Shown: in pieces, positions 1 through 64,000 of the stretch
How the letters are laid out: each line of letters starts with the position of its first letter
Numbering within the stretch: the stretch's first letter is position 1
Source: Microbispora hainanensis
Lineage (GTDB): Bacteria; Actinomycetota; Actinomycetes; Streptosporangiales; Streptosporangiaceae
DNA: 64,000 bases
Reading direction: 5' to 3'
NCBI RefSeq assembly: GCF_036186745.1
Contig: NZ_CP108086.1
Coordinates: 2,666,001 to 2,730,000, forward strand
The notes under the pieces: generated by a model
Told to the model about the DNA's origin: nothing
Seen by the model: the letters and a program-made list of their open reading frames with translations, nothing else
Database searches by the model: none
Translations under genes and position numbers: made by a program

Positions 1-99
1 TATACAACTGAACAGTGCGCACGCCTCGCCGACGAACTCATGCAGGTGATCAATAGCGCGGCCGAGACAGAAGCCGAGACAGAAAGGGAAGAAAGGTGA
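1..99 (+). CDS. C-terminal end of an unknown gene (partial)
   Basis: The window opens inside a reading frame that runs in frame 1 to a TGA at 97-99. The 32 visible residues are hydrophilic and end in an acidic/basic Glu-Thr-Arg-rich tail (AETEAETEREER). No domain can be recognised from so short a piece. The frame has normal actinobacterial codon use, and the next gene starts about 110 bp downstream on the same strand, so the two may share a transcript. The function is unknown. Confidence 0.45.
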   Translation, partial: YTTEQCARLADELMQVINSAAETEAETEREER

Positions 100-211
100 T
101 TTTCCGGATGCACGGTCGCCTTAGCGGGTGCTGATGCGTCAAACTTTCCTGGCATCGAGCAGCGAAACGATCGGGGACGTGATTGCACAGAAAGGATATG
201 GTGGATGATTC

Positions 212-604
212 GTGTCATCACCGTCGCAACCATCAGTGGAATTCCGTCGCGCCCACTTGCTGCATAGCTCCCCGGTGGTAATCCACCACGCACTTGGCGA
301 GAACAGGATCATCGCCTTCGTCGACGAGAGCCAGTTCGCTCCCGAGCTGATCGCCCCCATGGACGAGCTCGGCGCGGCGACGCTGAGGCGGCTTGAGCCC
401 GTCGAGGACGCACGCCCGACGCCGGCGCTGCGCATCCGCATCAGAAGAAGTGGAGATCTCGGCCACGAGCTCGTCGTGGCCGAGTACGCGACAGAGGAAC
501 TCACGGTAGCTGTCGAGAAGACTCTCATCACCGAGGAACTGGCCGCCGTCCTGGGTGAGGCGGGCACCACGGTCACCCGCGCCTTTGTCCGGCGGACGAC
601 GTGA
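212..604 (+). CDS. Hypothetical protein, 130 aa
   Basis: A 130-residue soluble protein with GC-biased third positions. It has no signal peptide and no membrane segment. The composition is mixed, with an N-terminal half rich in His and hydrophobic residues and a C-terminal half of alternating charged and hydrophobic residues that could form a small alpha/beta fold. It follows a partial gene on the same strand. I do not recognise the family. The ATG at 212 is the only good in-frame start, and the gene ends just before a long repeat-rich GC stretch. The opposite-strand frame here is Ser-rich and looks like a shadow. Confidence 0.5.
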   Translation: MSSPSQPSVEFRRAHLLHSSPVVIHHALGENRIIAFVDESQFAPELIAPMDELGAATLRRLEPVEDARPTPALRIRIRRSGDLGHELVVAEYATEELTVAVEKTLITEELAAVLGEAGTTVTRAFVRRTT

Positions 605-1161
605 ATGTCGTTCTGGAACGTGCCAGAACGGCGTGCCGCCCGGCGGCGCGGGGATCGCGGGCGGCGTCAGGAAGGGAGTGCGGCTCTGCGAGCAGGCCGG
701 AGGAGTGAGGGGAGGAGGCGGCGAAAGTCAGGGTTCACGCGGGGAGGGTGGCAGCCGCCGCGCGCAGCCGCGCGTCGCGCCCATGATCAGAATCATGCGG
801 GGGGACGCCTTGTGGGCGGCCGCTCGCGGCGCCCACGGTCGGGGCGCGGGCAGGGGTGCGGCACGGGCGAGTCGTTCGCGGCGTCCACGGTCAGGACTCG
901 TGCAGGCGGGGGGCGCAGTGTGGGCGGCCGCTTGCCGCGCTCACGGTCGGGGCGCGGGCAGGGGTGCGGCACGGGCGAGCCGTTCGCGGCGTCCACGGTC
1001 GGGACTCACTCGGGGGGTGGGTGGCTTGCGTGTGTGGGCCGCTCGTCACGCTCGGGGGCAGGGCTGATGCAGGCGGGGTGCGAGTCCTGTGTGCACGGTC
1101 GCTCGCGGCGTCCACGGTCAGGGGGCATGCGGGGGGTGCGGGCGCTTGTCACGCCAGTGGT
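605..1161. other. GC-rich gene-free stretch with degenerate repeats
   Basis: About 560 bp of extremely G-rich sequence in which several frames stay open on both strands only because stop codons are rare. The predicted peptides are Arg/Gly/Ala-rich with no hydrophobic core, so I do not call a gene. The stretch is dominated by a 108-bp repeat, annotated separately, and by decayed copies of its core motif. It lies between a plus-strand gene end and the 3' end of a minus-strand gene. Confidence 0.6.
811..1026. repeat. 108-bp tandem repeat, two clear units plus decayed copies
   Basis: Unit 1 runs from 811 to 918 and unit 2 begins at 919. Both start TGTGGGCGGCCGCT and share the CACGGTCGGGGCGCGGGCAG block (834 and 942) and the motif CGGCGTCCACGGTC. 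The period of 108 is a multiple of three. The short motif CGCGGCG(T/C)CCACGGTC also recurs at about 824, 876, 984 and 1105, so a third, strongly diverged unit probably extends to about 1125. Confidence 0.75.
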
Positions 1162-1767
1162 TCAGGAGTCGTGCGGGCGGGGGCGATCGGTGGGAGGCCG
1201 GGTGCGCTTTGACGGGTGAGCGGGGCCATGATGCCGGCGGGCTCCCGCCGGCAGGCCCTTCTTGCCCCTCTTCGAGCGGGCGCGGTGCTCGGACGGCGAT
1301 CGCGCGGGCTTCGACGGAGCGGTGCCGGGCTGGACCGTGCCCTCAGGAGCCGTGGCGTTGGGCTGGACTGCGCCGTCAGGAGCCGTGATGTCGGGCTCGA
1401 CTGCGCCGTCAGGACCTGTGGTGCCGGGAGCCGTCGTGGCCACTGTGCCGGCGGGTGGGGGCGGGCCCGGCGCCGGGCCCGAGGCGCCGCTGCTCGCCCA
1501 GACGCCCACCGCGGTCAAGGCCACAGCTCCGGTCAGGATCGCGGCGCGGATCAGCTTCGGCCGCGTGAAGGAGCGATGGCGTCGGGACTTCGCTATCGGG
1601 GAGGGCTCGGGTTCCGGCTCGGATCGGCCATGAGGCCGGCCGCCGAGGTTGTCGCGCCGCCCGGGGACGGACGCGTACGGCGGCTGCTTGGGCTGCGCCG
1701 TGCGGGCGGGGCCGTAGGGGGCTCGCCCGATGCGCCGGGGAGAGCGAGGTCTGTCGTGGCCGTTCAT
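1162..1767 (-). CDS. Membrane-anchored protein with repeated T-A-P-x-G tail
   Basis: A 201-residue protein of unknown function. About 70 N-terminal residues are basic and Pro/Arg-rich (cytoplasmic). One hydrophobic segment follows at roughly residues 74-93 (AILTGAVALTAVGVWA), then an extracellular region of low complexity with four or more imperfect repeats of the type TAPDGAVQPN/TAPEGTVQPG, and finally a very basic tail. I chose ATG at 1767 because GGAG lies five bases upstream; in-frame ATGs further upstream have no ribosome site. The composition suggests a surface-exposed, proline-rich, cell-wall-spanning protein. No enzymatic motif is visible. Confidence 0.6.
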   Translation of the reverse strand: MNGHDRPRSPRRIGRAPYGPARTAQPKQPPYASVPGRRDNLGGRPHGRSEPEPEPSPIAKSRRHRSFTRPKLIRAAILTGAVALTAVGVWASSGASGPAPGPPPPAGTVATTAPGTTGPDGAVEPDITAPDGAVQPNATAPEGTVQPGTAPSKPARSPSEHRARSKRGKKGLPAGARRHHGPAHPSKRTRPPTDRPRPHDS

Positions 1768-1864
1768 CACGCACTCCGGATCGAAGATTGTTCGTGCCAT
1801 CACTGAGGGAGAGGGGATGGCTACGAACGGTATCCGAAGATCTGAGGGTCGCGACCGGCTTTGG

Positions 1865-1906
1865 CCCCAGGTTGTCAGCAAAATCTGCTGACAACCTGGG
1901 GTTTTT
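1865..1906 (+). terminator. Perfect 16-bp stem with T-run and no gene in front of it
   Basis: CCCCAGGTTGTCAGCA (1865-1880) pairs perfectly with 1886-1901 across a 5-nt loop and is followed by TTTTT at 1902-1906, a textbook intrinsic terminator for plus-strand transcription. No plus-strand gene lies upstream within 1.2 kb. On the minus strand the stem is not followed by a T-run. Confidence 0.8.
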
Positions 1907-1910
1907 AAAT

Positions 1911-1980
1911 CCCTCGTCGAGTCCGTGCTCGATCGAGGGTGATGCGTCCGATCCTCAGGCGGGATCTCTGACGAGATCCC
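1911..1980 (-). terminator. Two hairpins downstream of the minus-strand secreted gene
   Basis: GGGATCTC (1961-1968) pairs with GAGATCCC (1973-1980) across a 4-nt loop, 14 bp past the stop of the gene ending at 1994. A second imperfect stem-loop (CCCTCG...CGAGGG, about 1911-1940) follows. Neither has a long T-run, as is common for actinobacterial terminators. Confidence 0.5.
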
Positions 1981-1993
1981 CGATCACCGTGGG

Positions 1994-2380
1994 TCAGCCG
2001 CAGGACGTGGCGGCGACGGTGGCGGCGGCGTCATCGGCGGCCCCGCAGCTGCTGGCGAGACTGTTGTCCACCAGGACCACCGGTGCGGTGACCACCGGCG
2101 CGGTGATTACCGGCGTGGTGACCACGGGAGTGGTCCAGTAGCCGAGCGGGCGGCTCCAGTAGCCGAGGGGACGGTTCCAGTAGCCGTAGGGGCTGCCCCA
2201 GTAGCCACCGTGCCAGGGACGACCCGAGTGGTGACCCCACCCGCCGTTACCCCAGTCGCCGGCGTGTGCGGTTGCGGCCGCCTGCCGCGGGGCCGCCGTC
2301 TCCGCCGAGGCGGCGATCGGCGCCATGACGACGATTCCGGCGGCGCAGGCAGCGCCGGCCAGGAGCAGTCGACGGATCAT
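1994..2380 (-). CDS. Small secreted protein with GYW and VVT repeats
   Basis: A 128-residue exported protein. A Sec signal peptide (residues 1-26, RR then a hydrophobic core, ending AASA) is followed by a Gly/His/Trp-rich region with four imperfect G-Y-W-x-x-P repeats (residues about 58-83), then a run of VVTTPVITAP-type repeats, and a C-terminal domain with two cysteines (SSCGA...ATSCG). The cysteine-containing tail recalls small actinobacterial surface proteins that assemble on aerial hyphae, but I cannot assign a family. The start at 2380 is supported by AGGAGG six bases upstream. The gene stands alone. Confidence 0.75.
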   Translation of the reverse strand: MIRRLLLAGAACAAGIVVMAPIAASAETAAPRQAAATAHAGDWGNGGWGHHSGRPWHGGYWGSPYGYWNRPLGYWSRPLGYWTTPVVTTPVITAPVVTAPVVLVDNSLASSCGAADDAAATVAATSCG

Positions 2381-2824
2381 GCGTAACCTCCTGTATGCGT
2401 GAAGTCACTGGTTGTGACCGCTGTCACGCTACAACTCCTCTGATCACGCACGTGGACGGCGACACTCCAAGCGATGGCAATGTCGCAGGCGGCGCTGCCG
2501 CACCTACAAAGCCGCCGAACCGACACAACTGCCGCACTGATACACCGGGCGCGCTGATACGCCGGGGCGAGGAAGAGGCCATGGAGGGCCTGGAGCCGGC
2601 CAACGCCTACTCCACCGTGCCGCTCGACACCGTGCCGCTCGACGCGCGCCCGACTCCGGCGACGATGACGCGGCGCTGAGATGCCGGGCGCGCTGTTACG
2701 CCGAGCGCGATGATGTGCCGGGCGCCGGCTCGGTCCCCGGCCCGCCTGGGCCGTGAACACCATCGCCGGCGCTCGGTCCTGTGCGAGGGATCTACCTCAA
2801 GGCCGAGAGGCACCGGGCGGGGGG
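2381..2824. other. Intergenic region, no convincing gene
   Basis: About 440 bp between two minus-strand genes. Short frames exist on both strands but lack ribosome sites and give low-complexity peptides. The only structure noticed is a short direct repeat, CACCGTGCCGCTCGA, at about 2618-2645. The part next to 2380 presumably holds the promoter of the secreted-protein gene. Confidence 0.5.
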
Positions 2825-3853
2825 TCACCAGTCGCCGTCCCCGCCCTCGTCGCCTTCGAAGATCTCTTCGATGATCTCGCCTGCCACCAGGCCGCCGACG
2901 ATGCCCGCCGCACCGGCCGCGGCCACCGCGCCCCAGCCGGGGCCGTCGTGGTGCCCGTGGTGACCGCCGTGCCCATAACCGTGCCCATAGCCGTGCCCGA
3001 ACCCCTGGTCAGGCCCGTAGTCGTGCCCATAGCCGTGCCCATAGCCGTGGCCGTGGTACCCGTGGCCGTAGCCGTGCTCGTAGCCGCCGTACTGGGCGAG
3101 CCCGCTCAGCCAGCGATCGATCTCCCCGGGCCAGTCCATGCGCACCGCGTCCTCGTGGCCGACGCGGAAGCGGCCGATGGCATCGCCGGAGTACCGTCCG
3201 GCACGCTTGTCGGCCTCCAGGATCACCTCCAGGCCCGCGGGGTCGGCCACGAAGGTGAGCTCGACCTCCCCCACCACATCGGCGTGCCGCGGGGGCGGGT
3301 AGAACTCGATCTCCTGGTAGAACGGCAGCTCCTGGCGTACGCCGTACAGGCGGCCGGCCTCCAGGTCGGCAGACTTGAAGGCGAAACCGAGCTGGAGGAA
3401 CGCCTCCAGGACGCGCATCTGAGAGGGAAGCGGCTCGACGGAGATCGGGTCGAGGTCGCCCTTGTCGACGGCCTTCGCGATGGCCACCTCGGTGCGTACG
3501 CCGAGCGCCATGCCGGTCAGGTGCTGCCCGTCGATCTCGCTGATCGGGGCCTCCCACGGCACCGGGATCTGGAAGGGGATGCTCCGGTTCTCGCCCTGGC
3601 GCAGGGTGAACGGGCCGGACACCCGGGTGCGGGAGAGCTCGCCGAGCCCCGCGCTCTCGCCGTCGCCGTGCTCGATCTCCACCCCGGCGACCAGGCCGAG
3701 CGTGATGTTCTCGATCTCGGCGTCGAAGTCGCCTCCGGACAGTCTCACCTCACCCGTGAGCACGCCGCCCGGCCGGACTCGCGGGGTGGCCAGTACGGTG
3801 TCCACCGAGGGGGCGCCCGCCCCGAGGGCGCCCAGCATCCGCTTGAAGACCAC
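2825..3853 (-). CDS. spo0M: Spo0M (SpoOM) family sporulation-control protein with HGYG tail
   Basis: A 342-residue protein matching the Spo0M family, an arrestin-like beta-sandwich protein that affects entry into sporulation and cell-envelope behaviour in Bacillus and actinomycetes. The first about 250 residues hold the family fold (MLGALGAGAPSVDTVL near the N-terminus, then GGVLTGEVRL). A His/Gly/Tyr-rich stretch of repeated HGYG units (about residues 260-305) follows, then a hydrophobic, Ala/Gly-rich amphipathic end and an acidic tail (FEGDEGGDGDW). I chose GTG at 3853 because GGGGAGAAACAC sits directly upstream and the family normally begins at this residue; upstream in-frame ATG codons extend into sequence unlike the family. 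The HGYG stretch could bind metal; that is inference. Confidence 0.85.
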   Translation of the reverse strand: MVFKRMLGALGAGAPSVDTVLATPRVRPGGVLTGEVRLSGGDFDAEIENITLGLVAGVEIEHGDGESAGLGELSRTRVSGPFTLRQGENRSIPFQIPVPWEAPISEIDGQHLTGMALGVRTEVAIAKAVDKGDLDPISVEPLPSQMRVLEAFLQLGFAFKSADLEAGRLYGVRQELPFYQEIEFYPPPRHADVVGEVELTFVADPAGLEVILEADKRAGRYSGDAIGRFRVGHEDAVRMDWPGEIDRWLSGLAQYGGYEHGYGHGYHGHGYGHGYGHDYGPDQGFGHGYGHGYGHGGHHGHHDGPGWGAVAAAGAAGIVGGLVAGEIIEEIFEGDEGGDGDW

Positions 3854-4122
3854 GTGTTTCTCCCCTGTCGACGGTCGATGAGGTGTCAGCCGCCCACCTG
3901 AACGATCAAGTGGTGTGGCCGGGTTCCGGCCGGGGGCAGAGATCGTCCTCGGGATGATCGACCCCGGCCCGTACGGAGGCTCCGCGAGCGATCCGGCACG
4001 ACGCTGCCGCGAATTTGCCGCCCGTTTACCCAAACAGGCGGTTCGGATTTGTTCTCCCTTTGGCTCACCGACTTGGCTCACCGACGAACAAGCGACGAAC
4101 GAGAGGGAGGCGGCGAACCGGC

Positions 4123-5157
4123 GTGGAGACCATCGCGGCGGAGACGGAGATGGCGACGGGTCGCGCGTCCCTGAGCAGGGTCGTCATGTCGCTGATCTCC
4201 CTGGCGCTGGCGGCCGGGCTCATCTCGTTCCTCCCTCACCTCACCGGAGTCACCTGGGGGCAGCTCGACGAGCGCCTGGTGCGGGTCGGCTGGGGCGCGA
4301 TGGCGGTGCTCACGGGGGTGTGGCTGGCCGGGCTGTGGGCGTACTCGAACGTCGTGAGCGAGTCGCTGCCCGGGTTGAGCAGGCGCCGGGCGCTGCTGGT
4401 CAACTGCGTCGGCAGCGGCGCCAGCAATGTGCTGCCGTTCGGCGGGGCCGTGGGCGTGGCCATGACCGTCGCCATGATGACCAGGTGGGGCTTCGGACGG
4501 CGGCCGGTGGCGGCCTCCGCGGTAGTGACCGGGGTGTGGAACCTGCTGTCCCGCTTCCTGCTCCCCGCCGTGGGGCTCGTCTGCCTGCTCGGCGCGGGAT
4601 ACATGCCGGACCGTCAACTGGCGGCGGCCGCCGGGGTCGGCGGCGTGCTGCTCATCGGCGTGGTCGTCGCCATGTCGGCCGCACTCCGCCGGGAGGCGGT
4701 GGCCGACCTGCTGGGGCGGGGCCTGGACCGGCTGGTCCGATTCCTTCGGCTCAGGCGTGAGCCGTGCGTCCGCGACTTCCTGCTCGACCTGCGTCACTCC
4801 ACCATCGAGATCACTCGTACGCGCTGGCCCCGGCTCACGCTCGGCATGGTCGGCTACATGGCGCTGCAGTGCGTTCTGTTCGTCGGGTGTCTGCACGTGA
4901 CCGGCGCCGAGGTCGCCGTCCCCGAGGCGGTCGCGGCGTTCGCGATCAACCGGGTGCTGACCACCGCGGTCATCACGCCCGGCGGGTCGGGGATCAGTGA
5001 GTCGGCGACCGCGCTCGCGTTGATCGGCTTCGGCGTCGCACCGGGGGCGGCCGCGGCGGCGGTGCTGCTGTTCTGGTTCTTCGCCCATCTGATCGAGATC
5101 CCCGTCGGCTGGTTCGCCTGGGGCATCTGGTCGCTGACCACGCGCCCACGGTCGTGA
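4123..5157 (+). CDS. Lysylphosphatidylglycerol synthase-like TM protein (UPF0104/YbhN type)
   Basis: A polytopic membrane protein of about 344 residues. At least seven hydrophobic segments are visible, with the family signature region FGGAVGVAMTVAMMTRWG in the middle and TPGGSGISESATALALIGFG near the C-terminus. This matches the flippase-like domain found in MprF N-termini and in stand-alone UPF0104/AglD-type proteins, thought to move lipid-linked molecules across the membrane. The soluble synthase domain of MprF is absent, so it is not a full lysyl-PG synthase. GTG 4123 follows GAGGGAGG at 12 nt spacing; ATG 4150, preceded by GGAG at 6 nt, is an equally good start. It is divergent from spo0M and ends directly at a 13-bp repeat array. 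Confidence 0.8.
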   Translation: METIAAETEMATGRASLSRVVMSLISLALAAGLISFLPHLTGVTWGQLDERLVRVGWGAMAVLTGVWLAGLWAYSNVVSESLPGLSRRRALLVNCVGSGASNVLPFGGAVGVAMTVAMMTRWGFGRRPVAASAVVTGVWNLLSRFLLPAVGLVCLLGAGYMPDRQLAAAAGVGGVLLIGVVVAMSAALRREAVADLLGRGLDRLVRFLRLRREPCVRDFLLDLRHSTIEITRTRWPRLTLGMVGYMALQCVLFVGCLHVTGAEVAVPEAVAAFAINRVLTTAVITPGGSGISESATALALIGFGVAPGAAAAAVLLFWFFAHLIEIPVGWFAWGIWSLTTRPRS

Positions 5158-5160
5158 GCG

Positions 5161-5238
5161 CGGCACCTCACCCCGGCACCTCACCGCGGCACCTCACCCC
5201 GGCACCTCACCGCGGCACCTCACCCCGGCACCTCACCG
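5161..5238. repeat. Six tandem 13-bp repeats (three 26-bp units)
   Basis: CGGCACCTCACC(C/G) is repeated six times without error, alternating C and G at the last base, so the true unit may be 26 bp repeated three times. The array begins three bases after the stop at 5157 and ends 35 bp before the stop of the convergent gene, so it fills the space between two converging genes. Confidence 0.9.
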
Positions 5239-5273
5239 CAGTGCGGCCGGCGACGGGAAAACCTCAGCAAGCG

Positions 5274-6158
5274 TCAGATGGCGCCGGAGAACGTGTCACA
5301 TCGGGCGGGGGAGCCCGTCTCGTATCCCGTGGTGAACCACTTCACCCGCTGCTGGGAGCTACCGTGTGTCCACCCCTCGGGGTCCACCCTGCCGCGGGTG
5401 CGCTGCTGGATCCTGTCGTCGCCGACGGCCGCCGCGGCGTCCAGCGCCTCCTTGATGTCCGCCGCGGTGAACGGGCTCGCGTAGAACCCCGTGTCGACCG
5501 CGTTCTTCGCCCACACTCCCGCGTAGCAGTCGGCCTGAAGCTCCAGCCGTACGGAGGCGCTGCCGGCGCCCTGGCTGCCGCCGCCGACCCGCCGGGTGGT
5601 GCCGAGGAGGTTCTGCACGTGGTGGCCGTACTCGTGCCCGATCACGTACGCCTGCGCGAACGGCCCGCCCTTGGCGCCGAACTGGCTCTCCAGCTCCGCG
5701 AAGAAGCCGAGGTCGAGATAGACCTTGCTGTCGGCCGGGCAGTAGAAGGGGCCGACGGCCGAGCTCGCCTGGCCGCAACCGGTGCTCACGGCGTTGGTGA
5801 ACAGCACGGTGCGCGCGATGCGGTACGGCTCCTTGCCCCGCTCGGCGAAGGCGTCGCGCCAGTATGCCTGGACGCTGTTGACCACACCCACCACGCGGCA
5901 CTTCTCCGACTGGTCCGCGTCGCTGCCCTTCTTGCACTGGGCGCTCAGGTCCGAGGCCGGGCGCGCGCCCGTGGACCCGCCTGACGAGGAGCCTCCACCG
6001 CTGAGAAGATCGGCCGGGTTGACGCCCAGGAGCAGGGCGACGACCAGGGCGACGACACCGATGGCGCCGCCGCCGATCGCGAGCCCGCCGCCCGGGAACC
6101 CGCCGCCGCCCTCCTCCACCTGAGACGCGTCGAGGTCGACGTCATCGCGGAAGTCCAT
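5274..6158 (-). CDS. Neutral zinc metallopeptidase, YpfJ/KPN_02809 family
   Basis: A 294-residue membrane-anchored protease. The N-terminal 25 residues are acidic and Gly-rich (cytoplasmic), one membrane segment spans about 30-46 (AIGVVALVVALLLGV), a Gly/Ser linker follows, and the rest is the extracellular neutral zinc metallopeptidase domain. The catalytic zinc-binding motif HEYGHH is at residues 175-180, with a downstream glutamate in ELQADCYAGVW as the probable third ligand, both diagnostic for this family. Paired cysteines (C75/C87, C128/C140) could form disulfides. Substrates of the family are unknown. It shares a 71-bp divergent promoter region with the methyltransferase gene at 6230. 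Confidence 0.85.
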   Translation of the reverse strand: MDFRDDVDLDASQVEEGGGGFPGGGLAIGGGAIGVVALVVALLLGVNPADLLSGGGSSSGGSTGARPASDLSAQCKKGSDADQSEKCRVVGVVNSVQAYWRDAFAERGKEPYRIARTVLFTNAVSTGCGQASSAVGPFYCPADSKVYLDLGFFAELESQFGAKGGPFAQAYVIGHEYGHHVQNLLGTTRRVGGGSQGAGSASVRLELQADCYAGVWAKNAVDTGFYASPFTAADIKEALDAAAAVGDDRIQQRTRGRVDPEGWTHGSSQQRVKWFTTGYETGSPARCDTFSGAI

Positions 6159-6229
6159 AAGCCCGCCTTCCTGCCCTGGAACCTGCCACCCCCTATGATC
6201 CCCGACGGCCGCATTCCAGAGGAGCCGAG

Positions 6230-6829
6230 ATGATGAACGAACGATCCCTCCGCGAGACCCGGGAGTTCTTCGCCGCGAAGGCGGCCACCTGGGAGGAGAA
6301 GTATCCCGACGACGGCCCGGTCTTCGCCGCCGCGATCGCCGAGATGGCCCTGCCGTCCGGGGGCCTGGTCCTCGACGCCGGATGCGGCACCGGCCGCGCG
6401 TTCCCCCTGCTGCGCGACGCCGTCGGGCCCGCCGGGCGGGTGGTGGGCATGGACGTCACCCCGGAGATGATCCGGTCGGCCCGCGACCGGGGACGTGCCG
6501 AGTTCGGACTGCTGCTGATCGCCGACGTCGAACGGCTCCCGCTCGGTGACGGTGTGGCCGACGGCGTGCTGGCCTCCGGGCTGATCTCCCACGTTCCGCG
6601 GCCGGCGGCCGTGCTGGCCGAGCTGGCCCGGGTGACCCGCCCCGGCGGGCGGCTGGCGCTGTTCCACCCCGTGGGCCGTGCGGTGCTCGCGGCCCGGCGT
6701 GGCCGCACCCTGACCCCCGACGACATCCGGGCCGAGCACAACATCCGTCCCCTGCTGGAGGCCGCCGGCTGGACGCTGCTCGACTACCACGACACCGACG
6801 AGCGGTATCTGGCACTGGCTCGCAGATGA
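6230..6829 (+). CDS. Class I SAM-dependent methyltransferase
   Basis: A 199-residue soluble protein with a Rossmann-fold methyltransferase of the Methyltransf_11 type. Motif I is LDAGCGTGRAF at about residues 48-58, an acidic residue ends strand 2 (GMDVTPEMI), motif II is IADVERLPLGDG, and the post-motif region RVTRPGGRLALF is typical. The substrate cannot be read from the sequence. GCCGAGATG places a weak ribosome site at the start, and a second ATG follows immediately. The molybdate operon begins about 80 bp downstream on the same strand, but functional linkage is uncertain. Confidence 0.8.
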   Translation: MMNERSLRETREFFAAKAATWEEKYPDDGPVFAAAIAEMALPSGGLVLDAGCGTGRAFPLLRDAVGPAGRVVGMDVTPEMIRSARDRGRAEFGLLLIADVERLPLGDGVADGVLASGLISHVPRPAAVLAELARVTRPGGRLALFHPVGRAVLAARRGRTLTPDDIRAEHNIRPLLEAAGWTLLDYHDTDERYLALARR

Positions 6830-6910
6830 GATACGAAGAAAGGAATCGGTAATGTTTCTGCAAGGGGCTGAGTGTCGAATACCCCGCAATTGCGGCGTAA
6901 GGTGGTGCCC

Positions 6911-7321
6911 GTGACGACGTTCCGGATCAGCGAGGCGGCCGCGGTGCTCGGCGTCAGCGCCGACACCGTGCGGCGTCTCGTCGACGGGGGCCGGCTCGCC
7001 GCGCACCGCGACGAGAACGGCCATCGCCTGATCGCCGGCACCGATCTCGCCGCGTACGCGCGGGCGCAGACCGAGGCGGACGAGCGCACCGGCATCTCAT
7101 CGGCGCGCAACCGCTTGCGCGGGATCGTGACCGAGGTGATCAGGGACGCGGTGATGGCCCAGGTGGAGATCGCCGCCGGGCCGTTCCGCGTGGTCTCGCT
7201 GATGAGCCGCCAGGCGGCCGACGAGCTCGGCCTTGAGCCGGGGGTGATGGCGGTGGCCGTCGTCAAGTCCACCAACGTCGTCGTCGAGATCCCCGGCCAC
7301 GCGCGCGTCGCGAGTCAGTAG
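6911..7321 (+). CDS. Excisionase-type HTH plus Mop/TOBE molybdate-binding regulator
   Basis: A 136-residue protein with a MerR/excisionase-type helix-turn-helix at residues 1-50 (TTFRISEAAAVLGVSADTVRR) and a molybdopterin-binding Mop (TOBE) domain at about 67-135 (SARNRLRGIVTEVIRDAVM... EPGVMAVAVVKSTNV). This architecture is a molybdate-responsive DNA-binding protein in actinobacteria. It lies just upstream of modA on the same strand, so it probably senses molybdate and controls the transporter. I chose GTG 6911 because the family begins with the HTH strand and AAGGTGG lies close upstream; GTG 6872 with AAGGGG upstream is an alternative that adds 13 residues. Confidence 0.8.
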   Translation: MTTFRISEAAAVLGVSADTVRRLVDGGRLAAHRDENGHRLIAGTDLAAYARAQTEADERTGISSARNRLRGIVTEVIRDAVMAQVEIAAGPFRVVSLMSRQAADELGLEPGVMAVAVVKSTNVVVEIPGHARVASQ

Positions 7322-7332
7322 AAGGAGCTGTG

Positions 7333-8112
7333 GTGCTCGGACGTCTCTGCCTGGTCGCCGTCCTCGCCTCGGTGCTGAGCGTGGCGGCGTGCGGCTCGTC
7401 CTCCTCGGACACGGCCGCTCCCGCCTCCTCCGCCGCCGCCGGGAAATCGCTGACGGTGTTCGCCGCGGCGTCCCTGACCGAGACGTTCACCGAGCTGGGC
7501 AAACAGTTCGAGAGCACCCACTCCGGCACGAAGGTCACCTTCAACTTCGGGTCGAGCGCGACGCTGGCGCAGCAGATCACGCAGGGCGCCCCCGCCGACG
7601 TCTTCGCCGCCGCGAGCCCGGCCACCATGAAGACGGTCACCGACGCGGGGCTGGCCTCCGCGCCCACCGTGTTCGTCAAGAACACGCTCCAGATCGCCGT
7701 CCCCGAGGACAACCCGGCCAAGGTCGAGTCGCTCAAGGACCTGACCGACCCGAAGGTCAAGATCGCCCTGTGCGCCGAGCAGGTGCCCTGCGGCGCGGCG
7801 GCGGTCAAGGCGCTCGACGCGGCGGGCCTCAAGGTCACTCCCGTCACCTTGGAGCAGGACGTCAAGGCGACGCTCACCAAGGTGCAGCTCGGCGAGGTCG
7901 ACGCGGCGCTCGTCTACCGCACCGACGTGATCGCCTCCGGCGGGAAGGTCAGGGGCATCGACTTCCCCGAAGCCGCCCAGGCCGTCAACGACTATCCGAT
8001 CGCGGCGCTCGCCACGGCGCCCGCACCCGATCTGGCCGAGCAGTTCGTCGATCTCGTGCTGTCGCAGCAGGGCAGGGACGTGCTGACGAAGGCCGGTTTC
8101 CAGGCGCCGTGA
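7333..8112 (+). CDS. modA: Molybdate ABC transporter substrate-binding lipoprotein ModA
   Basis: A 259-residue extracellular solute-binding lipoprotein. The signal peptide ends in a lipobox (SVAAC), followed by a Ser/Ala linker. The ModA fold begins with LTVFAAASLTETF, and other family blocks are visible: NFGSSATLAQQI (oxyanion-binding Ser residues), GAPADVFAAAS and LGEVDAALVYRTDV. It captures molybdate or tungstate for ModB. AAGGAG lies 5 nt before GTG 7333; GTG 7330 is also in frame but too close. The stop overlaps the modB start by the GTGA arrangement, so translation is coupled. Confidence 0.93.
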   Translation: MLGRLCLVAVLASVLSVAACGSSSSDTAAPASSAAAGKSLTVFAAASLTETFTELGKQFESTHSGTKVTFNFGSSATLAQQITQGAPADVFAAASPATMKTVTDAGLASAPTVFVKNTLQIAVPEDNPAKVESLKDLTDPKVKIALCAEQVPCGAAAVKALDAAGLKVTPVTLEQDVKATLTKVQLGEVDAALVYRTDVIASGGKVRGIDFPEAAQAVNDYPIAALATAPAPDLAEQFVDLVLSQQGRDVLTKAGFQAP

Positions 8113-8918
8113 CCAGGTCCGTACGCGCGCGGGCCCCGCGGGCGCGCATGCCGTGGCCGCTGCTGGTGCCCGCGCTCGCGGGGCTGGCCTTCCTCGTCCT
8201 CCCGCTGGCCGGGCTGCTGGTCCGCGCCCCGTGGGCGACCCTGCCGGGGCGGCTGGCCGAGCCCCGGGTGCTGGAGGCCCTGCGGCTCTCCCTGGTGACC
8301 GCGACCATCGCGACCGTCGTCTGCCTGCTGCTCGGCGTGCCCCTCGCCTGGCTCCTGGCCCGTACGACGCTGCCGGGGAGGCGGGTGCTGCGCGCGCTGG
8401 TCACCGTGCCGCTCGTGCTGCCGCCGGTCGTCGGCGGCGTCGCACTGCTGCTGGTGCTCGGCCGCCGCGGGCTCGTCGGCCAGTGGCTGTACGACGCCTT
8501 CGGCGTCTCCCTGCCGTTCACCACCACCGGAGTCGTCGTCGCGGAGGCGTTCGTCGCCATGCCGTTCCTCGTCATCGCCGTGGAGGGGGCGCTGCGCGCG
8601 GCCGACCAGCGTTATGAGGAGGCCGCCGCGACGCTGGGGGCCTCCCGCTGGACGGTCTTCCGCCGGGTCACCCTGCCCATGGTCGCCCCCGGCGTGCTGG
8701 CCGGCGCCGTGCTGTGCTGGGCCCGCGCGCTCGGCGAGTTCGGGGCGACCATCACCTTCGCCGGGAACTTCCCGGGCCGCACGCAGACCATGCCGCTGGC
8801 CGTCTATCTGGCGCTGGAGACCGATCCGGACGCAGCCATCGTGCTCAGCCTGGTGCTGCTCGCGGTCTCGGTGATCGTGCTGGCCGGGCTGCGCGACCGC
8901 TGGGTGGGCGCGGCATGA
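8109..8918 (+). CDS. modB: Molybdate ABC transporter permease ModB
   Basis: A 269-residue integral membrane protein with about six transmembrane helices. The family signature EAAATLGASRWTVFRRVTLP (the cytoplasmic EAA loop that docks to the ATPase) lies at about residues 172-191, followed by ARALGEFGATITFAGN, typical of ModB/CysT permeases. The GTG start at 8109 overlaps the modA stop. The open frame upstream of this start is antisense-like coding noise inside modA and is not part of the protein. It works with ModA and ModC in molybdate import. Confidence 0.93.
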   Translation: MTRSVRARAPRARMPWPLLVPALAGLAFLVLPLAGLLVRAPWATLPGRLAEPRVLEALRLSLVTATIATVVCLLLGVPLAWLLARTTLPGRRVLRALVTVPLVLPPVVGGVALLLVLGRRGLVGQWLYDAFGVSLPFTTTGVVVAEAFVAMPFLVIAVEGALRAADQRYEEAAATLGASRWTVFRRVTLPMVAPGVLAGAVLCWARALGEFGATITFAGNFPGRTQTMPLAVYLALETDPDAAIVLSLVLLAVSVIVLAGLRDRWVGAA

Positions 8919-9946
8919 GCGTGAAGGCCCATCTGGTCGTCGAACGTCCCGCCTTCCGGCTGGATCTGCGGATCAGCGCGGCGGCCGGTGAGGTGGTGGC
9001 GCTGCTCGGCCCCAACGGCGCGGGCAAGACGACCGCGCTGCGCGCCCTCGCCGGGCTCACCGCCCTGAACGGCGGGCGCGTCGAGCTGGACGGCGCCGAG
9101 GTGCACCACCTGCCGCCGGAACGCCGCGGGATCGGCGTGGTCTTCCAGGACTACCTGCTGTTCCCGCACCTGTCCGCCCTCGACAACGTCGCCTTCGGGC
9201 CCCGCTGCCAGGGGCTCGGCAAGGCCGCGGCCCGCCGGGTCGCCGCCGAGCTGCTCGATCGCGTCGGGCTCGCCGGCCACGCCCACGTCCGTCCCGGGCG
9301 GCTGTCCGGAGGCCAGGCGCAGCGCGTCGCGCTCGCCCGCGCTCTTGCCGTACGGCCCCGCCTGCTGCTGCTGGACGAGCCGCTGGCCGCCCTCGACGCG
9401 CACACCCGGCTGGAGATCCGGGCCGAGCTGCGCCGCCACCTGGCCGACTTCGACGGCGCGACCATCCTGGTCACCCACGACGCGCTCGACGCGATGGTCC
9501 TGGCCCACCGGCTCGTGGTGATCGAGAACGGCGCCGTCGTGCAGACCGGCACGCCGAGCGAGATCGCCCGTCATCCGCGTACGGACTACGTCGCCCGCCT
9601 CGTCGGCCTCAACCTCTATCGGGGGCAGGCCGACGGCGATCAGGTCGTCGTGGGCGAGGTGCGCTTCAGCAGCGCCGAACGCCTGACGGGGCCCGCCTTC
9701 GTCGCCTTCCCGCCGTCCGCCGTCGCCCTCTATCGGAGCCGCCCCGACGGCAGCCCCCGCAACCTGTGGCAGGCCGTCATCGACGGCATCGAACGCCACG
9801 GCGACCACGTCCGGGTGCACCTGCGCGGGCCCATCCCGCTGCTCGCCGACGTCACCCCGGCGGCCGCCGCCGATCTCGACCTCACCCCGGGCCGGGACGT
9901 CTGGGCCGCCGTCAAGGCCACCGAGACACACGCGTACCCGGCCTGA
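8915..9946 (+). CDS. modC: Molybdate ABC transporter ATP-binding protein ModC
   Basis: A 343-residue ABC ATPase. Walker A is GPNGAGKTT (about 33-41), the Q-loop is VFQDYLLFPHL, the signature is RLSGGQAQRVALARAL, Walker B is LLLLDEPLAALD and the switch histidine is in LVTHDALDA. The C-terminal about 100 residues form the accessory molybdate-binding (TOBE-like) domain expected for ModC. The ATG at 8915 overlaps the modB stop (ATGA), so the three genes form one coupled operon. It powers uptake of molybdate for molybdenum-cofactor enzymes. Confidence 0.93.
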   Translation: MSVKAHLVVERPAFRLDLRISAAAGEVVALLGPNGAGKTTALRALAGLTALNGGRVELDGAEVHHLPPERRGIGVVFQDYLLFPHLSALDNVAFGPRCQGLGKAAARRVAAELLDRVGLAGHAHVRPGRLSGGQAQRVALARALAVRPRLLLLDEPLAALDAHTRLEIRAELRRHLADFDGATILVTHDALDAMVLAHRLVVIENGAVVQTGTPSEIARHPRTDYVARLVGLNLYRGQADGDQVVVGEVRFSSAERLTGPAFVAFPPSAVALYRSRPDGSPRNLWQAVIDGIERHGDHVRVHLRGPIPLLADVTPAAAADLDLTPGRDVWAAVKATETHAYPA

Positions 9947-9981
9947 ACCGGCCGATGGGGGCGAAACGGTAGATTGCCCGC

Positions 9982-10341
9982 ATGTCTTCCACTTCGCGGC
10001 CGGACGACCGTCTCGCGTCCGTGTTCCGGTTCGCCAGCGAGCTGGTCGCCTGGGTCGCGACCCCGTGGGCCCTCGCGTCGTGGTCCGTTCCGCTGGCGGT
10101 GCTGTCGGTCGTGGTGCTGATCGGGCTGCCGACGCTGTTCTCCACTCCGGGGGACAAGCGGAACGTGATCGTCGCGGTGCCCGGCACGGTGACCATCGCG
10201 CTGGTCCTTCTTCAGCTCGTCGCGGCGGTCGTGGCGGCGTGGGTCGCCTGGCCCACGCTCGCCGCCGTACTGGTGACCGTGCTGGCCGTGGTCACCGTGG
10301 TGCTCGAACTGCCCCGCTGGCGGTGGCTCGCCTCCCGGTGA
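9982..10341 (+). CDS. YrdB/DUF2568 family small membrane protein
   Basis: A 119-residue membrane protein with about four hydrophobic helices (ATPWALASWSVPLAVLSVVV, VTIALVLLQLVAAVVAAWVA and two others). An FRFASELVAW motif near the N-terminus and LFSTPGDKRN in the middle loop match the YrdB/DUF2568 family, whose function is unknown. It starts 36 bp after modC but has no evident role in molybdate transport. It converges with the MFS gene; only 18 bp separate the stops. Confidence 0.7.
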   Translation: MSSTSRPDDRLASVFRFASELVAWVATPWALASWSVPLAVLSVVVLIGLPTLFSTPGDKRNVIVAVPGTVTIALVLLQLVAAVVAAWVAWPTLAAVLVTVLAVVTVVLELPRWRWLASR

Positions 10342-10359
10342 GGCTGCGGCCGGGGCCGG

Positions 10360-11787
10360 TCACGCGTACGCGCGGTCGCGCCGCAGGAAGACCGCGGCGA
10401 GCAGGACGCCCAGCAGGACGAGGACGGCGTTGACGCTGATCGCGGTCGTGACCCCGTGCAGGATCGCCCCGGCGGACGCCACGCCCCCGGCGGCGGCGGT
10501 GGCGACCGCCGACATGATCGGGGTGCCCATGGTGATGCCGACCTGCTGGGACATCGACGCCAGGCCGGTGGCCAGGCCCTGCTCGTGGTCGGGGAGGCCG
10601 GTGGTGGCGGTGACCATGAAGCCGACGATGACGAGCATGTTGCCCACGCCGCCCAGGAAGGTGGCGGGCAGCAGCAGCCCCACCGAGGCCGGCGTGTCAC
10701 CCAGGAAGATCAGGACGGCGGTGAAGACGGCCTGGAGCAGCCCGCCGCCGACCAGGACGGCCGTCGTGGACGTACGGGCGATGGCCTTCGGGGCGAGCAC
10801 GCCGCCGGTCACGGTGCCGGCTCCCAGGACGCCGAAGGAGAGCCCGGCGGCGAGGGCCGAGAAGCCGAGGGTCTTCTGCATGTAGAGGGTGAGCAGATAG
10901 ACCAGGGACGTCTCGGTGACGAAGGCGAGCAGCCCGAGCACGTTTCCCCAGGCCACCGTGCGCTTGCGCAGGACGCGTACCGGCACCAGCGGCTGGGCGG
11001 CCCGGCGCTCGACGAGGTAGAAGACGACCAGCAGGACGGCCCCGGCAAGGAGGCCCGTGAGTGCGAGGGGATCGGCCCAGCCGTGTTCGCCCGCCCGCGT
11101 CAGGCCGTAGACGACGCCGAGCAGCCCGAGCGTGACCGACAGCGCGCCGGGCAGATCGATCGTGGGACGGGCGGCGGGGCGCGACTCGGCGATGACGGCA
11201 GGGGCGACGAGCAGCACGGCCACGGCGACGGGGACGTTGACGAAGAAGGCCCACCGCCACGACAGCAGGTCGGTGAGCACGCCGCCGAGGACCGCGCCGG
11301 CGGTGAACCCGGCGGACATGAGCGCGCCGTTCAGGCCGAGTGCCTTCTCGCGCAGCGGGCCCTCCGGGAACGACGTGGTGAGCAGGGCGAGCCCGGCCGG
11401 GGTGGCTGCGGCGGTGGCGAGCCCCTGGGCGACGCGGGCGACGATGAGCACCTCGGGGCCGGGGGCGAGCCCACCGGCGAGCGAGGCCGCGCCCAGGAGC
11501 GCGAGGCTGCCGAGGAAGATGCGCTTGCGGCCGATCAGGTCGCCGATGCGGCCGAAGAAGAGGGTGAAACCGGCAGCGCACAGGGCGAAGGCCGTGGCGA
11601 CCCACTGCAGATCGGCGAGGGAGAACCCGAGGTCGTCGCCGATCGCGGGCAGCGCCACGTTCAGGATCGAGAAGTCGACGGCCAGCATGAACTGGGCGAC
11701 CAGCAGCACCGCGAGGACGACCTTCAAGCGGCCGGCCAGGCGTGGCGCCTCGTGAGCGGCGGCCGGTAGGGAATTCGTGGTGGACAT
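10360..11787 (-). CDS. MFS drug efflux transporter, DHA2 (EmrB/QacA) type
   Basis: A 475-residue transporter with about 14 hydrophobic helices. The first helix carries the DHA2 signature VDFSILNVALPAIGDDLG, the 2-3 loop shows GRIGDLIGRKRIFLGS, and motif C is ALMSAGFTAGAVLGGVLTD. Such proteins export lipophilic drugs or metabolites by proton antiport. I chose ATG 11787; a GTG four codons upstream sits almost on top of the GGAGG. It is divergent from a TetR gene, with two palindromes in the shared promoter, the classic layout of a repressor-controlled efflux pump. The inducer is unknown. Confidence 0.88.
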   Translation of the reverse strand: MSTTNSLPAAAHEAPRLAGRLKVVLAVLLVAQFMLAVDFSILNVALPAIGDDLGFSLADLQWVATAFALCAAGFTLFFGRIGDLIGRKRIFLGSLALLGAASLAGGLAPGPEVLIVARVAQGLATAAATPAGLALLTTSFPEGPLREKALGLNGALMSAGFTAGAVLGGVLTDLLSWRWAFFVNVPVAVAVLLVAPAVIAESRPAARPTIDLPGALSVTLGLLGVVYGLTRAGEHGWADPLALTGLLAGAVLLVVFYLVERRAAQPLVPVRVLRKRTVAWGNVLGLLAFVTETSLVYLLTLYMQKTLGFSALAAGLSFGVLGAGTVTGGVLAPKAIARTSTTAVLVGGGLLQAVFTAVLIFLGDTPASVGLLLPATFLGGVGNMLVIVGFMVTATTGLPDHEQGLATGLASMSQQVGITMGTPIMSAVATAAAGGVASAGAILHGVTTAISVNAVLVLLGVLLAAVFLRRDRAYA

Positions 11788-11816
11788 GACAGGGGACACC
11801 CCTCCAGGGAAGCGAC

Positions 11817-11890
11817 TTAACGGGTCTGTCGTCCCGTTAAACTGAGGGGGACACTAGCACCACGCGCCGCCTTAAGGGAACAGTGGTCCC
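11817..11890. promoter_or_regulatory. Two TetR-type operator palindromes in MFS/TetR divergent promoter
   Basis: Site 1 is TTAACGGG (11817-11824), 8-nt spacer, CCCGTTAA (11833-11840), a perfect inverted repeat. Site 2 at 11872-11894 resembles it: TTAAGGGAACAGTGGTCCCG, with the core GGGAAC-agt-GGTCCC. They flank the region where both promoters should lie, consistent with autoregulation by the adjacent TetR protein. Confidence 0.7.
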
Positions 11891-11917
11891 GATAGTGGGC
11901 CTTGGGAAGGAGCCGTC

Positions 11918-12523
11918 ATGGCAGCAACTCCACCGCCCGGTGCCGTCCGCCCGGGTGGACGCACTGCCCGCGTCCGCGAGGCCGTCCTCGAAGCCGCCGC
12001 CGACACCCTTGCCGAGAAGGGCTTCGACGGGCTCGACCTCGGTGAGATCGCCCGTATCGCGGGGGTCGGGAAGACCACCCTCTATCGCCGCTGGGGCACG
12101 CCCGCAGCGCTCGCCGCCGACCTCCTCCAGGACATGGCCGAGCGATCCCTGCCCCGCTCGCGCAACGGCGACATCGACCAGGACCTGCGCGACAACGCCC
12201 GCCTGGTGCTCAAGACCCTCACCGATCCCCGCCAGGGACGGCTGTTCAAGGCGCTGATCGCCGCCTCGCTCTGCAACGACCAGGCCGCGCAGGCGTTGCG
12301 CCGCTTCTACGCCGTACGCATCGACGAATGGGCCGGCTGCGTCACCGACGCGATCGAACGCGGCGAGCTGCCTCCCGGCACCGACCCTGGCCGGGTGATC
12401 GCCGCCGTCTCCGCACCCCTCTACTACGCCCTGCTCAACACCGGAGAACTACTGGACGAGGCGGCGGCCGATCGGGCCGCGGCGGCCGCCCTGGCGGCGG
12501 CCCGCGCCGGCGTCCTCACCTGA
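11918..12523 (+). CDS. TetR/AcrR family repressor
   Basis: A 201-residue regulator. The N-terminal DNA-binding domain (residues about 15-65) contains ADTLAEKGFDGLDLGEIA and the recognition-helix region GVGKTTLYRRWGTPAALA, typical of TetR proteins. The C-terminal part has the TetR_C_33-like ligand domain, helical and without recognisable ligand residues. AAGGAG lies 6 nt before the ATG. It is divergent from the MFS pump and probably represses both the pump and itself through the two palindromes in the 130-bp gap. A terminator hairpin follows the gene. Confidence 0.88.
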   Translation: MAATPPPGAVRPGGRTARVREAVLEAAADTLAEKGFDGLDLGEIARIAGVGKTTLYRRWGTPAALAADLLQDMAERSLPRSRNGDIDQDLRDNARLVLKTLTDPRQGRLFKALIAASLCNDQAAQALRRFYAVRIDEWAGCVTDAIERGELPPGTDPGRVIAAVSAPLYYALLNTGELLDEAAADRAAAAALAAARAGVLT

Positions 12524-12550
12524 GGCGTGCACCTAAGAGATCCGCTTCGG

Positions 12551-12580
12551 CGCCGGGCCCCCGCCCGGTGCGCACTTTTC
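12551..12580 (+). terminator. Intrinsic terminator after the TetR gene
   Basis: CGCCGGGC (12551-12558) pairs with GCCCGGTG (12563-12570) across a 4-nt C loop, with one G-T pair, and a TTTT run follows at 12576-12579. It lies 28 bp past the TetR stop. On the other strand it lies just past the stop of the DUF6624-like remnant. Confidence 0.65.
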
Positions 12581-12590
12581 CGGTACGGCG

Positions 12591-12858
12591 TCAGACGGAG
12601 CCCTCGTACAGGCGCCGCATTTCCGCTTCATACTGCTCGAACGGCTCCAGGCCCATTGCGGCACGGCGGTCGTCCAGGTGATCCGCGTCCTCGATCGGGT
12701 ATGGCCTGAAACCGTTGCCGTCGCTGAAAAATTGCGTTCCATAGAGCTGGGGACGGCCGGAACCCATTCGAATGCGATCTTCGAGATATGCGAGATGCGC
12801 GGGCTTCGCCTCCTTCCGGGAAACTCAGCGGTTCCGCCCGCAGTTCGTCGTCGGTCAC
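12591..12858 (-). pseudogene. Decayed DUF6624-like gene
   Basis: Read on the minus strand, the frame ending at 12591 gives a well-conserved C-terminus: AHLAYLEDRIRM, then GRPQLYGTQFF, then YPIEDADHLDDRRAAMGLEP and an acidic end. This matches the C-terminal part of DUF6624 proteins as I know them. The frame has no start and closes at a TGA about 14 codons upstream. Just before it, in another frame, a GTG at 12858 begins VTDDELRAEPL, which looks like the N-terminus of the same family. About 100 central residues are missing, so this looks like one gene with an internal deletion and frameshift. The function of the family is unknown. Confidence 0.55.
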
Positions 12859-13091
12859 GTGCCGAATTTACGCCGCAAGTGACGTCCGGTCACCTTCTCG
12901 AAGCCGCCCGATCGATTTCGATGGTGCGGCTTTCGCGGGTGTTTTCCGGGCCGCCGCGACCGGCCCGTCCACTGCGGAGCGAACGGCGGCCGGGGCGGGG
13001 ACCGGCCGTACGAGCGGTTGCGCGCATCGCGGATCACAGGTCATCATCAAGGCATGATCTCCAACCGAAAGGGCGGCGACGCCCACGCGCG

Positions 13092-13958
13092 GTGACCGCG
13101 CTCACGCGGCGCTATGCCGCCGCCGAACCTGTGGCCGGCGTACGGAGCACGAGCGCTCACGACCGGTGGCAGGAAGCAGTCAAGATCCGACAGGAGTGGC
13201 TGGACCACGGTCTTTCCACACAGCCGGCCGACCGGCGGGCCGTCGAACACAGCCTCACCGCCATCTACGCGAGGATCTCTCGCCCGAAGCCCCGGTTCGA
13301 ATGGGTCGACTCACCGGCACGGGCGATCCCGCTCGTCGCCGGTCTGCCCACTCTCGACCGGCTCTACGGGTGGATCCGCGATCCTCATCCGCAGGGGACA
13401 CCGCCACTGGCCGGCGATCTGGCCATGCTCGAATCCCAGCTGCGTGGCGCGCTCAGCGCCGGTGTCTCCCACACCGACCCTGAGCTGTCCTCGATGCGAA
13501 GGGGCAAACGGGGCGAGCCCTGGCCCGAACTGCCACCGCTGAGGGCGCTCGACACCGGCGTTCCCCTGGGTGTGGTGCTGCATCAGGGCATCCGTACGGC
13601 ACTGCACCGGAGCCTCGCGCACGGATACCGCATCCCGATCCGCAGCGCCCTGACCGGCAGCAGCCCCTTACCGGCCTGCTGGTACGGGCAGCAGGACGCG
13701 GCGTGGGTCGCCTACTACGACGCCCTGCACCGGCTCGGGCTGGCCTCCTACGGGCCGGACCAACTGGAACACCTCGGCCACTGGGCCACACTGGTGCGCT
13801 CCGGCGGCTGGTGGTGGCCGGGCGAGGAGGTGTGCGTCGTCGTGGACCGGCCCGAAATGGTCCGCGTCGAACCCGTGCCCGGCACCTGGCACGACGAGGT
13901 CCGGCTGCGGCGCGGGGGTGTCCGCTATCGCGACGGCTGGCATCCGCTGCTCGCCTGA
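13092..13958 (+). CDS. DUF6745-like hypothetical protein
   Basis: A 288-residue soluble protein. The C-terminal half contains WYGQQDAAWVAYYDALHRLG and then RSGGWWWPGEEVCVVVDRPE, a G-G-x-W-W-P-type block that I associate with the DUF6745 family, and it ends in a basic/aromatic strand region (RYRDGWHPLLA). The N-terminal part is helical and charged (RWQEAVKIRQEWLDHGLST). No catalytic motif is evident and the role is unknown. GTG 13092 is the likely start because family-like sequence begins there; the frame is open further upstream but reads through the DUF6624 remnant. A strong terminator hairpin lies 10 bp past the stop. Confidence 0.65.
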   Translation: MTALTRRYAAAEPVAGVRSTSAHDRWQEAVKIRQEWLDHGLSTQPADRRAVEHSLTAIYARISRPKPRFEWVDSPARAIPLVAGLPTLDRLYGWIRDPHPQGTPPLAGDLAMLESQLRGALSAGVSHTDPELSSMRRGKRGEPWPELPPLRALDTGVPLGVVLHQGIRTALHRSLAHGYRIPIRSALTGSSPLPACWYGQQDAAWVAYYDALHRLGLASYGPDQLEHLGHWATLVRSGGWWWPGEEVCVVVDRPEMVRVEPVPGTWHDEVRLRRGGVRYRDGWHPLLA

Positions 13959-13968
13959 ACCCACTGGA

Positions 13969-14003
13969 GGGCCGGGACGAGACGCGTTGTCCCGTCCCGG
14001 CCC
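13969..14003 (+). terminator. Terminator hairpin after the DUF6745-like gene
   Basis: GGGCCGGGACG (13969-13979) pairs perfectly with CGTCCCGGCCC (13993-14003) across a 13-nt loop. There is no long T-run, only CTTCC. On the minus strand it would also end transcripts from the LacI remnant. Confidence 0.65.
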
Positions 14004-14062
14004 CTTCCGGTCCGCCCCGGCGGGCAAGATCGATCCGTCGAGTCGTGCCCGGCCGCCGCCGG

Positions 14063-14150
14063 TCAGCGGGGTGAGGCGGTGCTCCCGCGTACGACCAGGT
14101 GGGTGGCGAGCTCGATGCGGTGCCGTACGGCGGCGCGGTGGAGTCGCATC
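14063..14150 (-). pseudogene. C-terminal scrap of a LacI-family regulator
   Basis: The minus-strand frame ending with TGA at 14063-14065 reads RIELATHLVVRGSTASPR at its end, which is the characteristic C-terminus of LacI/GalR regulators (RVELxTxLVVRGSTAPP). Upstream the similarity fades after about 25 residues and no DNA-binding domain is found, so only the tail remains. Its position directly upstream of the cellulase gene, which still carries a LacI-type operator, suggests that a CebR-like local repressor gene was lost here. Confidence 0.5.
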
Positions 14151-14294
14151 GGCGCCGTCGGGGCGTCGGCGCGACGAAGGAAGCCGGCCTGAAAATTACA
14201 GCGGCGCCCATGGGGGACCAGCGGTTCGAGCGCGTCGTCTCCCTTTCTGTTGACGCACTCCCGCCTCCTCTCTAGCGTGAGGCCTCTGTGGTTA

Positions 14295-14308
14295 TGTTAT
14301 CGCTAACA
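14295..14308. promoter_or_regulatory. LacI-type operator upstream of the cellulase gene
   Basis: TGTTATCGCTAACA is a near-perfect 14-bp palindrome (one mismatched pair, T/C) with a central CpG, of the kind bound by LacI-family sugar regulators in actinomycetes. It lies 56 bp before the proposed start, where it would block the promoter. It is also in one of the few AT-rich patches of the region. Confidence 0.65.
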
Positions 14309-14363
14309 CTGTGCGCAAGTGAAAGTTCGACCCAGCAATTCGGATCTCGTGATGGGACATTTC

Positions 14364-15902
14364 ATGGCACTGAGCATGGCGTCTGATGATTACTTATCAG
14401 GACCAACGCGGACCATCCGGTCGTTGCGCCGATTGCTGATCGCCCTTGTGGTGACCATGCTCGCTGCAGTGGCAGCCCTCATCCCCGCGCCGTCGGCCAA
14501 CGCCGCCACCAGCCAGTTCCGAGGCATGAACTGGGCCGTGCTGGGTGACAACTTCAGCACCGGCACGCTCGTCCTGCAGGGACTGAGCCAGTCCGACAGC
14601 AACGCGACAGTGCGAGCCAAGGCCAACGCGCTCTACGACTACATGGAATCCACCATGGGGGTCAACACCGTCCGGTTGCCTATCAACACTCACACTGTGG
14701 CCAACACGACCTGGTGGAACTCCTATCGCGGCGCCATCGACGCCGCCACCGAGCGTGGATTCAAGGTCATCCTGGCCTATTGGGAGGACGGCGCGGCCTC
14801 CGGTGGCAGGATCACGAACCTCGCCGCGTGGAACTCGATGTGGTCCACCGTGACCAACACGTACGGCTCCAACGGCAACGTCTACTTCGAGCCCATGAAC
14901 GAGCCGCACGGCTACTCGTCGGCGGACTGGCGCAACGTGGCAGCGAACTGGCTCAACACTCACACCTCGGCGGTGCCCGGCCGGGTGCTCATCGGCGGCA
15001 CCGGATTCAGCCAGGACCTCCGGGACATCTGCAACGACAGCCGTTTCAACTCGACGCTGCTGTCCTTCCACTACTACGCCTTCTTCTACAGCGCGATGAC
15101 CTACGACGCTTTCCGGAGCCACATCCAGACGCTTCTGGGCAACTGCGCCTCCCGCGCGGTCGTGACGGAATTCGGCGCGCCGATGTCCACCGGCCTCAAC
15201 TACGCCGACGCGAACAGCACCGACAACTTCGTGCGCTACCTCCGCGCCGTGGCCCAGGTCATGCGTGACAACCAGATGGGCGGCACCTACTGGCCCGCCC
15301 TCGGCGGCAAGCCGGGCGACATCGGCTACGACTGGTACTCGATGTACGCCCTCGGCGGCAGTGGCACCAATCTCACCTTGAGCGTCCGCAACCAATCCGG
15401 CGCCGACCGGATCCGCTACGCCTGGGGTGACACCATCGGCGGCTCCACCCCCTCACCTTCACCCTCGTCTCCGCCGCAGACCGAACCCTTCTACCGGATC
15501 GACGTACGCCACAGCGGCAAGACCATGGACGTCCTGCAGGCGAGCACCGCCAACGGCGCGCGCGTGGGCCAGTACCCCTACAACGGCAACCCGTGGCAGC
15601 AGTGGCGGTTCGAGGACGCCGGCGGCGGCTACTGGCGCATCGTCAGCCGCCACAGCGGAAAGTGCCTTGATGTGGTGAGCGCTTCAACCGCCGACGGCGC
15701 CGAGCTCATCCAGTACACCTGTGGCACCGGCGCCAACCAGCAGTTCCAGATGGTCGCCAACGGTGGATACTTCCAGCTCCGGGCACGGCACAGCGGCAAA
15801 TGCGTGGACGTACCGGCCGCATCGACGGCGGACGGCGTAATCCTCAAGCAGTATTCGTGCAACACCGGCGCCAACCAGCAGTGGTCGCGTACGCCCGTCT
15901 GA
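14364..15902 (+). CDS. Secreted GH5 cellulase with C-terminal ricin-type lectin domain
   Basis: About 512 residues. A long signal sequence (basic RSLRRLL, hydrophobic core, cleavage near PSANA-A) is followed by a glycoside hydrolase family 5 barrel: FRGMNWAVLGDNF at the start, the catalytic acid in VYFEPMNEPHG and the nucleophile in AVVTEFGAPM. A Ser/Pro linker (STPSPSPSSPP) leads to a beta-trefoil ricin-B/CBM13-like domain with three repeats of the type RHSGKCLDV...Q-x-W/F. It should cleave beta-glucans outside the cell. The start is uncertain: ATG 14364 gives a standard signal peptide, while ATG 14352 and GTG 14319 are in frame but none has a clear ribosome site. The LacI-type operator upstream implies induction by oligosaccharides. 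Confidence 0.85.
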   Translation: MALSMASDDYLSGPTRTIRSLRRLLIALVVTMLAAVAALIPAPSANAATSQFRGMNWAVLGDNFSTGTLVLQGLSQSDSNATVRAKANALYDYMESTMGVNTVRLPINTHTVANTTWWNSYRGAIDAATERGFKVILAYWEDGAASGGRITNLAAWNSMWSTVTNTYGSNGNVYFEPMNEPHGYSSADWRNVAANWLNTHTSAVPGRVLIGGTGFSQDLRDICNDSRFNSTLLSFHYYAFFYSAMTYDAFRSHIQTLLGNCASRAVVTEFGAPMSTGLNYADANSTDNFVRYLRAVAQVMRDNQMGGTYWPALGGKPGDIGYDWYSMYALGGSGTNLTLSVRNQSGADRIRYAWGDTIGGSTPSPSPSSPPQTEPFYRIDVRHSGKTMDVLQASTANGARVGQYPYNGNPWQQWRFEDAGGGYWRIVSRHSGKCLDVVSASTADGAELIQYTCGTGANQQFQMVANGGYFQLRARHSGKCVDVPAASTADGVILKQYSCNTGANQQWSRTPV

Positions 15903-16057
15903 CGGTCGTCTCGACGTGACCGCGAGTCCGCGATGCATCCCCCTCCCCGGTGCCGATCTCGTGCTGCGCGCTCGGTGCCGGGGATCCGGACAGCGGCGTT
16001 CTACGCTCCCTCGATGAACAGCGCTGCGGGCAGATCGGACAACGCCCGGAGCCGCGC

Positions 16058-16957
16058 CTAACCGAGTGCCGGCGGGTCCTCATCTGGACGGCGTCCCCAG
16101 GCCGAGATCAGCGGCGCGAGTGTCAGGTCGAGTTCGCCCGCGTGGATGGCGGCCAGGTGCGCGTCGATCTCGGCGTCGTCGGCCAGGCCGGCCGCGAGCA
16201 GCTCGCCGCGCACGTGCCGGATGGTCGCCGCCTCCAGCCGGTCGCAGGCCGGTCCGCCGACCGGGAAAAAGCCCGCCGCGCCGACATCCACCAAGCCGGC
16301 CTCGCGCAATGCCCGCGGCAGTGTCCGGCCGTAGCGCAGGTCCGCTCCGCGGCGCGTCAGCAGCTCCCGGACCGCGTCGCGCAGCCGGTTGGCCCGCCGC
16401 TGCGCCGGGCCGCTGTCATCCAGGCATGCCAGTGGCTGCAGGGCGGTATCGGCGTCCTCGACCAGCAGCCGGCCGCCGGGCCGCAGCGCCGCGACCATCG
16501 TGGCCAACGCCCGAGCCCGGTCGGGTACATGGACCAGCACGAGCCGGGCGTGCACCAGATCGAACGTTCCCGGCTCCGGGGGCGGATCAGCGGCGACGTC
16601 GTGCCGGCGCACCTCGTACCCGTCGCCTGCCTCCAGCCACGACGGGTCGATGTCCGTGGCCAGCACATACCCGGTAGGACCGACGGCCGCCGCGAGCGCC
16701 TCCGGGATACTGGGGCCGCCGGCCCCCACCTCCCAGCACCGCGAGCCGGCCCCGACCCCCAGCCGATCCAAGTGCCCCCGCGTCACACCGTCGAACAGTT
16801 CGGCCAGCCAAACGAATCGCTCGCCCGCCTCGGCGCGCGCGTTGTCCAGCAGGTAACCGCGGGCGGAAGCGGGCTGTCCACCGAGCGCGGTAGTCCCGCT
16901 CGCCGGAGCCGATCCGCCATCGACGTGCGGCGGGCGTGGCGAGGAAGTCATGACCAC
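16058..16957 (-). CDS. Class I SAM-dependent methyltransferase
   Basis: About 299 residues. After about 35 N-terminal residues a segment with GYLLDNARAEAGERF and LAELFDGVTRGHLDRLG precedes the Rossmann core. Motif I is CWEVGAGGPSIPEAL, the acidic end of strand 2 is ATDIDPSWLE, the motif IV region is FDLVHARLVLVHVPDR, and ALRPGGRLLVED follows. It resembles actinobacterial small-molecule methyltransferases of the UbiE/Methyltransf_25 type; the substrate is unknown. GTG 16957 has GGAGG ten bases upstream; ATG 16951 is an alternative. It is convergent with the cellulase gene, 155 bp away. Confidence 0.8.
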   Translation of the reverse strand: MVMTSSPRPPHVDGGSAPASGTTALGGQPASARGYLLDNARAEAGERFVWLAELFDGVTRGHLDRLGVGAGSRCWEVGAGGPSIPEALAAAVGPTGYVLATDIDPSWLEAGDGYEVRRHDVAADPPPEPGTFDLVHARLVLVHVPDRARALATMVAALRPGGRLLVEDADTALQPLACLDDSGPAQRRANRLRDAVRELLTRRGADLRYGRTLPRALREAGLVDVGAAGFFPVGGPACDRLEAATIRHVRGELLAAGLADDAEIDAHLAAIHAGELDLTLAPLISAWGRRPDEDPPALG

Positions 16958-17104
16958 ATGGTCACCACCTCCGGCCGCCCAAGCCACGACGACGGGAGAC
17001 ATTGATGTCAGGCTGTGACCTGGGCAAACCCGAGACCCTGGCCCACCGGGCCGTACGGGCGGCCGTGACCCGCGGGCCGAATCCGGATCAGGAACCCCGT
17101 CGGA

Positions 17105-17692
17105 TCACGGCCGGGGAGGCGGGGCGCTCAGCCCGGCCAGGGTGACGGTGACCAGGCGGTGGACCGCGTCGGGGCTGTCGGCCGTGCCGGCCGCGGTGAG
17201 GGCGTGCAGGCAGTAGCCGGCCAGTTCCCCGGCTGCCACGTCGTCGCGGACATCCCCGTCCCGTGCGGCCTCGGTGATCAGGTTCTCCACGAACTCCCGT
17301 AGCCGATGCCGCGCGCGGTCGACGTGCTCACCGCGATGCAGCAGCGCGGCGAGCTCACCGCCGTGATGGCGCGCGGAGTGGTGCTGGATCTCGGCGAAGG
17401 CCCGCAGCGCGGCCCGCAGGCGTACGACGGCGGGCTCGGCCGGGTCGGCCGCGGCGGTGAGCCGGTCGAGATGGTCGGTGATCTGGCGTTCGTGCCACGC
17501 GGTGAGGACGGCCTGGGCGTCGGGAAAGTACTTGTACAGCGTCGCGCGCCCGACACCGGCGCGTTCGGCGATCTGCGACATCGTCAGCGCGACCAGTCCG
17601 CGCTCGGCCACCAGCGCCGCCATGGCGTTCAGGGCGGCATCCCGGACCGCCGCGCGATGCGCGTCGATCGTCTCTGTCCACAGCTTGGGCAC
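17105..17692 (-). CDS. TetR/AcrR family regulator
   Basis: A 195-residue regulator. The HTH lies at about residues 15-60, with LVAERGLVALTMSQIA and the recognition region AGVGRATLYKYFPDAQAVL. The C-terminal ligand domain is helical and His-rich around residue 105 (EIQHHSARHHGGELAALLHR), which could matter for ligand or metal binding; that is speculative. It is transcribed away from the DUF2218 gene, and a perfect inverted repeat sits 32 bp upstream of its start, so it very likely regulates itself and its neighbour. Confidence 0.85.
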   Translation of the reverse strand: MPKLWTETIDAHRAAVRDAALNAMAALVAERGLVALTMSQIAERAGVGRATLYKYFPDAQAVLTAWHERQITDHLDRLTAAADPAEPAVVRLRAALRAFAEIQHHSARHHGGELAALLHRGEHVDRARHRLREFVENLITEAARDGDVRDDVAAGELAGYCLHALTAAGTADSPDAVHRLVTVTLAGLSAPPPRP

Positions 17693-17723
17693 GCCCAGAT
17701 CATACAGAACGTCCGCTTGCGCG

Positions 17724-17752
17724 ACATAGTGCTGTTGCCGTAGACACTATGT
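17724..17752. promoter_or_regulatory. Operator-like inverted repeat in TetR/DUF2218 divergent promoter
   Basis: ACATAGTG (17724-17731) and CACTATGT (17745-17752) form a perfect 8-bp inverted repeat with 13 nt between the arms. A second small palindrome, ATCGA-TAAAT-TCGAT, follows at 17753-17767. The region is AT-rich compared with its surroundings. It is a good candidate for the binding site of the adjacent TetR protein. Confidence 0.65.
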
Positions 17753-17827
17753 ATCGATAAATTCGATCGCTCGCCAACGACGAACAGGGCCGCATCGCCT
17801 GATCCCTTCACCAGAGACGAGTCCCCG

Positions 17828-18496
17828 ATGCCCCATCTGCACGCTCGCATCCAGACCGAACGGGCCGGGCGCTACCTCGCCCAGTTCTGCAAGCACGCGG
17901 CCGCCATGGGTGGCGGCGGCCACACCGCCCGGCTACATCCGCACGGATCGGCCGCCCGCCGCGACGTGCGGGTGACGGCCGAATGGTCGGACACCAGCGG
18001 AACCGTCACCTTCATCCCCTGGGGCGAATGCACACTCACCGCCGGGGCCGGCGTCCTCACGGTTCGCATCGACGCACCGGACGAGGAGGGCCTGGACCGG
18101 ATACGTGACGTCGTCACCCGCGACTTCGAGCGGTTCAGCCGCCGCGAGCCACTGGTCGTGACCTGGCAGCGGCAGGAACCCCCGGACGCCTCCGTCGGCG
18201 GTGCGACCCCGGCCACGCCCCGGCGGAGGATTTCCCGTCCGCGCCTGCGGACCGTCCTCCTGGCGTCGGCCCTCCTCCTCGTCATCGGCCTGCACGTCGG
18301 CCTGGCCGGCACGGCCGTCGCGGAGTCACGCTGGACCGCCGCTGCCGCCGACATCGTGCTCGTCGTGGTGAAAATCGCGCTGATCATGTGGGCCCGCCTC
18401 CGCAAGCGCAGGTCGCCGTACGGCTCGCAGACCCCGGAACACGATCCGGCGAGTGCCGACCGGCTCAGCACGATGCGCGCATCCCCACCCTCTTGA
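17828..18496 (+). CDS. DUF2218 domain protein with C-terminal membrane segments
   Basis: A 222-residue protein. Residues about 4-95 are a DUF2218 domain (ARIQTERAGRYLAQFCKHAA, a conserved His/Gly-rich turn, TVTFIPWGECTL, and an RIRDVVTRDFERF helix). DUF2218 proteins are small, often near transport or iron genes, with unknown function. Here the domain is followed by a basic linker and two hydrophobic segments (about 137-157 and 166-184), which is longer than the usual 95-100-residue family member. The final 32 bases overlap the 3' end of the opposite-strand gene at 18465. Control by the divergent TetR protein is likely. Confidence 0.75.
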   Translation: MPHLHARIQTERAGRYLAQFCKHAAAMGGGGHTARLHPHGSAARRDVRVTAEWSDTSGTVTFIPWGECTLTAGAGVLTVRIDAPDEEGLDRIRDVVTRDFERFSRREPLVVTWQRQEPPDASVGGATPATPRRRISRPRLRTVLLASALLLVIGLHVGLAGTAVAESRWTAAAADIVLVVVKIALIMWARLRKRRSPYGSQTPEHDPASADRLSTMRASPPS

Positions 18497-18908
18497 TGAG
18501 CGGGTAGAGGCCGCGGTCGAACGTGCCGTACGCGAACCAGCGGTACCGGTTCCGGTGGTTGGGCAGGTTCTTGACGAACTTGGTGCTGTCGCCGGGGACC
18601 GGGTCGTCGTTGTAGACGGATGCGAGCACGGCCCCGTCGCGGTCCTTGAGCGTCAGCCACATGAGCCAGGCGTCGTTGTCGTCGCCGCTCGTGACCACAC
18701 CCTCGAATCGGGCCTTGCCGTCCGAGGTCAGCACCAGCTTGGCCTCGTGGAACAGTGTGCAGTCGCCCCGGTGGATGTCGTAGTCCCAGACGATCGTCTT
18801 GACCGCGCTCGTGGACGCGCTGGCCAATCCAGCGGTGGGCAGTGTCATACCCGCGGCCAGGGTGGCGAGAATCGAGACCGCGCCCGCCGTCCGGCGAATC
18901 CTGTTCAT
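18465..18908 (-). CDS. Small secreted protein of unknown function
   Basis: A 147-residue exported protein. A Sec signal peptide (MNRIRRTAGAVSILATLAAG..., cleavage near ASAST) is followed by a compact domain of about 115 residues with VKTIVWDYDIHRGDCTLF and WLTLKDRDGAVLASVYND, ending in a short basic tail with a cysteine (VGMRASC). A pair of cysteines (DCT and the C-terminal one) could be bridged. I know similar secreted actinobacterial proteins only as hypothetical families. The start is preceded by GGAAGGACGGGATTTCC. It overlaps the DUF2218 gene tail to tail. Confidence 0.7.
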   Translation of the reverse strand: MNRIRRTAGAVSILATLAAGMTLPTAGLASASTSAVKTIVWDYDIHRGDCTLFHEAKLVLTSDGKARFEGVVTSGDDNDAWLMWLTLKDRDGAVLASVYNDDPVPGDSTKFVKNLPNHRNRYRWFAYGTFDRGLYPLIKRVGMRASC

Positions 18909-19522
18909 GGAAATCCCGTCCTTCCTTTTCTTTTTCGGTGATTCCTTCCGACGTTCAAAAAGATAAGGACGGAGGGGTTTACGGGTCGATGATGTCAGCT
19001 TGAGGATCTTGGGGGTGCCAGCACTCCCTCCACGTTCCGGGATATCGCCGTTGCGTCACCGGTCGGGGCCTGTGCTACCAGCGGAACCAATGCCTGGGGG
19101 AAGCGGCTACCATTCCCGCGCCCAATGAGGGGAGGGCGCAGGGGCCGGAGTGAAATCGCGCAGGTCCTGGGACCATGTTCGCGTCCACGAGCCCGATTGC
19201 CGATCGGTGATCGTCACGAGGCCGTCGCGGGTGGCCATGAGCAGTCTTCCCTTACTGTCCCAATCGGCCCAGACGGCCTCGGGCAGCGGAGTGAAGGCAC
19301 CGTCGGCCTCCCTCCGCAGATAGCTCACCTGGACGCCCTCGATGCCGTGCCGCTGAAAGTCGGTGCCGGTGTGGGCCAATACCAGGGCGTGGTCGTCACA
19401 CCGGCGGGTGCGCTCGATGAGCACGGCTTGACGCAGTTCCGGGGGCAGCCGCTTGGCCGCTTCCTGGGGCAGGGGGCGCCAGCCGCGATTGAGCTCGTTC
19501 AGGAGGTCCCGGCGCACCAGGG

Positions 19523-20804
19523 CTGAAGCGTTCTCAGGTTGTGAGACCGAGTAGCTGAAGTGCATCGGTGGGGTGGCTGCGGTAGTGGTCGGTGGCGGCG
19601 GCGATGTTGGTCCAGCCGATCAGGCGGGCCAGGCCGATGGCCAGATTGCGGAGGCTCGCCATGATCCGGGGTGCGGCCCCGGTCCTCATCGTGCAGGCGT
19701 CTTCGCGGTAGGTGACGTCGCGGATGTGGTGCAGGGCTTCGATGCTCCAGTGGCCGCGGATCAGTCCGGCGAGGTGGGCATGGGTGATCTGGCCGGGGTG
19801 CAGGCTGGTGATGGCGTAGATGGTGACGATGGTGGTCTTCCCGGTGGCGTTGTTGGTGCGGCGTCGTTTGACCTGGATGGCCTGGGCGGCGTGGGGGAAG
19901 GGCAGGCCTGGGCGGACGGTGCAGATCTTCATGCGGCGGATCTCGCGGCGTCCGTGCCGGGTCTCGTCGGTGCGGTCGTTGAGGATGGCCTCGCGCCAGG
20001 GCAGGGCCTTGAGCCGGCGCAGCAGGGTGGGCTGGTTGCCCTTGACGATGAACACGTAGTGCCCTCCGGCCGCGACGATCTGCCTGGCGTGCTCGTGCTG
20101 GGTGTGCAGGGCGTCGGCGGTGATGACCACGCTGGTGAGGTCGAGCCCGGACAGCAGGGGCGTGAACGCGGGGATCTCGTTGCTTTTGGCTGCGACCTGG
20201 GCTTGAGCCATCACCGTCTGGGTGTCGTGGCGGGTGGCGGCCAGCAGGTGGGTCACACGGTCGCCGGTGCGGCTGCCGCGCAGGGTTTTGCCGTCCACGG
20301 CCAGGCCGAGTAGCGCTGTTCTGCCGTTCGTGCCGTTCGTGCCGTTCGTGCCGGTCGCTGGTGGCGCGGCGGCCAGCCTGGCCAGGTAGGCGCAGGTCGC
20401 AGCGTCGAAGTCGTCGCCGTCCAGGCGGGCCAGCAGCCGTCCCAGGGTGGAGGCGGCCAGCCGTACGGGGCCCGGGAGACCGATCCGGGCGCGTAGCTCG
20501 GGATCGTATCCGGCGATGAACCGGGTGATCTTCGCCAGGGAAGTCGCTCCGCCGAGCACGGCGAGCAGGGCTAACGCGAGCAGCGGGCCGAGTCGGTAGC
20601 GGCGCCCGCGGCGGCTGCGAGGGTCCGGTATGGCATCCAGCACCTCGGCAAGGGTGGGCAGGTCGGACAGCGGATCGCAGATGGTGACGCGCTCCAGGTG
20701 GCGGGAGAGCACGTCGATCGGGGATGATGGCACGCGAACGCGACCCCTGTTCTTGATCGACTGGCTAGACACCGACGATCATGAGGGGTCGCGTTTGTCA
20801 TCTC
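19523..20804 (-). mobile_element. ISAs1-family insertion sequence
   Basis: The 1,282-bp insert carries one transposase gene and is bracketed by CGCACCAGGG (19513-19522) and CGCACCGGGG (20805-20814), a 10-bp target duplication with one mismatch. Ten bases is within the range known for this family. The terminal inverted repeats are weak by eye. Boundaries are set by the duplication and by the restored host reading frame. Confidence 0.8.
19534..20772 (-). CDS. ISAs1-family transposase (H-repeat-associated type)
   Basis: A 412-residue transposase, full length for the family. Its N-terminus shows [21 protein letters not shown] and the hydrophobic [19 protein letters not shown] block (DUF4338/DDE_Tnp_AS_N region). 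The DDE domain has [13 protein letters not shown] with the first catalytic Asp, [16 protein letters not shown] with the second, and [20 protein letters not shown] with the catalytic Glu. A TGTNGTNGTNG stretch at about residues 140-150 comes from a GCCGTTCGT DNA repeat. It appears intact, so the element may still be mobile. Confidence 0.9.
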
Positions 20805-21475
20805 CGCACCGGGGCGCCCTCAACTACCCGTCCGTCCCAGGGCTGCGCCCATCTCACCAGCCGAGAACGCTTGGGCCCTGCCCGGCGCACCCAGTCGTGG
20901 TCGAGATCCCGCACCGTCACCCGATAGGGATAGCTGCCGTGGAAGGGCTTCTTGTCCATCGAAGCGGAGATCGTCAGGCTGTTGTCCGGGGCGAATTCGC
21001 AGCCGCCGGTCCACGTGCCGTGCGTCTGCCAAGCCGTGAGCGCGGTCAGCCACGGCGTTTTCGACACCGCGAAATAGGTGTCCCACGGCGACTTCCCGCG
21101 CCCGAGTGCGAAATAACCGAGAAGCGTGCCGTCGGGGGAAACGGCACACCGGCGTGGATAAAGAGTTCCCCGGAGCCAGGCGCCGGGGGTCACCTCGCAA
21201 CGGAGGAGGTCCCATTTCATCAGGTGCCACCAGCCGGCCGGGCCTCGGCGCATGATCAGCGCGACGGGCGCGGCGGTGGCGGGGAGCACATAGAGACGGC
21301 AGGGCGGCGCAGGGTAGGTCATCGGCGGCTCCGCGTTCGGGATTTCGACGTTAGCCCGCCGGCACCCCGGACGCGCGGGGTTCAATTCGCCCCACCGGGC
21401 ACGGCGTCGCGCGGCGGACGCGGCACCGTTAAAGATGCCATGCCCCCCGTACGGCCCTTGTCGATGACGTGGAGC

Positions 21476-22207
21476 TCAGCCGCAGTGAAGGAACGCGGTC
21501 GTGGTGCCCGCGGTGGTGACGAGGCCCGTCCTCACGTCGAGGACCACGATGGTGGCCGGCCCCGTCTGGTAGCTGCGGCACCAGACGTCCGCGACGTGCT
21601 GCCATCCCGGCAGATTGCCGTAGGCGTCGGCGTACAGCGTGCCCAGCCCGTACGGCCCGGTCGTGCCGATCCCGACCGCGGAGAACGTCACCGCGCCGTA
21701 GGGCGTGAGCCCGCTGCCGTTGGCGAACAGGCGGCCGCCCAACTGGTTGAGCGTGGTGGAGATGCTCACCCCGCCGCGCGGGGTCGCGCCCGGGTCCGCC
21801 AGCCGCAGGTGGGCGCTGGAGTTGTCGCTGTAGGCCTGGTCGCGGCTCGACTGCGGCACGCAGACGTGGTCCGAGGGCCGCGTCTCACGCCAGACGTAGC
21901 CCTGCTTGCAGGTGTCCGGCCCATAGGGGCCACCGCCCGGCTCGCGGCGCGACGGGCCCAGCGCGTTCTCCGTCGCGGTCTGCGTGCGGATCGCCGGCGT
22001 CACGCAGACCTGATCGCCCGCGTAGGCATCCCGCCACACGTACCCGTTCGCGCAGGTGTACGGCCCGTACGGAAGGTCGGCCGCCATAGCCGGCGAATTC
22101 GTCACCACCAGGCTTGTCAGCAGCGCGACCACGGCGGTCAGCCACGCCGTTATGCGCCGCAGGGCGCGTAAACCGGCTTTCTCGGTGGCTCTTCTTTCGC
22201 AACCCAT
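21476..22207 (-). CDS. Secreted protein with two GYVWRxxxxxDxVCV repeats
   Basis: A 243-residue exported protein. A signal peptide (basic start, long hydrophobic core, cleavage near PAMAAD) is followed by two copies of a cysteine-bearing motif: YGPYTCANGYVWRDAYAGDQ and the equivalent at YGPDTCKQGYVWRETRPSDH, each ending in VCV and a T/S-R-x-Q segment. The remaining about 125 residues form a domain with alternating hydrophobic strands and two cysteines. Such repeats are common in extracellular actinobacterial proteins and probably form small disulfide-bonded modules; the function is unknown. GGGGAGGAAAG directly precedes ATG 22207, which is why I reject the longer upstream frame. Confidence 0.75.
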   Translation of the reverse strand: MGCERRATEKAGLRALRRITAWLTAVVALLTSLVVTNSPAMAADLPYGPYTCANGYVWRDAYAGDQVCVTPAIRTQTATENALGPSRREPGGGPYGPDTCKQGYVWRETRPSDHVCVPQSSRDQAYSDNSSAHLRLADPGATPRGGVSISTTLNQLGGRLFANGSGLTPYGAVTFSAVGIGTTGPYGLGTLYADAYGNLPGWQHVADVWCRSYQTGPATIVVLDVRTGLVTTAGTTTAFLHCG

Positions 22208-22553
22208 CTTTCCTCCCCGGTTACCAGGGTCAATGCGGCCGGCCAATATGGCCGCGACGTTTCGAAAATCGGCAAAAACCAACGCCGTATCGGTCCGAAT
22301 TCGGAGAGGGGATCCGCGTCCCTGCTGCTCTACGCACACAGGTATCTCGTAGTGAGTACCTTTGTCAAAGATGTAATGCGCTGCGTGTTAAGGGAGCCTC
22401 GGAAAGAGCTGAATCGCCGTGCTAGTGCGGTCGCATCCCGGCCGGACCGGCGCTGAAATTTCAGGCCGCCCTGGAATACTCCGGCGGGCGGGACGTCAGC
22501 AGCCGGCAGGGAAAGGCAGCGTGTCGCCCGCGGACTGCTCGTACCCTGAGCGG
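22208..22553. other. Divergent promoter region, no gene
   Basis: A 346-bp region of lower GC between two divergent genes. It holds a GCGGCC...GGCCGC hairpin at 22235-22255. No convincing ribosome site or protein was seen. Promoters for both flanking genes should lie here. Confidence 0.4.
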
Positions 22554-23120
22554 ATGCGTACGGGCTCTCTGGACACCTGTTTGATCGTTCTTCGCGGGAA
22601 CTCCGGCTCCGGGAAGACCAGCGTCGCCCGGGCCGTGCGGGCCGCCTACGGCCGTGGCCTGGCGCTGGTCGGCCAGGACGTCGTACGGCGGGAGCTGCTG
22701 CGGGAGCGGGACGTACACGGCGGCGTGAACATCGGCCTCATCGACACGATCGTCCGGTATTCCCTCGATCACGGGTATCACGTCCTGCTCGAAGGCATCC
22801 TCACCGCCAGCCGGTACGGGGAGATGCTGCAGTCCCTACACCGTGACCATGCCGGGACCAGCGCCTTCTTCTACCTGGACGTGTCCCTTCCGGAGACGCT
22901 CCGGCGACATGACAGCCGCCCCCTGAGGTCGGAGTTCACCCCCGACGAGATGCGGGAGTGGTATCGCGAGCGCGACCTGCTCCCGGACGCGTGCGAGACG
23001 GTCATCGGCGAGGACAGCCCACTGGAGGCGACGGTGCGGCAGGTGCTGCGACAGGCGCGCCTACTCCAGCACAAACCCGTGACAACCCCGCACCATGACG
23101 GCCGCCTCGATCCGCCATGA
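22554..23120 (+). CDS. P-loop kinase (AAA_33/zeta-toxin-like fold)
   Basis: A 188-residue soluble protein. Walker A is VLRGNSGSGKTSVA at about residues 12-25, a second conserved segment is LVGQDVVRRELLRE, and the Walker B-like strand is YHVLLEGILT at about residues 76-85, followed by a lid region RRHDSRPLRSEFTPDEMREW. This is the arrangement of small ATP-dependent kinases of the AAA_33 group, which includes antibiotic phosphotransferases, nucleoside kinases and zeta toxins. The phosphoryl acceptor is unknown and no antitoxin gene is adjacent. ATG 22554 is chosen because the family-like sequence starts there; the frame extends upstream without similarity. Confidence 0.75.
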   Translation: MRTGSLDTCLIVLRGNSGSGKTSVARAVRAAYGRGLALVGQDVVRRELLRERDVHGGVNIGLIDTIVRYSLDHGYHVLLEGILTASRYGEMLQSLHRDHAGTSAFFYLDVSLPETLRRHDSRPLRSEFTPDEMREWYRERDLLPDACETVIGEDSPLEATVRQVLRQARLLQHKPVTTPHHDGRLDPP

Positions 23121-23391
23121 TCTGGCGATCGCGGCCAGCGAGATGGTCGTGGTCGCCTGGCCGGGCTGTACGTGTGAGCTGGACATGGAAAACCCGGCCC
23201 ACAAGGAGCCGGGTGGTATATGCAAGCACTATAACCAACGTTCGTCGCTCCGGCTCGTCCCGTGGGCATCCTCCGTAGCGACGGGAGCTTTTTGACGCTG
23301 CCGCGCTCGATGGGATCTACGCTGCCGTGGGCGATCAGCGCCTTGAGGTGGACGTCAAGTTGCAACCTCTGATAGTCGCCCGGCAATGCAG

Positions 23392-23423
23392 AAGGCCGGC
23401 TCCGATCTTCGGAACCGGCCTCT
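23392..23423 (-). terminator. Terminator hairpin beside the first tRNA-Pro fragment
   Basis: GGCCGG-c-TCCGA (23394-23405), 3-nt loop, then TCGGA-a-CCGGCC (23409-23420), closing an almost perfect stem. It lies 9 bp past the 3' end of the tRNA fragment on the minus strand, the usual place for a tRNA terminator. A smaller hairpin, ACCCGGC/GCCGGGT, is at 23192-23214. Confidence 0.7.
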
Positions 23424-23431
23424 TGGCTGGT

Positions 23432-23480
23432 ACTACCTGGTCGGGGTGGCGGGATTTGAACCCACGGCCTTCGTCCCGAA
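23432..23480 (-). other. Attachment-site scar 1: 3' fragment of tRNA-Pro(CGG)
   Basis: On the minus strand this is the anticodon loop, T-arm and acceptor end of a proline tRNA (TTCGGGA loop with anticodon CGG, GTTCAAATC in the T-arm, CCACCCCGACCA at the 3' end). The 5' half is missing. It is identical to scar 2 at 29213 except for a 2-nt deletion in the variable region. The tRNA part is 23438-23480 and the identity extends a few bases past the CCA end. Two GTCACTCAGT direct repeats lie about 105 bp away at 23583-23602 and could be integrase arm sites. Confidence 0.8.
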
Positions 23481-23604
23481 GCAATCAAGATCAGGCTGGC
23501 ACATGGGCCTACCGCGTCGGTGACCTGCTGTTTTGCTCCATGGTGATGATCCACCGGTGTCCGGGGCCGTCCGCGGCCGTTGTCACTCAGTTCGTCACTC
23601 AGTC

Positions 23605-23790
23605 CTAGGCCCCATCCGGGCCGGTGCTCCGGCTCGTCGCGCCCCGGAGACTGGGGTAGTACAACACCTCGACATACATGATTCGGTTACGTACAACGTC
23701 TAGGATCAGGTCACCCTTCTTGGGGATCAGCGGTACGCAACGGTGCCCGGGACCGTAGGCCCCATCAGGAGGTGGGGCTGTGTAGAAGCT
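23605..23790 (-). pseudogene. Truncated small gene next to the IS66 remnant
   Basis: A minus-strand frame ending at TAG 23605-23607 gives CVPLIPKKGDLILDVVRNRI and MYVEVLYYPSLRGATSRSTG, a plausible protein end with beta-strand character and a P-x-x-G-D-L-I-L-D-V pattern seen in small proteins of actinobacterial integrative elements. Upstream the frame merges with IS66 sequence, so the 5' end was probably lost when the transposon landed. The function is unknown. Confidence 0.35.
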
Positions 23791-24434
23791 CTGGCAGAAA
23801 TCATCACCGACGGTGCGCCCGCCACCCCGACGGGCATGTCCGCGCTGGTGAGGCGGCCGCATCCGCGACATCGGCAGCGATGCGCCCGATGCTCGGTCAC
23901 CGTGACCGTCACCAGGGGGATATCGCGGACCTGCCGGCGCGAGTAGTCGACACTGCCGCCGGCCGACAGGTCCTTCCCGCATCCGCCGCACGCGGCCGGG
24001 ACGTGGTCTTCGACCTCGTCCGGGTCGTCTGCCATCGCCAGACCGCTTCCCGGCGCGGTCCCCGTTTGCGCCCGCTCTTGGCCGGCGGCTTCTTGTCGGG
24101 GCGGACAAAGGTGTCGCTGGACGGCGGTAACGACGAGTTCCCCGAGTTGCGGCTCTGCCTGCGTTCCAGCTCGGCGACCCGCGCGCCCAACCGCTCGACG
24201 GTCGCTTCCAGCTGCGCGATCGTCTCCCGCTGGGCCTCGATCGTGGCCATCTGCCGGACCACCAGCGAGGCCAGCTCGTCATACGACGGGCGGCGATCCG
24301 GGGTCTTCGGCACCCAAAGATCATCCACCACCCAGGCGGTGCTCACACCAGCGTGATCACGAACTGCTGAATGCATACCCCGACCGATTGACCAGCAAGC
24401 ATCACAAAGCGTCGCAGAACTGATGAATGCTTAC
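23727..24434 (-). mobile_element. IS66-family transposase remnant
   Basis: The frame from 24376 encodes the TnpC N-terminus: the coiled coil DELASLVVRQMATIEAQRET and the hallmark SRNSGNSSLPPSSDTFVRPD. It is then disrupted near 24040. The reading continues in another frame (24035-23727) with the zinc-finger region: CGGCGKDLSAGG, HRCRCRGCGRLT and SADMPVGV. The DDE domain is absent. GTAAGCATTCATCAGTTC, read leftward from 24434, is the IS66-type end (starting GTAAGC), and an imperfect copy lies at 24361-24378 over the start codon. So it is a frameshifted and truncated element. Confidence 0.75.
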
Positions 24435-24830
24435 AGCGCAACTGGACCCTCACGAAATCACACAACGTGATCTTTGCTTACCGAGAATGACTCATTGACA
24501 TCTGCTTATCATGGCGGCGATCATGCATCTTGGGAACCGATTAACGGCAGTTAGCGTCGACTCGAGGGCTGTTATGCGAGAAGGTTGTCGGCGGCGGACG
24601 GGGGACGAGTGCCGCTGGAGTATCGGCGATCCGCTGGTGATCGGTTGTGCTCCTGGTCGGCCAGTGTGTAAATAACTGAGTATCAACAAGACTCTTGTCG
24701 TCTCATAAATCGGTCGGGCCGTCTTCTCGGTCTGCGTCTTTCTGGAATTCGAAAGATTGATGCACCGCATCGTTCACGCACAGGAGCGTTGCGGAATTTT
24801 TCTTTCATGAGGTGTTGTGGGGTAACTATG
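24435..24830. other. AT-richer spacer between IS remnants, no gene
   Basis: About 400 bp with GC content clearly below the neighbourhood. No reading frame has both a ribosome site and family features. It is probably remnant DNA of the first integrated element. Confidence 0.4.
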
Positions 24831-25731
24831 AGGTTGTCCCGTAGCTCGTAGAACTTGAAGTGGCGGTCCCCGCCTCGGGCCCTACCTGGTGGTAGGTCTC
24901 GAGCAATCGCCAAATCACTCCGAGTAAGGAGACGGGGACCGTGAGCAAGACCTACCAGAACAACCGCCGACGCGCCCAGCAAGCCGCCGAAGACGTGGCC
25001 GTTCCGCATACCGTGAGCGTGGCCATGGAGCAGATCGCCGCCTCGATGAAGGACGGCCTGCTCGCGCTGGCTGTGCAGTCCGGCCTGGCCGTGATGTTCG
25101 CGATGCTGGAGGAAGACGTCACCGCGCTGTGCGGTCCCCGGGGCAAGCACAACCCCGACCGCCTCGCGGTCCGGCATGGCAGCGACGCCGGATCGGTGGT
25201 GCTGGGCGGCCGCAGGCTGCCGATCCGCCGCCCCCGGGTGCGCACCGCAGACGGCGCAGGCGAGGTCGCCATCCCGGCCTATGAACTGTTCTCCTCCACT
25301 GAGATCCTCGATGAGATGGCGCTCGGCAAGATGCTCGGCAAGCTCTCCACCCGCCGCTACCGGCTCGGGCTTGAGCCGGTCGGCGGCGCCGTCGAGCGCT
25401 CCTCCACCGGCACGTCCAAGTCGGCGATCTCGCGACGCTTCGTCGTCGCCACCGAGCGCGCCCTGGCGGAGTTGATGTCGGCCGACCTGTCCGGGCTGGA
25501 TCTGGCCGCCCTCATGCTGGACGGGGTGCACTTCGGCGAGCACACCTGCATCGTGGCGCTGGGGATCGGCATCGACGGCACCAAGCACCCTCTTGCGTTG
25601 GTGGAGGGCTCCACCGAGAACGCCACCCTGGCCCGCGAGTTGATCGTCGGCCTGCGTGAACGCGGCCTGAACGTCACCCGCCCGATCCTGGTCGTGCTCG
25701 ACGGCTCCAAAGCGCTGCGCCGGGCGGTACT

Positions 25732-26659
25732 GAGCCAATTTCATCCTCGGGAGGCGTGTGCTACCCGATGGTTCTGAAGGACCGCGATGGCTTTGACCAG
25801 GTGGCCGGTCTTGCTCGGGCTACATCGCAGCTTGCGCAGGATGCGCCAACTCTTGAGCTGGGCGTTCGCGCGCTCACCAGGCCCGCGGAGCTTGGCGTGT
25901 GACCGGTTGGCCTGCTTTTGAGACTCGGGCTTGTTCCTGCCCTTGTACGGCGTGATCAGCACCTCGGCCCCGGCGCCCTGATAGGCCTTGTCGGCCAGGG
26001 TGATGATCCCGGCTTGGTCGAGCGCGCGCAGGATGCCCCAGATCCGGGCGGCGGTCAGGTCGTGGGTCTTGCCTGGCAGCGCACCGGAGGTCCACACGAT
26101 GGTCCCGTCCGGTCCCGCGATGACCTGCACGTTCATCCCATGCACGCGATGCTTGCCCGAGTAGTAGGGCCGGTCGGCCTTCACTCGGTCGGTGCGGATG
26201 AGCGTGCCGTCCAAGACCAGGTAGTGCAGGCCGTCCTTCGTGGCCTTCCGCAGCGCCGTCGCCAGTTTCGGTGATCGAGCCGACAGCAGGGCGACGGTTT
26301 CCTCCACATACCGCCACGCGGTGGCCGCCGACACTCCGAAACCCGCTCCGACCTCGGCGAATGTCTCGCCCTTGCGCAGATAGACCAGCACCAGGAGCGC
26401 CTGCTGCCCGGGGTAGAGCCGCCGCCACGTCGATCCGATGGCCTTGCGCCGCCTGCGGATCAGTCCGGCCACGTAGTTCAGCGTTGAACGCGACAAATCG
26501 ACGGCAGCACGATAGAACAGCACCCGAAGCTCCTGGCGATGACGGTGATGGTTGTGGTGATCAACCCGTCTACCAGGAGCTTCGCCACATCATGAGGAAA
26601 ACCCGAGCATCGCGATCATGCTGTGACCGGCTTAGCCGCCCGGCGGATGAAAAACGTTC
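25732..26659 (-). mobile_element. IS5-family element nested in the IS256 transposase gene
   Basis: The ends GAGCCAATTTCATCC (25732) and, read inward, GAACGTTTTTCATCC (from 26659) match at 11 of 15 positions. The target ACT is duplicated at 25729-25731 and 26660-26662 (ACTG on both sides if the left end starts one base later). Removing the element restores the IS256 reading frame. A GAAGCTCCTGG...CCAGGAGCTTC hairpin lies in the leader of its transposase gene. Confidence 0.85.
25741..26523 (-). CDS. IS5-family transposase (DDE_Tnp_4 type)
   Basis: A 260-residue transposase that looks intact. An HTH_Tnp_4-like N-terminal region contains LYPGQQALLVLVYLRKGETF and AEVGAGFGVSAATAWRYVEE. The DDE domain shows YLVLDGTLIRTD (first Asp), GALPGKTHDLTAARIWGI, TLADKAYQGAGAEVLITP (second Asp) and GERANAQLKSWRILRKLRCS (Glu). 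The stop lies 9 bp inside the left inverted repeat. It catalyses its own element's movement; the undisturbed frame and clean target duplication suggest recent insertion. Confidence 0.88.
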   Translation of the reverse strand: MLFYRAAVDLSRSTLNYVAGLIRRRRKAIGSTWRRLYPGQQALLVLVYLRKGETFAEVGAGFGVSAATAWRYVEETVALLSARSPKLATALRKATKDGLHYLVLDGTLIRTDRVKADRPYYSGKHRVHGMNVQVIAGPDGTIVWTSGALPGKTHDLTAARIWGILRALDQAGIITLADKAYQGAGAEVLITPYKGRNKPESQKQANRSHAKLRGPGERANAQLKSWRILRKLRCSPSKTGHLVKAIAVLQNHRVAHASRG

Positions 26660-27542
26660 ACTGGATGTGTTCGACCACCCGGTGATTCAGCGCTGTCAGC
26701 TCCACAAGATCAGGAATGTCCGGGACAAGCTCCCTGAGAAGCTACGCGCTGTGGCCGAGAAGCGGATGCGCGACGCCTACCACGCCGATACCCCGCTCGC
26801 CGCCGAAGCCAAGCTGACCACGCTGGCCGCTGAACTGGACAAGAAGTATCCCGGAGCCGCGGCCTCGCTGCGAGAGGGAATGGACGAGACGCTGACCATC
26901 CTGCGGCTGGACGTGCCACCGACACTCGCGCGCTCGCTGCGCTCGACCAACCCCATCGAATCGATGATCTCCATCTGCCGCGACCACGCCGCCAACGTCA
27001 AGAACTGGAAGGACGGGCAGATGGCGCTGCGCTGGTGCGCGGCCGGCATGACCGAAGCCACCAAGCAGTTCCGCCGCGTCAACGGCTTCCTGCACCTGCC
27101 CACACTCCGCAGCGCGCTTGACCGGCACGTCGCAGCCCAGAACCCGACCTCAAACTGCTACAACGAGAACGTCGCCTGACCGCGGGACCGCCGATCAAGT
27201 TCCACGAACGTCGGGACATCCTCCGCTTCCGTCGACACCGGTGGTCTCGCAGCTTTCCGCCCTTCCGCCCGGCACCGCCGGCCCTACGCCGACGACGGCG
27301 TCCACTACGCCCACGCTGCAGGCTCGGGCGGATGACGCCGACGGTCGTGCGATGACGGTTGAGTTCCAAGCCGAGCACGACCCCGAGGTGACCTCCCAGG
27401 GGAGTGGCCAGATTTGGACGGGATCGGCTACGGACGTTGCAGCGGGGTCAACGGCGTCGGTCCAAATCCCTGAACCACTCCGACTTTCGTGGAGGCCCTG
27501 AAGCCAGCATCATCTGCTGGCGGAAGGGAGAATCACGTCACG

Positions 27543-27863
27543 ATGCCAGCCCCGAGGAAGTATCCCCAAGAGCTTCGAGAGCGCGCGGTGCGCATGGTCT
27601 TTGAGGTCCGCCGGCAGACCGGCGGTGCCCCCGGCGCGATCGCCCGGGTGGCCGATCAGCTCGGTGTTCACCGCGAGGCATTGCGCGGGTGGGTGCGCCA
27701 GGCCGAGATCGACGAGGGGCAGCGGCCGGGCACCTCGACCACCGACGCCCAGCGGATCGCCGAGCTGGAGCGCGAGGTGCGCGAGCTGCGCCGCGCCAAC
27801 GAGATCCTCAAGGCCGCGGCCGCTTTTTTCGCGGCCGAACTCGACCCCCGGCCGCCCAGGTAG
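27543..27863 (+). CDS. IS3-family OrfA (HTH protein)
   Basis: A 106-residue DNA-binding protein. The HTH_Tnp_1 domain reads RKYPQELRERAVRMVFEVRR and VADQLGVHREALRGWVRQAE, followed by a leucine-zipper-like coiled coil (AQRIAELEREVRELRRANEI) used for multimerisation. It ends shortly after a T6 run at 27824-27829, where ribosomes are expected to slip one base back into the orfB frame and make the OrfAB transposase. The start ATG follows GGAAGGGAG at a long spacing. Confidence 0.88.
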   Translation: MPAPRKYPQELRERAVRMVFEVRRQTGGAPGAIARVADQLGVHREALRGWVRQAEIDEGQRPGTSTTDAQRIAELEREVRELRRANEILKAAAAFFAAELDPRPPR

Positions 27864-28762
27864 TCGCCTTCATCGACGCTCACCGCGGCGCTTTCGGCGT
27901 CGAGCCGATCTGCCAGGTGTTGCAGGTGGCGACGTCGACGTACTACGCGGCCAAGTCCCGTCCGCCCTCAGCCCGGCAGGTGCGGGACGCCCAGCTCATG
28001 GCCGAGATCACCACGGTGTGGAACGAGAACTTCGAGGTGTATGGCGTGCGCAAGATGTGGAAGGAGCTCAACCGGCGCGGCACCCGCGTGGCCCGCTGTA
28101 CCGTGGCCCGGCTGATGAAGCGCCTGGGGCTGGCCGGGGCGGTTCGCGGGGACCACAAGCGACCGACCACGATCCCCGATGCTCTCATTGACCGGCCCGC
28201 CGACCTGGTCAAACGCGACTTCACCGCCCCCTCCCCCAACCGGTTGTGGGTCGCCGACCTGACCTACATCCCCACCGCGTCGGGGTTCGTGTACGCGGCG
28301 CTGGTGATCGACGCGTTCTCGCGGATGATCGTCGGGTGGCGTCTGGCCGATCATCTGCGCACCGACCTGGCGCTGGACGCGCTGGAGATGGCCATCTGGC
28401 GTCGCGGAGACGGACGGCGGCTGGAGGGCCTGGTGCACCACTCCGACCGCGGCTGCCAGTATCTGTCGATTCGCTACACCGAGCGCCTGTCGGGTGCCGG
28501 GGCGGTCTGCTCGGTCGGATCTCGAGGGGACAGCTATGACAACGCCCTGGCCGAAAGCACCATCGGGCTGTACAAGACCGAGCTGATCCACCGGCGCGGC
28601 CCGTGGAACGGCCTGGACGACGTCGAGATCGCCACCATGGAATGGGTCGACTGGTACAACAACCGGCGCCTCCACAGCGCCTGCAACGACCTTCCACCAG
28701 CCGAATTCGAGACCCACTACCGAACCCAAACCGCCCCGGCTATCCTCACCCCAGCCAGCTAA
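27827..28762 (+). CDS. IS3-family OrfB (rve integrase domain), made by -1 frameshift
   Basis: The frame entered after the slip at the T6 run encodes about 310 residues. An HTH_21 region (FIDAHRGAFGVEPICQVLQV and GVRKMWKELNRRGTRVARCT) precedes the rve DDE domain: NRLWVADLTYIPTASGFVYA with the first Asp, GLVHHSDRGCQYLSIRY with the second, and NALAESTIGLYKTELIHR with the Glu. All three catalytic residues are present and the C-terminus (WVDWYNNRRLHSACNDLPPA) is intact, so the element may be active. The start coordinate is the frameshift site, not an initiation codon. Confidence 0.88.
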   Translation, partial: FRGRTRPPAAQVVAFIDAHRGAFGVEPICQVLQVATSTYYAAKSRPPSARQVRDAQLMAEITTVWNENFEVYGVRKMWKELNRRGTRVARCTVARLMKRLGLAGAVRGDHKRPTTIPDALIDRPADLVKRDFTAPSPNRLWVADLTYIPTASGFVYAALVIDAFSRMIVGWRLADHLRTDLALDALEMAIWRRGDGRRLEGLVHHSDRGCQYLSIRYTERLSGAGAVCSVGSRGDSYDNALAESTIGLYKTELIHRRGPWNGLDDVEIATMEWVDWYNNRRLHSACNDLPPAEFETHYRTQTAPAILTPAS

Positions 28763-28792
28763 CCCGGCCTCCACGAAACTCGGCGCGGTTCA

Positions 28793-29167
28793 GACACACT
28801 CCGAGACGGCCGACACTTCTTGCGCTAGCCCAAGTTGGCTCTCCGCGCGCCTCCTGACGCGTGGTCTCCGTGTCAGCACCGTGAGGTTCGTGCCGAACGA
28901 AGCCGCCATCTCCGTGGCGGCGGCCCCGGCTGTGCCGCTGCCGATGAATTACGACGCTCATCCTCTCCGCTCGGTCCACGGCGCCAGCAGGACGTCCTGG
29001 CCCCGCGCTGAGCGGCAGAGTGAGCCCGTGAAGCTGGCGGACGGGTATCGGAGACCTGGGGGTCGAGGTTCAACCGGGCGCGGGATCGGATGGTTTTTAG
29101 GGCTGCCTGGGGTTGCTAACGGCTACGTGATCGGGTTCAAACCACTAACGCCACGCTAACGAACGAT
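28793..29167. other. Left flank of att scar 2, possible integrase arm sites
   Basis: No convincing gene. Three CTAACG motifs at 29116-29121, 29145-29150 and 29156-29161 lie 50-100 bp from the att core. Repeated short motifs at this distance are what tyrosine-integrase arm-type sites look like, but this is inference. Confidence 0.4.
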
Positions 29168-29205
29168 CAAGGGCCTGACCGCTGTCTCCAGCGATCAGGC
29201 CCTTG
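29168..29205 (-). terminator. Strong terminator hairpin beside att scar 2
   Basis: CAAGGGCCTGA-c-CGCTG (29168-29184), 4-nt loop, CAGCG-a-TCAGGCCCTTG (29189-29205): a 16-bp stem with a single mismatch. It lies 13 bp past the CCA end of the tRNA-Pro fragment on the minus strand and differs in sequence from the terminator at scar 1. Confidence 0.75.
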
Positions 29206-29212
29206 ACCTGCA

Positions 29213-29265
29213 ACTACCTGGTCGGGGTGGCGGGATTTGAACCCACGGCCTCTTCGTCCCGAACG
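29213..29265 (-). other. Attachment-site scar 2: 3' fragment of tRNA-Pro(CGG)
   Basis: On the minus strand this is the anticodon loop (TTCGGGA), the 3' anticodon stem CGAAG, the variable region, T-arm and CCACCCCGACCA end of tRNA-Pro(CGG). The match to a normal tRNA stops inside the anticodon stem at about 29265 and no 5' half follows. It has two more bases in the variable region than scar 1. An integrase gene starts 165 bp away, so this is very probably an att site of the island to the right. Confidence 0.85.
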
Positions 29266-29429
29266 GGCACGACACGTTCATTCGAGCCCCTGGTCAGATC
29301 GCTTTCGGCGCGTAAAATCCCAGGTAGAAGCCACTTTTGCAGTGCCCAGTGGTGACCATGAGTGCCCACGGATGACGAAGGGTCTCACGGTCAAACGACG
29401 GTCAAACGATCAAGGAGGGGATCGACAGG

Positions 29430-30770
29430 TTGGGATACTCCCGGAAGCGGGTCGGCAGGGACGGCAAGCCCCGGTACACGGCCTACTACATGGACCTCAA
29501 GGGGATGGAGAAATCCGCCGGTACGTTCTCCAGCAAGAAAGAGGCCGACAGGGCGTGGCGGGACGCCGAGAGTCTGGTCGCGCAGGGGCGAGTGGGCGAC
29601 CCACGGCGGGGCCGGCAGACCTTCGAGCGGTACGTGCTGGACACCTGGCTGCCGAACCACGAGATCGAGGCCACCACACGGCAGAGCTACACCTACACGA
29701 TCCACCGGCATCTGATCCCCGAGTTCGGCGCGATGCGGATGATCGACATCCTTCCCGAGCACGTCCGCGCCTGGGTCGCGAGCATGAAGAAGAACGGCGT
29801 CAGCCCGGCGACCATCAAGTACGCCAAGGTCCTGCTGAGCGCGATTTTCACGACCGCCCTCAACGACCAGGTGACGTATCTGCATCCCTGCCGCGGGGTG
29901 AAGACGCCAACCGTACCGAGGAAGCCGCGCACGATCATCACGCCGGAGCAGTTCGACGTGCTCTATCGGGCGCTTCCCGATGCCGATTCGCAGCTGCTCG
30001 TGGAGACGGCGATCGAGACCGGACTGAGGTGGGGAGAACTGACCGAGCTGCGGGTCAAGGATCTGGCGCCAAGGTCGAGAATCCTGACCGTTTCCCGCGC
30101 GGTTGTCGAGGTCAACCCCAAGTTCCATCCCGACGGTGAGCGGTTCATCGTGAAGGACTATCCGAAGGACGGGGAGTTCCGACGCTTCAAGCTCACGGCA
30201 CAGATCGCAGCGAAGATCGAGGCGCACATCGAGGCGGAGAAACTCGGGTCGAACGACCTCTTCTTCGTCTGGCGGCACGAACCCAAGGGCAAGCCGAAGC
30301 TCAGGCTCGCTCCCGATCCTCTCGAACTGGGCCTCACCGAGCCGAACGAGAAGGGGCGGAGTTACCGGCACGGGACGCTCAGTGCCTACACCGCGGGCAA
30401 GTGCCGTTGCGAGCACTGCCGTGCCGCGTTCGCCATATACCGCGCCGGTCGGCGGTCCTCAGGTAAGGACAGCCCGCGCGAGCCGCGACAGCGGGAGACC
30501 GACGGCCACATCCCGGCTGACTGGTTTCGGCGCCAGGTCTGGAAGCCCGCACTGAAGGAAGCCGACCTGGGGATCCACGTGCGGATCCACGACATGCGGC
30601 ATGCCCACGCCTCATGGCTGCTGGCCGGCGGCGCCGACCTTCAGGTGGTCAAGGAACGGCTCGGCCACGCCTCTATCGCCACCACCGAGAAGTACCTGCA
30701 CACCCTCGATGACGCCGACGAGACAGCTCTGGACGCCTTCTCGAAGATCCGGAATCGGTCCGCAAGGTGA
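29430..30770 (+). CDS. Tyrosine-type site-specific integrase
   Basis: A 446-residue recombinase. The N-terminal arm-binding region is followed by a SAM-like core-binding domain (about 65-155) and the catalytic domain, with Arg200 in TGLRWGEL, the HxxR box His387-Arg390 in HDMRHAHASWLL, His413 in LGHAS and the nucleophile Tyr422 in TTEKYLHTL. An unusual insert at about residues 305-345 carries a Cys cluster (KCRCEHC, C325/C327/C330), reminiscent of a small metal-binding loop. Translation probably starts at TTG 29430 after AAGGAGGGG. The gene sits 165 bp from the tRNA-Pro att scar and should have inserted the island there. Confidence 0.9.
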   Translation: MGYSRKRVGRDGKPRYTAYYMDLKGMEKSAGTFSSKKEADRAWRDAESLVAQGRVGDPRRGRQTFERYVLDTWLPNHEIEATTRQSYTYTIHRHLIPEFGAMRMIDILPEHVRAWVASMKKNGVSPATIKYAKVLLSAIFTTALNDQVTYLHPCRGVKTPTVPRKPRTIITPEQFDVLYRALPDADSQLLVETAIETGLRWGELTELRVKDLAPRSRILTVSRAVVEVNPKFHPDGERFIVKDYPKDGEFRRFKLTAQIAAKIEAHIEAEKLGSNDLFFVWRHEPKGKPKLRLAPDPLELGLTEPNEKGRSYRHGTLSAYTAGKCRCEHCRAAFAIYRAGRRSSGKDSPREPRQRETDGHIPADWFRRQVWKPALKEADLGIHVRIHDMRHAHASWLLAGGADLQVVKERLGHASIATTEKYLHTLDDADETALDAFSKIRNRSAR

Positions 30771-30856
30771 AGGAAGTAGCGGAGAAAGAGAATCCAGGAC
30801 GTTCGGACGCGCTCGTGGTTCATCGACACTGGCGCCCTCCTGACGAGGAGGCGCTG

Positions 30857-31549
30857 ATGACTCCAGAGCTTGTCGCCGTACGCCGAATCCAGCGGACGAC
30901 GATCGCAGGCGTTGCGCTACTGGCGCTGATCGCAGCGGTCGTCTCATTCCGGCACATGCACGAGCTCTGCCTGCGCTACGGCGAGGACCACCTGGCGGCG
31001 GTGCTCATCCCGCTCGCCGTCGACGGCCTAATCGTCGTCGCCTCGATGTCCATCCTGCTGGCCAACCGGAACGGCTCCCGCGGCGGCATCCTGGCGTGGA
31101 GCCTGCTCGTGGTCGGGAGCCTCGTCAGCCTCGCGGCCAACGTCGCTGTCGCCGAACCCAGCGTGATCGGCCGAATTATCGCGGCGTGGCCGAGCGCGGC
31201 ATTGGTCGGTAGCTACGAGCTCTTGATGTCCCAGCTACGCCAGTGCGCCGGAAGACGGCCAGAAGCTCCGGGTCTGTTTGCTCTTAGCCCTGGCCGAATG
31301 GGTCCTGTCGCCGACACAGATGCTGACCACGTGGAGCAGCAGGACCCGCCAGAAGAAGAGGCGGGCTTGCCTGCTGAGCCCACTGGGAACGGCCGGGCGT
31401 TGCAGCGAGAGGCGTGGCGATGGGCACAGCAGAACCGCCAGGCAGACGGAGGTCTGCCCAGCGGGATCGCGATCGCCCGGGCCTTTGCTCGTAGCCCTCG
31501 TTGGGGGCGTCTGGTCAAGAAGGCAGGACTTACTGGCGAGCTGAGTTGA
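30857..31549 (+). CDS. DUF2637 (SpdB-like) membrane protein
   Basis: About 230 residues. Three or four hydrophobic segments occupy roughly residues 14-115, with the DUF2637 pattern SFRHMHELCLRYGEDHLAAV and IPLAVDGLIVVASMSILLAN. The C-terminal half is soluble and ends in a winged-helix-like segment (QREAWRWAQQNRQADGGLPS, then IAIARAFARSPRWGRLVKKA). DUF2637 proteins are typical passengers of actinomycete integrative elements, related to spread proteins that help transfer between hyphal compartments. GAGGAG lies 7 bases before ATG 30857, so I prefer it to the GTG at 30767 that overlaps the integrase stop. Confidence 0.75.
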   Translation: MTPELVAVRRIQRTTIAGVALLALIAAVVSFRHMHELCLRYGEDHLAAVLIPLAVDGLIVVASMSILLANRNGSRGGILAWSLLVVGSLVSLAANVAVAEPSVIGRIIAAWPSAALVGSYELLMSQLRQCAGRRPEAPGLFALSPGRMGPVADTDADHVEQQDPPEEEAGLPAEPTGNGRALQREAWRWAQQNRQADGGLPSGIAIARAFARSPRWGRLVKKAGLTGELS

Positions 31550-31563
31550 CGCGAGGGATAGAA

Positions 31564-31587
31564 GGGACCCGTCGCGAGGCGGGTCCC
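31564..31587. terminator. Bidirectional terminator between convergent genes
   Basis: GGGACCCG (31564-31571) pairs with CGGGTCCC (31580-31587) across an 8-nt loop. It lies 14 bp past the DUF2637 stop and 11 bp past the stop of the opposite HTH-ImmA gene, so it can serve both. Confidence 0.65.
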
Positions 31588-31597
31588 GGGACCGGTC

Positions 31598-32752
31598 TCA
31601 CAGCCTGTGCCCGGGAAGGAGGCCACCCAGTCTCCTGGCGCCACTGATATCTTCCAAAGCCTCGATATCCGAGTCCGTGATCTTGCCGCGCAGGTCGGAG
31701 CCGATTTGCCAGCGATCGGTTATTCGGCCGTGCCTGCCCGCGACGATCGCCGGACTGATGCCCAATCGTGTCGAGAGCATCAAGAGCTGCTCTCTGGTTG
31801 TGGCCCGGGCGATAGCAGCGGAGGCGTCTTCGGGGAAGAGAACGCTTTCGGCGAAGGCGTCAGCCTCCTGCTCCGCGGGATCCTTTTCGGAGCGCTCGCC
31901 CTCGAGACTAAGCAGGGTCGTCCGCTTGGGATGTAGCAAGATGTGCCCGATCTCGTGAATGAGGCTGAACCAGAGAATGTCTGGCCTGCGGTGCCGCTCG
32001 GTAACGCCGATCACCGGTTGGTCCACCGTGAGCCACCAAGTTGCGGCGGACAACCGAGATCCGGCCACCTGCCGCACGAACACCAGTCTCACCCCCACCT
32101 CTGCCAGGGCGTTGCGCGCCACGGTGAAGCCGTCTACAACGCTCAGGTTCGTCATCGCGGGCAGTTGTTTCGTAAGGGCGCGCAACGCGCCGATCTTGAA
32201 CGGGGCGGCGTCTTGCGCATGACCAGCGAGGTCAACCAGGCGGAGCCACAACGCGATGTTCTGCTCGACGACTTCGAAAGCCTGGCTTCTTCGGAAAGAA
32301 ACCCGTGGTCGTTGCCAGGTCTGCTCGAACGCCGCAGGGCTCGCGACCCCAAAGAGCTTCAACACCTTCTCGACGGCGGACTCCTTGACCTCTCTAGGGG
32401 CGATGATTCCATGGCGGACGAGCGTCGGCCGGTCAAAGGCCTTGAACCACTCCGCGTATTCCGGCAGGCGGCTGACGGCTCTCTGCCTGCTGACGTGAGC
32501 CTGGTAATCGGCGTCCGCACGCAGCCAGAACAGGGCATCCAGGCCAAGAGCACGCTCGAGCACTTGGGCGACGTCGCCGGAGATGCCGATGCTCTGTTTG
32601 ACGATTTGGTTGATGTGCTTCGGCGTCAGGCCGGTGCGGTCGGCGAGGTCCGCCTGCTTGAGACCCCGCTCGTCGAGAATCGCTTGCAGGATCGCTCCAG
32701 GGTGGAGCGACCAGTCCGGCGCGAACTCCTGGATGTTCGCTGGCGTTGTCAT
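31598..32752 (-). CDS. HTH (HigA-like) plus ImmA/IrrE-type zinc metallopeptidase
   Basis: A 384-residue fusion. Residues about 18-72 form an XRE/HigA-like HTH (LKQADLADRTGLTPKHINQI). The middle is helical, and residues about 205-340 are an ImmA/IrrE (COG2856) metallopeptidase with HEIGH at 266-270 and a third-ligand glutamate in AEQEADAFAESVLFP. Known family members either cleave a partner repressor (ImmA, IrrE) or act as the antitoxin side of a toxin-antitoxin pair. The ATG overlaps the stop of the upstream gene (ATGA), so the two are co-translated. Its position divergent from the ubiquitin-like operon suggests it could control that operon through the inverted repeat between them. Confidence 0.85.
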   Translation of the reverse strand: MTTPANIQEFAPDWSLHPGAILQAILDERGLKQADLADRTGLTPKHINQIVKQSIGISGDVAQVLERALGLDALFWLRADADYQAHVSRQRAVSRLPEYAEWFKAFDRPTLVRHGIIAPREVKESAVEKVLKLFGVASPAAFEQTWQRPRVSFRRSQAFEVVEQNIALWLRLVDLAGHAQDAAPFKIGALRALTKQLPAMTNLSVVDGFTVARNALAEVGVRLVFVRQVAGSRLSAATWWLTVDQPVIGVTERHRRPDILWFSLIHEIGHILLHPKRTTLLSLEGERSEKDPAEQEADAFAESVLFPEDASAAIARATTREQLLMLSTRLGISPAIVAGRHGRITDRWQIGSDLRGKITDSDIEALEDISGARRLGGLLPGHRL

Positions 32753-33111
32753 CCTGCCGCCCTCTGCAGTTCGGACCGTCCGGCGACAACCAGCTCGGCG
32801 ACCTCAAGCTTGGAGACGCTCGCCGGGAAGAGGTGAGGGCTCAGCACCTCTGCGTCGTTCTCTCCCATGGCCACGGCGTCAAGGATGACGGTCTTGTGGG
32901 CGAGCACGATCCGACTGGACGCCTCGACCTTTCCCGGCGCGATGACGCTGACCAGACCGGTGGCAAGGGCGCTGGACAGGCAGGGCGTGGCCATACGCAG
33001 CACGTGGAGCAGCAGCATCACCTCGCCGATGGCGACAGGCCACGTCTGGCTGAGCAGGTGGTACGAACTGACGACTTGCGCAAGAGCAGGGTCCGGGAAC
33101 GTCAGGGTCAT
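32749..33111 (-). CDS. Small unknown protein coupled to the HTH-ImmA gene
   Basis: A 120-residue protein, first gene of a two-gene operon. It is rich in hydrophobic residues in its first half (VAIGEVMLLLHVLRMATPCL, SSALATGLVSVIAPG) and more polar later (ASVSKLEVAELVVAGRSELQ). No catalytic motif is obvious and I do not recognise it as a RelE/HigB-type toxin. The operon position (small first gene, HTH-metalloprotease second, ATGA overlap) is what would be expected of a toxin or substrate whose fate is controlled by the protease. That role is inference. The start may also be GTG 33117. Confidence 0.6.
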   Translation of the reverse strand: MTLTFPDPALAQVVSSYHLLSQTWPVAIGEVMLLLHVLRMATPCLSSALATGLVSVIAPGKVEASSRIVLAHKTVILDAVAMGENDAEVLSPHLFPASVSKLEVAELVVAGRSELQRAAG

Positions 33112-33224
33112 GTGCACATTATTCCCGCAGGTGGTTGAGGATCCAAGCCTGCTCCACGACACGCCGATGATGATTCCTTAACCATGTCCGCGATTTTCTG
33201 TGCTTCAATATCCTCGATCAAGGA

Positions 33225-33244
33225 CGTGATCTAAACCGATCACG
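33225..33244. promoter_or_regulatory. Inverted repeat in the promoter of the ubiquitin-like operon
   Basis: CGTGATC (33225-33231), TAAACC, GATCACG (33238-33244) is a perfect 7-bp inverted repeat ending 30 bp before the start of the first gene and just ahead of the ribosome site GGGAGGG. It lies in the 163-bp AT-richer gap shared with the divergent HTH-ImmA operon. It is a plausible operator for that HTH protein. Confidence 0.6.
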
Positions 33245-33274
33245 CCATCTAGATCCAGAGAGGGAGGGTTCCTC

Positions 33275-33739
33275 ATGTCCCGCATCCACACCTACGTCGC
33301 GGCGGATGTCACGCCGCGTACACACACTGACATCGCGCCCGGCACGCCGCTGAACGAGATCGTGGCGGTCGGGAGCGGCTCCCTGGCCTATGGGTTCGAC
33401 CAGGACGAAGCGCTCGACGTCACGAAGACCGTTGAGGAGCTGTTCGGTGGCGGCAACGTGCACGTGATCGTCCACTCCTGCCGGGAGGTCCGCGTCACCG
33501 TCACTTACGGCGGCTCGTCGCGGATCGTTCAGGCCAAGCCCGGGTGGAGGGTCGCCAAGGTCCGCCGGGAGGCGATCAACGCGTTCCAGATCGACGAGGC
33601 TTCGGCTGCGGAGTTGGTCTTGCGCCTGCCCGGGTCCGGTGAGGAACTGCCTGAGACGGATCCGATCGGTGGCTACGCCGCAGAGGGCACCTGCTCGGTG
33701 GCGCTCGACCTGGCCCCGCACGTCCGGGCGCAGGGGTGA
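33275..33739 (+). CDS. Ubiquitin-like (beta-grasp) modifier protein ending in Gly
   Basis: A 154-residue protein, first gene of a four-gene coupled operon. Residues about 70-150 read as a beta-grasp fold: strand pair [10 protein letters not shown] and [10 protein letters not shown], a central helix ([11 protein letters not shown]), [20 protein letters not shown] (a ubiquitin-like turn before the last strand) and the final strand CSVALDLAP. The chain ends RAQG, so a C-terminal glycine is available for adenylation without processing. The N-terminal about 65 residues may be a second, diverged domain. GGGAGGG lies 7 nt upstream. The neighbouring E2-, JAMM- and E1-like genes make the role as a conjugated modifier likely. 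The fold assignment rests on pattern and context, not on an alignment. Confidence 0.75.
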
Positions 33740-34221
33740 CGGCCATGCCGGGCCCCGTCCACGATCCGGGGCTGGTGCGTCTCGAGTGCGACCTCGCCTC
33801 CGCAGAGTTCGACAGCGGGGTCGACGCCGGCCTTTGGCGCCTCGTGCGACTAGACTGGCCCACGCTCGTCGTCGCCGTCACCGCGGGCGACGGACGGGAG
33901 CTCGGCATGTGCCTCAACGTCGAGGGGTATCCCGCGACCGCCCCTGGCGGGCAGCCGTGGGACCTCGACAAGGACGCCCCGCTGTCCATCGACCGGTGGC
34001 CGGTGGGCGGGACCGCGGGGCTGGTCTTTCGCAGTGACTGGTCTCTCTCGCAGGGCAACGCTCCCTACCTGGCTTGCGATCGCCAGGGACTGCTGACCCA
34101 CGGGAACTGGATCACCGAGCGTCCCGACCGAGCCTGGAACCCCACCCGGACGATCACCTTCTACCTGTCCGAGATCCACCGTGAGCTTCGCAACGCTTCC
34201 CTCCCGGACGGTCACCAATGA
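33736..34221 (+). CDS. E2-like ubiquitin-conjugating protein (prokaryotic E2 family)
   Basis: A 161-residue protein. The E2 hallmarks visible are GYPATAP at residues 64-70 (equivalent to the YPxxxP motif of E2 enzymes), a strand-turn region ([18 protein letters not shown]), and [15 protein letters not shown] at 111-125. In that last segment Cys114 is the probable catalytic cysteine, and the His122 and Trp125 positions recall bacterial E2-like families. The helix [20 protein letters not shown] follows. Its start GTG overlaps the previous stop (GTGA) and its stop overlaps the next start (ATGA). It would receive the modifier from the E1 and pass it to a target. Bacterial E2-like proteins diverge strongly, so the family call depends partly on context. 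Confidence 0.7.
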
Positions 34222-34778
34222 CGTCGAGCCGACCAATGCTGACCATCCGAGTCGACCGTTACGAGACCCTGCTCCGAGAACTCGCCCGTCGCGGCGGAGG
34301 CGTCCAAGAGTCCGGCGCCTTCCTTCTGACCCCCCTCGACGCGGCGACCCAGTGTGGATCTCGGCCCATCACCGGAATCACCTACTACGACGATCTCGAT
34401 CCCGCCTGCCTCACCGGTGGCATCACCTTCGGTGCGATCGGCTACAGCGCGTTGAACGAACACTGCCGCCGCCACGGCCTGCAGGTGGCGGCCGACATTC
34501 ACACCCATCCCGGGACGTTGGTGCGGCAGAGCCACCTTGACCGCAGCAACCCGATGATCGCCCTCCCTGGACACGTAGCGATCATCGCGCCCCGCTTCGC
34601 CCAAGGCGTGATTGAACCGACGGACCTCGGCGTCCACGTCTTCGCCGGAGCCGGCAACTGGACCTCCTCGTACGGCCACGCAGTCACCGAGGTCGTCTCA
34701 CTAGAACCCATCGGCGGCGGTTCGTTCTCGCCTCTTCGCTTCATCCGTCGTCTCTTCAGCAGGGGTCACCGCCGATGA
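34218..34778 (+). CDS. JAB/MPN (JAMM) metalloprotease, deubiquitinase-like
   Basis: A 186-residue protein with a complete JAMM zinc motif: Glu31 in ESGAFLL, His95-Thr-His97-Pro98 in DIHTHPG, Ser105 and Asp108 in SHLDRSNP (E...HxHP-x6-SxxD). The remaining MPN core ([12 protein letters not shown], then [11 protein letters not shown]) is recognisable. In bacterial ubiquitin-like operons such proteases trim the modifier precursor or remove it from targets. Because the modifier here already ends in glycine, deconjugation is the more likely job. The C-terminal about 30 residues are basic ([12 protein letters not shown]). It is coupled by ATGA overlaps to both neighbours. Confidence 0.88.
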
Positions 34779-36136
34779 TTGAGCAACTCCGCTCCGACGC
34801 CGTCCACCGGACCGCACTCCTTTCCGCGCACGACGGTTCCCAGCCGACCATACGGGCCGCGCTCGACGCCCACGCGCGAACAGGTATCACGATCTGCGCT
34901 GACGCTACGACGTGCGGTGATGTGGCCGGTCAAGCGGCCCTGCTCACCGCGGTGGCAACGGCCGTGCGTGCATTCGGTACCGTCTTCGTCGCCGTCGACG
35001 GACCCGATGAACAGCTCAAATCTGGCCCGTTCTGCGGCGTGTCACTCAGCCATGCCCTGACGGAGATCGGAGCGGTTCCCTCAGACAACGATTGCCCAGC
35101 GTGGCCGGTCCTTCTGATCGGTGCTCAGACGCCTCCGCCCGCGCCTCATCCCGACGCTCCTGTAGTGCGGGCATCTTGGAGCGGCTGGACCGCCCGTATC
35201 CAGGCTGCTGGCGACCGGACCGAAGGTGCCCTGTGCGACGACACATGTGTTCTCGCCCCGATCGCCGCTGGCGCGCTCGGCGTGGCTGAGGCTTTCACCT
35301 TCAGCCGGAGCCTGCCCGGTAACGACGCCGGATTCCGCGATGTCGCTCTGGACCTCTGGTCACTCGGACGACAGGTCGCGGCCCCCGCGCCGCTTCTGCG
35401 CTACGCCCCGTGCGCCTGGTGGCTCGTCGGACTCGGCCACCTCGGCCAGGCCAATGCCTGGGCAATCTCCTGGCTTCCTTATCGGAATCCCAGGGACATC
35501 GAGATCATCCTCCAGGACACCGATCTCACCACCCCTGCCAACCACAGCACCGGCCTGCTCACCCCTGCAAACTCCGACGGCATGCCCAAGACAAGGCTCG
35601 TCGCGGCGGTTCTCGATCGACAGTCCTACCGGACCCGCCTCGTCGAACGGCCACTGACGCCGCACACCATCGCAGCTCCTACAGACTCGCACGTGGCGCT
35701 GATCGGCGTCGACAACCTCCCTGCCCGCAGGCTGATCTCCTCAATCGGATGGCGCACTGCCATCGACGCCGGCCTCGGTGCTGGGCCTCGGGATTTTTCG
35801 GCGATCGCAATTCACCGCTTCCCCGGAGCTTTCCCCAGTACAGGCGTCCCGGCATGGGCCGACTCCACAACTCTTACGGTCACCGTCCCCGATCAACCCG
35901 CCTTCAAAGACGCGGAGTCCCGCCTCGGACGCTGTGGCGTCGTCGAACTCGCAGGTAAGGCCGTCGGAGCCGCCTACGTCGGTGCCATCGCCGCCTGCCT
36001 CACCGTCGCCGAAGCCGTCCGAGAACTCCACGGTGGTCCTGGGCATGACATTCTTACCCTCGACCTTGTCACCCACGACGCGCGAACTGCCTCGGCTGAG
36101 ACCCGCGCCAACATCGTCCACGCCCCGCTCGCTTAG
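34775..36136 (+). CDS. E1/ThiF-like activating enzyme
   Basis: A 453-residue protein. An N-terminal region of about 205 residues of unknown fold precedes the adenylation domain: GLGHLGQ at residues 219-225 (GxGxxG nucleotide loop), IILQDTDL at 245-251 (acidic residues after strand 2), then N256 and K272 in NHSTGLLTPANSDGMPKTRL, and ALIGVDNLPARR at 308-319. Cys387 in GRCGVVELAGKAVGAAYVG is the best candidate for the thioester cysteine. It should adenylate the modifier C-terminus with ATP and hand it to the E2-like protein. The ATG overlaps the JAMM stop. The N-terminal extension recalls multidomain E1s of bacterial conjugation systems, but I cannot name its family. Confidence 0.82.
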   Translation: MIEQLRSDAVHRTALLSAHDGSQPTIRAALDAHARTGITICADATTCGDVAGQAALLTAVATAVRAFGTVFVAVDGPDEQLKSGPFCGVSLSHALTEIGAVPSDNDCPAWPVLLIGAQTPPPAPHPDAPVVRASWSGWTARIQAAGDRTEGALCDDTCVLAPIAAGALGVAEAFTFSRSLPGNDAGFRDVALDLWSLGRQVAAPAPLLRYAPCAWWLVGLGHLGQANAWAISWLPYRNPRDIEIILQDTDLTTPANHSTGLLTPANSDGMPKTRLVAAVLDRQSYRTRLVERPLTPHTIAAPTDSHVALIGVDNLPARRLISSIGWRTAIDAGLGAGPRDFSAIAIHRFPGAFPSTGVPAWADSTTLTVTVPDQPAFKDAESRLGRCGVVELAGKAVGAAYVGAIAACLTVAEAVRELHGGPGHDILTLDLVTHDARTASAETRANIVHAPLA

Positions 36137-36589
<453 letters not shown>

Positions 36590-38716
36590 ATGGTTTCCGA
36601 TGAAGTAAGCCCCTCGCAGCTGGGCCACCGTCTGGCTCAGCTACGTGATCAGGCCGGGATCAAGCAGGCGGAGCTGGCTCGAAGTATTACGTGGAGCCAG
36701 GCCGTCCTGTCCCGTGTTGAGGCAGGTGAGAGAGCGGTATCTGCTGAGGAACTGCAGGCGATCCTCAAGGCCATCGGCACTGAGGAGGCGGCTGGTTTGG
36801 CCCACATCCTTTCCCGTAAGTGGACGATGCTGCCCAGGCCGGCGCTCGATCACCCAGATCAGCAGCTGCTGTGGGAGGCCGAGCAGCGAGCACGTGAGCT
36901 GGACGATCTGGCTCGAAAGCCTCATGCACATCCTGCCTTCCAGACCCGCCTAGGTGAGTACATCAACGAGATTCGTCACCTGGCAGAACTGCTTCTCCGG
37001 CGCGATCACCTCATCGCCTTCATCGGAGCGATCGGCATCGGCAAGTCCACGGCCATCTGCCGTGTGACGGGACTCGAGATCGAGGACCAGGCTGGACGCC
37101 ATACCGTGCTCGAGACTGCCGGAGGCGGCACCACGCTCTGCGAGGTTCACCTGAAGGTCGGGCCTGGTCATGGCATCCGTATTGAGCCGCGTACCGAGCA
37201 GGAGATCCGCGCTTGCGTCGAGGACTTCGCCGACCTCTTCTTCAAATCGGATCAGCCGGAAGACGCCAACGACCCGAGCGAAGGAGTCTCACGCGAACTC
37301 GCTCGCGCCATTCGCAATATGGCAGGCCTCGTGCGGCCGCCGGCCACCAAGGGCCCGGATGGTAAAAGGATCAAGACGCCCGACCCCGCAAAAGTACTGG
37401 CCGAAGAGTATACGGAGAAGCGCGACTTCGTCGTGGAAGTGCTCACCCGGATGAATCTTCCCCGCAGAGACCTTCGGGCTGAGTGGTGGGGGCCCTCCAA
37501 GTCCGAGAGCCCCCTGGAATGGCTGAAAACCACTTTCGAAGACATCAACAATGGTCGACACCCAGCCTTCTCCCTGCCTGCGCGGATCGAACTGGTCGTA
37601 CCGGAACTCCTCCCCGTAGCCGGGCTTAACGTGAGCGTGGTGGACACCAGGGGTATCGACGGTCCCGGCGTTCGGGCTGACCTCGAAGCGCAACTTGAGA
37701 ACCCGCACACCGTGTCGATCCTGTGCTCGGGGTTCAATGCGGCTCCGGATCAGAACGTCCAGGATCTACTCCGTCGCGCGCGCGAGATCAGCAACTCTCA
37801 GATTGATTCCCATGCCGGTATTCTCGTTCTGCCCCGCCCAGGGGAGGCGCTTGCAGTAAAGGACGAATCGGGGCTGCGGGTCGAGTCGAGCGAGGATGGT
37901 TATGAGATTAAGGCCGAGCAGATTACCGCCGCTCTCACGCAGTACCAACTCGCCCACCTGCCCGTACATTTCTTTAATGCCCTAGAAGATGACCCGGAGG
38001 ATCTCAAGAAGTTTGTCCACCACTGCGTCAACGCGACTCGTGCCAGATTCCAGCAAAAGCTGAGAGACGTGCTGAATCGAGCTGAATCTCTCCTAGAAAA
38101 CGCGGAGAAGGAACAGGTCAGGGAGATTCAGCGAGCGGTGGGTCGGTACGTCTCTGCTTGGATCGACCAAAAGTCGGACCTTGGTCGGATCCGCGCAAAC
38201 ATCCCGGATCCGCTCTTCGCGGAGATCCGTCGCGCATATGCCAGCAGTGTGCATGCCGCAGCGCGCAGGAAAGGGGAATGGCACTCGCTCAGCTATTCGC
38301 ACCACCTCGGATTCGGCGCCCGGAAGATGGCCGTTGATGTCCTTCAGGACAAGGTCGCGGCTATCACGGACTACTGCAACACTGAGAGCACGGTTCGCTC
38401 CGAGGCCGAAGAATTGCTGCTGCAGACCGCTCGCCTAATCGCATCGGGATACGAAGAACTGCTGCGGAAGATGCAGCAGGCTGGCGTGAGCCTATTCGGG
38501 TCCGAACTCCAACAGGAATCTACCTTGTGGGGGCAGTGCACAAGCGAGTGGGGGCGCGGACCCGGCTACCGAGATCGCGTTCTTGAGCACACCCAGGAGT
38601 GGTTCGGAGCGAGTGACCGGCAAGACCTTGAGGACCGCCTCGAGGAGATGCTCCGCACAGAGTGGGAAGCACTCCTGCGCCGCATCAATTCGATCTTCGA
38701 ACTGAGTGATGACTGA
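36590..38716 (+). CDS. XRE-type HTH fused to dynamin-like GTPase
   Basis: A 708-residue protein. Residues 8-65 are an XRE HTH (LGHRLAQLRDQAGIKQAELA, TWSQAVLSRVEAGERAVSAE). After a helical linker comes a large P-loop GTPase: Walker A/G1 FIGAIGIGKST at 144-154, a G2-like Thr in GGGTTLCEV (178-186), and G3 VVDTRGIDG at 351-359. A long helical C-terminal half follows (coiled-coil-like ETxLLExAEKEQVREIQRAV region and an acidic end), as in bacterial dynamin-like proteins that remodel membranes or act in phage defence. GGAG six bases before ATG 36590 fixes the start. The HTH fusion is unusual and suggests DNA binding or autoregulation. It leads a same-strand run into the helicase-methylase-ATPase genes. 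Confidence 0.8.
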   Translation: MVSDEVSPSQLGHRLAQLRDQAGIKQAELARSITWSQAVLSRVEAGERAVSAEELQAILKAIGTEEAAGLAHILSRKWTMLPRPALDHPDQQLLWEAEQRARELDDLARKPHAHPAFQTRLGEYINEIRHLAELLLRRDHLIAFIGAIGIGKSTAICRVTGLEIEDQAGRHTVLETAGGGTTLCEVHLKVGPGHGIRIEPRTEQEIRACVEDFADLFFKSDQPEDANDPSEGVSRELARAIRNMAGLVRPPATKGPDGKRIKTPDPAKVLAEEYTEKRDFVVEVLTRMNLPRRDLRAEWWGPSKSESPLEWLKTTFEDINNGRHPAFSLPARIELVVPELLPVAGLNVSVVDTRGIDGPGVRADLEAQLENPHTVSILCSGFNAAPDQNVQDLLRRAREISNSQIDSHAGILVLPRPGEALAVKDESGLRVESSEDGYEIKAEQITAALTQYQLAHLPVHFFNALEDDPEDLKKFVHHCVNATRARFQQKLRDVLNRAESLLENAEKEQVREIQRAVGRYVSAWIDQKSDLGRIRANIPDPLFAEIRRAYASSVHAAARRKGEWHSLSYSHHLGFGARKMAVDVLQDKVAAITDYCNTESTVRSEAEELLLQTARLIASGYEELLRKMQQAGVSLFGSELQQESTLWGQCTSEWGRGPGYRDRVLEHTQEWFGASDRQDLEDRLEEMLRTEWEALLRRINSIFELSDD

Positions 38717-38930
38717 CCGTCGTTCGCGATCCGCGTACGCCGCTATGGTGGCGGCGATGCAAGTCAGTCGGCACCTCGTTGGAGAGGCTGAGCCCGAAAT
38801 CACCAGATCAACCACTGTGCGCTATGAGAGAGTTTCGGAGAGTCGCGTTGAATGGCTCAGGCAGGACCGAGAGCTTTTGTCAGTCCTGCCCGATACGTTC
38901 CTCTCGACTTGCCGGAAGGGTTGTGGGTGA
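38709..38930 (+). CDS. Possible small protein between GTPase and helicase genes
   Basis: A 73-residue frame whose ATG overlaps the GTPase stop by 8 nt (ATGACTGA), a coupling-like arrangement. The product is basic at the start (MTDRRSRSAYAAMVAAMQVS) and ends with two cysteines (TCRKGCG). No family is recognised. It fills most of the 250-bp gap before the helicase gene. It could be a real small regulator or only an open frame. Confidence 0.4.
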   Translation: MTDRRSRSAYAAMVAAMQVSRHLVGEAEPEITRSTTVRYERVSESRVEWLRQDRELLSVLPDTFLSTCRKGCG

Positions 38931-38967
38931 ACGTGAAGCGCGAGCGTGACTCTCAGGAGAGGCGCAG

Positions 38968-41900
38968 ATGGCAGGCGTAAGGCTGGAGGACTTGACCCCT
39001 GGGGCCATCGTGGGCGGCGTGACTACCAGTGGTGTGGTCACGGTGGTAGCGGTGAAGTGGTACGGCCAGAACGCCCTGAATCTCACCTACCGCGCCGAGG
39101 ATGGCAGTGTCGCAGACCAACTCCTCTATCGCGATTGGGAAGCCAGGCTCACCATCCGCGCCGCCTCGGCCGCCTACAGCTTCGACGGCGATGGGGCGCT
39201 GTTCAAGCTGGCCGCCGAGGCGCTCCGGATTCGCATGGCGGCGCGCTTCGACCCCATGCTCGCGGTTACGACCAGCGACCTGGAGCCGCTTCCGCACCAG
39301 ATCCAGGCAGTCTACGGCGAACTACTCGACCGCAGCCCGCTCCGCTTCGTCTTGGCCGACGACCCCGGCGCGGGCAAGACCATCATGGCCGGCCTCTACG
39401 TCAAGGAGCTGATGCTCCGCGGTGACCTGGAGCGCTGTCTGATTGTCGCCCCCGGCGGTCTGGTTGACCAGTGGCAGGAAGAGCTCCTTGACAAGTTCGG
39501 CCTCCGCTTCGATGTGCTCACCCGCGACCTCATTAACGCCCAGCTCGACCAAACCGTCTTCGAGAAGTTCCCGCTGCTCATCGCCCGGATGGACCAGCTT
39601 TCCCGCTCTGAGGAGCTTCAAGAGCAGCTCAAGCAGTCCGACTGGGACCTCGTCGTGGTCGATGAAGCCCACCGGATGTCGGCCAGCTACTTCGGGGACG
39701 AGCTGAAGAAGACCAAGCGCTACCAGCTCGGCGAGGTCCTCGGCAAGCACACCAGGCACCTGCTGTTGATGACCGCGACTCCGCATGCGGGTAGTGAGGC
39801 CAACTTCCAGCTCTTCATGGGCCTGCTCGACTCCGACCGATTCGAGGGCAAGTACCGCGAGGGCGTCAGTTCGACCGACACCGACGGCCTCATGCGCCGG
39901 ATGGTCAAGGAGGATCTGCTCACCTTCGAAGGCAAGCCTCTCTTCCCTGAACGGCGCGCTTACACGGTCCCCTACCTTCTGTCCGACGCCGAGCGTGAGC
40001 TGTATGAGGTCGTGACCGATTACGTTCGCGACCAGATGGGCAAGGCGCAGGCGATGGCGGACGGCAAGCGTGGCAACACCGTCGGCTTCGCCTTGACGGT
40101 CCTGCAGCGGCGCCTGGCCTCCAGCCCCGAGGCGATCCTGCAATCGCTCATCCGGCGCCACAAGCGCCTACAACTGCTCCGCCAGGAGATGGCCGCCGGC
40201 CGCAGCCCTATGGAAGCCAAGTTTCGCGACCGGCTGGCCGCGATGCTCGGCAAGGGCCCGGCGGACTACGACGAGGCCCTGGATGATCTGCCCAGCGCCG
40301 AACTCGAGGAGCTGGAGGACGACGTCGTTGACGCGGCCACCACTGCGCAGACTATCGCCGAGCTGGACAAGGAGATCCTTATCCTCGCCGACCTGGTCGA
40401 GGTGGCTCGGCAGGTGAGGCATAGTGGCACCGACAAAAAGTGGACCGAGCTGCGCGAGCTCCTGCTGAGCAACCCCATGGTCCGCGACAATGACGGCAGC
40501 CCACGCAAGCTGATCATCTTCACAGAGCACAAGGACACCCTGGAGTACCTCCGAGGCCGGATCAGTGGCCTGCTCGGCAGCGAGGAAGCCGTGGTCACGA
40601 TCCACGGCGGTGTCTCCCGCGACAACCGCCGAAAGATCAAAGAGTTGTTTACCCAGGACAAGGACTGCCGCATCCTGATCGCAACGGATGCCGCCGGCGA
40701 AGGTCTCAACCTCCAGCGCGCTAACCTCATGGTCAACTACGACCTGCCGTGGAACCCGAACCGGATTGAGCAGCGCTTCGGCCGTATTCACCGCATCGGC
40801 CAGACCGAGGTCTGCCACCTGTGGAACTTGGTCGCCCAGGACACCCGGGAAGGTGCGGTGTTCATCCGTCTTCTCGACAAGATCGAGGAACAGCGGAAGG
40901 CATACAAGGGCAAGGTCTTTGACGTCCTCGGCGAGGCGTTCCAGGACCGGCCGCTGCGGACGCTGCTCATGGAGGCGATTCAGTACGGCGACCGTCCCGA
41001 GGTACGCAATCGGCTCAACAAGGTCATCGACTCGTCAGTGGGCGACGGCCTGGAGAAGCTGCTTGCTGAGCGCGCGCTCGCGCACCAGAAGCTGGCCGAG
41101 GCGGATGTCGCCGAGTGGCGACTGCGGATGGAGGAGGCACGGGCACGGCGCCTACAGCCGCATTACATCAAGGCGTTCTTCATCGCCGCGTTCAAGCTGC
41201 TCGGTGGCCGGATCTCCGAACGCGAGCAGGGCCGGTATGAGATCACCCACGTTCCGGCGGACGTGCGCCAGTTCGAGCGACTGATCAAAGTCGGCGCCCC
41301 AGTGCTGCACCGCTATGAGCGGGTCACCTTCGATCGCGAGCTTGTCCGCCAGCCCGGCGCGCCCCGCGCTGACCTTCTCGCTCCGGGGCATCCGCTCCTC
41401 GATGCGGTGATCGCCTTGATCGTTGATCGGTACGGCACGCAGTTGAAGCAGGGCGCGATCCTGGTCAACCGGCGCGACGTCGGTGAGGAGCCGCGGCTAC
41501 TGGTCGCCGTTGCCCAGGAGATCGCCGACGGGCACGAGAAACCGCGGATCATCAGCAAGCGGTTCGACTTCGTCGAGATCGGTCTAACCTCGACGCGAAT
41601 GGCCGGTTCAGCGCCATATCTGGACTACGCCCCAGCGACGAAGGAAGAGCGGGAACTCGTTCAGGTTGTACTCAGGGAACCCTGGCTGGCCAGCGGGGTC
41701 GAGGACATCGCGATCGGCTGGGCCGTCCAGAACGGACTAAGCGCGCATGTCGCCGACCTGCAGAAGCGGGTCGACCGCGAGACGGAACGGACCCGCAAGC
41801 TGGTACGACAGCGCCTGCTCCAGGAGATCAATTATTGGGACTCACGCCATGCCGACCTCCTGGATGCTGAGGCGTCCGGCAAGTCGGTGAAGATGAAGTC

Positions 41901-42477
41901 CGAGTTCGCCGGTCGGCAAGCCCGGAATCTGGAGCAGCGGTTGGAGCGTCGCATGGATGAGCTCGACCGCGACGCCCGACTCCAGGTCCGGCCGCCGCGG
42001 ATCAGCGGGGCGGCTCTGGTCGTCCCACAAGGGTTGCTCGACCGGCTGGCCGGGCTCCGTGACCAGCCGATGGAGGCATACGCAAGAGAGACCGAGGCAG
42101 TGGAACGGCGGGCGGTTGACCGGGTGCTGCAGGAGGAGCGGAGGCTGGGCCGGATCCCGGAGGAGATGGCGCACAACAACCCCGGCTACGACATTCGGTC
42201 ACGTACGGTGGATGACCACTGGGTGTTCATCGAGGTTAAGGGCCGGATCGCCGGGGCGGACGCTTTCCACGTCACCCGGACCGAGGTCCTCACCGGCAAG
42301 AACTCGGGGCAGAGCTTCCGGCTGGCGTTGGTCAGCGTGCATCCCGAGGGGCCTGAGCACGATGATGTGCGTTACATCGTCGACCCCTTTAGAGACGTGG
42401 ATTTTGGCAAGTTCGACGCTACCGAGCTGGGTGGCGACTGGAAGAAGTCTTGGAAGCGAGGAGGAGCCCCGGTATGA
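38968..42477 (+). CDS. SNF2-type DEAH helicase with C-terminal DUF3883
   Basis: A 1,169-residue superfamily 2 ATPase. Walker A is ADDPGAGKTIMAG at about 130-142, motif Ia is LIVAPGGLVDQW, motif II is VVVDEAHRMSA at 229-239, motif III is LLLMTATPHAG, motif V is IATDAAGEGLNLQ, and motif VI is IEQRFGRIHRIGQ. A long helical region follows, and the C-terminus holds a DUF3883 domain (NNPGYDIRSRTVDDHWVFIE, VKGR), a PD-(D/E)XK-like fold often attached to defence proteins, here with a preserved E-V-K. It should translocate on DNA and possibly nick or sense modified DNA. The stop overlaps the methylase start (ATGA). GGAGAGGCGCAG precedes ATG 38968. Confidence 0.9.
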   Translation: MAGVRLEDLTPGAIVGGVTTSGVVTVVAVKWYGQNALNLTYRAEDGSVADQLLYRDWEARLTIRAASAAYSFDGDGALFKLAAEALRIRMAARFDPMLAVTTSDLEPLPHQIQAVYGELLDRSPLRFVLADDPGAGKTIMAGLYVKELMLRGDLERCLIVAPGGLVDQWQEELLDKFGLRFDVLTRDLINAQLDQTVFEKFPLLIARMDQLSRSEELQEQLKQSDWDLVVVDEAHRMSASYFGDELKKTKRYQLGEVLGKHTRHLLLMTATPHAGSEANFQLFMGLLDSDRFEGKYREGVSSTDTDGLMRRMVKEDLLTFEGKPLFPERRAYTVPYLLSDAERELYEVVTDYVRDQMGKAQAMADGKRGNTVGFALTVLQRRLASSPEAILQSLIRRHKRLQLLRQEMAAGRSPMEAKFRDRLAAMLGKGPADYDEALDDLPSAELEELEDDVVDAATTAQTIAELDKEILILADLVEVARQVRHSGTDKKWTELRELLLSNPMVRDNDGSPRKLIIFTEHKDTLEYLRGRISGLLGSEEAVVTIHGGVSRDNRRKIKELFTQDKDCRILIATDAAGEGLNLQRANLMVNYDLPWNPNRIEQRFGRIHRIGQTEVCHLWNLVAQDTREGAVFIRLLDKIEEQRKAYKGKVFDVLGEAFQDRPLRTLLMEAIQYGDRPEVRNRLNKVIDSSVGDGLEKLLAERALAHQKLAEADVAEWRLRMEEARARRLQPHYIKAFFIAAFKLLGGRISEREQGRYEITHVPADVRQFERLIKVGAPVLHRYERVTFDRELVRQPGAPRADLLAPGHPLLDAVIALIVDRYGTQLKQGAILVNRRDVGEEPRLLVAVAQEIADGHEKPRIISKRFDFVEIGLTSTRMAGSAPYLDYAPATKEERELVQVVLREPWLASGVEDIAIGWAVQNGLSAHVADLQKRVDRETERTRKLVRQRLLQEINYWDSRHADLLDAEASGKSVKMKSEFAGRQARNLEQRLERRMDELDRDARLQVRPPRISGAALVVPQGLLDRLAGLRDQPMEAYARETEAVERRAVDRVLQEERRLGRIPEEMAHNNPGYDIRSRTVDDHWVFIEVKGRIAGADAFHVTRTEVLTGKNSGQSFRLALVSVHPEGPEHDDVRYIVDPFRDVDFGKFDATELGGDWKKSWKRGGAPV

Positions 42478-45224
42478 GCCAGGGAACCAGCGGTGAGTAC
42501 CGGCGCAAGCTGATCGATGTGACGCTGCCTCTCACACAGATCAGCTATGCAAGCATCGCGGAGAAAAAGCGGAGTGTCGGGACGGTCAAGAACCTTCACA
42601 AGTGGTTTGCTCCCATGCCGACCCCTGCGCTCCGGGCCCTGATCTTTGCTTCCCTCGTGGACGATCCAGGACAAGGTCCCGAGCGCGACAGGCTCATCCA
42701 GCTCATCAAGGACTTGGTACCAACCGGGGGGACGGCCCCGTCAGGTGACGTGCTCCGCATGGCACGCGAGCTGATCGCGAAGTCCAATCCGGAGCTACCG
42801 ATCGTGATAGACCCCTTCGCGGGAGGCGGCTCCACCATCGTGGAGGCCCTTCGGCTGGGACTTCCAGCGGTGAGTTCAGACTTGAACCCGGTCGCAGCAC
42901 TCGTAACCCGCGCTCTTGGCGAGTTGCTTCCCGCCGTCGCTCTGATGCCCGCCGTCTCCAAGAGTAATGACGCGGCCCGCATGCGCGACATGCCATACGA
43001 CGGCCTCGGTGACGATCTCCGTCATTATGGTGCCCTAGTACAAGAAGCAGTGAAGGAAAGAATTGGCCACTATTACCCGGTTCCGCCTGGAGGGGAGCCG
43101 GTTGCCTGGCTTTGGGCGAGAACTGCGCCCTGTTCGAACCCTATGTGCGCGGTTCGCATCCCCCTATTTGGCTCACCGTGGGTGAGTAAGCAGCCTGGCC
43201 GTGAGGCCACGGTGGAGCCCCTCGTGGAGGGTGACGAGGTTCGGTTCATAGTCCACCAGGGCAAGAACGGTCCTGCTAAGGCGACCAAGGGCAGTGGGCG
43301 CGCCCAGTTCGCATGCCCGAAGTGTTCGTCTCCTTTGGGTGAAAAGGAACTACGCGCCTTGGGTCGGTCAGGAGAGCTTGGTCTCCAGCTCATGGCTTAC
43401 TGTATGGACACGAAGAGCGGCCGGACTTTCGTAAGTCCTTCCGCTGATCTCCAACAGGTTCTCGATGTAGAGGTGCCGGACGACCTGGACGAGCTCGAAA
43501 TCGGAGGCAACACAAAGAACTTCGCCCCTCCGCTCTATGGCTTGTCCCGGCACGAAGACCTCTACACGCCTCGCCAGTTGGCCATGCTTGCGGCATTTGC
43601 CGACGAGGTGGCCGAGGTCTACGACAGGGTCATCGAGGACGGGGGCAGCTTGGAGCAGGCCCGCGCAATCGCTACGCTCCTTGGCATCTGCGTAAGCAAG
43701 ATGGCTCAGTCCAACTCAACGCTGGTTCGCTGGCGGACACGGGTTGGCCCCTCCAAGACCGAGCCGGCTTTCGGCACGCAGGCAATGCCCATGCTGTGGG
43801 ATTTCGCGGAATCTTATCCATTTGGCCATTCCCGTGGTAGCTGGCAATCGCAGATCGATGGGCTGTTGTACGTTCTGAGAGAACTGCCGCGCGATGCCAA
43901 GCCAGGGAGGGTGGCTCAGGTCGACGCGCGCCGTGCGGGTGATCTCGTCGAACCTGGCACTGCGTTGATCGTGACAGATCCCCCTTACTTCGGGCAGATC
44001 AACTACGCGGACCTGAGCGATTACTTCTATCTATGGCTACGCCGCGCACTTCGCAATGTTCACCCAGACCTGTTCGGAACGATCGCAACTCCGAAATCCG
44101 TCGAGTTAGTGGCGAATCCCGCTCGCCATGGTGGAAATAAAGAAGGCGCGCAGCAGTACTTCATCGAAGGATTTACTGAAGTCTTCACCTCGTTGCAGAA
44201 GGCATCAAGACCGGATCTGCCGATTGTCGTTGCATACGCCGCCAAACAGGACGATTCCGATGGCGCCGGAGCTGTGTCCTCGGCATGGGTTTCTATGCTG
44301 CAAGCTGTTCTTGCCTCGGGACTTTCGGTCGTAGGCACGATGCCGATCGAATCAACGGTGGCGACTCGTCAGGTCAGTCAGGGTGCAAATGCGCTCGCTT
44401 CCTACATCATCCTGATCTGCCGTCCTCGACAGGCCGAGGAGATCGTCGACAAGTCGGGCTTCCTTGCTCGGTTGCAGGAGGAACTACCTGAAGCCATCGA
44501 GGCGCTCCGCAAGGGCGGCGTGTCACCGCTCGATATGGGTCAGGCGGCCATCGGGCCGGGGATGCGGATCTTTTCGGGTTATAAGGAAGTCCTCCAGCCG
44601 GACGGCAAGCCCATGACCGTACGCGAGGCACTGATCGAGATCGACAAGGCCGCCACTGCCATCATCGACGGCGAGGAGGCCGAGTTCGACGCCCCGACGA
44701 GATTCGCGTTGAAGTGGTTCCGCCAGTTCGCGTTCGACCGGGGTGCATATGGCGATGCTGACGTCGTGCTCCGTCAGACCGGCACCGCGATCCGTGACCT
44801 CGTTGAGGCCGGGATCGTTAGCAACACCCCGCGGAGCACGGTCTGTTTGCTCGACTTCGATGAACTGCCGGCCAACTATGACCCGGCCAAGGACGAGCGG
44901 ATCTCCCACTGGGAGGTCGCGATGCACCTCGCCAAACGCTTCAACGAGCAGGGGATCGACGGCGCGGCCCAGTTAGCTGCCGGAGTGCGTAGCCGTACAG
45001 ACGCCGCAATCAGCCTAGACCGGGTTAACCGTCTCGTTCACCGGCTTTTTAAGGTTTCCGATCGCCGCTTCCAGAGGACCGCGGCCATGTTCAATCAGTT
45101 GGGTACCGCCTGGCCGGACATCATGACGGCGGCACAAAATGTCACGCCCGCCCGATACGTTACGGATGAGATCGATGGCCTCTTCTCCAATGTGGAGGAG
45201 AGGTTGGACGACGATGACGACTGA
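42474..45224 (+). CDS. DUF1156-type DNA adenine methyltransferase
   Basis: A 916-residue protein of the COG1743 group. The N-terminus shows the DUF1156 signature KKRSVGTVKNLHKWFAPMPT. The SAM-binding motif is VIDPFAGGGSTIVEA (about 111-125), and the catalytic motif IV is IVTDPPYFGQINYADLSDYF (about 499-518, DPPY type, N6-adenine or N4-cytosine). Between them are a zinc-ribbon-like insert with CSNPMC and CPKCSS and a target-recognition-like region; the C-terminal about 200 residues are helical. It probably marks host DNA so that the partner helicase and ATPase attack only unmodified DNA. GGAG seven bases upstream and the ATGA overlap fix the start. Confidence 0.9.
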   Translation: MSQGTSGEYRRKLIDVTLPLTQISYASIAEKKRSVGTVKNLHKWFAPMPTPALRALIFASLVDDPGQGPERDRLIQLIKDLVPTGGTAPSGDVLRMARELIAKSNPELPIVIDPFAGGGSTIVEALRLGLPAVSSDLNPVAALVTRALGELLPAVALMPAVSKSNDAARMRDMPYDGLGDDLRHYGALVQEAVKERIGHYYPVPPGGEPVAWLWARTAPCSNPMCAVRIPLFGSPWVSKQPGREATVEPLVEGDEVRFIVHQGKNGPAKATKGSGRAQFACPKCSSPLGEKELRALGRSGELGLQLMAYCMDTKSGRTFVSPSADLQQVLDVEVPDDLDELEIGGNTKNFAPPLYGLSRHEDLYTPRQLAMLAAFADEVAEVYDRVIEDGGSLEQARAIATLLGICVSKMAQSNSTLVRWRTRVGPSKTEPAFGTQAMPMLWDFAESYPFGHSRGSWQSQIDGLLYVLRELPRDAKPGRVAQVDARRAGDLVEPGTALIVTDPPYFGQINYADLSDYFYLWLRRALRNVHPDLFGTIATPKSVELVANPARHGGNKEGAQQYFIEGFTEVFTSLQKASRPDLPIVVAYAAKQDDSDGAGAVSSAWVSMLQAVLASGLSVVGTMPIESTVATRQVSQGANALASYIILICRPRQAEEIVDKSGFLARLQEELPEAIEALRKGGVSPLDMGQAAIGPGMRIFSGYKEVLQPDGKPMTVREALIEIDKAATAIIDGEEAEFDAPTRFALKWFRQFAFDRGAYGDADVVLRQTGTAIRDLVEAGIVSNTPRSTVCLLDFDELPANYDPAKDERISHWEVAMHLAKRFNEQGIDGAAQLAAGVRSRTDAAISLDRVNRLVHRLFKVSDRRFQRTAAMFNQLGTAWPDIMTAAQNVTPARYVTDEIDGLFSNVEERLDDDDD

Positions 45225-45245
45225 CGATCGGATACGTAGGCGGAC

Positions 45246-48200
45246 ATGGGTGACGAGGGGTTAGGCAAGGACGCAATGGCACTGTCACGTGCTCAGCGGG
45301 TAGGCAAAGGCTTCGAGCTCCTAGCCGAGGGGCTGGAGCCGGTCGTGGAGCGGCTGATGCAGGCTGCGGCCCCGGCGGGGAAGGACTGGCTCGACCTCAT
45401 CGCAGCCAAGGAAGCCGCCAAGCACGGCGGCGGGATGAAGCTGTCCAAGCACGACCCGCAGCTCCAGCTCAAGGTCATAACCGATCATAAGAACGTCTTC
45501 CATGAGCTGATCGGTCACAATGGCTACCGCTACGCAAGTGAGCTGCGGGAAGTGCGTAATGCCTGGGCTCACAACGACAAGTTCACCTTCTACGACGCCG
45601 ACCGGGCGCTCGACACCATGGAGCGGCTGCTCCGCGCCGCCGGCGCAGTCGACGCTGCTGAGCAGGTCCTCGCCCAGCGGGAAGAGCACCGCAGCCAGAC
45701 CGACGACAAGCGGGCCCGCGACAAAATCCGCAAGTCGTCACCTGTCGCGCTCTCCGTGGACGGCCACGGGCTGAAGTCCTGGCGCGAGGTTGTCATTCCC
45801 CATCCCGATGTACGCACGGGTCAGTATGCCTCTGCCGAGTTCGCCGCCGACCTACATCAGGTGGCGACCGGCAAGAGTACGAGTGAGGAGTACTCCGACC
45901 CCATCCAGTTCTTCAACCGGACGTACCTCACCGAGGGCATCAAGGAACTGCTGACCAACGCGGCCCGACGCATCGCCGGCGACGGTAACGCCGAACCGGT
46001 ATTCAACCTGCAGACCAACTTCGGTGGCGGCAAGACGCACTCCATGCTGTCGCTGTGGCACCTGTACGCGCCGGGACTTACGGTCCACGACTTCCCGCAG
46101 CCGGTGCAGGACATGCTTGGCGACATCCCACTCCGATCCGGGGTGCGTCGAGTTGCGCTGGTGGGCAACCGCATCGAGGCGGCGAAGCCTTCCTTCAAGG
46201 ACGGCCGCCCGGGGATTAACACGCTTTGGGGCGAGCTGGCGTGGCAGCTCGGCGGCCAGGATGCTTACGACATCATCGCCGCGGCCGACCATGCACGCAC
46301 CCCGCCGGGCGACTCTCTACAGGACCTGCTGGAGAAGTACGCACCCTGCGTGATCCTCATCGACGAATGGGTGGCCTACGCGCGGTTGCTGCACGGCCGC
46401 AGCGACTTGCCTGGCGGCACATTTGAGGGGCAGTTCACGTTCGCCCAGACGCTGACCGAGGTCGCCAAGGCCGTCCCCGGCGTCATACTGGTAGTGTCCG
46501 TTCCAGCCTCTCATGATCCCAAGGACAAGCACGCCCGCGCCGACGAGGCTGAGGTAGGCGGCGTCCGCGGGCAGGAGGCGCTGGAGCGTCTGCAGAACGT
46601 GGTCGGCCGGGTGGCCAAGCACTGGCGGCCGGCCTCTTCGGACGAGTCGTTCGAGATTGTGCGGCGGCGCCTCTTTGAGGACCTGACGCCGCAGGGCCAG
46701 CGTGACCGGGACGTCATCGCGAAGGCGATGATCAGCTTCTATCGAGAGCACACCGGTGAGTTCCCGCACGCGGTGACCGACCGGAACTACGAGGACGAGA
46801 TCAAGCGGGCCTACCCCATCCACCCCGAGCTGTTCCACCGGCTCTATGAGGACTGGTCGACGTTGGAACGCTTCCAACGTACCCGCGGCGTGCTCCGTCT
46901 GATGAGTGCCGTCATTTTCCGGCTCTGGCAGGAGCAGGACCCTGCTCCGCTGATCATGCCGGGATCGGTGCCAGTGAGTGACGAGTGGGTGCTTGGCGAG
47001 GTCACCCACTACCTGTCCGACAGTTGGAAGGCTGTCATCGAGGCCGACGTGGACGCGCCGAACTCCACGCCCGAGCAGATCGACAAGAGTCGTCCCGCGT
47101 TCTCCCAGCGCCACCTCACACGACGCCTGGCCCGTGCCGCATTCCTGGCCTCAGCGGCCCGGAGCGGCGCGCAGCAGAAGGGGGTCGAGCGTAAGCGGAT
47201 CTGGCTTGGCACCGCGCTACCCGGCGATGTCGTTGGCAACTTCGCCTCGGCCATCCACTTGCTCAGTGAACAGGCGCTCTACTTCTACGTGGACGGCAGC
47301 TCCTACTGGTACGACACCCAGCAGTCGGTCAATCGCCTCGCTCGGGATCGTGCCGAGGAGTACCGCAGCCATCCTGAGGACATCTACGTCGAGATCGTGG
47401 ATCGTCTGAGAAAGCGCGATGCCGACAAGAAGCACAAGGACGTCTTCGGCAGGGTCTTCGCCGGGATGGAGAGCGGGGATATCACCGAGACCACCGAGGT
47501 CTCGCTGGCCCTGATCCACCCGCGCTACCACTACTCCGCGGCAACCTCCGTCAACCCAGCGCGAGACTGGGCAACGAAGACTCTGGAATCGCGCGGCGAA
47601 ACTCCCCGCCTCAACCAAAACATGCTGGTCTTCGCCGCCGCGGACCGGGAACTGCTGGGCTACCTCATGGACGCCGTCCGGGACTACCTCGCCTGGGACT
47701 CCATCGTCGAGGACCGGGACCTGCCGCTGGTGCCCGATCAGATGGCCATGGCGCGCAAGCGCCGCAAGACCGCCGACGACACGGTTTGGCTCCGACTCAC
47801 TCAGGCATACAACACGGTGATCTACCCGATCTGGGACGACAGGACCGGCCGTGTCGGCCTGCGTGCTGCCACCCTCGACGACGAGGGCGATGTCATCCCC
47901 GCCCGGGTTGGCGTCAAGCTTCGCAACCTCGACCAGCTCCGTGTGGTCATGGGCTCCCGGCTGATCCGCCATGACCTGGAGAAGAAGCTCTCTAAGGTTT
48001 GGGCCAACGGGCACGTCTCCCTGGGTGACCTGTGGCAGTACTACTGCCGCTTCCCGTACCTGAGCCGCCTACGTAACCGACGGGTTCTGGAAGAGGGCAT
48101 CTACAACGTCCTAGAGGAGACGACGGGCGAGTTTGAAGGCTTCGCCATAGCCGCCGGATACGACGAGCAGGATGGTCGCTACGTCGAACTCGTCATTCCC

Positions 48201-48671
48201 GGTAGCGGCGAGTACATCAGTCAGTTGACCGACCGGACCCTGCTCGTTGAGCTGGACCGAGCCAAGGCGCAGCGCCTCCGCGAGGAGCAGCAGCGCCAGC
48301 CCGACCCGGGGCCGGGCGAGGGTACCGACCCTATGGACAACACGACAACGGGCTCAAGCCAGAGATCCAGCCCGACTGCAAACACGAATACAGGTGGCTC
48401 GCCCAACCCGGACCCGACTCCCTTGCCGTCGGCGGTGAAGAACACTCGGTTCTGGGGCTTCCACCGAGTCAATCCTGAGCGGTTTTCTCGGGATCTTAAC
48501 AACCTCAGCAAGGATCTGCTTGCGCTCCTCACCGCGCCTGACGGTGTTGAGCTTGAGGTGGAGGTTCAGATCACTGCACGGCGTGCCGAGGGCTTTTCCG
48601 ACGACACCATCATGAAAGTGATGGAGAACCTCGGGCACCTCAAGGTTGAGGGCAAGTTCGAAGACATCTGA
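45246..48671 (+). CDS. DUF499 AAA ATPase with N-terminal Swt1/HEPN-like domain
   Basis: A 1,141-residue protein. Residues about 12-135 form a helical Swt1/HEPN-like domain with the Rx4H motif RNAWAH (R104-H109), the active-site pattern of HEPN ribonucleases. The ATPase core follows: Walker A in NLQTNFGGGKTHSMLSLWHL (about 254-273), Walker B VILIDEWVAYAR at about 368-379, and a sensor-like LVVSVPASHD. This is the DUF499/COG1483 family, regularly found beside DUF1156 methylases in defence islands. A low-complexity linker (about 1017-1060, Thr/Asn/Pro-rich) precedes a small C-terminal domain. It starts 21 bp after the methylase gene; ATG 45276 is an alternative start. Confidence 0.9.
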   Translation: MGDEGLGKDAMALSRAQRVGKGFELLAEGLEPVVERLMQAAAPAGKDWLDLIAAKEAAKHGGGMKLSKHDPQLQLKVITDHKNVFHELIGHNGYRYASELREVRNAWAHNDKFTFYDADRALDTMERLLRAAGAVDAAEQVLAQREEHRSQTDDKRARDKIRKSSPVALSVDGHGLKSWREVVIPHPDVRTGQYASAEFAADLHQVATGKSTSEEYSDPIQFFNRTYLTEGIKELLTNAARRIAGDGNAEPVFNLQTNFGGGKTHSMLSLWHLYAPGLTVHDFPQPVQDMLGDIPLRSGVRRVALVGNRIEAAKPSFKDGRPGINTLWGELAWQLGGQDAYDIIAAADHARTPPGDSLQDLLEKYAPCVILIDEWVAYARLLHGRSDLPGGTFEGQFTFAQTLTEVAKAVPGVILVVSVPASHDPKDKHARADEAEVGGVRGQEALERLQNVVGRVAKHWRPASSDESFEIVRRRLFEDLTPQGQRDRDVIAKAMISFYREHTGEFPHAVTDRNYEDEIKRAYPIHPELFHRLYEDWSTLERFQRTRGVLRLMSAVIFRLWQEQDPAPLIMPGSVPVSDEWVLGEVTHYLSDSWKAVIEADVDAPNSTPEQIDKSRPAFSQRHLTRRLARAAFLASAARSGAQQKGVERKRIWLGTALPGDVVGNFASAIHLLSEQALYFYVDGSSYWYDTQQSVNRLARDRAEEYRSHPEDIYVEIVDRLRKRDADKKHKDVFGRVFAGMESGDITETTEVSLALIHPRYHYSAATSVNPARDWATKTLESRGETPRLNQNMLVFAAADRELLGYLMDAVRDYLAWDSIVEDRDLPLVPDQMAMARKRRKTADDTVWLRLTQAYNTVIYPIWDDRTGRVGLRAATLDDEGDVIPARVGVKLRNLDQLRVVMGSRLIRHDLEKKLSKVWANGHVSLGDLWQYYCRFPYLSRLRNRRVLEEGIYNVLEETTGEFEGFAIAAGYDEQDGRYVELVIPGSGEYISQLTDRTLLVELDRAKAQRLREEQQRQPDPGPGEGTDPMDNTTTGSSQRSSPTANTNTGGSPNPDPTPLPSAVKNTRFWGFHRVNPERFSRDLNNLSKDLLALLTAPDGVELEVEVQITARRAEGFSDDTIMKVMENLGHLKVEGKFEDI

Positions 48672-48676
48672 GGGCC

Positions 48677-48709
48677 GTACGGCTGCCGCTCGCCTGGCGG
48701 TAGCCGTAC
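48677..48709 (+). terminator. Terminator-like hairpin after the ATPase gene
   Basis: GTACGGCTGCCG (48677-48688) pairs with CGGTAGCCGTAC (48698-48709), a 12-bp stem with one G-T pair and a 9-nt loop, 6 bp past the stop at 48671. Only a weak T-rich tail follows. It would separate the helicase-methylase-ATPase transcript from the DUF262 gene. Confidence 0.65.
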
Positions 48710-48767
48710 TCAGATTTCATCTATCCACGTTCACTCCTAATTCATTCGGAACGAGGCAACGCCCTCC

Positions 48768-50729
48768 ATGCTCGTGGAGAAGACCGAGCGCCCTATCGCT
48801 ATGTTGGTTCACCAGATCTCTTGCGGCGAAATCAAGCTGCCGGAGATCCAACGGGGCTATGTGTGGAACACATGGAACGTCGCCAAGCTGATCGACTCGC
48901 TCTATCGAAAGTATCCCTCGGGCACATTGGTGATGTGGAAGCCCGCTGAAGCGCCACGGAGTCGACAGTTGGCGATCGGAATGACCCCAAAGAAGCCGAC
49001 TGTCCCACCACTTTACCTGCTGGACGGACAACAGCGATTAACCTCGCTGCACCGTGTCCTGAATGATCACAAGGATGCACAAATCGCCTTCAATATCGAA
49101 ACCGAGGAGTTTAAAAATCAGACTGCAGAGAGCAAGAACGACCCTCGATGGATCAAGGTTTATGACATACTCCGGGATGATGTTGACCTATTCGAGATAC
49201 GAGACGATTTATTGAATTTGGGGCTCCAGGTTGGGTCGCGAGAAATTGGACGCAGGCTGAGCCGACTGGCCTCAATCAAATCCCATAGTATTGACATGAA
49301 GATCGTGACGGGGTGCGACTATGAGGAGATCGTTGAGATCTTCGAACGCGTTAACAGTGGTCGTCCACTCAAGACTGTCGATCTCGCCCTTGCCATGCTT
49401 TCCGTCCACTGGCCGGGAATTCTTAAGAAAATTGAAGAAGAGGCCGCCCATTGGGCGGACCGGCATTACTCGGACATAAACGTCCAGTTCCTCGCTCTTG
49501 CTCTGAATAAGGCGGTCATCGGCCGATCGGACGGTGACCTTGAACAGGGGTGGGAGACGGTCCGACGTGGGCTGCGCCACCTCGTTCCGCTGCTTACGGA
49601 GAACCTGAAGATCACCAGCAGCGCGCTCATTCCGTCCCATGCGACACTGCTCCCGGTGACCATTCTCCTGGGCGAGCGACCCGACGCACCGCTCGATGCG
49701 GAGACCCGCGACGGGATCCTCTACTGGTTCCTCCTGGCGAACCTGCGGAACCGGTACAACAATTCGACCGACACCATGCTCGGCCGCGATATCCCTGCGG
49801 CCCGCGAGCAGGAGCCGGTCAAGAAGCTGCTCGCGAACCTAGGCGTGATCGGGACCAGGATCGCCATCACCCCGCAGGACCTGGCTGGCAAGTCTAGGGA
49901 GAGCGCCTACTTCACTCTGAGCTACCTCGTGGCCAAGAAGGCGGGCGCCCAGGACTGGTGGTTCGGCACGGAGATCTCCGCGATCGGAGAAGACCAGATC
50001 AAGCTCGAACACCACCACGTGCACCCGCAGGCGACCCTGAAGAACCACGCCAAAAAGTACAGCAAGGGCGAGATTAACGACCTCGCGAACCTCGCTTTCA
50101 TCTCCGCTAAGGCCAACCGCAAGATCAGCGATCGGTCGCCAAGTGTCTACTTTGTCGACCCAGCACTGCCGCCGCTGACGCAGGAAGATCTTGCGGCACA
50201 CTTCGTCCCGTACGACGAACCGCTTCGTGACGCCGCCAATTACCGTGAGTTCCTTGTCGAACGGCGTCGGCTGCTCGCGGCGGCCATGACTAAGCTCCTC
50301 GACAGCTTCCGCCCTGCCTGGCTCAGCCAAGCCAGCGCGCCTGTCGAGGTCAGGCCAGGTTGCACACTGGAGTTCGTCCTCTATCAGAGCCACTGGGACA
50401 TCGGCCGGATCGTAGCCATCGCGAAGGCCGACGATGCCTCATGGATCGGTTCCTTCAGCTTCGCCGACCTGGAGACAGCGATTGACGCTGCGAACAACGG
50501 CCTCGACAGTGGCATCGACATCGCCGGCCAGTCCGTCCCGGTGCGCGTAGAAGGGGATATTGTCGAGATCGCCGTCGGCCCGTTCATGGTTTCGGGCACC
50601 ATACACGCCTGGCACGAGATGATGAACCACGCACGGGACCAGGCCCTGCCGCTCTCTCAACTCCCCGCCCTGGAAGAGCCAACCTGGACCGACGAACTCA
50701 TTCCCTTCCCCGTAACTAGCGTCGAATAG
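48768..50729 (+). CDS. DUF262 (GmrS-like) protein with HNH-type (GmrD-like) region
   Basis: A 653-residue protein. The N-terminal DUF262 domain carries LPEIQRGYVWNTWNVAKLID and the ParB-like catalytic motif LLDGQQRLTSLHR (D86-R90), which binds nucleotide and cleaves it in GmrSD enzymes. In the middle, LEHHHVHPQATLKNHAKK and INDLANLAFISAKANRKISD (about 412-455) match the H-x-x-P...N-x-L-N pattern of the GmrD HNH (DUF1524-like) nuclease. A C-terminal region of about 150 residues has unknown fold. It is therefore a single-chain, modification-dependent type IV restriction candidate. It starts 96 bp after the ATPase gene, beyond a terminator-like hairpin, so it probably has its own promoter. Confidence 0.85.
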   Translation: MLVEKTERPIAMLVHQISCGEIKLPEIQRGYVWNTWNVAKLIDSLYRKYPSGTLVMWKPAEAPRSRQLAIGMTPKKPTVPPLYLLDGQQRLTSLHRVLNDHKDAQIAFNIETEEFKNQTAESKNDPRWIKVYDILRDDVDLFEIRDDLLNLGLQVGSREIGRRLSRLASIKSHSIDMKIVTGCDYEEIVEIFERVNSGRPLKTVDLALAMLSVHWPGILKKIEEEAAHWADRHYSDINVQFLALALNKAVIGRSDGDLEQGWETVRRGLRHLVPLLTENLKITSSALIPSHATLLPVTILLGERPDAPLDAETRDGILYWFLLANLRNRYNNSTDTMLGRDIPAAREQEPVKKLLANLGVIGTRIAITPQDLAGKSRESAYFTLSYLVAKKAGAQDWWFGTEISAIGEDQIKLEHHHVHPQATLKNHAKKYSKGEINDLANLAFISAKANRKISDRSPSVYFVDPALPPLTQEDLAAHFVPYDEPLRDAANYREFLVERRRLLAAAMTKLLDSFRPAWLSQASAPVEVRPGCTLEFVLYQSHWDIGRIVAIAKADDASWIGSFSFADLETAIDAANNGLDSGIDIAGQSVPVRVEGDIVEIAVGPFMVSGTIHAWHEMMNHARDQALPLSQLPALEEPTWTDELIPFPVTSVE

Positions 50730-51227
50730 GCATAGCTTGATCGCCCTGAGCCAAGTCGCGACCACATGATCTCCGCACAATGCGCCGCGCTCCCGGGGCC
50801 ATTCATAAGTCACTGCGGCGCGAACAATATGGACGCCGCCTTGATCGTTTCACGCCTTGGGGAAGGCGCGCGGATCTGAATATCGCAAGCTTGTCGGGGC
50901 GACGGGCGTCTGTCCAAAGATCGTTTGCCACGACACCGAGCACGCCCCGGCCTAGGCAGACAACGCTGAGTCGTCGAGCAGACCGCCTTGCTGCGCCACT
51001 TTCGCTCGGCAGGCGCTGACAGCGATCCGCCCCGACATCTCCGTGACTGGCAATGGCACAGTCGGCACCGTCGCCGTAAGCGTCTGGAGCGCTTCTCGCC
51101 GACGAGACAGCGAACGACCAGACCTTGTTTGCGAGGGCCATTTAATATAACATTTTGGCAGCACTGAAGCCATTCCGCCGGCACTGGCTGACTCAAAGAT
51201 TTACCGATTGGCAGCCGATTTTCTAGT
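50730..51227. other. Intergenic region, no gene recognised
   Basis: About 500 bp. Open frames on both strands are Arg/Ser-rich without similarity or ribosome sites. GC falls toward the right (AATATAACATTTTGG near 51145), where the promoter of the next gene should lie. Confidence 0.45.
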
Positions 51228-52394
51228 ATGAGTGACGTACCTGATACTTCTCACCAACCGAACGACGGCACAGCACTACTCGGCGACCGCTACAGTCGTC
51301 GCAACTACCCTAGCCATACCCAAGACGGAAACCCGCCGGGGCGCTGGATAGCCTTGGACGAATCTGGCTGGGATGGCGATCAATTGCATGGCGGTGACCG
51401 AAGCCGCTACTTAGTCATCGGATCCGTGGCTATCAGCGACAATGACGCCGCAGGCATCGTCGAGACACTACGCCGCGAGGCGCGAATTCAAGCCCCTGAG
51501 CTCAAGTTTGCAAAGTCCTTCACCGCCCAGAGCCATGCTTCACGGCGTCAGGCACTCAAGGAGCTACTAGCACCAAAAGGCCCTTTGGAAGGTCGGGCTT
51601 CTGTCTACGTCGTCGACAAGCACTACTTTGTGGTGAGCAAGCTGATCGACCTATTCGTGGAGGAGCGGGCCCATGCAAATAGTGTCGACATCCGCAACAC
51701 CGGCGTTGTCCGACAGCTTGCGAGGACCCTGTTCGAAGAAGGTCCACGCGCACTGGGCTCCTCCAGCTTCGCCCATCTCCTCACGACCACCGTTGCCTTT
51801 GCCTCAAAAAAGAACCGTGACGGGCAGAAGGTGACGGTCGAGGAGTTCTTCGACGTCGTGGACGCAGCCTGGGCCCGCTCCTATCGGCGCAAGGTAACCG
51901 ACGTGCTGGGACTGCTCCGTTCGACCCGATCTGAGGCGAGCGCCTATTTGCGGGACCTTCAGGAAGGCAGAATGGCCGAAGCGCTCGAACCCCTCGTTCC
52001 CTGCATAGTCGCCGCAATTAGGAACTGGTCCGAGCGGATCGGGAAATTGAACGTCCTGGCTGACGATCAGAGAGCTCTGACGGACGACCAACTCGATCTC
52101 ATGAGTGCCGAACTACGCGGCCTGGGGCACCCAGATTTCCGCTATCTCATGACGGGAGTACAGCTGGGGGAACTGGTCCGCGGGCAGTCGAAGTCCCATC
52201 CCTCTCTCCAGCTCGCCGATCTAATTTCGGGTGCTGGCTTCGCTGTGGCAAAGCGCCACGAAGGCGAGCCTACATTAGCTGGAGACGACTTATATCTGGC
52301 TATCATCCCGTTGATTGACCCAGCCAGCATGCTGCCCCATGACGCGCCAGAGCGGCTTGCCCAACCCGGACAGCCCCCGGCTCGCTCAAGCTAA
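51228..52394 (+). CDS. DUF3800 domain protein
   Basis: A 388-residue protein. The DUF3800 signature is WIALDESGWDGDQLHGGDRS (first acidic residue Asp44) followed by YLVIGSVAIS. Other family marks are an ELKFAKSF segment, a middle helical region, LNVLADDQRALTDDQLDLMS with further acidic residues, and the C-terminal HPSLQLADLISGAGFAVA. DUF3800 proteins have an RNase H-like fold and are common in mobile and defence loci; a nuclease activity is suspected but not shown for this member. Codon use is less GC-biased than in the flanking chromosome, consistent with the island. It stands alone at the end of the defence cluster. Confidence 0.8.
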   Translation: MSDVPDTSHQPNDGTALLGDRYSRRNYPSHTQDGNPPGRWIALDESGWDGDQLHGGDRSRYLVIGSVAISDNDAAGIVETLRREARIQAPELKFAKSFTAQSHASRRQALKELLAPKGPLEGRASVYVVDKHYFVVSKLIDLFVEERAHANSVDIRNTGVVRQLARTLFEEGPRALGSSSFAHLLTTTVAFASKKNRDGQKVTVEEFFDVVDAAWARSYRRKVTDVLGLLRSTRSEASAYLRDLQEGRMAEALEPLVPCIVAAIRNWSERIGKLNVLADDQRALTDDQLDLMSAELRGLGHPDFRYLMTGVQLGELVRGQSKSHPSLQLADLISGAGFAVAKRHEGEPTLAGDDLYLAIIPLIDPASMLPHDAPERLAQPGQPPARSS

Positions 52395-52586
52395 GCTGAT
52401 CCCATAGTTCGTGTATTGCGGAAGTGGCACCAAGAGACCTATGGAGGTTGTTGGGGCCTTGCCTCAGCGTTGCCGCAGGTGCAGGCCAACTCTCGATTAC
52501 GGCACTCAGCAGAGCGCGGAGTGGCCGCGTGGCCGGAGTCGGGGGGCACGTCCCGGGGGTGGACAATTCTCCGGCCACGCGGCGGT

Positions 52587-53189
52587 CTATGTGCCGCTCT
52601 GCTCCAGGGCGGCGATTCGGTGTGCAAGGTCGCGCGCGGACGAAGCGGAGATCAGAAGCGGTTTGGGCCTCCGGGGCATGGCCCACCACTGGCGCGTCTG
52701 GTTGCCGAACCAGCAGACCCAGGCACCGAACTTCGTGCCCAGCTCGACGAGGGCTCGGGCGGGCTCGACCTCCGGCGACAACCGAGCGACGGACTGCTGC
52801 TCTGGCCAGCGGAACTCGGCCCACACGGTGCGGCCTCGCGCATCCCCGTCGACGCCCATCTGCTCGCTGAGGGCCGCCACGATCGCAAGGCCGCGGCCGC
52901 CTTCAAGGAGGTTCTCGGCCTGGGCGACCCGGATGGCCGGCTGCGTCGGGGCTCCTGCGTCCGCGACGGCGATGCGCAGCTCGTTGGTGCTGCGCTGCAC
53001 GTGGACAACGAAGGTGCCGCCGTTTCCGGAGCGGGTGTGCATGATGGCGTTCGAGGCCAGCTCGGCCACGCAGGTGATGACGGCGTCGCGGTCCGGGCAG
53101 TCCGTCAGCAGGCCGCCGACATACCGGCGTACCTCCTGGAGTTGGCGCGCCTCGCCGCGAAAGGCGCGCTGGCACCAGCCAGGGGTCAT
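52587..53189 (-). CDS. RsbW-like anti-sigma/HATPase_c_2 ATP-binding protein
   Basis: A 200-residue protein. Residues about 10-130 are a GHKL ATPase: AVITCVAELASNAIMHTRSG (N-box), ELRIAVADAGAP (G1), EGGRGLAIVAALSEQMGV (G2) and TVWAEFRW as the last strand. This is the regulatory kinase-like family that is widespread and often orphan in streptomycete-type actinobacteria. The C-terminal 65 residues are Trp-rich and basic (WVCWFGNQTRQWWAMPRRPK), longer than usual for the family. GAGGAGACAGCA precedes ATG 53189. No sigma factor or antagonist gene is adjacent, so its target is unknown. It may already belong to the chromosome rather than the island. Confidence 0.82.
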   Translation of the reverse strand: MTPGWCQRAFRGEARQLQEVRRYVGGLLTDCPDRDAVITCVAELASNAIMHTRSGNGGTFVVHVQRSTNELRIAVADAGAPTQPAIRVAQAENLLEGGRGLAIVAALSEQMGVDGDARGRTVWAEFRWPEQQSVARLSPEVEPARALVELGTKFGAWVCWFGNQTRQWWAMPRRPKPLLISASSARDLAHRIAALEQSGT

Positions 53190-53407
53190 TGCTGTCTCCT
53201 CGGAATGAAGGGCCAACCGCACTCCCGCTCGGTTGCCGAGGCCCAAGGAAATCTCATCCGCAGCGCCCTGACCAGGCGTTTCGCGTCTGCTGCAGGTTCA
53301 GAAAGTTCGCCGTGTTCATCGGTGTGACGGCGGCGCTCCAATACTGGACCAGTGTCGACGCTCGAAAACGGACCCATCTACCGGCCTCATGGGCCTAGAT
53401 CGGGAAG

Positions 53408-54646
53408 GTGCTGAGCGTGGAGGACTGGGCGGAGATACGCAGGCTGTATAGAGCCGAGCAGATGCCGATCCGGGCGATCGCCCGCAAGCTGGGTGTGGGT
53501 CGCAACACGGTGCGGCGGGCGTTGGAGTCGCAAGGACCACCCAAATACGTGCGCAAGCCGTCCGGATCGATCGTGGACGCGGTGGAACCGCAGATTCGGG
53601 AGCTGCTGCAGGCATGGCCGGACATGCCGGCGACGGTGATCGCCGAGCGGATCGGCTGGCAGCGCGGGCTGACCGTGCTGAAGAAGCGCATCCGGGAGTT
53701 GCGGCCGCTGTATGCGCCGCCGGACCCGGCGTCGCGGACCAGCTATCTTCCCGGTGAGCTGGCCCAATGTGATCTGTGGTTCCCGCCGGTGGATGTGCCG
53801 CTGGGATGCGGGCAACAGGGGCGACGGCCGGTGCTGGTCATGGTCAGCGGATACTCGCGCTGGATCAGCGCGCGGATGCTGCCCTCGCGCCAGTCGGCGG
53901 ACCTGATCACGGGTCATTGGGTGCTGTTGCGGCAGCTGGGCCGCGTTCCCAAGGCGCTGGTGTGGGACAACGAGGCGGCGATCGGCCAGTGGCGGGGCGG
54001 GCGCCCGCAGCTGACTGAGGCGATGAACGCCTTCCGCGGCTGCCTGGGCATCAAGGTCATCCAGTGCCGCCCCGGTGACCCGGAGGCCAAAGGACTGGTC
54101 GAACGCGCCAACGGCTACCTGGAGACCTCCTTCTTGCCGGGCAGGTCCTTCACCGGCCCGGCCGACTTCAATGCCCAGATGGCCGCCTGGCTGCAGCGAG
54201 CCAACCAGCGTCATCACCGCCGCATCGAGTGCCGGCCCGCCGACCGGCTGGCCGCCGACCTCGCCGCGATGCTGGAACTTCCGCCGCTGCCGCCGGTCAC
54301 CGGCTGGCACCTGACCACCCGTCTGGGGCGGGACTACTACGTGCGCCTGGACTCCAACGACTACTCGGTGCATCCCTCGGTCATCGGCCGCCGCATCGAA
54401 GTCACCGCCGACCTGGACCAGGTGCGGGCCACCTGTGAGGGACGGCTGGTCGCCTCCCATCAGCGGTGCTGGGCAGCCCACCAGACCATCACCGCACCCG
54501 AACACGACCAGGCCGCCCGCGCATTGCGCGCACTCGCCCACCGGCCATCGCCGCCTCCGCCGGCGGACGCCGACGTCGAGCAGCGCAAACTCACCGACTA
54601 CGACCGCCTGTTCGGCCTGGGCGAGCACCAGGTGGTGACGCGATGA
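53408..54646 (+). CDS. istA: IS21-family transposase IstA
   Basis: A 412-residue DDE transposase. The N-terminal HTH reads MPIRAIARKLGVGRNTVRRA. The rve catalytic core has ELAQCDLWFPPVDVPLG with the first Asp, KALVWDNEAAIGQWRGG with the second and DPEAKGLVERANGYLETSFL with the Glu. A Mu-transposase-like C-terminal region (YYVRLDSNDYSVHPSVIGRR) follows. Full length for the family and uninterrupted, so probably active with IstB. Its stop overlaps the istB start. Confidence 0.92.
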   Translation: MLSVEDWAEIRRLYRAEQMPIRAIARKLGVGRNTVRRALESQGPPKYVRKPSGSIVDAVEPQIRELLQAWPDMPATVIAERIGWQRGLTVLKKRIRELRPLYAPPDPASRTSYLPGELAQCDLWFPPVDVPLGCGQQGRRPVLVMVSGYSRWISARMLPSRQSADLITGHWVLLRQLGRVPKALVWDNEAAIGQWRGGRPQLTEAMNAFRGCLGIKVIQCRPGDPEAKGLVERANGYLETSFLPGRSFTGPADFNAQMAAWLQRANQRHHRRIECRPADRLAADLAAMLELPPLPPVTGWHLTTRLGRDYYVRLDSNDYSVHPSVIGRRIEVTADLDQVRATCEGRLVASHQRCWAAHQTITAPEHDQAARALRALAHRPSPPPPADADVEQRKLTDYDRLFGLGEHQVVTR

Positions 54647-55437
54647 CCGCCAAGAACGCCACCGGCAGCCGTGACGCCACCGCCGAGATCGCCTACCTGA
54701 CCCGCGTGCTGAAGGCACCCTCCCTGGCCGCAGCCGTTGAGCGGCTGGCCGAACGCGCCCGCGCCGAAGACTGGAGCCATGAGGAGTTCCTGGCCGCCTG
54801 CCTGCAACGAGAAGTCGCCGCCCGCGAGGCCCACGGCGGGGAAGGCCGCATCCGGCTGGCCCGCTTTCCCGCCCGCAAGTCGCTGGAGGAGTTCGACTAC
54901 GACCACCAGCGCTCCCTCAAACGCGAGGTCATCACCCATCTGGGCACCCTGGACTTCGTGGCCGCCCGGGAGAACGTGGTCTTCCTCGGCCCGCCCGGCA
55001 CCGGCAAGACTCACCTGTCCATCGGGCTGGGCATCCGCGCCTGCCAGGCCGGTCACCGCGTGCTGTTCGCCACCGCGGCCCAATGGGTCGGCCGTCTGGC
55101 CGAGGCGCACCATGCCGGGCGCTTGCAAGACGAGCTCGTCAAGCTCGGCCGGATCCCGCTGCTGATCGTGGACGAGGTCGGTTACATCCCGTTCGAAGCC
55201 GAAGCCGCCAACCTGTTCTTCCAGCTCGTCTCCTCTCGCTACGAGCGGGCGAGCCTGATCGTGACCAGCAACAAGCCCTTCGGCCGCTGGGGCGAAGTCT
55301 TCGGCGACGATGTCGTCGCCGCCGCCATGATCGACCGTCTCGTCCATCACGCCGAGGTGGTCTCGCTGAAAGGAGACAGCTACCGGCTCAAAGACCGTGA
55401 CCTGGGCCGCGTGCCCGCGGCCAAGACCAACGACTAG
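54643..55437 (+). CDS. istB: IS21-family helper ATPase IstB
   Basis: A 264-residue AAA+ ATPase. Walker A is VVFLGPPGTGKTHLSIGLGI at about 109-128, Walker B is IPLLIVDEVGYIPF at about 169-182, the sensor-like LIVTSNKPFGRW follows, and the conserved end is IDRLVHHAEVVSLKGDSYRL. It selects the target DNA and stimulates IstA. ATG 54643 overlaps the istA stop, so the two are made in a coupled manner; the longer open frame upstream lies inside istA. Confidence 0.92.
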   Translation: MTAKNATGSRDATAEIAYLTRVLKAPSLAAAVERLAERARAEDWSHEEFLAACLQREVAAREAHGGEGRIRLARFPARKSLEEFDYDHQRSLKREVITHLGTLDFVAARENVVFLGPPGTGKTHLSIGLGIRACQAGHRVLFATAAQWVGRLAEAHHAGRLQDELVKLGRIPLLIVDEVGYIPFEAEAANLFFQLVSSRYERASLIVTSNKPFGRWGEVFGDDVVAAAMIDRLVHHAEVVSLKGDSYRLKDRDLGRVPAAKTND

Positions 55438-55582
55438 ATCAACAAACGGGTCCAGATTCGCGCGTCGCCCCTGGTCTCACATTCGAGCGACGTTGACACG
55501 GTGAACATGACAGTGATGGGGCGATTGCAGCCTGTTATCCTGCGGGCCCCGTTGTCCTCCTCATCAGGAAGGGAAGGACGAA

Positions 55583-56968
55583 ATGATTGGACTTGCGCGC
55601 CTGTACGCGGAGGCCGGCTTCGGCAAGCACGAAAGCTTCGCCGCGGCGGTCAACGCCCATCCGCTCGCCCGGGAATCGGGCGTGAGCGTGAGCCGGGTGA
55701 GCATCGGGCGCTACCTGTCCGGGACGACCGTGCCGGATTTGGCGGTGGGCCGCGTTATCGTGGCCGTGCTCGCCGCTCGCCTGGGTCGGCCGGTCACGCT
55801 GAACGACGTGTGGCCGGTGGCCTTCGCCCCGGCGGTCTCCGATCTCGCCCTGCGATACGAGCGGTCTCTTCCCGTCACCGTTGAATGCGTCGCCGAGCTG
55901 CTGGCGTGTGAGGTGGACCATGCGCGCGCCCAGGCCCTGGCGGCGTTGGACTTCGCCCCTCCCGCTGTTTCCGAGGCCATCACCGGCTGGCGGTACGGTC
56001 TGGTCGACTCGGTGACCGGCAGGCAGACGGAAAGCCGGGATGTGACGCACCGCCAGGTCACCCAGATCCGAGAGACGTGCGCATGGTTCTCCGGGCTCGA
56101 CCACGCCCGAGGCGGCGGACTGGTACGCAGCGCGGTGACAACCTACCTGCACGATCACCTGGCCCCTCTGCTGCGCGGCAGCTACACCGATGCCGTGGGC
56201 CGCAGCCTGTTCGCCGTAGCGGCCGAGATGCTGCAACTGGCCGGATGGATGGCCTACGACCTCGAACGGCACGGCCTGGCCCAGCGCTACTACATCCAGG
56301 CGTTGCGTCTGGCCAAGGCGTCCGGCGTGGAGTCGCGGGGCTTCGACGCCTTCGTACTGGTACGACTCAGCCAGCAGGCACTCAACCGCGACCACGCCGA
56401 CGAAGCCCTCTACCTCGCGCGTGCCGCCCACGACGACGTCGCCCCGTCCGCCACGACGCCGGCCGTACGGGCACTCGCCTACGCCGCAGAGGCTCGGGCG
56501 TGCGCTCGGCTGTACGAGAAAGGCGACGCCCACGCGGCCACGGCCTGCCGTCAGGCCCTCCTCGCCGCCGAACGTGAACTCGACGTCGGAGATCTCGACG
56601 GGGAGCCTGCATGGATCGGCTACTTCGACCCGCCCGAACTCGCTGCGGAGGTAGCGCACTCGCTGGTGGTGATCGGCGACACCACCGCCGCGTTGCCCCA
56701 CCTCGACGCAGCACTCACTGGCAAGAGCAGCGACCGCGCTCGCGACAGGCTGTTCTGCCAGCTCAACCTGGCAGTAGCCCATCTCAAGACCGACGACCTC
56801 GACGCCGCCCTGGCCGTTGCGGAACAGGCCCTCCCCACCGCAGGAACCATCGCCTCCACCCGGGTCCGAAGCCGGTTTCGGAGCTTCCGCCGATCGCTAC
56901 CGGCCAAGGAGCCTCGCGTTGTCGCGTTCAATGAACGCGTGCATGATGAATTGGCCGGAGTTGCGTAG
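55583..56968 (+). CDS. TPR-containing regulator-like protein
   Basis: A 461-residue soluble protein. The N-terminal about 75 residues resemble a diverged XRE HTH (VSRVSIGRYLSGTTVPDLAV). The rest is an array of tetratricopeptide-like helices (RSLFAVAAEMLQLAGWMAYD, HGLAQRYYIQALRLAKASGV, DEALYLARAAHDDV, ACARLYEKGDAHAATACRQA, FCQLNLAVAHLKTDDLDAAL). This architecture matches streptomycete-type regulators of differentiation and antibiotic production such as NsdA. GGAAGGACGAA directly precedes ATG 55583. The phosphotransferase gene follows on the same strand after 33 bp, possibly co-transcribed. Confidence 0.78.
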   Translation: MIGLARLYAEAGFGKHESFAAAVNAHPLARESGVSVSRVSIGRYLSGTTVPDLAVGRVIVAVLAARLGRPVTLNDVWPVAFAPAVSDLALRYERSLPVTVECVAELLACEVDHARAQALAALDFAPPAVSEAITGWRYGLVDSVTGRQTESRDVTHRQVTQIRETCAWFSGLDHARGGGLVRSAVTTYLHDHLAPLLRGSYTDAVGRSLFAVAAEMLQLAGWMAYDLERHGLAQRYYIQALRLAKASGVESRGFDAFVLVRLSQQALNRDHADEALYLARAAHDDVAPSATTPAVRALAYAAEARACARLYEKGDAHAATACRQALLAAERELDVGDLDGEPAWIGYFDPPELAAEVAHSLVVIGDTTAALPHLDAALTGKSSDRARDRLFCQLNLAVAHLKTDDLDAALAVAEQALPTAGTIASTRVRSRFRSFRRSLPAKEPRVVAFNERVHDELAGVA

Positions 56969-57001
56969 AGCTCCGGGGATCAGACGACAAGGTGCCGTCT
57001 G

Positions 57002-57925
57002 GTGAGCTGGGCAACACGGGGAGCGCCAACTCTCACGATGAGTACGCAGCCGGTCGACGCCCCTTACAGGACAGCCCTGGTAGGCGCCTGTCGACAGGCC
57101 GGGCTCGACTGTGACGGTGCTCGGCTGCTGCGCGTTCACGCCAACGCGATCTACCACTTGCCCCGGGAGAACGCCGTCGCGCGCGTCCGCAACGCCTCGG
57201 CGCTGGAGCGGATGCGCATCGCCGTTCAGACCGCTGCCTGGCTCGCCGAGAAGGGCTTTCCCACGCTAAGGCCGCTCGACGTGACACAGCCCGTGATCGT
57301 CGGCAACCACTTGGCGACCTTCTGGGAGTACCTGCCGCCCCTCGACGGACGGTCGGCCGACGTCACTCATCTCGCCGGCCTGCTGCGCGTGCTGCACCGT
57401 CATCCGCTGCCTCCGTTACTGCTTCCCTCCATTCGCCCAGTGGGGAGCACCGCAGCGGAGGCGAGGGCGTCCACCGTCCTGTCCCAGAGCGAGCGCCACT
57501 GGCTGGTCGCGCGTTGCGAGGAGCTGGAGGAGGGCTTCGCGCGGCTCGCGGCCACGCTGCCGTGGGGGATCGTGCACGGCGACGCCCACACCAACAACCT
57601 TCTCCCTCATCACGAAGGCGGCTGGGTGCTCATCGACTGGGACTCTGTCGGCGTCGGCCCGCCCGCGTACGACTTCATGCCCATCTACCTGCGCCCCCGC
57701 CGCTTCGGCTATCCGCAGTCCTTATGGCACGACTTCTGTACGGCCTACGGAACCGACCCAGTGGAGGACGGCGACCTGAACCTGCTGGCACAGATTCGTG
57801 AGGTTCGCAGCCTCAGCGCCTTCATCCGCGGCGCCAAACACAACCCCGCCGCCCGCACGGAGCTGCTCAACCGACTGTCCTCCCTCATGACAGGAGACAG
57901 CACGCGCAGGTGGAACGCCCTCTAA
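57002..57925 (+). CDS. Aminoglycoside phosphotransferase-like (APH) kinase
   Basis: About 307 residues with the APH kinase fold. The catalytic loop is GIVHGDAHTNNLL (about 187-199, catalytic Asp in HGDAH) and the metal-binding Asp is in VLIDWDSVGVGPPAYDFMPI. The N-lobe has YHLPRENAVARVRNAS with the nucleotide-contact region. Such kinases phosphorylate choline, sugars, antibiotics or other small molecules; the substrate is unknown. GTG 57002 has AAGGTG nine bases upstream; ATG 57038 is an alternative start. It follows the TPR regulator gene closely. Confidence 0.78.
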   Translation: MSWATRGAPTLTMSTQPVDAPYRTALVGACRQAGLDCDGARLLRVHANAIYHLPRENAVARVRNASALERMRIAVQTAAWLAEKGFPTLRPLDVTQPVIVGNHLATFWEYLPPLDGRSADVTHLAGLLRVLHRHPLPPLLLPSIRPVGSTAAEARASTVLSQSERHWLVARCEELEEGFARLAATLPWGIVHGDAHTNNLLPHHEGGWVLIDWDSVGVGPPAYDFMPIYLRPRRFGYPQSLWHDFCTAYGTDPVEDGDLNLLAQIREVRSLSAFIRGAKHNPAARTELLNRLSSLMTGDSTRRWNAL

Positions 57926-57948
57926 TCTGGCGCGACCGACAGCGAACC

Positions 57949-60672
57949 CTAAGCCCGTGGGGTCTGAAGCCTGACCGGCGACTTTGGAGCTGAGTTCATC
58001 CGGTCCAGGAGGGCTTGGGTTTCGGAGGAACAGGCCACCCCGAGGGCATCGAGGCGGGCCTTCAGATGGCGAGCGCGCATGCGGGCTTCGTCAGCGCGGC
58101 CGAGGTCGATCAGGAGCCGGATGGCCGACCTGGCTGCGCTCTCCATGTCCGGGTCGAGAGCGCACGCCTGGTCGTAAACCTCCAACGCGCGCTCGTTCCG
58201 CCCTGCGCGTTCGTGGAGCACTCCGAGCTGAAGGAGGGCCTTCACGCTGGTCACGGTCAGCGGCCAGCGGTGGTCCTGATCGAGCCAGTCGTACCTGAGG
58301 CCCTGGCACAGGCGTCCCTGGCACAGCCTTGCGACCACTTCCAGTGCGACCGTCTTGGCCTCCTCGTCCCCGGCGGTACGCGCGTCGGCGAGCGCGCGGT
58401 GGAAGGCCCATAGATCCACGTCGACGCGCTGCGCCTCGATGCGGTACGTCTTGCCGCTTCTTTCGACGAAACTGGCTTCCTTCTCGCCCAGGCCGGAGGC
58501 TCCGCGCAGGGCGGCGCGTAGGTCCTTGAGAGCGGCGTGAAAGCGATACCCGGCCAGTGTTTCCTCCAGGTCCAGCCAGAGATGCTCGCAGATCTCCTCG
58601 CGATCCAGGCCCTTGGGGTGGACGGCCAGGAGGACGAACAGCTCCAGAGCTTTGGCGCGGCCGGAGATGTCCACCGGCGTGCCGTTCACCTCGATGACCG
58701 GTGCGCCAAGGATGGTGAACCGGACCGGTTGGGCTGCGGTGCTGGGCGGTGGGACCTCGAGTTCCGCCGGCTTTTCGGGCCGCTCGGCCGGCATGCCGTT
58801 CCCCACGGCGAGTGTGTGGAGCACTGTCGCCGCCGCATTGGCCGACATGTGGAACAGCGTGACGTCGCGGAGTTCCTTCACCAGAGGGCCGGTCGTCTCG
58901 GCCGCTCGGTGGTCCTGGTCGACCTCGCAGGTGGTTCCGGACGACGATCGCCCTATCAGGACGGACCCGACGCCGAAGGTGGACCCCAAGCTCATGAGGG
59001 TGTCCAGGTACGCATGGCCGTCCGCAGCACAGGCGGTCAACAGCAACGCGGGCAGCGGCTCGCCGGGCTCGGCCTCGCGGAGCTGGGGGATGTCGTCGGT
59101 GACGTGGTCGCGGAGGATCCGGCGGCGGGCGACGAACTGTTCCTCCAGGTGGTCGATGGCCTCGTCCAGGGTGGCGACCAGCCGGAGGCCCGGCAGGTGG
59201 CCGGTCAGCGTGGTGATGGTCTCGCCGAACCACCGTACGGCGTCCTGAGAGGGGATGACGATCTCGGCGCGGTGCTGGTCGGCCTGGGTGAGGAGGTCGA
59301 GCACGATCGCTCGTACGCAGTCGTCGGCACCCGGACCAGTCAGCGCCAGATTCAGCCCGGACAGCTCCAGGGAGACGGGCTCCTCGCCACGGATCCCGGC
59401 TTTGAGCATGAGCGGTGGGTCGATGGAGAACGCGGAGGTGACCAGCTCAAAATCGTCCGGCGGACCATCTTCCGATTCGGCGAAGCTGCGGCGGTGTGAC
59501 TGCTCCAGCGCGCGTACGGCGGGCGCCTGCGGTTCGGGGGCAGGCACGGTGAGCGGCTCGTCGACGGCCGGGACGGGTAGGCGTCGCCGATGGCGGAGCC
59601 GGGCGGAGGCGAGCGCGACGGCCACGCCGGCGGCGAAGGAGATCGCCATCATGCCGCCTTCGGGCAGTACGACCACGCTGGAGCCGACGGCCAATCTCCT
59701 TGGCTGCGTCGAGAAGCCCGCCGTGGGACGAGGTGAGGCGTCTTCGTGGTGAGCGGGTTGCCGCGTTGTAGTCGTGGGAAGAGGCGAAGGGGCTTGGTGG
59801 CGGATCGGATCGGCTTTCCTGGTGTCCCGTTCGCGTTCGGGCAGGATGAGGTGCCATCCGGATTCCAGCACGTCAGGATCGGTCAGCCGGGCGCCGTCTG
59901 GCTGCGGCCGATCCCTGTTCAGCCTGAAGATCTCTTTGTATCGCTTGCCGTCTCCGAGGTGTTGTTCGGCGATCTCCCACAGACTCTCGCCCGGCCTGAC
60001 GGTATGGGTGCGTTGGGATGAGCGAGGTTCCTTCCTGGCGGCGTCACCGGGCAGACGTAGGGTCCATCCGGGCCTCAGCCAGTCTCCTCGGGTGAAGGTC
60101 TGCCCGTCGTCCATGGTGCGTCCCTGGTTCAGCGCGACGATCTCCCGATAGCGCATCGGGTCTCCGAGCTGCTTGTCGGCGATCGTCCAGAGGGTGTCTC
60201 TCGGCTGGACCACGTAGGTCGCGTACGGCTTGGCCGGCTCAGAGGTCTTCGGCTCGGCCGCCATGAGGTGGTGCGAGGGCAAGGCCACTGGTGTGACTGT
60301 CACCGCTGCTGCTGGGATGGTTCCGCGGGATGCGGCAACCGGAGCTGTGGTCGCCACGGTGATCGTGGTGATCAGGTAAGCCGCCAGTCGCTGGAACGGC
60401 ATGCGTACCCTTCCGCGCCGGGCGCGGGCCGTTGCCACCACCTCGGCGATCACTGCCCCGGCGAACAGGGCCCAGCACGTCCATACGGTCGCGAGCAGGA
60501 CCGTCTTGATCACAACGGGTTCGGCGGGCGTGGCCAGGTCGTCGAGAGTGGGCAGGTCCACCGGCCAGAAGAAGGTAAGCAGGATGGCGGGGATTCCGGC
60601 GAGCAGTCCAGTGAGCACCGCGACCGCCGCCGCCTTGGCGAGGATGGGGTGACGCAGCCCGTACATCGTCAT
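57949..60672 (-). CDS. LysM and BTAD (SARP-like) membrane protein of the Tad locus
   Basis: A 907-residue multidomain protein. Two or three membrane segments occupy about 11-110. Two LysM modules follow (about 151-208, YVVQPRDTLWTIADKQLGDP; and 222-280, HTVRPGESLWEIAEQHLGDG), then a Pro/Thr-rich stretch and another hydrophobic segment at about 340-362 (GGMMAISFAAGVAVALASAR). A large cytoplasmic part ends in a winged-helix-like domain (VRFTILGAPVIEVNGTPVDI, EICEHLWLDLEE) and a bacterial transcriptional activation domain with TPR-like helices (RNERALEVYDQACALDPDME). Such proteins recur beside actinobacterial Tad operons. Its start overlaps the stop of the upstream TadG-like gene (ATGA), so it is the last gene of the operon. 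A wall-sensing regulator is plausible but unproven. Confidence 0.82.
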   Translation of the reverse strand: MTMYGLRHPILAKAAAVAVLTGLLAGIPAILLTFFWPVDLPTLDDLATPAEPVVIKTVLLATVWTCWALFAGAVIAEVVATARARRGRVRMPFQRLAAYLITTITVATTAPVAASRGTIPAAAVTVTPVALPSHHLMAAEPKTSEPAKPYATYVVQPRDTLWTIADKQLGDPMRYREIVALNQGRTMDDGQTFTRGDWLRPGWTLRLPGDAARKEPRSSQRTHTVRPGESLWEIAEQHLGDGKRYKEIFRLNRDRPQPDGARLTDPDVLESGWHLILPERERDTRKADPIRHQAPSPLPTTTTRQPAHHEDASPRPTAGFSTQPRRLAVGSSVVVLPEGGMMAISFAAGVAVALASARLRHRRRLPVPAVDEPLTVPAPEPQAPAVRALEQSHRRSFAESEDGPPDDFELVTSAFSIDPPLMLKAGIRGEEPVSLELSGLNLALTGPGADDCVRAIVLDLLTQADQHRAEIVIPSQDAVRWFGETITTLTGHLPGLRLVATLDEAIDHLEEQFVARRRILRDHVTDDIPQLREAEPGEPLPALLLTACAADGHAYLDTLMSLGSTFGVGSVLIGRSSSGTTCEVDQDHRAAETTGPLVKELRDVTLFHMSANAAATVLHTLAVGNGMPAERPEKPAELEVPPPSTAAQPVRFTILGAPVIEVNGTPVDISGRAKALELFVLLAVHPKGLDREEICEHLWLDLEETLAGYRFHAALKDLRAALRGASGLGEKEASFVERSGKTYRIEAQRVDVDLWAFHRALADARTAGDEEAKTVALEVVARLCQGRLCQGLRYDWLDQDHRWPLTVTSVKALLQLGVLHERAGRNERALEVYDQACALDPDMESAARSAIRLLIDLGRADEARMRARHLKARLDALGVACSSETQALLDRMNSAPKSPVRLQTPRA

Positions 60673-61088
60673 GATCTTCCTTGCTCGATGCCCTGGAACA
60701 TGCGCGCTGAGGCGCTGGCTGTGGCGGTCACGCTGCCGATCCCGATCAGGGAGATCAGCATGGTCGGCCGGGAGACCGTGACGGTCACCTGGACAGTGCG
60801 GTTGCCGGATAGGGAGGCGTTGCCCGAGTGCCCGCTGGAGGACAGGTAGGCCCGGGCGGCGGCCAACGCCTTGGAAGTGTCGATCTCGAATCGGCCGCCG
60901 GCGTAGGCGTGGTCGATGTCCACCTGTCCAGCTCCGGCGCGGGCGGCCTCCTCGGCCACGGCGTACGCCTCGCGGTATGCCTGGATCTTGGCTCCGCCGT
61001 CCACGACGAGTCCGGCGCAGATCAGCAGCGCCAGGCCGAGCACCGCGGTGAACGCGGTGACGGAACCTCGCTCCTTGGTCCGGGTCAC
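60669..61088 (-). CDS. TadG/TadE-like pilus assembly protein
   Basis: A 139-residue protein starting with a short basic segment, ERGSVTAFTAVLGLALLICA (prepilin-like charged-hydrophobic N-terminus, residues about 6-25), then a periplasmic/extracellular domain (AEEAARAGAGQVDIDHAYAG, a TadE-like helix). It belongs to the Flp/Tad minor-pilin group encoded in tandem here. Its start is 4 nt inside the previous gene's end and its stop overlaps the LysM-BTAD gene, so the whole set is coupled. Confidence 0.82.
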   Translation of the reverse strand: MTRTKERGSVTAFTAVLGLALLICAGLVVDGGAKIQAYREAYAVAEEAARAGAGQVDIDHAYAGGRFEIDTSKALAAARAYLSSSGHSGNASLSGNRTVQVTVTVSRPTMLISLIGIGSVTATASASARMFQGIEQGRS

Positions 61089-61516
61089 GGTTGTCCGCTC
61101 CTTGCGCGGTGCGGGTCGATCGGGCTGCTGAAGCTGCTGGTCAGGCGCTTGGATCCGGGAACTCCGGGCACGGCGAGGTCGGCCAGGTCCACGTCACAAG
61201 TGACACGAGCGACCACGACGGCAGGCCTCCCCAGCGGAGTGGAGAACCCTGTCGTGTCGACCGTTACCGATGGCGAGCACGCCAGTCCTTCACGGTCGAG
61301 CGCCGCCCGCGCACTGGACAGCCCGGCGGATCGTGCCGCGGCTGGATCGCGGGCCATGGAAGCCTGGCGGGCCGCGTCCCGCGCCGCGGCGTCGATGGCG
61401 CCATGGGTGAGCGTCACACGGCCCAGCCCGACCACCATCAGCAGCACAGCAACCAGAGCGGGCGCGATGATCGCCGTCTCCAAGGCCATCGAGCCGCGCT
61501 CACGCAGGTCCGTCAT
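61085..61516 (-). CDS. TadE-family minor pilin-like protein
   Basis: A 143-residue protein with RERGSMALETAIIAPALVAV at the N-terminus: the conserved Glu of TadE-type pseudopilins five residues into the hydrophobic segment. The following helix, GAIDAAARDAARQASMARDP, is characteristic, and the C-terminal domain has two cysteines (ACSPS and VTCDV). ATG 61516 overlaps the stop of the upstream gene (ATGA); longer upstream frames overlap that gene and are not real. It is one of three tandem TadE/TadG-type proteins. Confidence 0.82.
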   Translation of the reverse strand: MTDLRERGSMALETAIIAPALVAVLLMVVGLGRVTLTHGAIDAAARDAARQASMARDPAAARSAGLSSARAALDREGLACSPSVTVDTTGFSTPLGRPAVVVARVTCDVDLADLAVPGVPGSKRLTSSFSSPIDPHRARSGQP

Positions 61517-61887
61517 TCGGATGTCCACTTCTCCACCGGGGCCCGGGCGACCTGCTCGACATCGAGGGGCAGCAGCGGAATCAGGCTGATCGCCTGGCCG
61601 CTGACCGCCACGCTGAGGCTGTCCGCGGTGCGCTCGACGCTGACCCTGGCGGAGGTGAGGAACGACCCGCCGACCTGCCGGATGAAGCGTTCGGCTGTCG
61701 CCTGCCCGGCGGAAAGGCTGGAGCCATACGCGCGCCCGGCTCGCAGTCCTTCCTGAGCCGCCGCCAATGCGAGGTTCCGGGCGTGGAACCACAACGCGGC
61801 GTTGATCGCGAGCAGGACCAGCAGGAGGAGCGCGGGATAGACCAGCGCGGCCTCCAGCGTCGCTGATCCTCGCTCACGCCCGTTCAT
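61513..61887 (-). CDS. TadE-family minor pilin-like protein
   Basis: A 124-residue protein, RERGSATLEAALVYPALLLL at the N-terminus with the conserved glutamate, then ARNLALAAAQEGLRAGRAYG as the TadE helix. The C-terminal domain is beta-rich (RVSVERTADSLSVAVSGQAI). ATG 61887 overlaps the stop of the small pilin gene upstream. It probably acts in assembly or as a minor component of a Flp-type pilus. Confidence 0.82.
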   Translation of the reverse strand: MNGRERGSATLEAALVYPALLLLVLLAINAALWFHARNLALAAAQEGLRAGRAYGSSLSAGQATAERFIRQVGGSFLTSARVSVERTADSLSVAVSGQAISLIPLLPLDVEQVARAPVEKWTSE

Positions 61888-62096
61888 TTGATCTTGGCGA
61901 GCTGCTCGTTGACGACGGACGTGATCTTCGCGCCTACGGCGATGGCCAGCAGGAACACCACGGCTGCGATGATCACCCATTCGACCGTCGAACCACCGCG
62001 TTCAGGGTTCGCATCGCGCCGCTGCGCGTACCGATTGATAACCAGCGACATCCGCTCCAGCTGTACGGCCAGCGCGAGCATGGCTCTGTAGATCAT
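61884..62096 (-). CDS. Small Flp pilin-like protein
   Basis: A 70-residue protein with an N-terminal helical basic leader (residues 1-34), then RGGSTVEWVIIAAVVFLLAI, a glycine-preceded charged-hydrophobic segment with Glu like that of class III/IVb prepilins, and a short tail. Cleavage after the Gly pair would release a mature pilin of about 35 residues. GGAGG lies nine bases before the ATG. It is followed by coupled TadE-type genes and preceded by tadC/tadB homologues, which supports its role as the major pilin. Confidence 0.8.
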   Translation of the reverse strand: MIYRAMLALAVQLERMSLVINRYAQRRDANPERGGSTVEWVIIAAVVFLLAIAVGAKITSVVNEQLAKIK

Positions 62097-62117
62097 TGGT
62101 GGGTACCTCCGGAAGGG

Positions 62118-62987
62118 TCAGCCGCCGGTCATTCGCGCGAAGGCGGGATAGCCGAGCAGCAGCAGGAACCCGAGGACCGACAGGGCCATCGGGACGGTCA
62201 TGGTCTCGGTACGGGATTTGGCCTTGGACACCTCGGCCGACAGTTCGACCTCGCGCAGGGATTGGGCCTTGGCCATGAGGGTGTCGAGAATGCCGGCGCC
62301 GTGGGTTCCGGCGAGCCGGGCGATGGCGGCCAGGTCGGCGAGCTCGGGAACGCGAATCTCCTCGGACAGCCGGGTGAGCTCATCCCATGCGCTCGCGGTA
62401 ACCCGCCGTGCGGGATCCAGCGCGAGGCACAACCGCTGGAATGTCCACCCTCCGCCGACCTTGGCGGCCGACTCCAGCGCCTCGGCCGGCCCGGATCCTG
62501 CCGCGCGAGCGAGCGCCACCAGATCCAGGTACGCCACGATGGCCTGCCGGAATGCCGCCCGCGCGTCGGCGGCCTGGCCGCGTATCGAGGCGTCGGGAGC
62601 GAAGAACGCCGCGACAGCGAAGGCCAGGCATGCTCCCCAGGAGACCGGCCAGGGAAGGGCGATGCCGAGCAGTGCGCACCACGCCCAGAAGACGACCGGA
62701 CCAGCCGCCCCGAGCCCGATCATCGCGCCCTTCTGGATGAGGTAGTAATCGGCCGTCTTGCCGAGCACTGCCAGATCCGCCTGCGGGAGCCGCGCGCCGA
62801 TTACTGTTCCGGACAGTTTTCGCGCCATGCGCGACCGCCAGTCCCCATCCGGCTCGCTGCGGCTCCCACCCGGCCTGAGCCGTTCCATCGCCGATGCGAG
62901 CGCGGGCGGAGCGGGGAAGACCGCCACGATGGCGAGGGCTCCGCCGAGGCCGATCAATGCGCCGCAGGTCAGAACCAGCGCTATCAC
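62118..62987 (-). CDS. tadC: TadC-like type II secretion F-domain membrane protein
   Basis: A 289-residue inner-membrane platform protein. Hydrophobic segments lie at the N-terminus (ALVLTCGALIGLGGALAIVA), around 92-130 (a paired hairpin) and at the C-terminus (MALSVLGFLLLLGYPAFA). The cytoplasmic T2SS-F domain between them shows AIVAYLDLVALARAAGSGPA and LAAIARLAGTHGAGILDTLM. GTG 62987 overlaps the stop of tadB. It works with TadB and the TadA/CpaF ATPase to extrude the pilin. Confidence 0.85.
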   Translation of the reverse strand: MIALVLTCGALIGLGGALAIVAVFPAPPALASAMERLRPGGSRSEPDGDWRSRMARKLSGTVIGARLPQADLAVLGKTADYYLIQKGAMIGLGAAGPVVFWAWCALLGIALPWPVSWGACLAFAVAAFFAPDASIRGQAADARAAFRQAIVAYLDLVALARAAGSGPAEALESAAKVGGGWTFQRLCLALDPARRVTASAWDELTRLSEEIRVPELADLAAIARLAGTHGAGILDTLMAKAQSLREVELSAEVSKAKSRTETMTVPMALSVLGFLLLLGYPAFARMTGG

Positions 62988-63817
62988 GATGGATCACCTG
63001 TCGGGTTGAGGAAGCGATGTCCCTTCGGCGCTCTGGTCAGGCGGTGCAGCCACATGAAGGCTCCCGCGTACAGCGCGATCACGACGCCGAGAACGAGCTG
63101 GCCGCCGACCGTTCCGAATGGGGCGACATAAGCCTGGTTGACCAGCGCGAAGGCGGTGTATCCCAGCAGCGCGCCGATGACCCATCGGGCGGTCGTGCGA
63201 TGGGTGGCGCGCTCGGCGTCGATCTCCCGCCGTGCGGCCACGTCCTTGGCCACCGTACGGGCAAGGCCCTGGAGCACCTCTCGCAGTCCCTTGCCGCGGG
63301 CGCGGCAGGCCAGGATCAGCGCTGCGGCGATCACATCCCCGGTCGGGTCGTTCAGGTCATCGGCGAACGCTCGCAAGGCCTGCTCGGTCGGGGTGCGATA
63401 GGCGAGCCGCCGCGCGAGCGCCCGCACTTCGGCGGCGATCGCTGGCGGCGGGTTGTCCGCGCTGGACTGCAACGCCTCCTCAATGCCCGCACTGCCGCCC
63501 AGCACGTCGCTTAGATGACGGGTCCACGCCTGCAGCGCCTCCAGGCGCTCGATCCGCCGCCCGCTGTCGCGGGCGCTGAGCATCCGCGGCAGCGTCACAG
63601 CGCCCACGGCAGCCCCGAGGGCGGCGACCGGCCAGCCCGTAAGCCACCACGTCAGCATGAGAACTCCCGCAGCCACGGTCGCGGGAATCGCCGGTATCCG
63701 TGGCAGCCGCCGTGCCGGGCGCGGAGGCCGTATCGGGGCTCGGCGCATTCCCGTGATGGCGAACAGAGGTCCCGCGACGAGCACCGCGCCGGCCAGCGCG
63801 GCGAGCCAGCCGGTCAT
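62984..63817 (-). CDS. tadB: TadB-like type II secretion F-domain membrane protein
   Basis: A 277-residue membrane protein. N-terminal hydrophobic segments (WLAALAGAVLVAGPLFAITG, VAAGVLMLTWWLTGWPVAAL) flank a basic loop. The T2SS-F domain has EALQAWTRHLSDVLGGSAGI, EEALQSSADNPPPAIAAEVR and ACRARGKGLREVLQGLARTV, and two C-terminal membrane helices follow. ATG 63817 overlaps the stop of the upstream ATPase gene. It pairs with TadC as the assembly platform. Confidence 0.85.
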   Translation of the reverse strand: MTGWLAALAGAVLVAGPLFAITGMRRAPIRPPRPARRLPRIPAIPATVAAGVLMLTWWLTGWPVAALGAAVGAVTLPRMLSARDSGRRIERLEALQAWTRHLSDVLGGSAGIEEALQSSADNPPPAIAAEVRALARRLAYRTPTEQALRAFADDLNDPTGDVIAAALILACRARGKGLREVLQGLARTVAKDVAARREIDAERATHRTTARWVIGALLGYTAFALVNQAYVAPFGTVGGQLVLGVVIALYAGAFMWLHRLTRAPKGHRFLNPTGDPS

Positions 63818-64000
63818 GCGTACCCTCGATCCCAGCCCCGAGGCGCGAACAGGTCCGGATCGAACCCCGCCGCCACCAGTTCCTCCATGCACTGCGGGAT
63901 CGTGTTCGGTACGGCCCGCCCGTCCGGCCCGGGGACATAGACGTGGTTGACCGCCGGTTCCAGTCCGTCTCCCGGCGGTAGCACCTCGTTCACCTCGGCG
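63814..64000 (-). CDS. C-terminus of CpaF/TadA-type pilus assembly ATPase (partial)
   Basis: The frame read from the right window edge ends at TGA 63814-63816 and shows VNHVYVPGPDGRAVPNTIPQ and LVAAGFDPDLFAPRGWDRGY. A V-P-G-P-D-G-R-A-V-P segment followed by a G-F-D-P end is what I know from the C-termini of actinobacterial CpaF-like ATPases. The catalytic domain lies outside the window. Position directly upstream of and coupled to tadB supports the call. Confidence 0.65.
   Translation of the reverse strand, partial: AEVNEVLPPGDGLEPAVNHVYVPGPDGRAVPNTIPQCMEELVAAGFDPDLFAPRGWDRGYA

Follow-up and report, generated by a model that had tools for sequence, protein, structure and literature searches.

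Four consecutive genes at positions 33275-36136 of a 64,000-nucleotide stretch of the Microbispora hainanensis genome (the window) raise the question of whether they constitute Bil, the bacterial ISG15-like system, or, as an earlier note on this DNA proposed, a ubiquitin-like conjugation operon of a subtype different from Bil. The four genes lie on the plus strand and encode, in order, a predicted tandem ubiquitin-like modifier of 154 aa (33275..33739), an E2-like protein of 161 aa with a predicted UBC fold (33736..34221), a JAMM metalloprotease of 186 aa (34218..34778), and an E1-like protein of 453 aa (34775..36136). The four overlapping genes described previously are confirmed by the open-reading-frame coordinates and by 4-base overlaps at the three gene junctions (GTGA, ATGA, and ATGA in turn). 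Using the Bil models of PADLOC-DB 2.0.0, which we take to represent the system of Millman et al. 2022, we find that genes 1-4 match BilA (E 1.3e-34; 118 bits), BilB (1.2e-50; 169 bits), BilC (1.9e-55; 185 bits), and BilD (1.1e-136; 454 bits), respectively, each nearly full length. In Pfam, the only matches are DUF7665 in BilB (1.8e-42) and, below threshold, Prok-JAB in BilC (0.011), and a scan of the four proteins against NCBIfam yields no useful match. The PADLOC matches, together with neighbouring Hma genes A-C at 38968-48671 (PADLOC), establish the presence of a complete operon of ubiquitin-like, E2, JAMM, and E1 genes in a defence island, and, since they fall on genes 1-4 in order and nearly full length, leave the claim of a subtype different from Bil without support. 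Taken as one reading, the assignment of the operon to Bil, in the branch having a DUF7665-type E2, with the conjugation-deconjugation mechanism proposed below, is in our judgement very probably correct; direct support comes from sequence, from the predicted folds of BilA and BilB, from conservation of catalytic residues, and from family membership. We conclude that the window adds an actinobacterial member to a system already known, not a new system type.

Relatives were obtained from 35 plasmid records and 201 genome stretches, with the best 80 of the 201 being kept; the genome loci were found by one BilD peptide pattern, and the set is biased. Loci were fetched for 14 of the 35 plasmid records, with the fragmentary locus L122 being excluded and loci L121 and L123 entering some analyses only, and the main counts refer to 93 loci, that is, the window and loci L029-L120. 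All four genes are present in 88 of the 93 loci, and in all 88 they lie on one strand in the order A-B-C-D. The order modifier-E2-JAMM-E1, which had been read as the mark of a non-Bil subtype, is thus the order of Bil itself. The five incomplete loci comprise three cut by contig ends (L054, L104, and L113), one having no detectable BilA (L070), and one that is broken (L047). Among the best 80 of 201 genome stretches, the nearest relative is that of Actinomadura pelletieri, with 74% identity in BilD, and the others show 27-52% identity. One such BilD is present in the host genome, a single contig of 8.8 Mb; 14 other genomes of the genus yield at most a weak, generic E1 match (best 2.9e-5); and a sample of the class yields a BilD match at E<=1e-20 in 2 of 394 genomes, the host included. 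A scan of viral contigs with the single BilD protein, a search that reaches close relatives only, yields no relative. The results indicate that the distribution of Bil is sporadic.

The results for gene 1 bear out the earlier description of a beta-grasp-like protein ending in Gly. The AlphaFold model of BilA, made with a 67-row alignment, has a pLDDT of 92.4, and Foldseek places it nearest, among PDB entries, to linear diubiquitin and ISG15 (E 1.3e-8 to 5e-7). Over the whole chain, the TM values with these two are 0.4-0.46, presumably because the two domains are differently arranged; with identities of 8-15% and an rmsd of mostly about 12, BilA is not superposable as a whole on human ISG15 or linear diubiquitin, and the likeness consists in two beta-grasp domains with a terminal Gly. 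A BilA family profile recovers di-ubiquitin from the PDB by sequence (E 2.8e-4), and window BilA as a single query in the PDB sequence search recovers no ubiquitin, only unrelated chains. As encoded, BilA ends in a bare Gly154, which is invariant in all 67 rows of the BilA alignment (A2); an exact Gly ending is present in 66 of 89 BilA frames, and a short tail beyond the Gly in 23 of 89. We conclude that BilA, as modelled, is a tandem beta-grasp protein. In one review, too, BilA is said to consist of two ubiquitin-like domains in succession (PMC11354881), and, following that review, we presume that a tailed BilA would first be trimmed by BilC. Since window BilA already ends in Gly, window BilC probably acts in deconjugation and not in maturation.

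The results for gene 2 likewise agree with the earlier description of an E2-like protein. BilB carries a YPxxxP motif (Y65-P70) and a candidate catalytic cysteine, C114, and its AlphaFold model (pLDDT 95.1) has, as its top Foldseek matches, 8tz0_C (E 2.9e-3) and 8tyz_C (E 2e-2), from a bacterial E1-E2-Ubl complex (probability 1.00; TM 0.53-0.62), followed by human Ube2W (E 0.16); no Foldseek match in the PDB reaches E<=0.001. At the level of sequence, window BilB as a single query recovers only unrelated chains in the PDB sequence search, and a BilB profile recovers no related chain from PDB sequences (best E 0.17, unrelated). In the BilB alignment, Cys occupies the position of C114 in 80 of 91 rows, and R116, H122, and W125 are present in 91 of 91. 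The earlier note named, as results that would refute it, the lack of a beta-grasp fold in the first protein or of a UBC-like fold in the second, or no conservation of Cys114, Cys387, and the terminal Gly; none of these was observed, Cys114 being conserved with exceptions in 13 of 93 BilB proteins, two from additional plasmid loci. We conclude that BilB has, in the predicted structure, a UBC fold with a candidate catalytic Cys.

For genes 3 and 4, the catalytic residues named earlier, namely the full zinc-site set of a JAMM protease and the GxGxxG, acidic, Lys, and Cys387 positions of an E1-like protein, are present and are conserved almost without exception. In BilC, E31 is present in 91 of 92 rows (one gap), and H95, H97, S105, and D108 in 92 of 92; a 17-row BilC family profile matches the solved BilC 8tyx_B (E 2.5e-15). 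In BilD, all 93 rows have G219, G221, G224, D248, K272, R274, and D313, and 92 have C387, the remaining row showing a gap there. A search of PDB sequences with the single BilD protein gives 0 matches, and a 13-row BilD profile gives ThiF at 7e-4 and weaker matches only. The BilD adenylation domain, which carries GLGHLG, K272, R274, D313, and C387, begins at about residue 206 and follows an N-terminal domain of residues ~1-205, which had been regarded as unknown and as pointing away from Bil. This argument does not survive comparison with known BilD proteins: the PADLOC BilD alignment covers residues 5-451 of 453 (model positions 4-447), and residues 28-286 align with residues 25-275 of the E1 of plasmid pNGR234a (E 3.6e-6). 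We conclude that, judged by sequence, this region is the usual BilD N-terminal domain. For its fold, which we infer, a review states that, in the branch with solved structures, the N-terminal region of BilD is an inactive adenylation domain (PMC11354881); comparison of the N-half with the C-half of window BilD gives a probability of 14% for a shared domain and no support for duplication.

The strongest alternative is that the window represents a subtype to be separated from experimentally tested Bil, and the operon of pNGR234a provides the comparison on which this alternative turns. In that operon, the modifier is a single Ubl of 98 aa (DUF2604); the E2, of 205 aa, is of Metal_CEHH type and bears the motif C-x5-E-x-H-x4-H; the BilC shares 96.7% identity with the solved 8tyx_B over the 152 residues used; and the E1, of 519 aa, matches Prok-E2_C (Pfam) at residues 38-166. 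Structures 8TYX-8TZ0, of Metal_CEHH-type Bil, were reportedly solved by Chambers et al. The window has none of the three, that is, neither the single DUF2604 Ubl, nor the Metal_CEHH E2, nor the Prok-E2_C E1. Relative to the CEHH motif, window BilB has the Cys and the His at +8 but neither the Glu at +6 nor the His at +13, and its chemistry may therefore differ from that of the solved branch; it has no PF14455 match at E<=1 (Pfam), and the BilB profile gives no sequence match to pNGR234a BilB, although the folds match. A further argument for separation is that PF14455 and PF14459, both absent from the window, are entered under 'ISG15-like' in the table of one review (PMC10952713). Because these are pNGR234a-type domains standing under 'ISG15-like', we consider the branch difference to be real but to lie within Bil. 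Against a separate subtype, the PADLOC Bil models score the window higher (118, 169, 185, and 454 bits for A, B, C, and D) than pNGR234a (none, none, 54, and 55 bits); the gene order is identical to that of pNGR234a, which also shares with the window the logic of the system, a homologous BilC, the E1 region aligned with residues 28-286, and the BilB fold; and the two-domain BilA of the review passage in PMC11354881 is the BilA of the window. The window agrees with PADLOC-modelled Bil in its four genes in the order A-B-C-D, tandem-Ubl BilA, DUF7665-type BilB, JAMM BilC, and BilD of ~450 aa, and differs in belonging to an actinobacterial branch. We regard a separate subtype as unlikely and conclude, on sequence grounds, that the window belongs to a DUF7665-type branch of Bil, apart from the Metal_CEHH branch that has solved structures. 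The difference from Bil claimed previously thus stands as a difference from Metal_CEHH/Prok-E2_C Bil and falls as a difference from Bil as a whole on the grounds then given; the earlier note recognised the parts correctly and mislabelled the system.

Operons described as types 6a-6e by Iyer, Burroughs and Aravind in 2006 (PMC1779556) resemble the window in bringing together E1, JAB, Ubl, and E2-like genes. In types 6a-6c, however, the E1 carries a fused E2-like domain, and in type 6e the JAB is usually fused to the E1, whereas the four genes of the window are unfused; type 6d includes, in addition, a helical protein and a JAB-N domain. The second alternative, that the operon is a Bub operon or a CBASS type II accessory operon (Cap2/Cap3), draws on components of Ubl systems held in common and on the fact that regulators of CapH/CapP type, according to the relevant passage of PMC13373217, adjoin Bub and CBASS too. 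Two results make this alternative highly improbable: the PADLOC E1-E2 models give no match to BilD at E<=1, vs. 1e-136 for the BilD model, and the E1 and E2 of the window are separate genes. We therefore rejected the CBASS accessory assignment, in agreement with the earlier statement that no cGAS-like cyclase is nearby; no CD-NTase or other cyclase was found among the flanking genes scanned. That the operon is a decayed or silent, non-functional copy, as the broken related Bil locus in Lentzea (L047) and a C59 in BilB that is private to the window (Arg in 84 of 91 rows) might suggest, is scarcely credible, since none of the four reading frames is interrupted and the catalytic residues are in place.

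According to the Bil reading, BilD would adenylate the C-terminal Gly of BilA and take BilA onto a Cys (C387), BilA would be handed from BilD to BilB (C114) and then joined to a target, and BilC would cut BilA off the target again. By analogy with the tested system of Collimonas, for which a tail-fibre target is reported (PMC11364771), the target would be a phage structural protein, for example the central tail fibre, and infected cells would release defective particles. For Microbispora hainanensis, we infer every catalytic step, as well as the target, protection against phage, and regulation. As a member of Bil, the operon adds a further actinobacterium to the known range of an anti-phage ubiquitin-like pathway; it belongs to a branch for which no structure has been solved and, being compact and having a modifier that would need no trimming, should be convenient for biochemistry.

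The genes that flank the operon offer a candidate for its regulation. A gene for an HTH and M78 (ImmA/IrrE-like) metallopeptidase protein (31598..32752, minus strand; HTH_3 1e-8 and Peptidase_M78 3.4e-11 in Pfam; HEIGH motif) lies divergent from bilA, 0.5 kb before it, and close relatives are similarly placed beside Bil in loci L032, L041, L042, and L043. A second, small divergent gene of ~120 aa (32749..33111, minus strand) overlaps the start of the HTH-M78 gene, has relatives beside Bil in L041, L042, and L043, and matches nothing in PADLOC (at 0.01) or Pfam (at 1). An inverted repeat, CGTGATC-TAAACC-GATCACG (33225..33244), 30 bases before the bilA start, is a possible operator, albeit a weak one: a repeat with arms of at least 6 and a 6-base spacer occurs in 4.7% of mononucleotide shuffles, and with any spacer up to 12 in 33%. 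The HTH-M78 protein is a possible regulator of the operon, one that may hold expression down, with relief on DNA damage. A known analogue, described in a passage of PMC13373217, is CapP, an ssDNA-activated protease that cleaves the repressor CapH; the HTH-M78 protein matches the PADLOC capP model at 5.2e-9. Its best PADLOC match, however, is PD-Lambda-2_B (1.9e-34), a defence component, and the HTH-M78 gene may therefore be part of a separate defence module and not a regulator. Other elements of the defence context include a GmrSD_N/HEC-05 protein, an integrase, and transposases; no tRNA was found in the 64-kb window.

An M78 domain also accompanies Bil in many of the relatives. Counting any ORF above the E 1e-4 threshold within the sequence fetched, which extends up to ~8 kb on each side, M78 is present in 72 of the 93 fetched loci and in 63 of the 67 having at least 5.1 kb upstream; the four exceptions are L044, L045, L120, and the broken L047. 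In small controls, no M78 turns up in 27 loci selected on grounds other than Bil (86.6 kb), and the only M78 ORF of the window is the one that adjoins Bil. A gene for a UvrD-family helicase, usually of ~1,110-1,160 codons, ends just before bilA in 59 loci. The one helicase scanned with Pfam, that of L031, has M78 at its N-terminus, and most of the others are positive with the M78 profile. Upstream of the helicase, where the sequence allows, there is a family of proteins of roughly 200-230 aa, with sub-threshold HTH matches below 0.01 in two of six scanned. In Paraburkholderia caffeinilytica, HTH and M78 are present as separate genes. No published report of M78-UvrD beside Bil appeared among the matches listed by a search that the main Bil papers lay outside.

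Two questions are raised by these loci: whether Bil is switched on by a DNA-damage-sensing M78 protease, and how Bil works in lineages in which the E2-like protein has no active-site Cys. One reading would answer both: Bil would be switched by DNA damage through M78, which in many proteobacteria and Chloroflexota would be fused to a UvrD helicase sensing unwound or damaged DNA and cut a neighbouring HTH-like repressor, and which in the window would be combined with the HTH in one protein doing both, and BilB would be in part a non-catalytic adaptor, with direct transfer of BilA from the E1. We offer this reading tentatively, as a possibility with the balance tilted against it; its adaptor part is suggested by repeated differences between lineages in whether BilB has the active-site Cys, against a background of apparently intact E1, modifier, and protease. 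Of 91 BilB proteins, 11 have A, W, L, S, T, or F in place of C114; in addition, L121 has Y there and L123 has W. In one case, L066, the locus differs from its neighbour by a single Cys-to-Ser change and comes from an environmental assembly, such that the change may be an error. A quick BilD tree, with long branches flagged and the broken L047 omitted, indicates at least four changes of BilB Cys state, the direction and number being unsure. In the 11 Cys-less loci, those catalytic residues of BilC and BilD that were examined are present, also in L032, although its BilD is split over two frames.

Certain proteins of the E2-like family BilB have A, W, L, S, T, F, or Y in place of the candidate catalytic Cys, which is C114 in the BilB protein of the window; these are the BilB proteins of L032, L037, L039, L046, L048, L049, L050, L052, L066, L093, L109, L121, and L123 (loci with relatives of the Bil operon of the window). 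The 11 Cys-replaced loci from L032 to L109, which are the 11 that were checked, retain the pathway's remaining catalytic residues. Separately, the Bil locus of Lentzea terrae (L047:7359-9444) is broken: bilA is followed directly by bilD, which is split between frames, and bilB and bilC were not found in this locus.

In 59 loci among L030-L119, the gene just upstream of bilA encodes a UvrD helicase. The UvrD helicase of L031, the sole one of these helicases scanned with Pfam, contains an N-terminal M78 (ImmA/IrrE-like) domain, and analysis with our own M78 profile indicates that most of the other bilA-adjacent UvrD helicases contain such a domain as well. Upstream of the UvrD helicase in these loci lies the gene for a weakly HTH-like protein of ~200-230 aa. 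The M78-UvrD protein and the HTH-like protein encoded before bilA possibly constitute a DNA-damage-sensing switch for Bil. The bilA leaders of the window and of L043 (and, by eye, of L041) contain inverted repeats that are similar in position, that differ in sequence, and that surround a similar core containing ACCGA. These inverted repeats, which are close to chance level, are possibly operators.

At 25741-30770 of the window, to the left in the defence region, are two transposases, one of DDE type (25741-26523) and one of rve type (27689-28762), and a phage-type integrase (29430-30770); no tRNA genes were found within the 64-kb window. Downstream of bilD, a brief stretch in which the hexamer GTCGCC is repeated (about 36390-36450) precedes the next gene, which encodes a 719-aa protein of no clear family (36557-38716). 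This protein carries an HTH at its N-terminus as well as the P-loop-like motif IGAIGIGKST, and no counterpart was found beside the other Bil loci examined. The Bil region is followed by a complete Hma system (38968-48671; PADLOC scores of 1462, 682, and 826 bits for HmaA, HmaB, and HmaC) and by a GmrSD_N-domain protein (48768-50729; GmrSD_N, 1.1e-25; PADLOC HEC-05, 4.9e-34).
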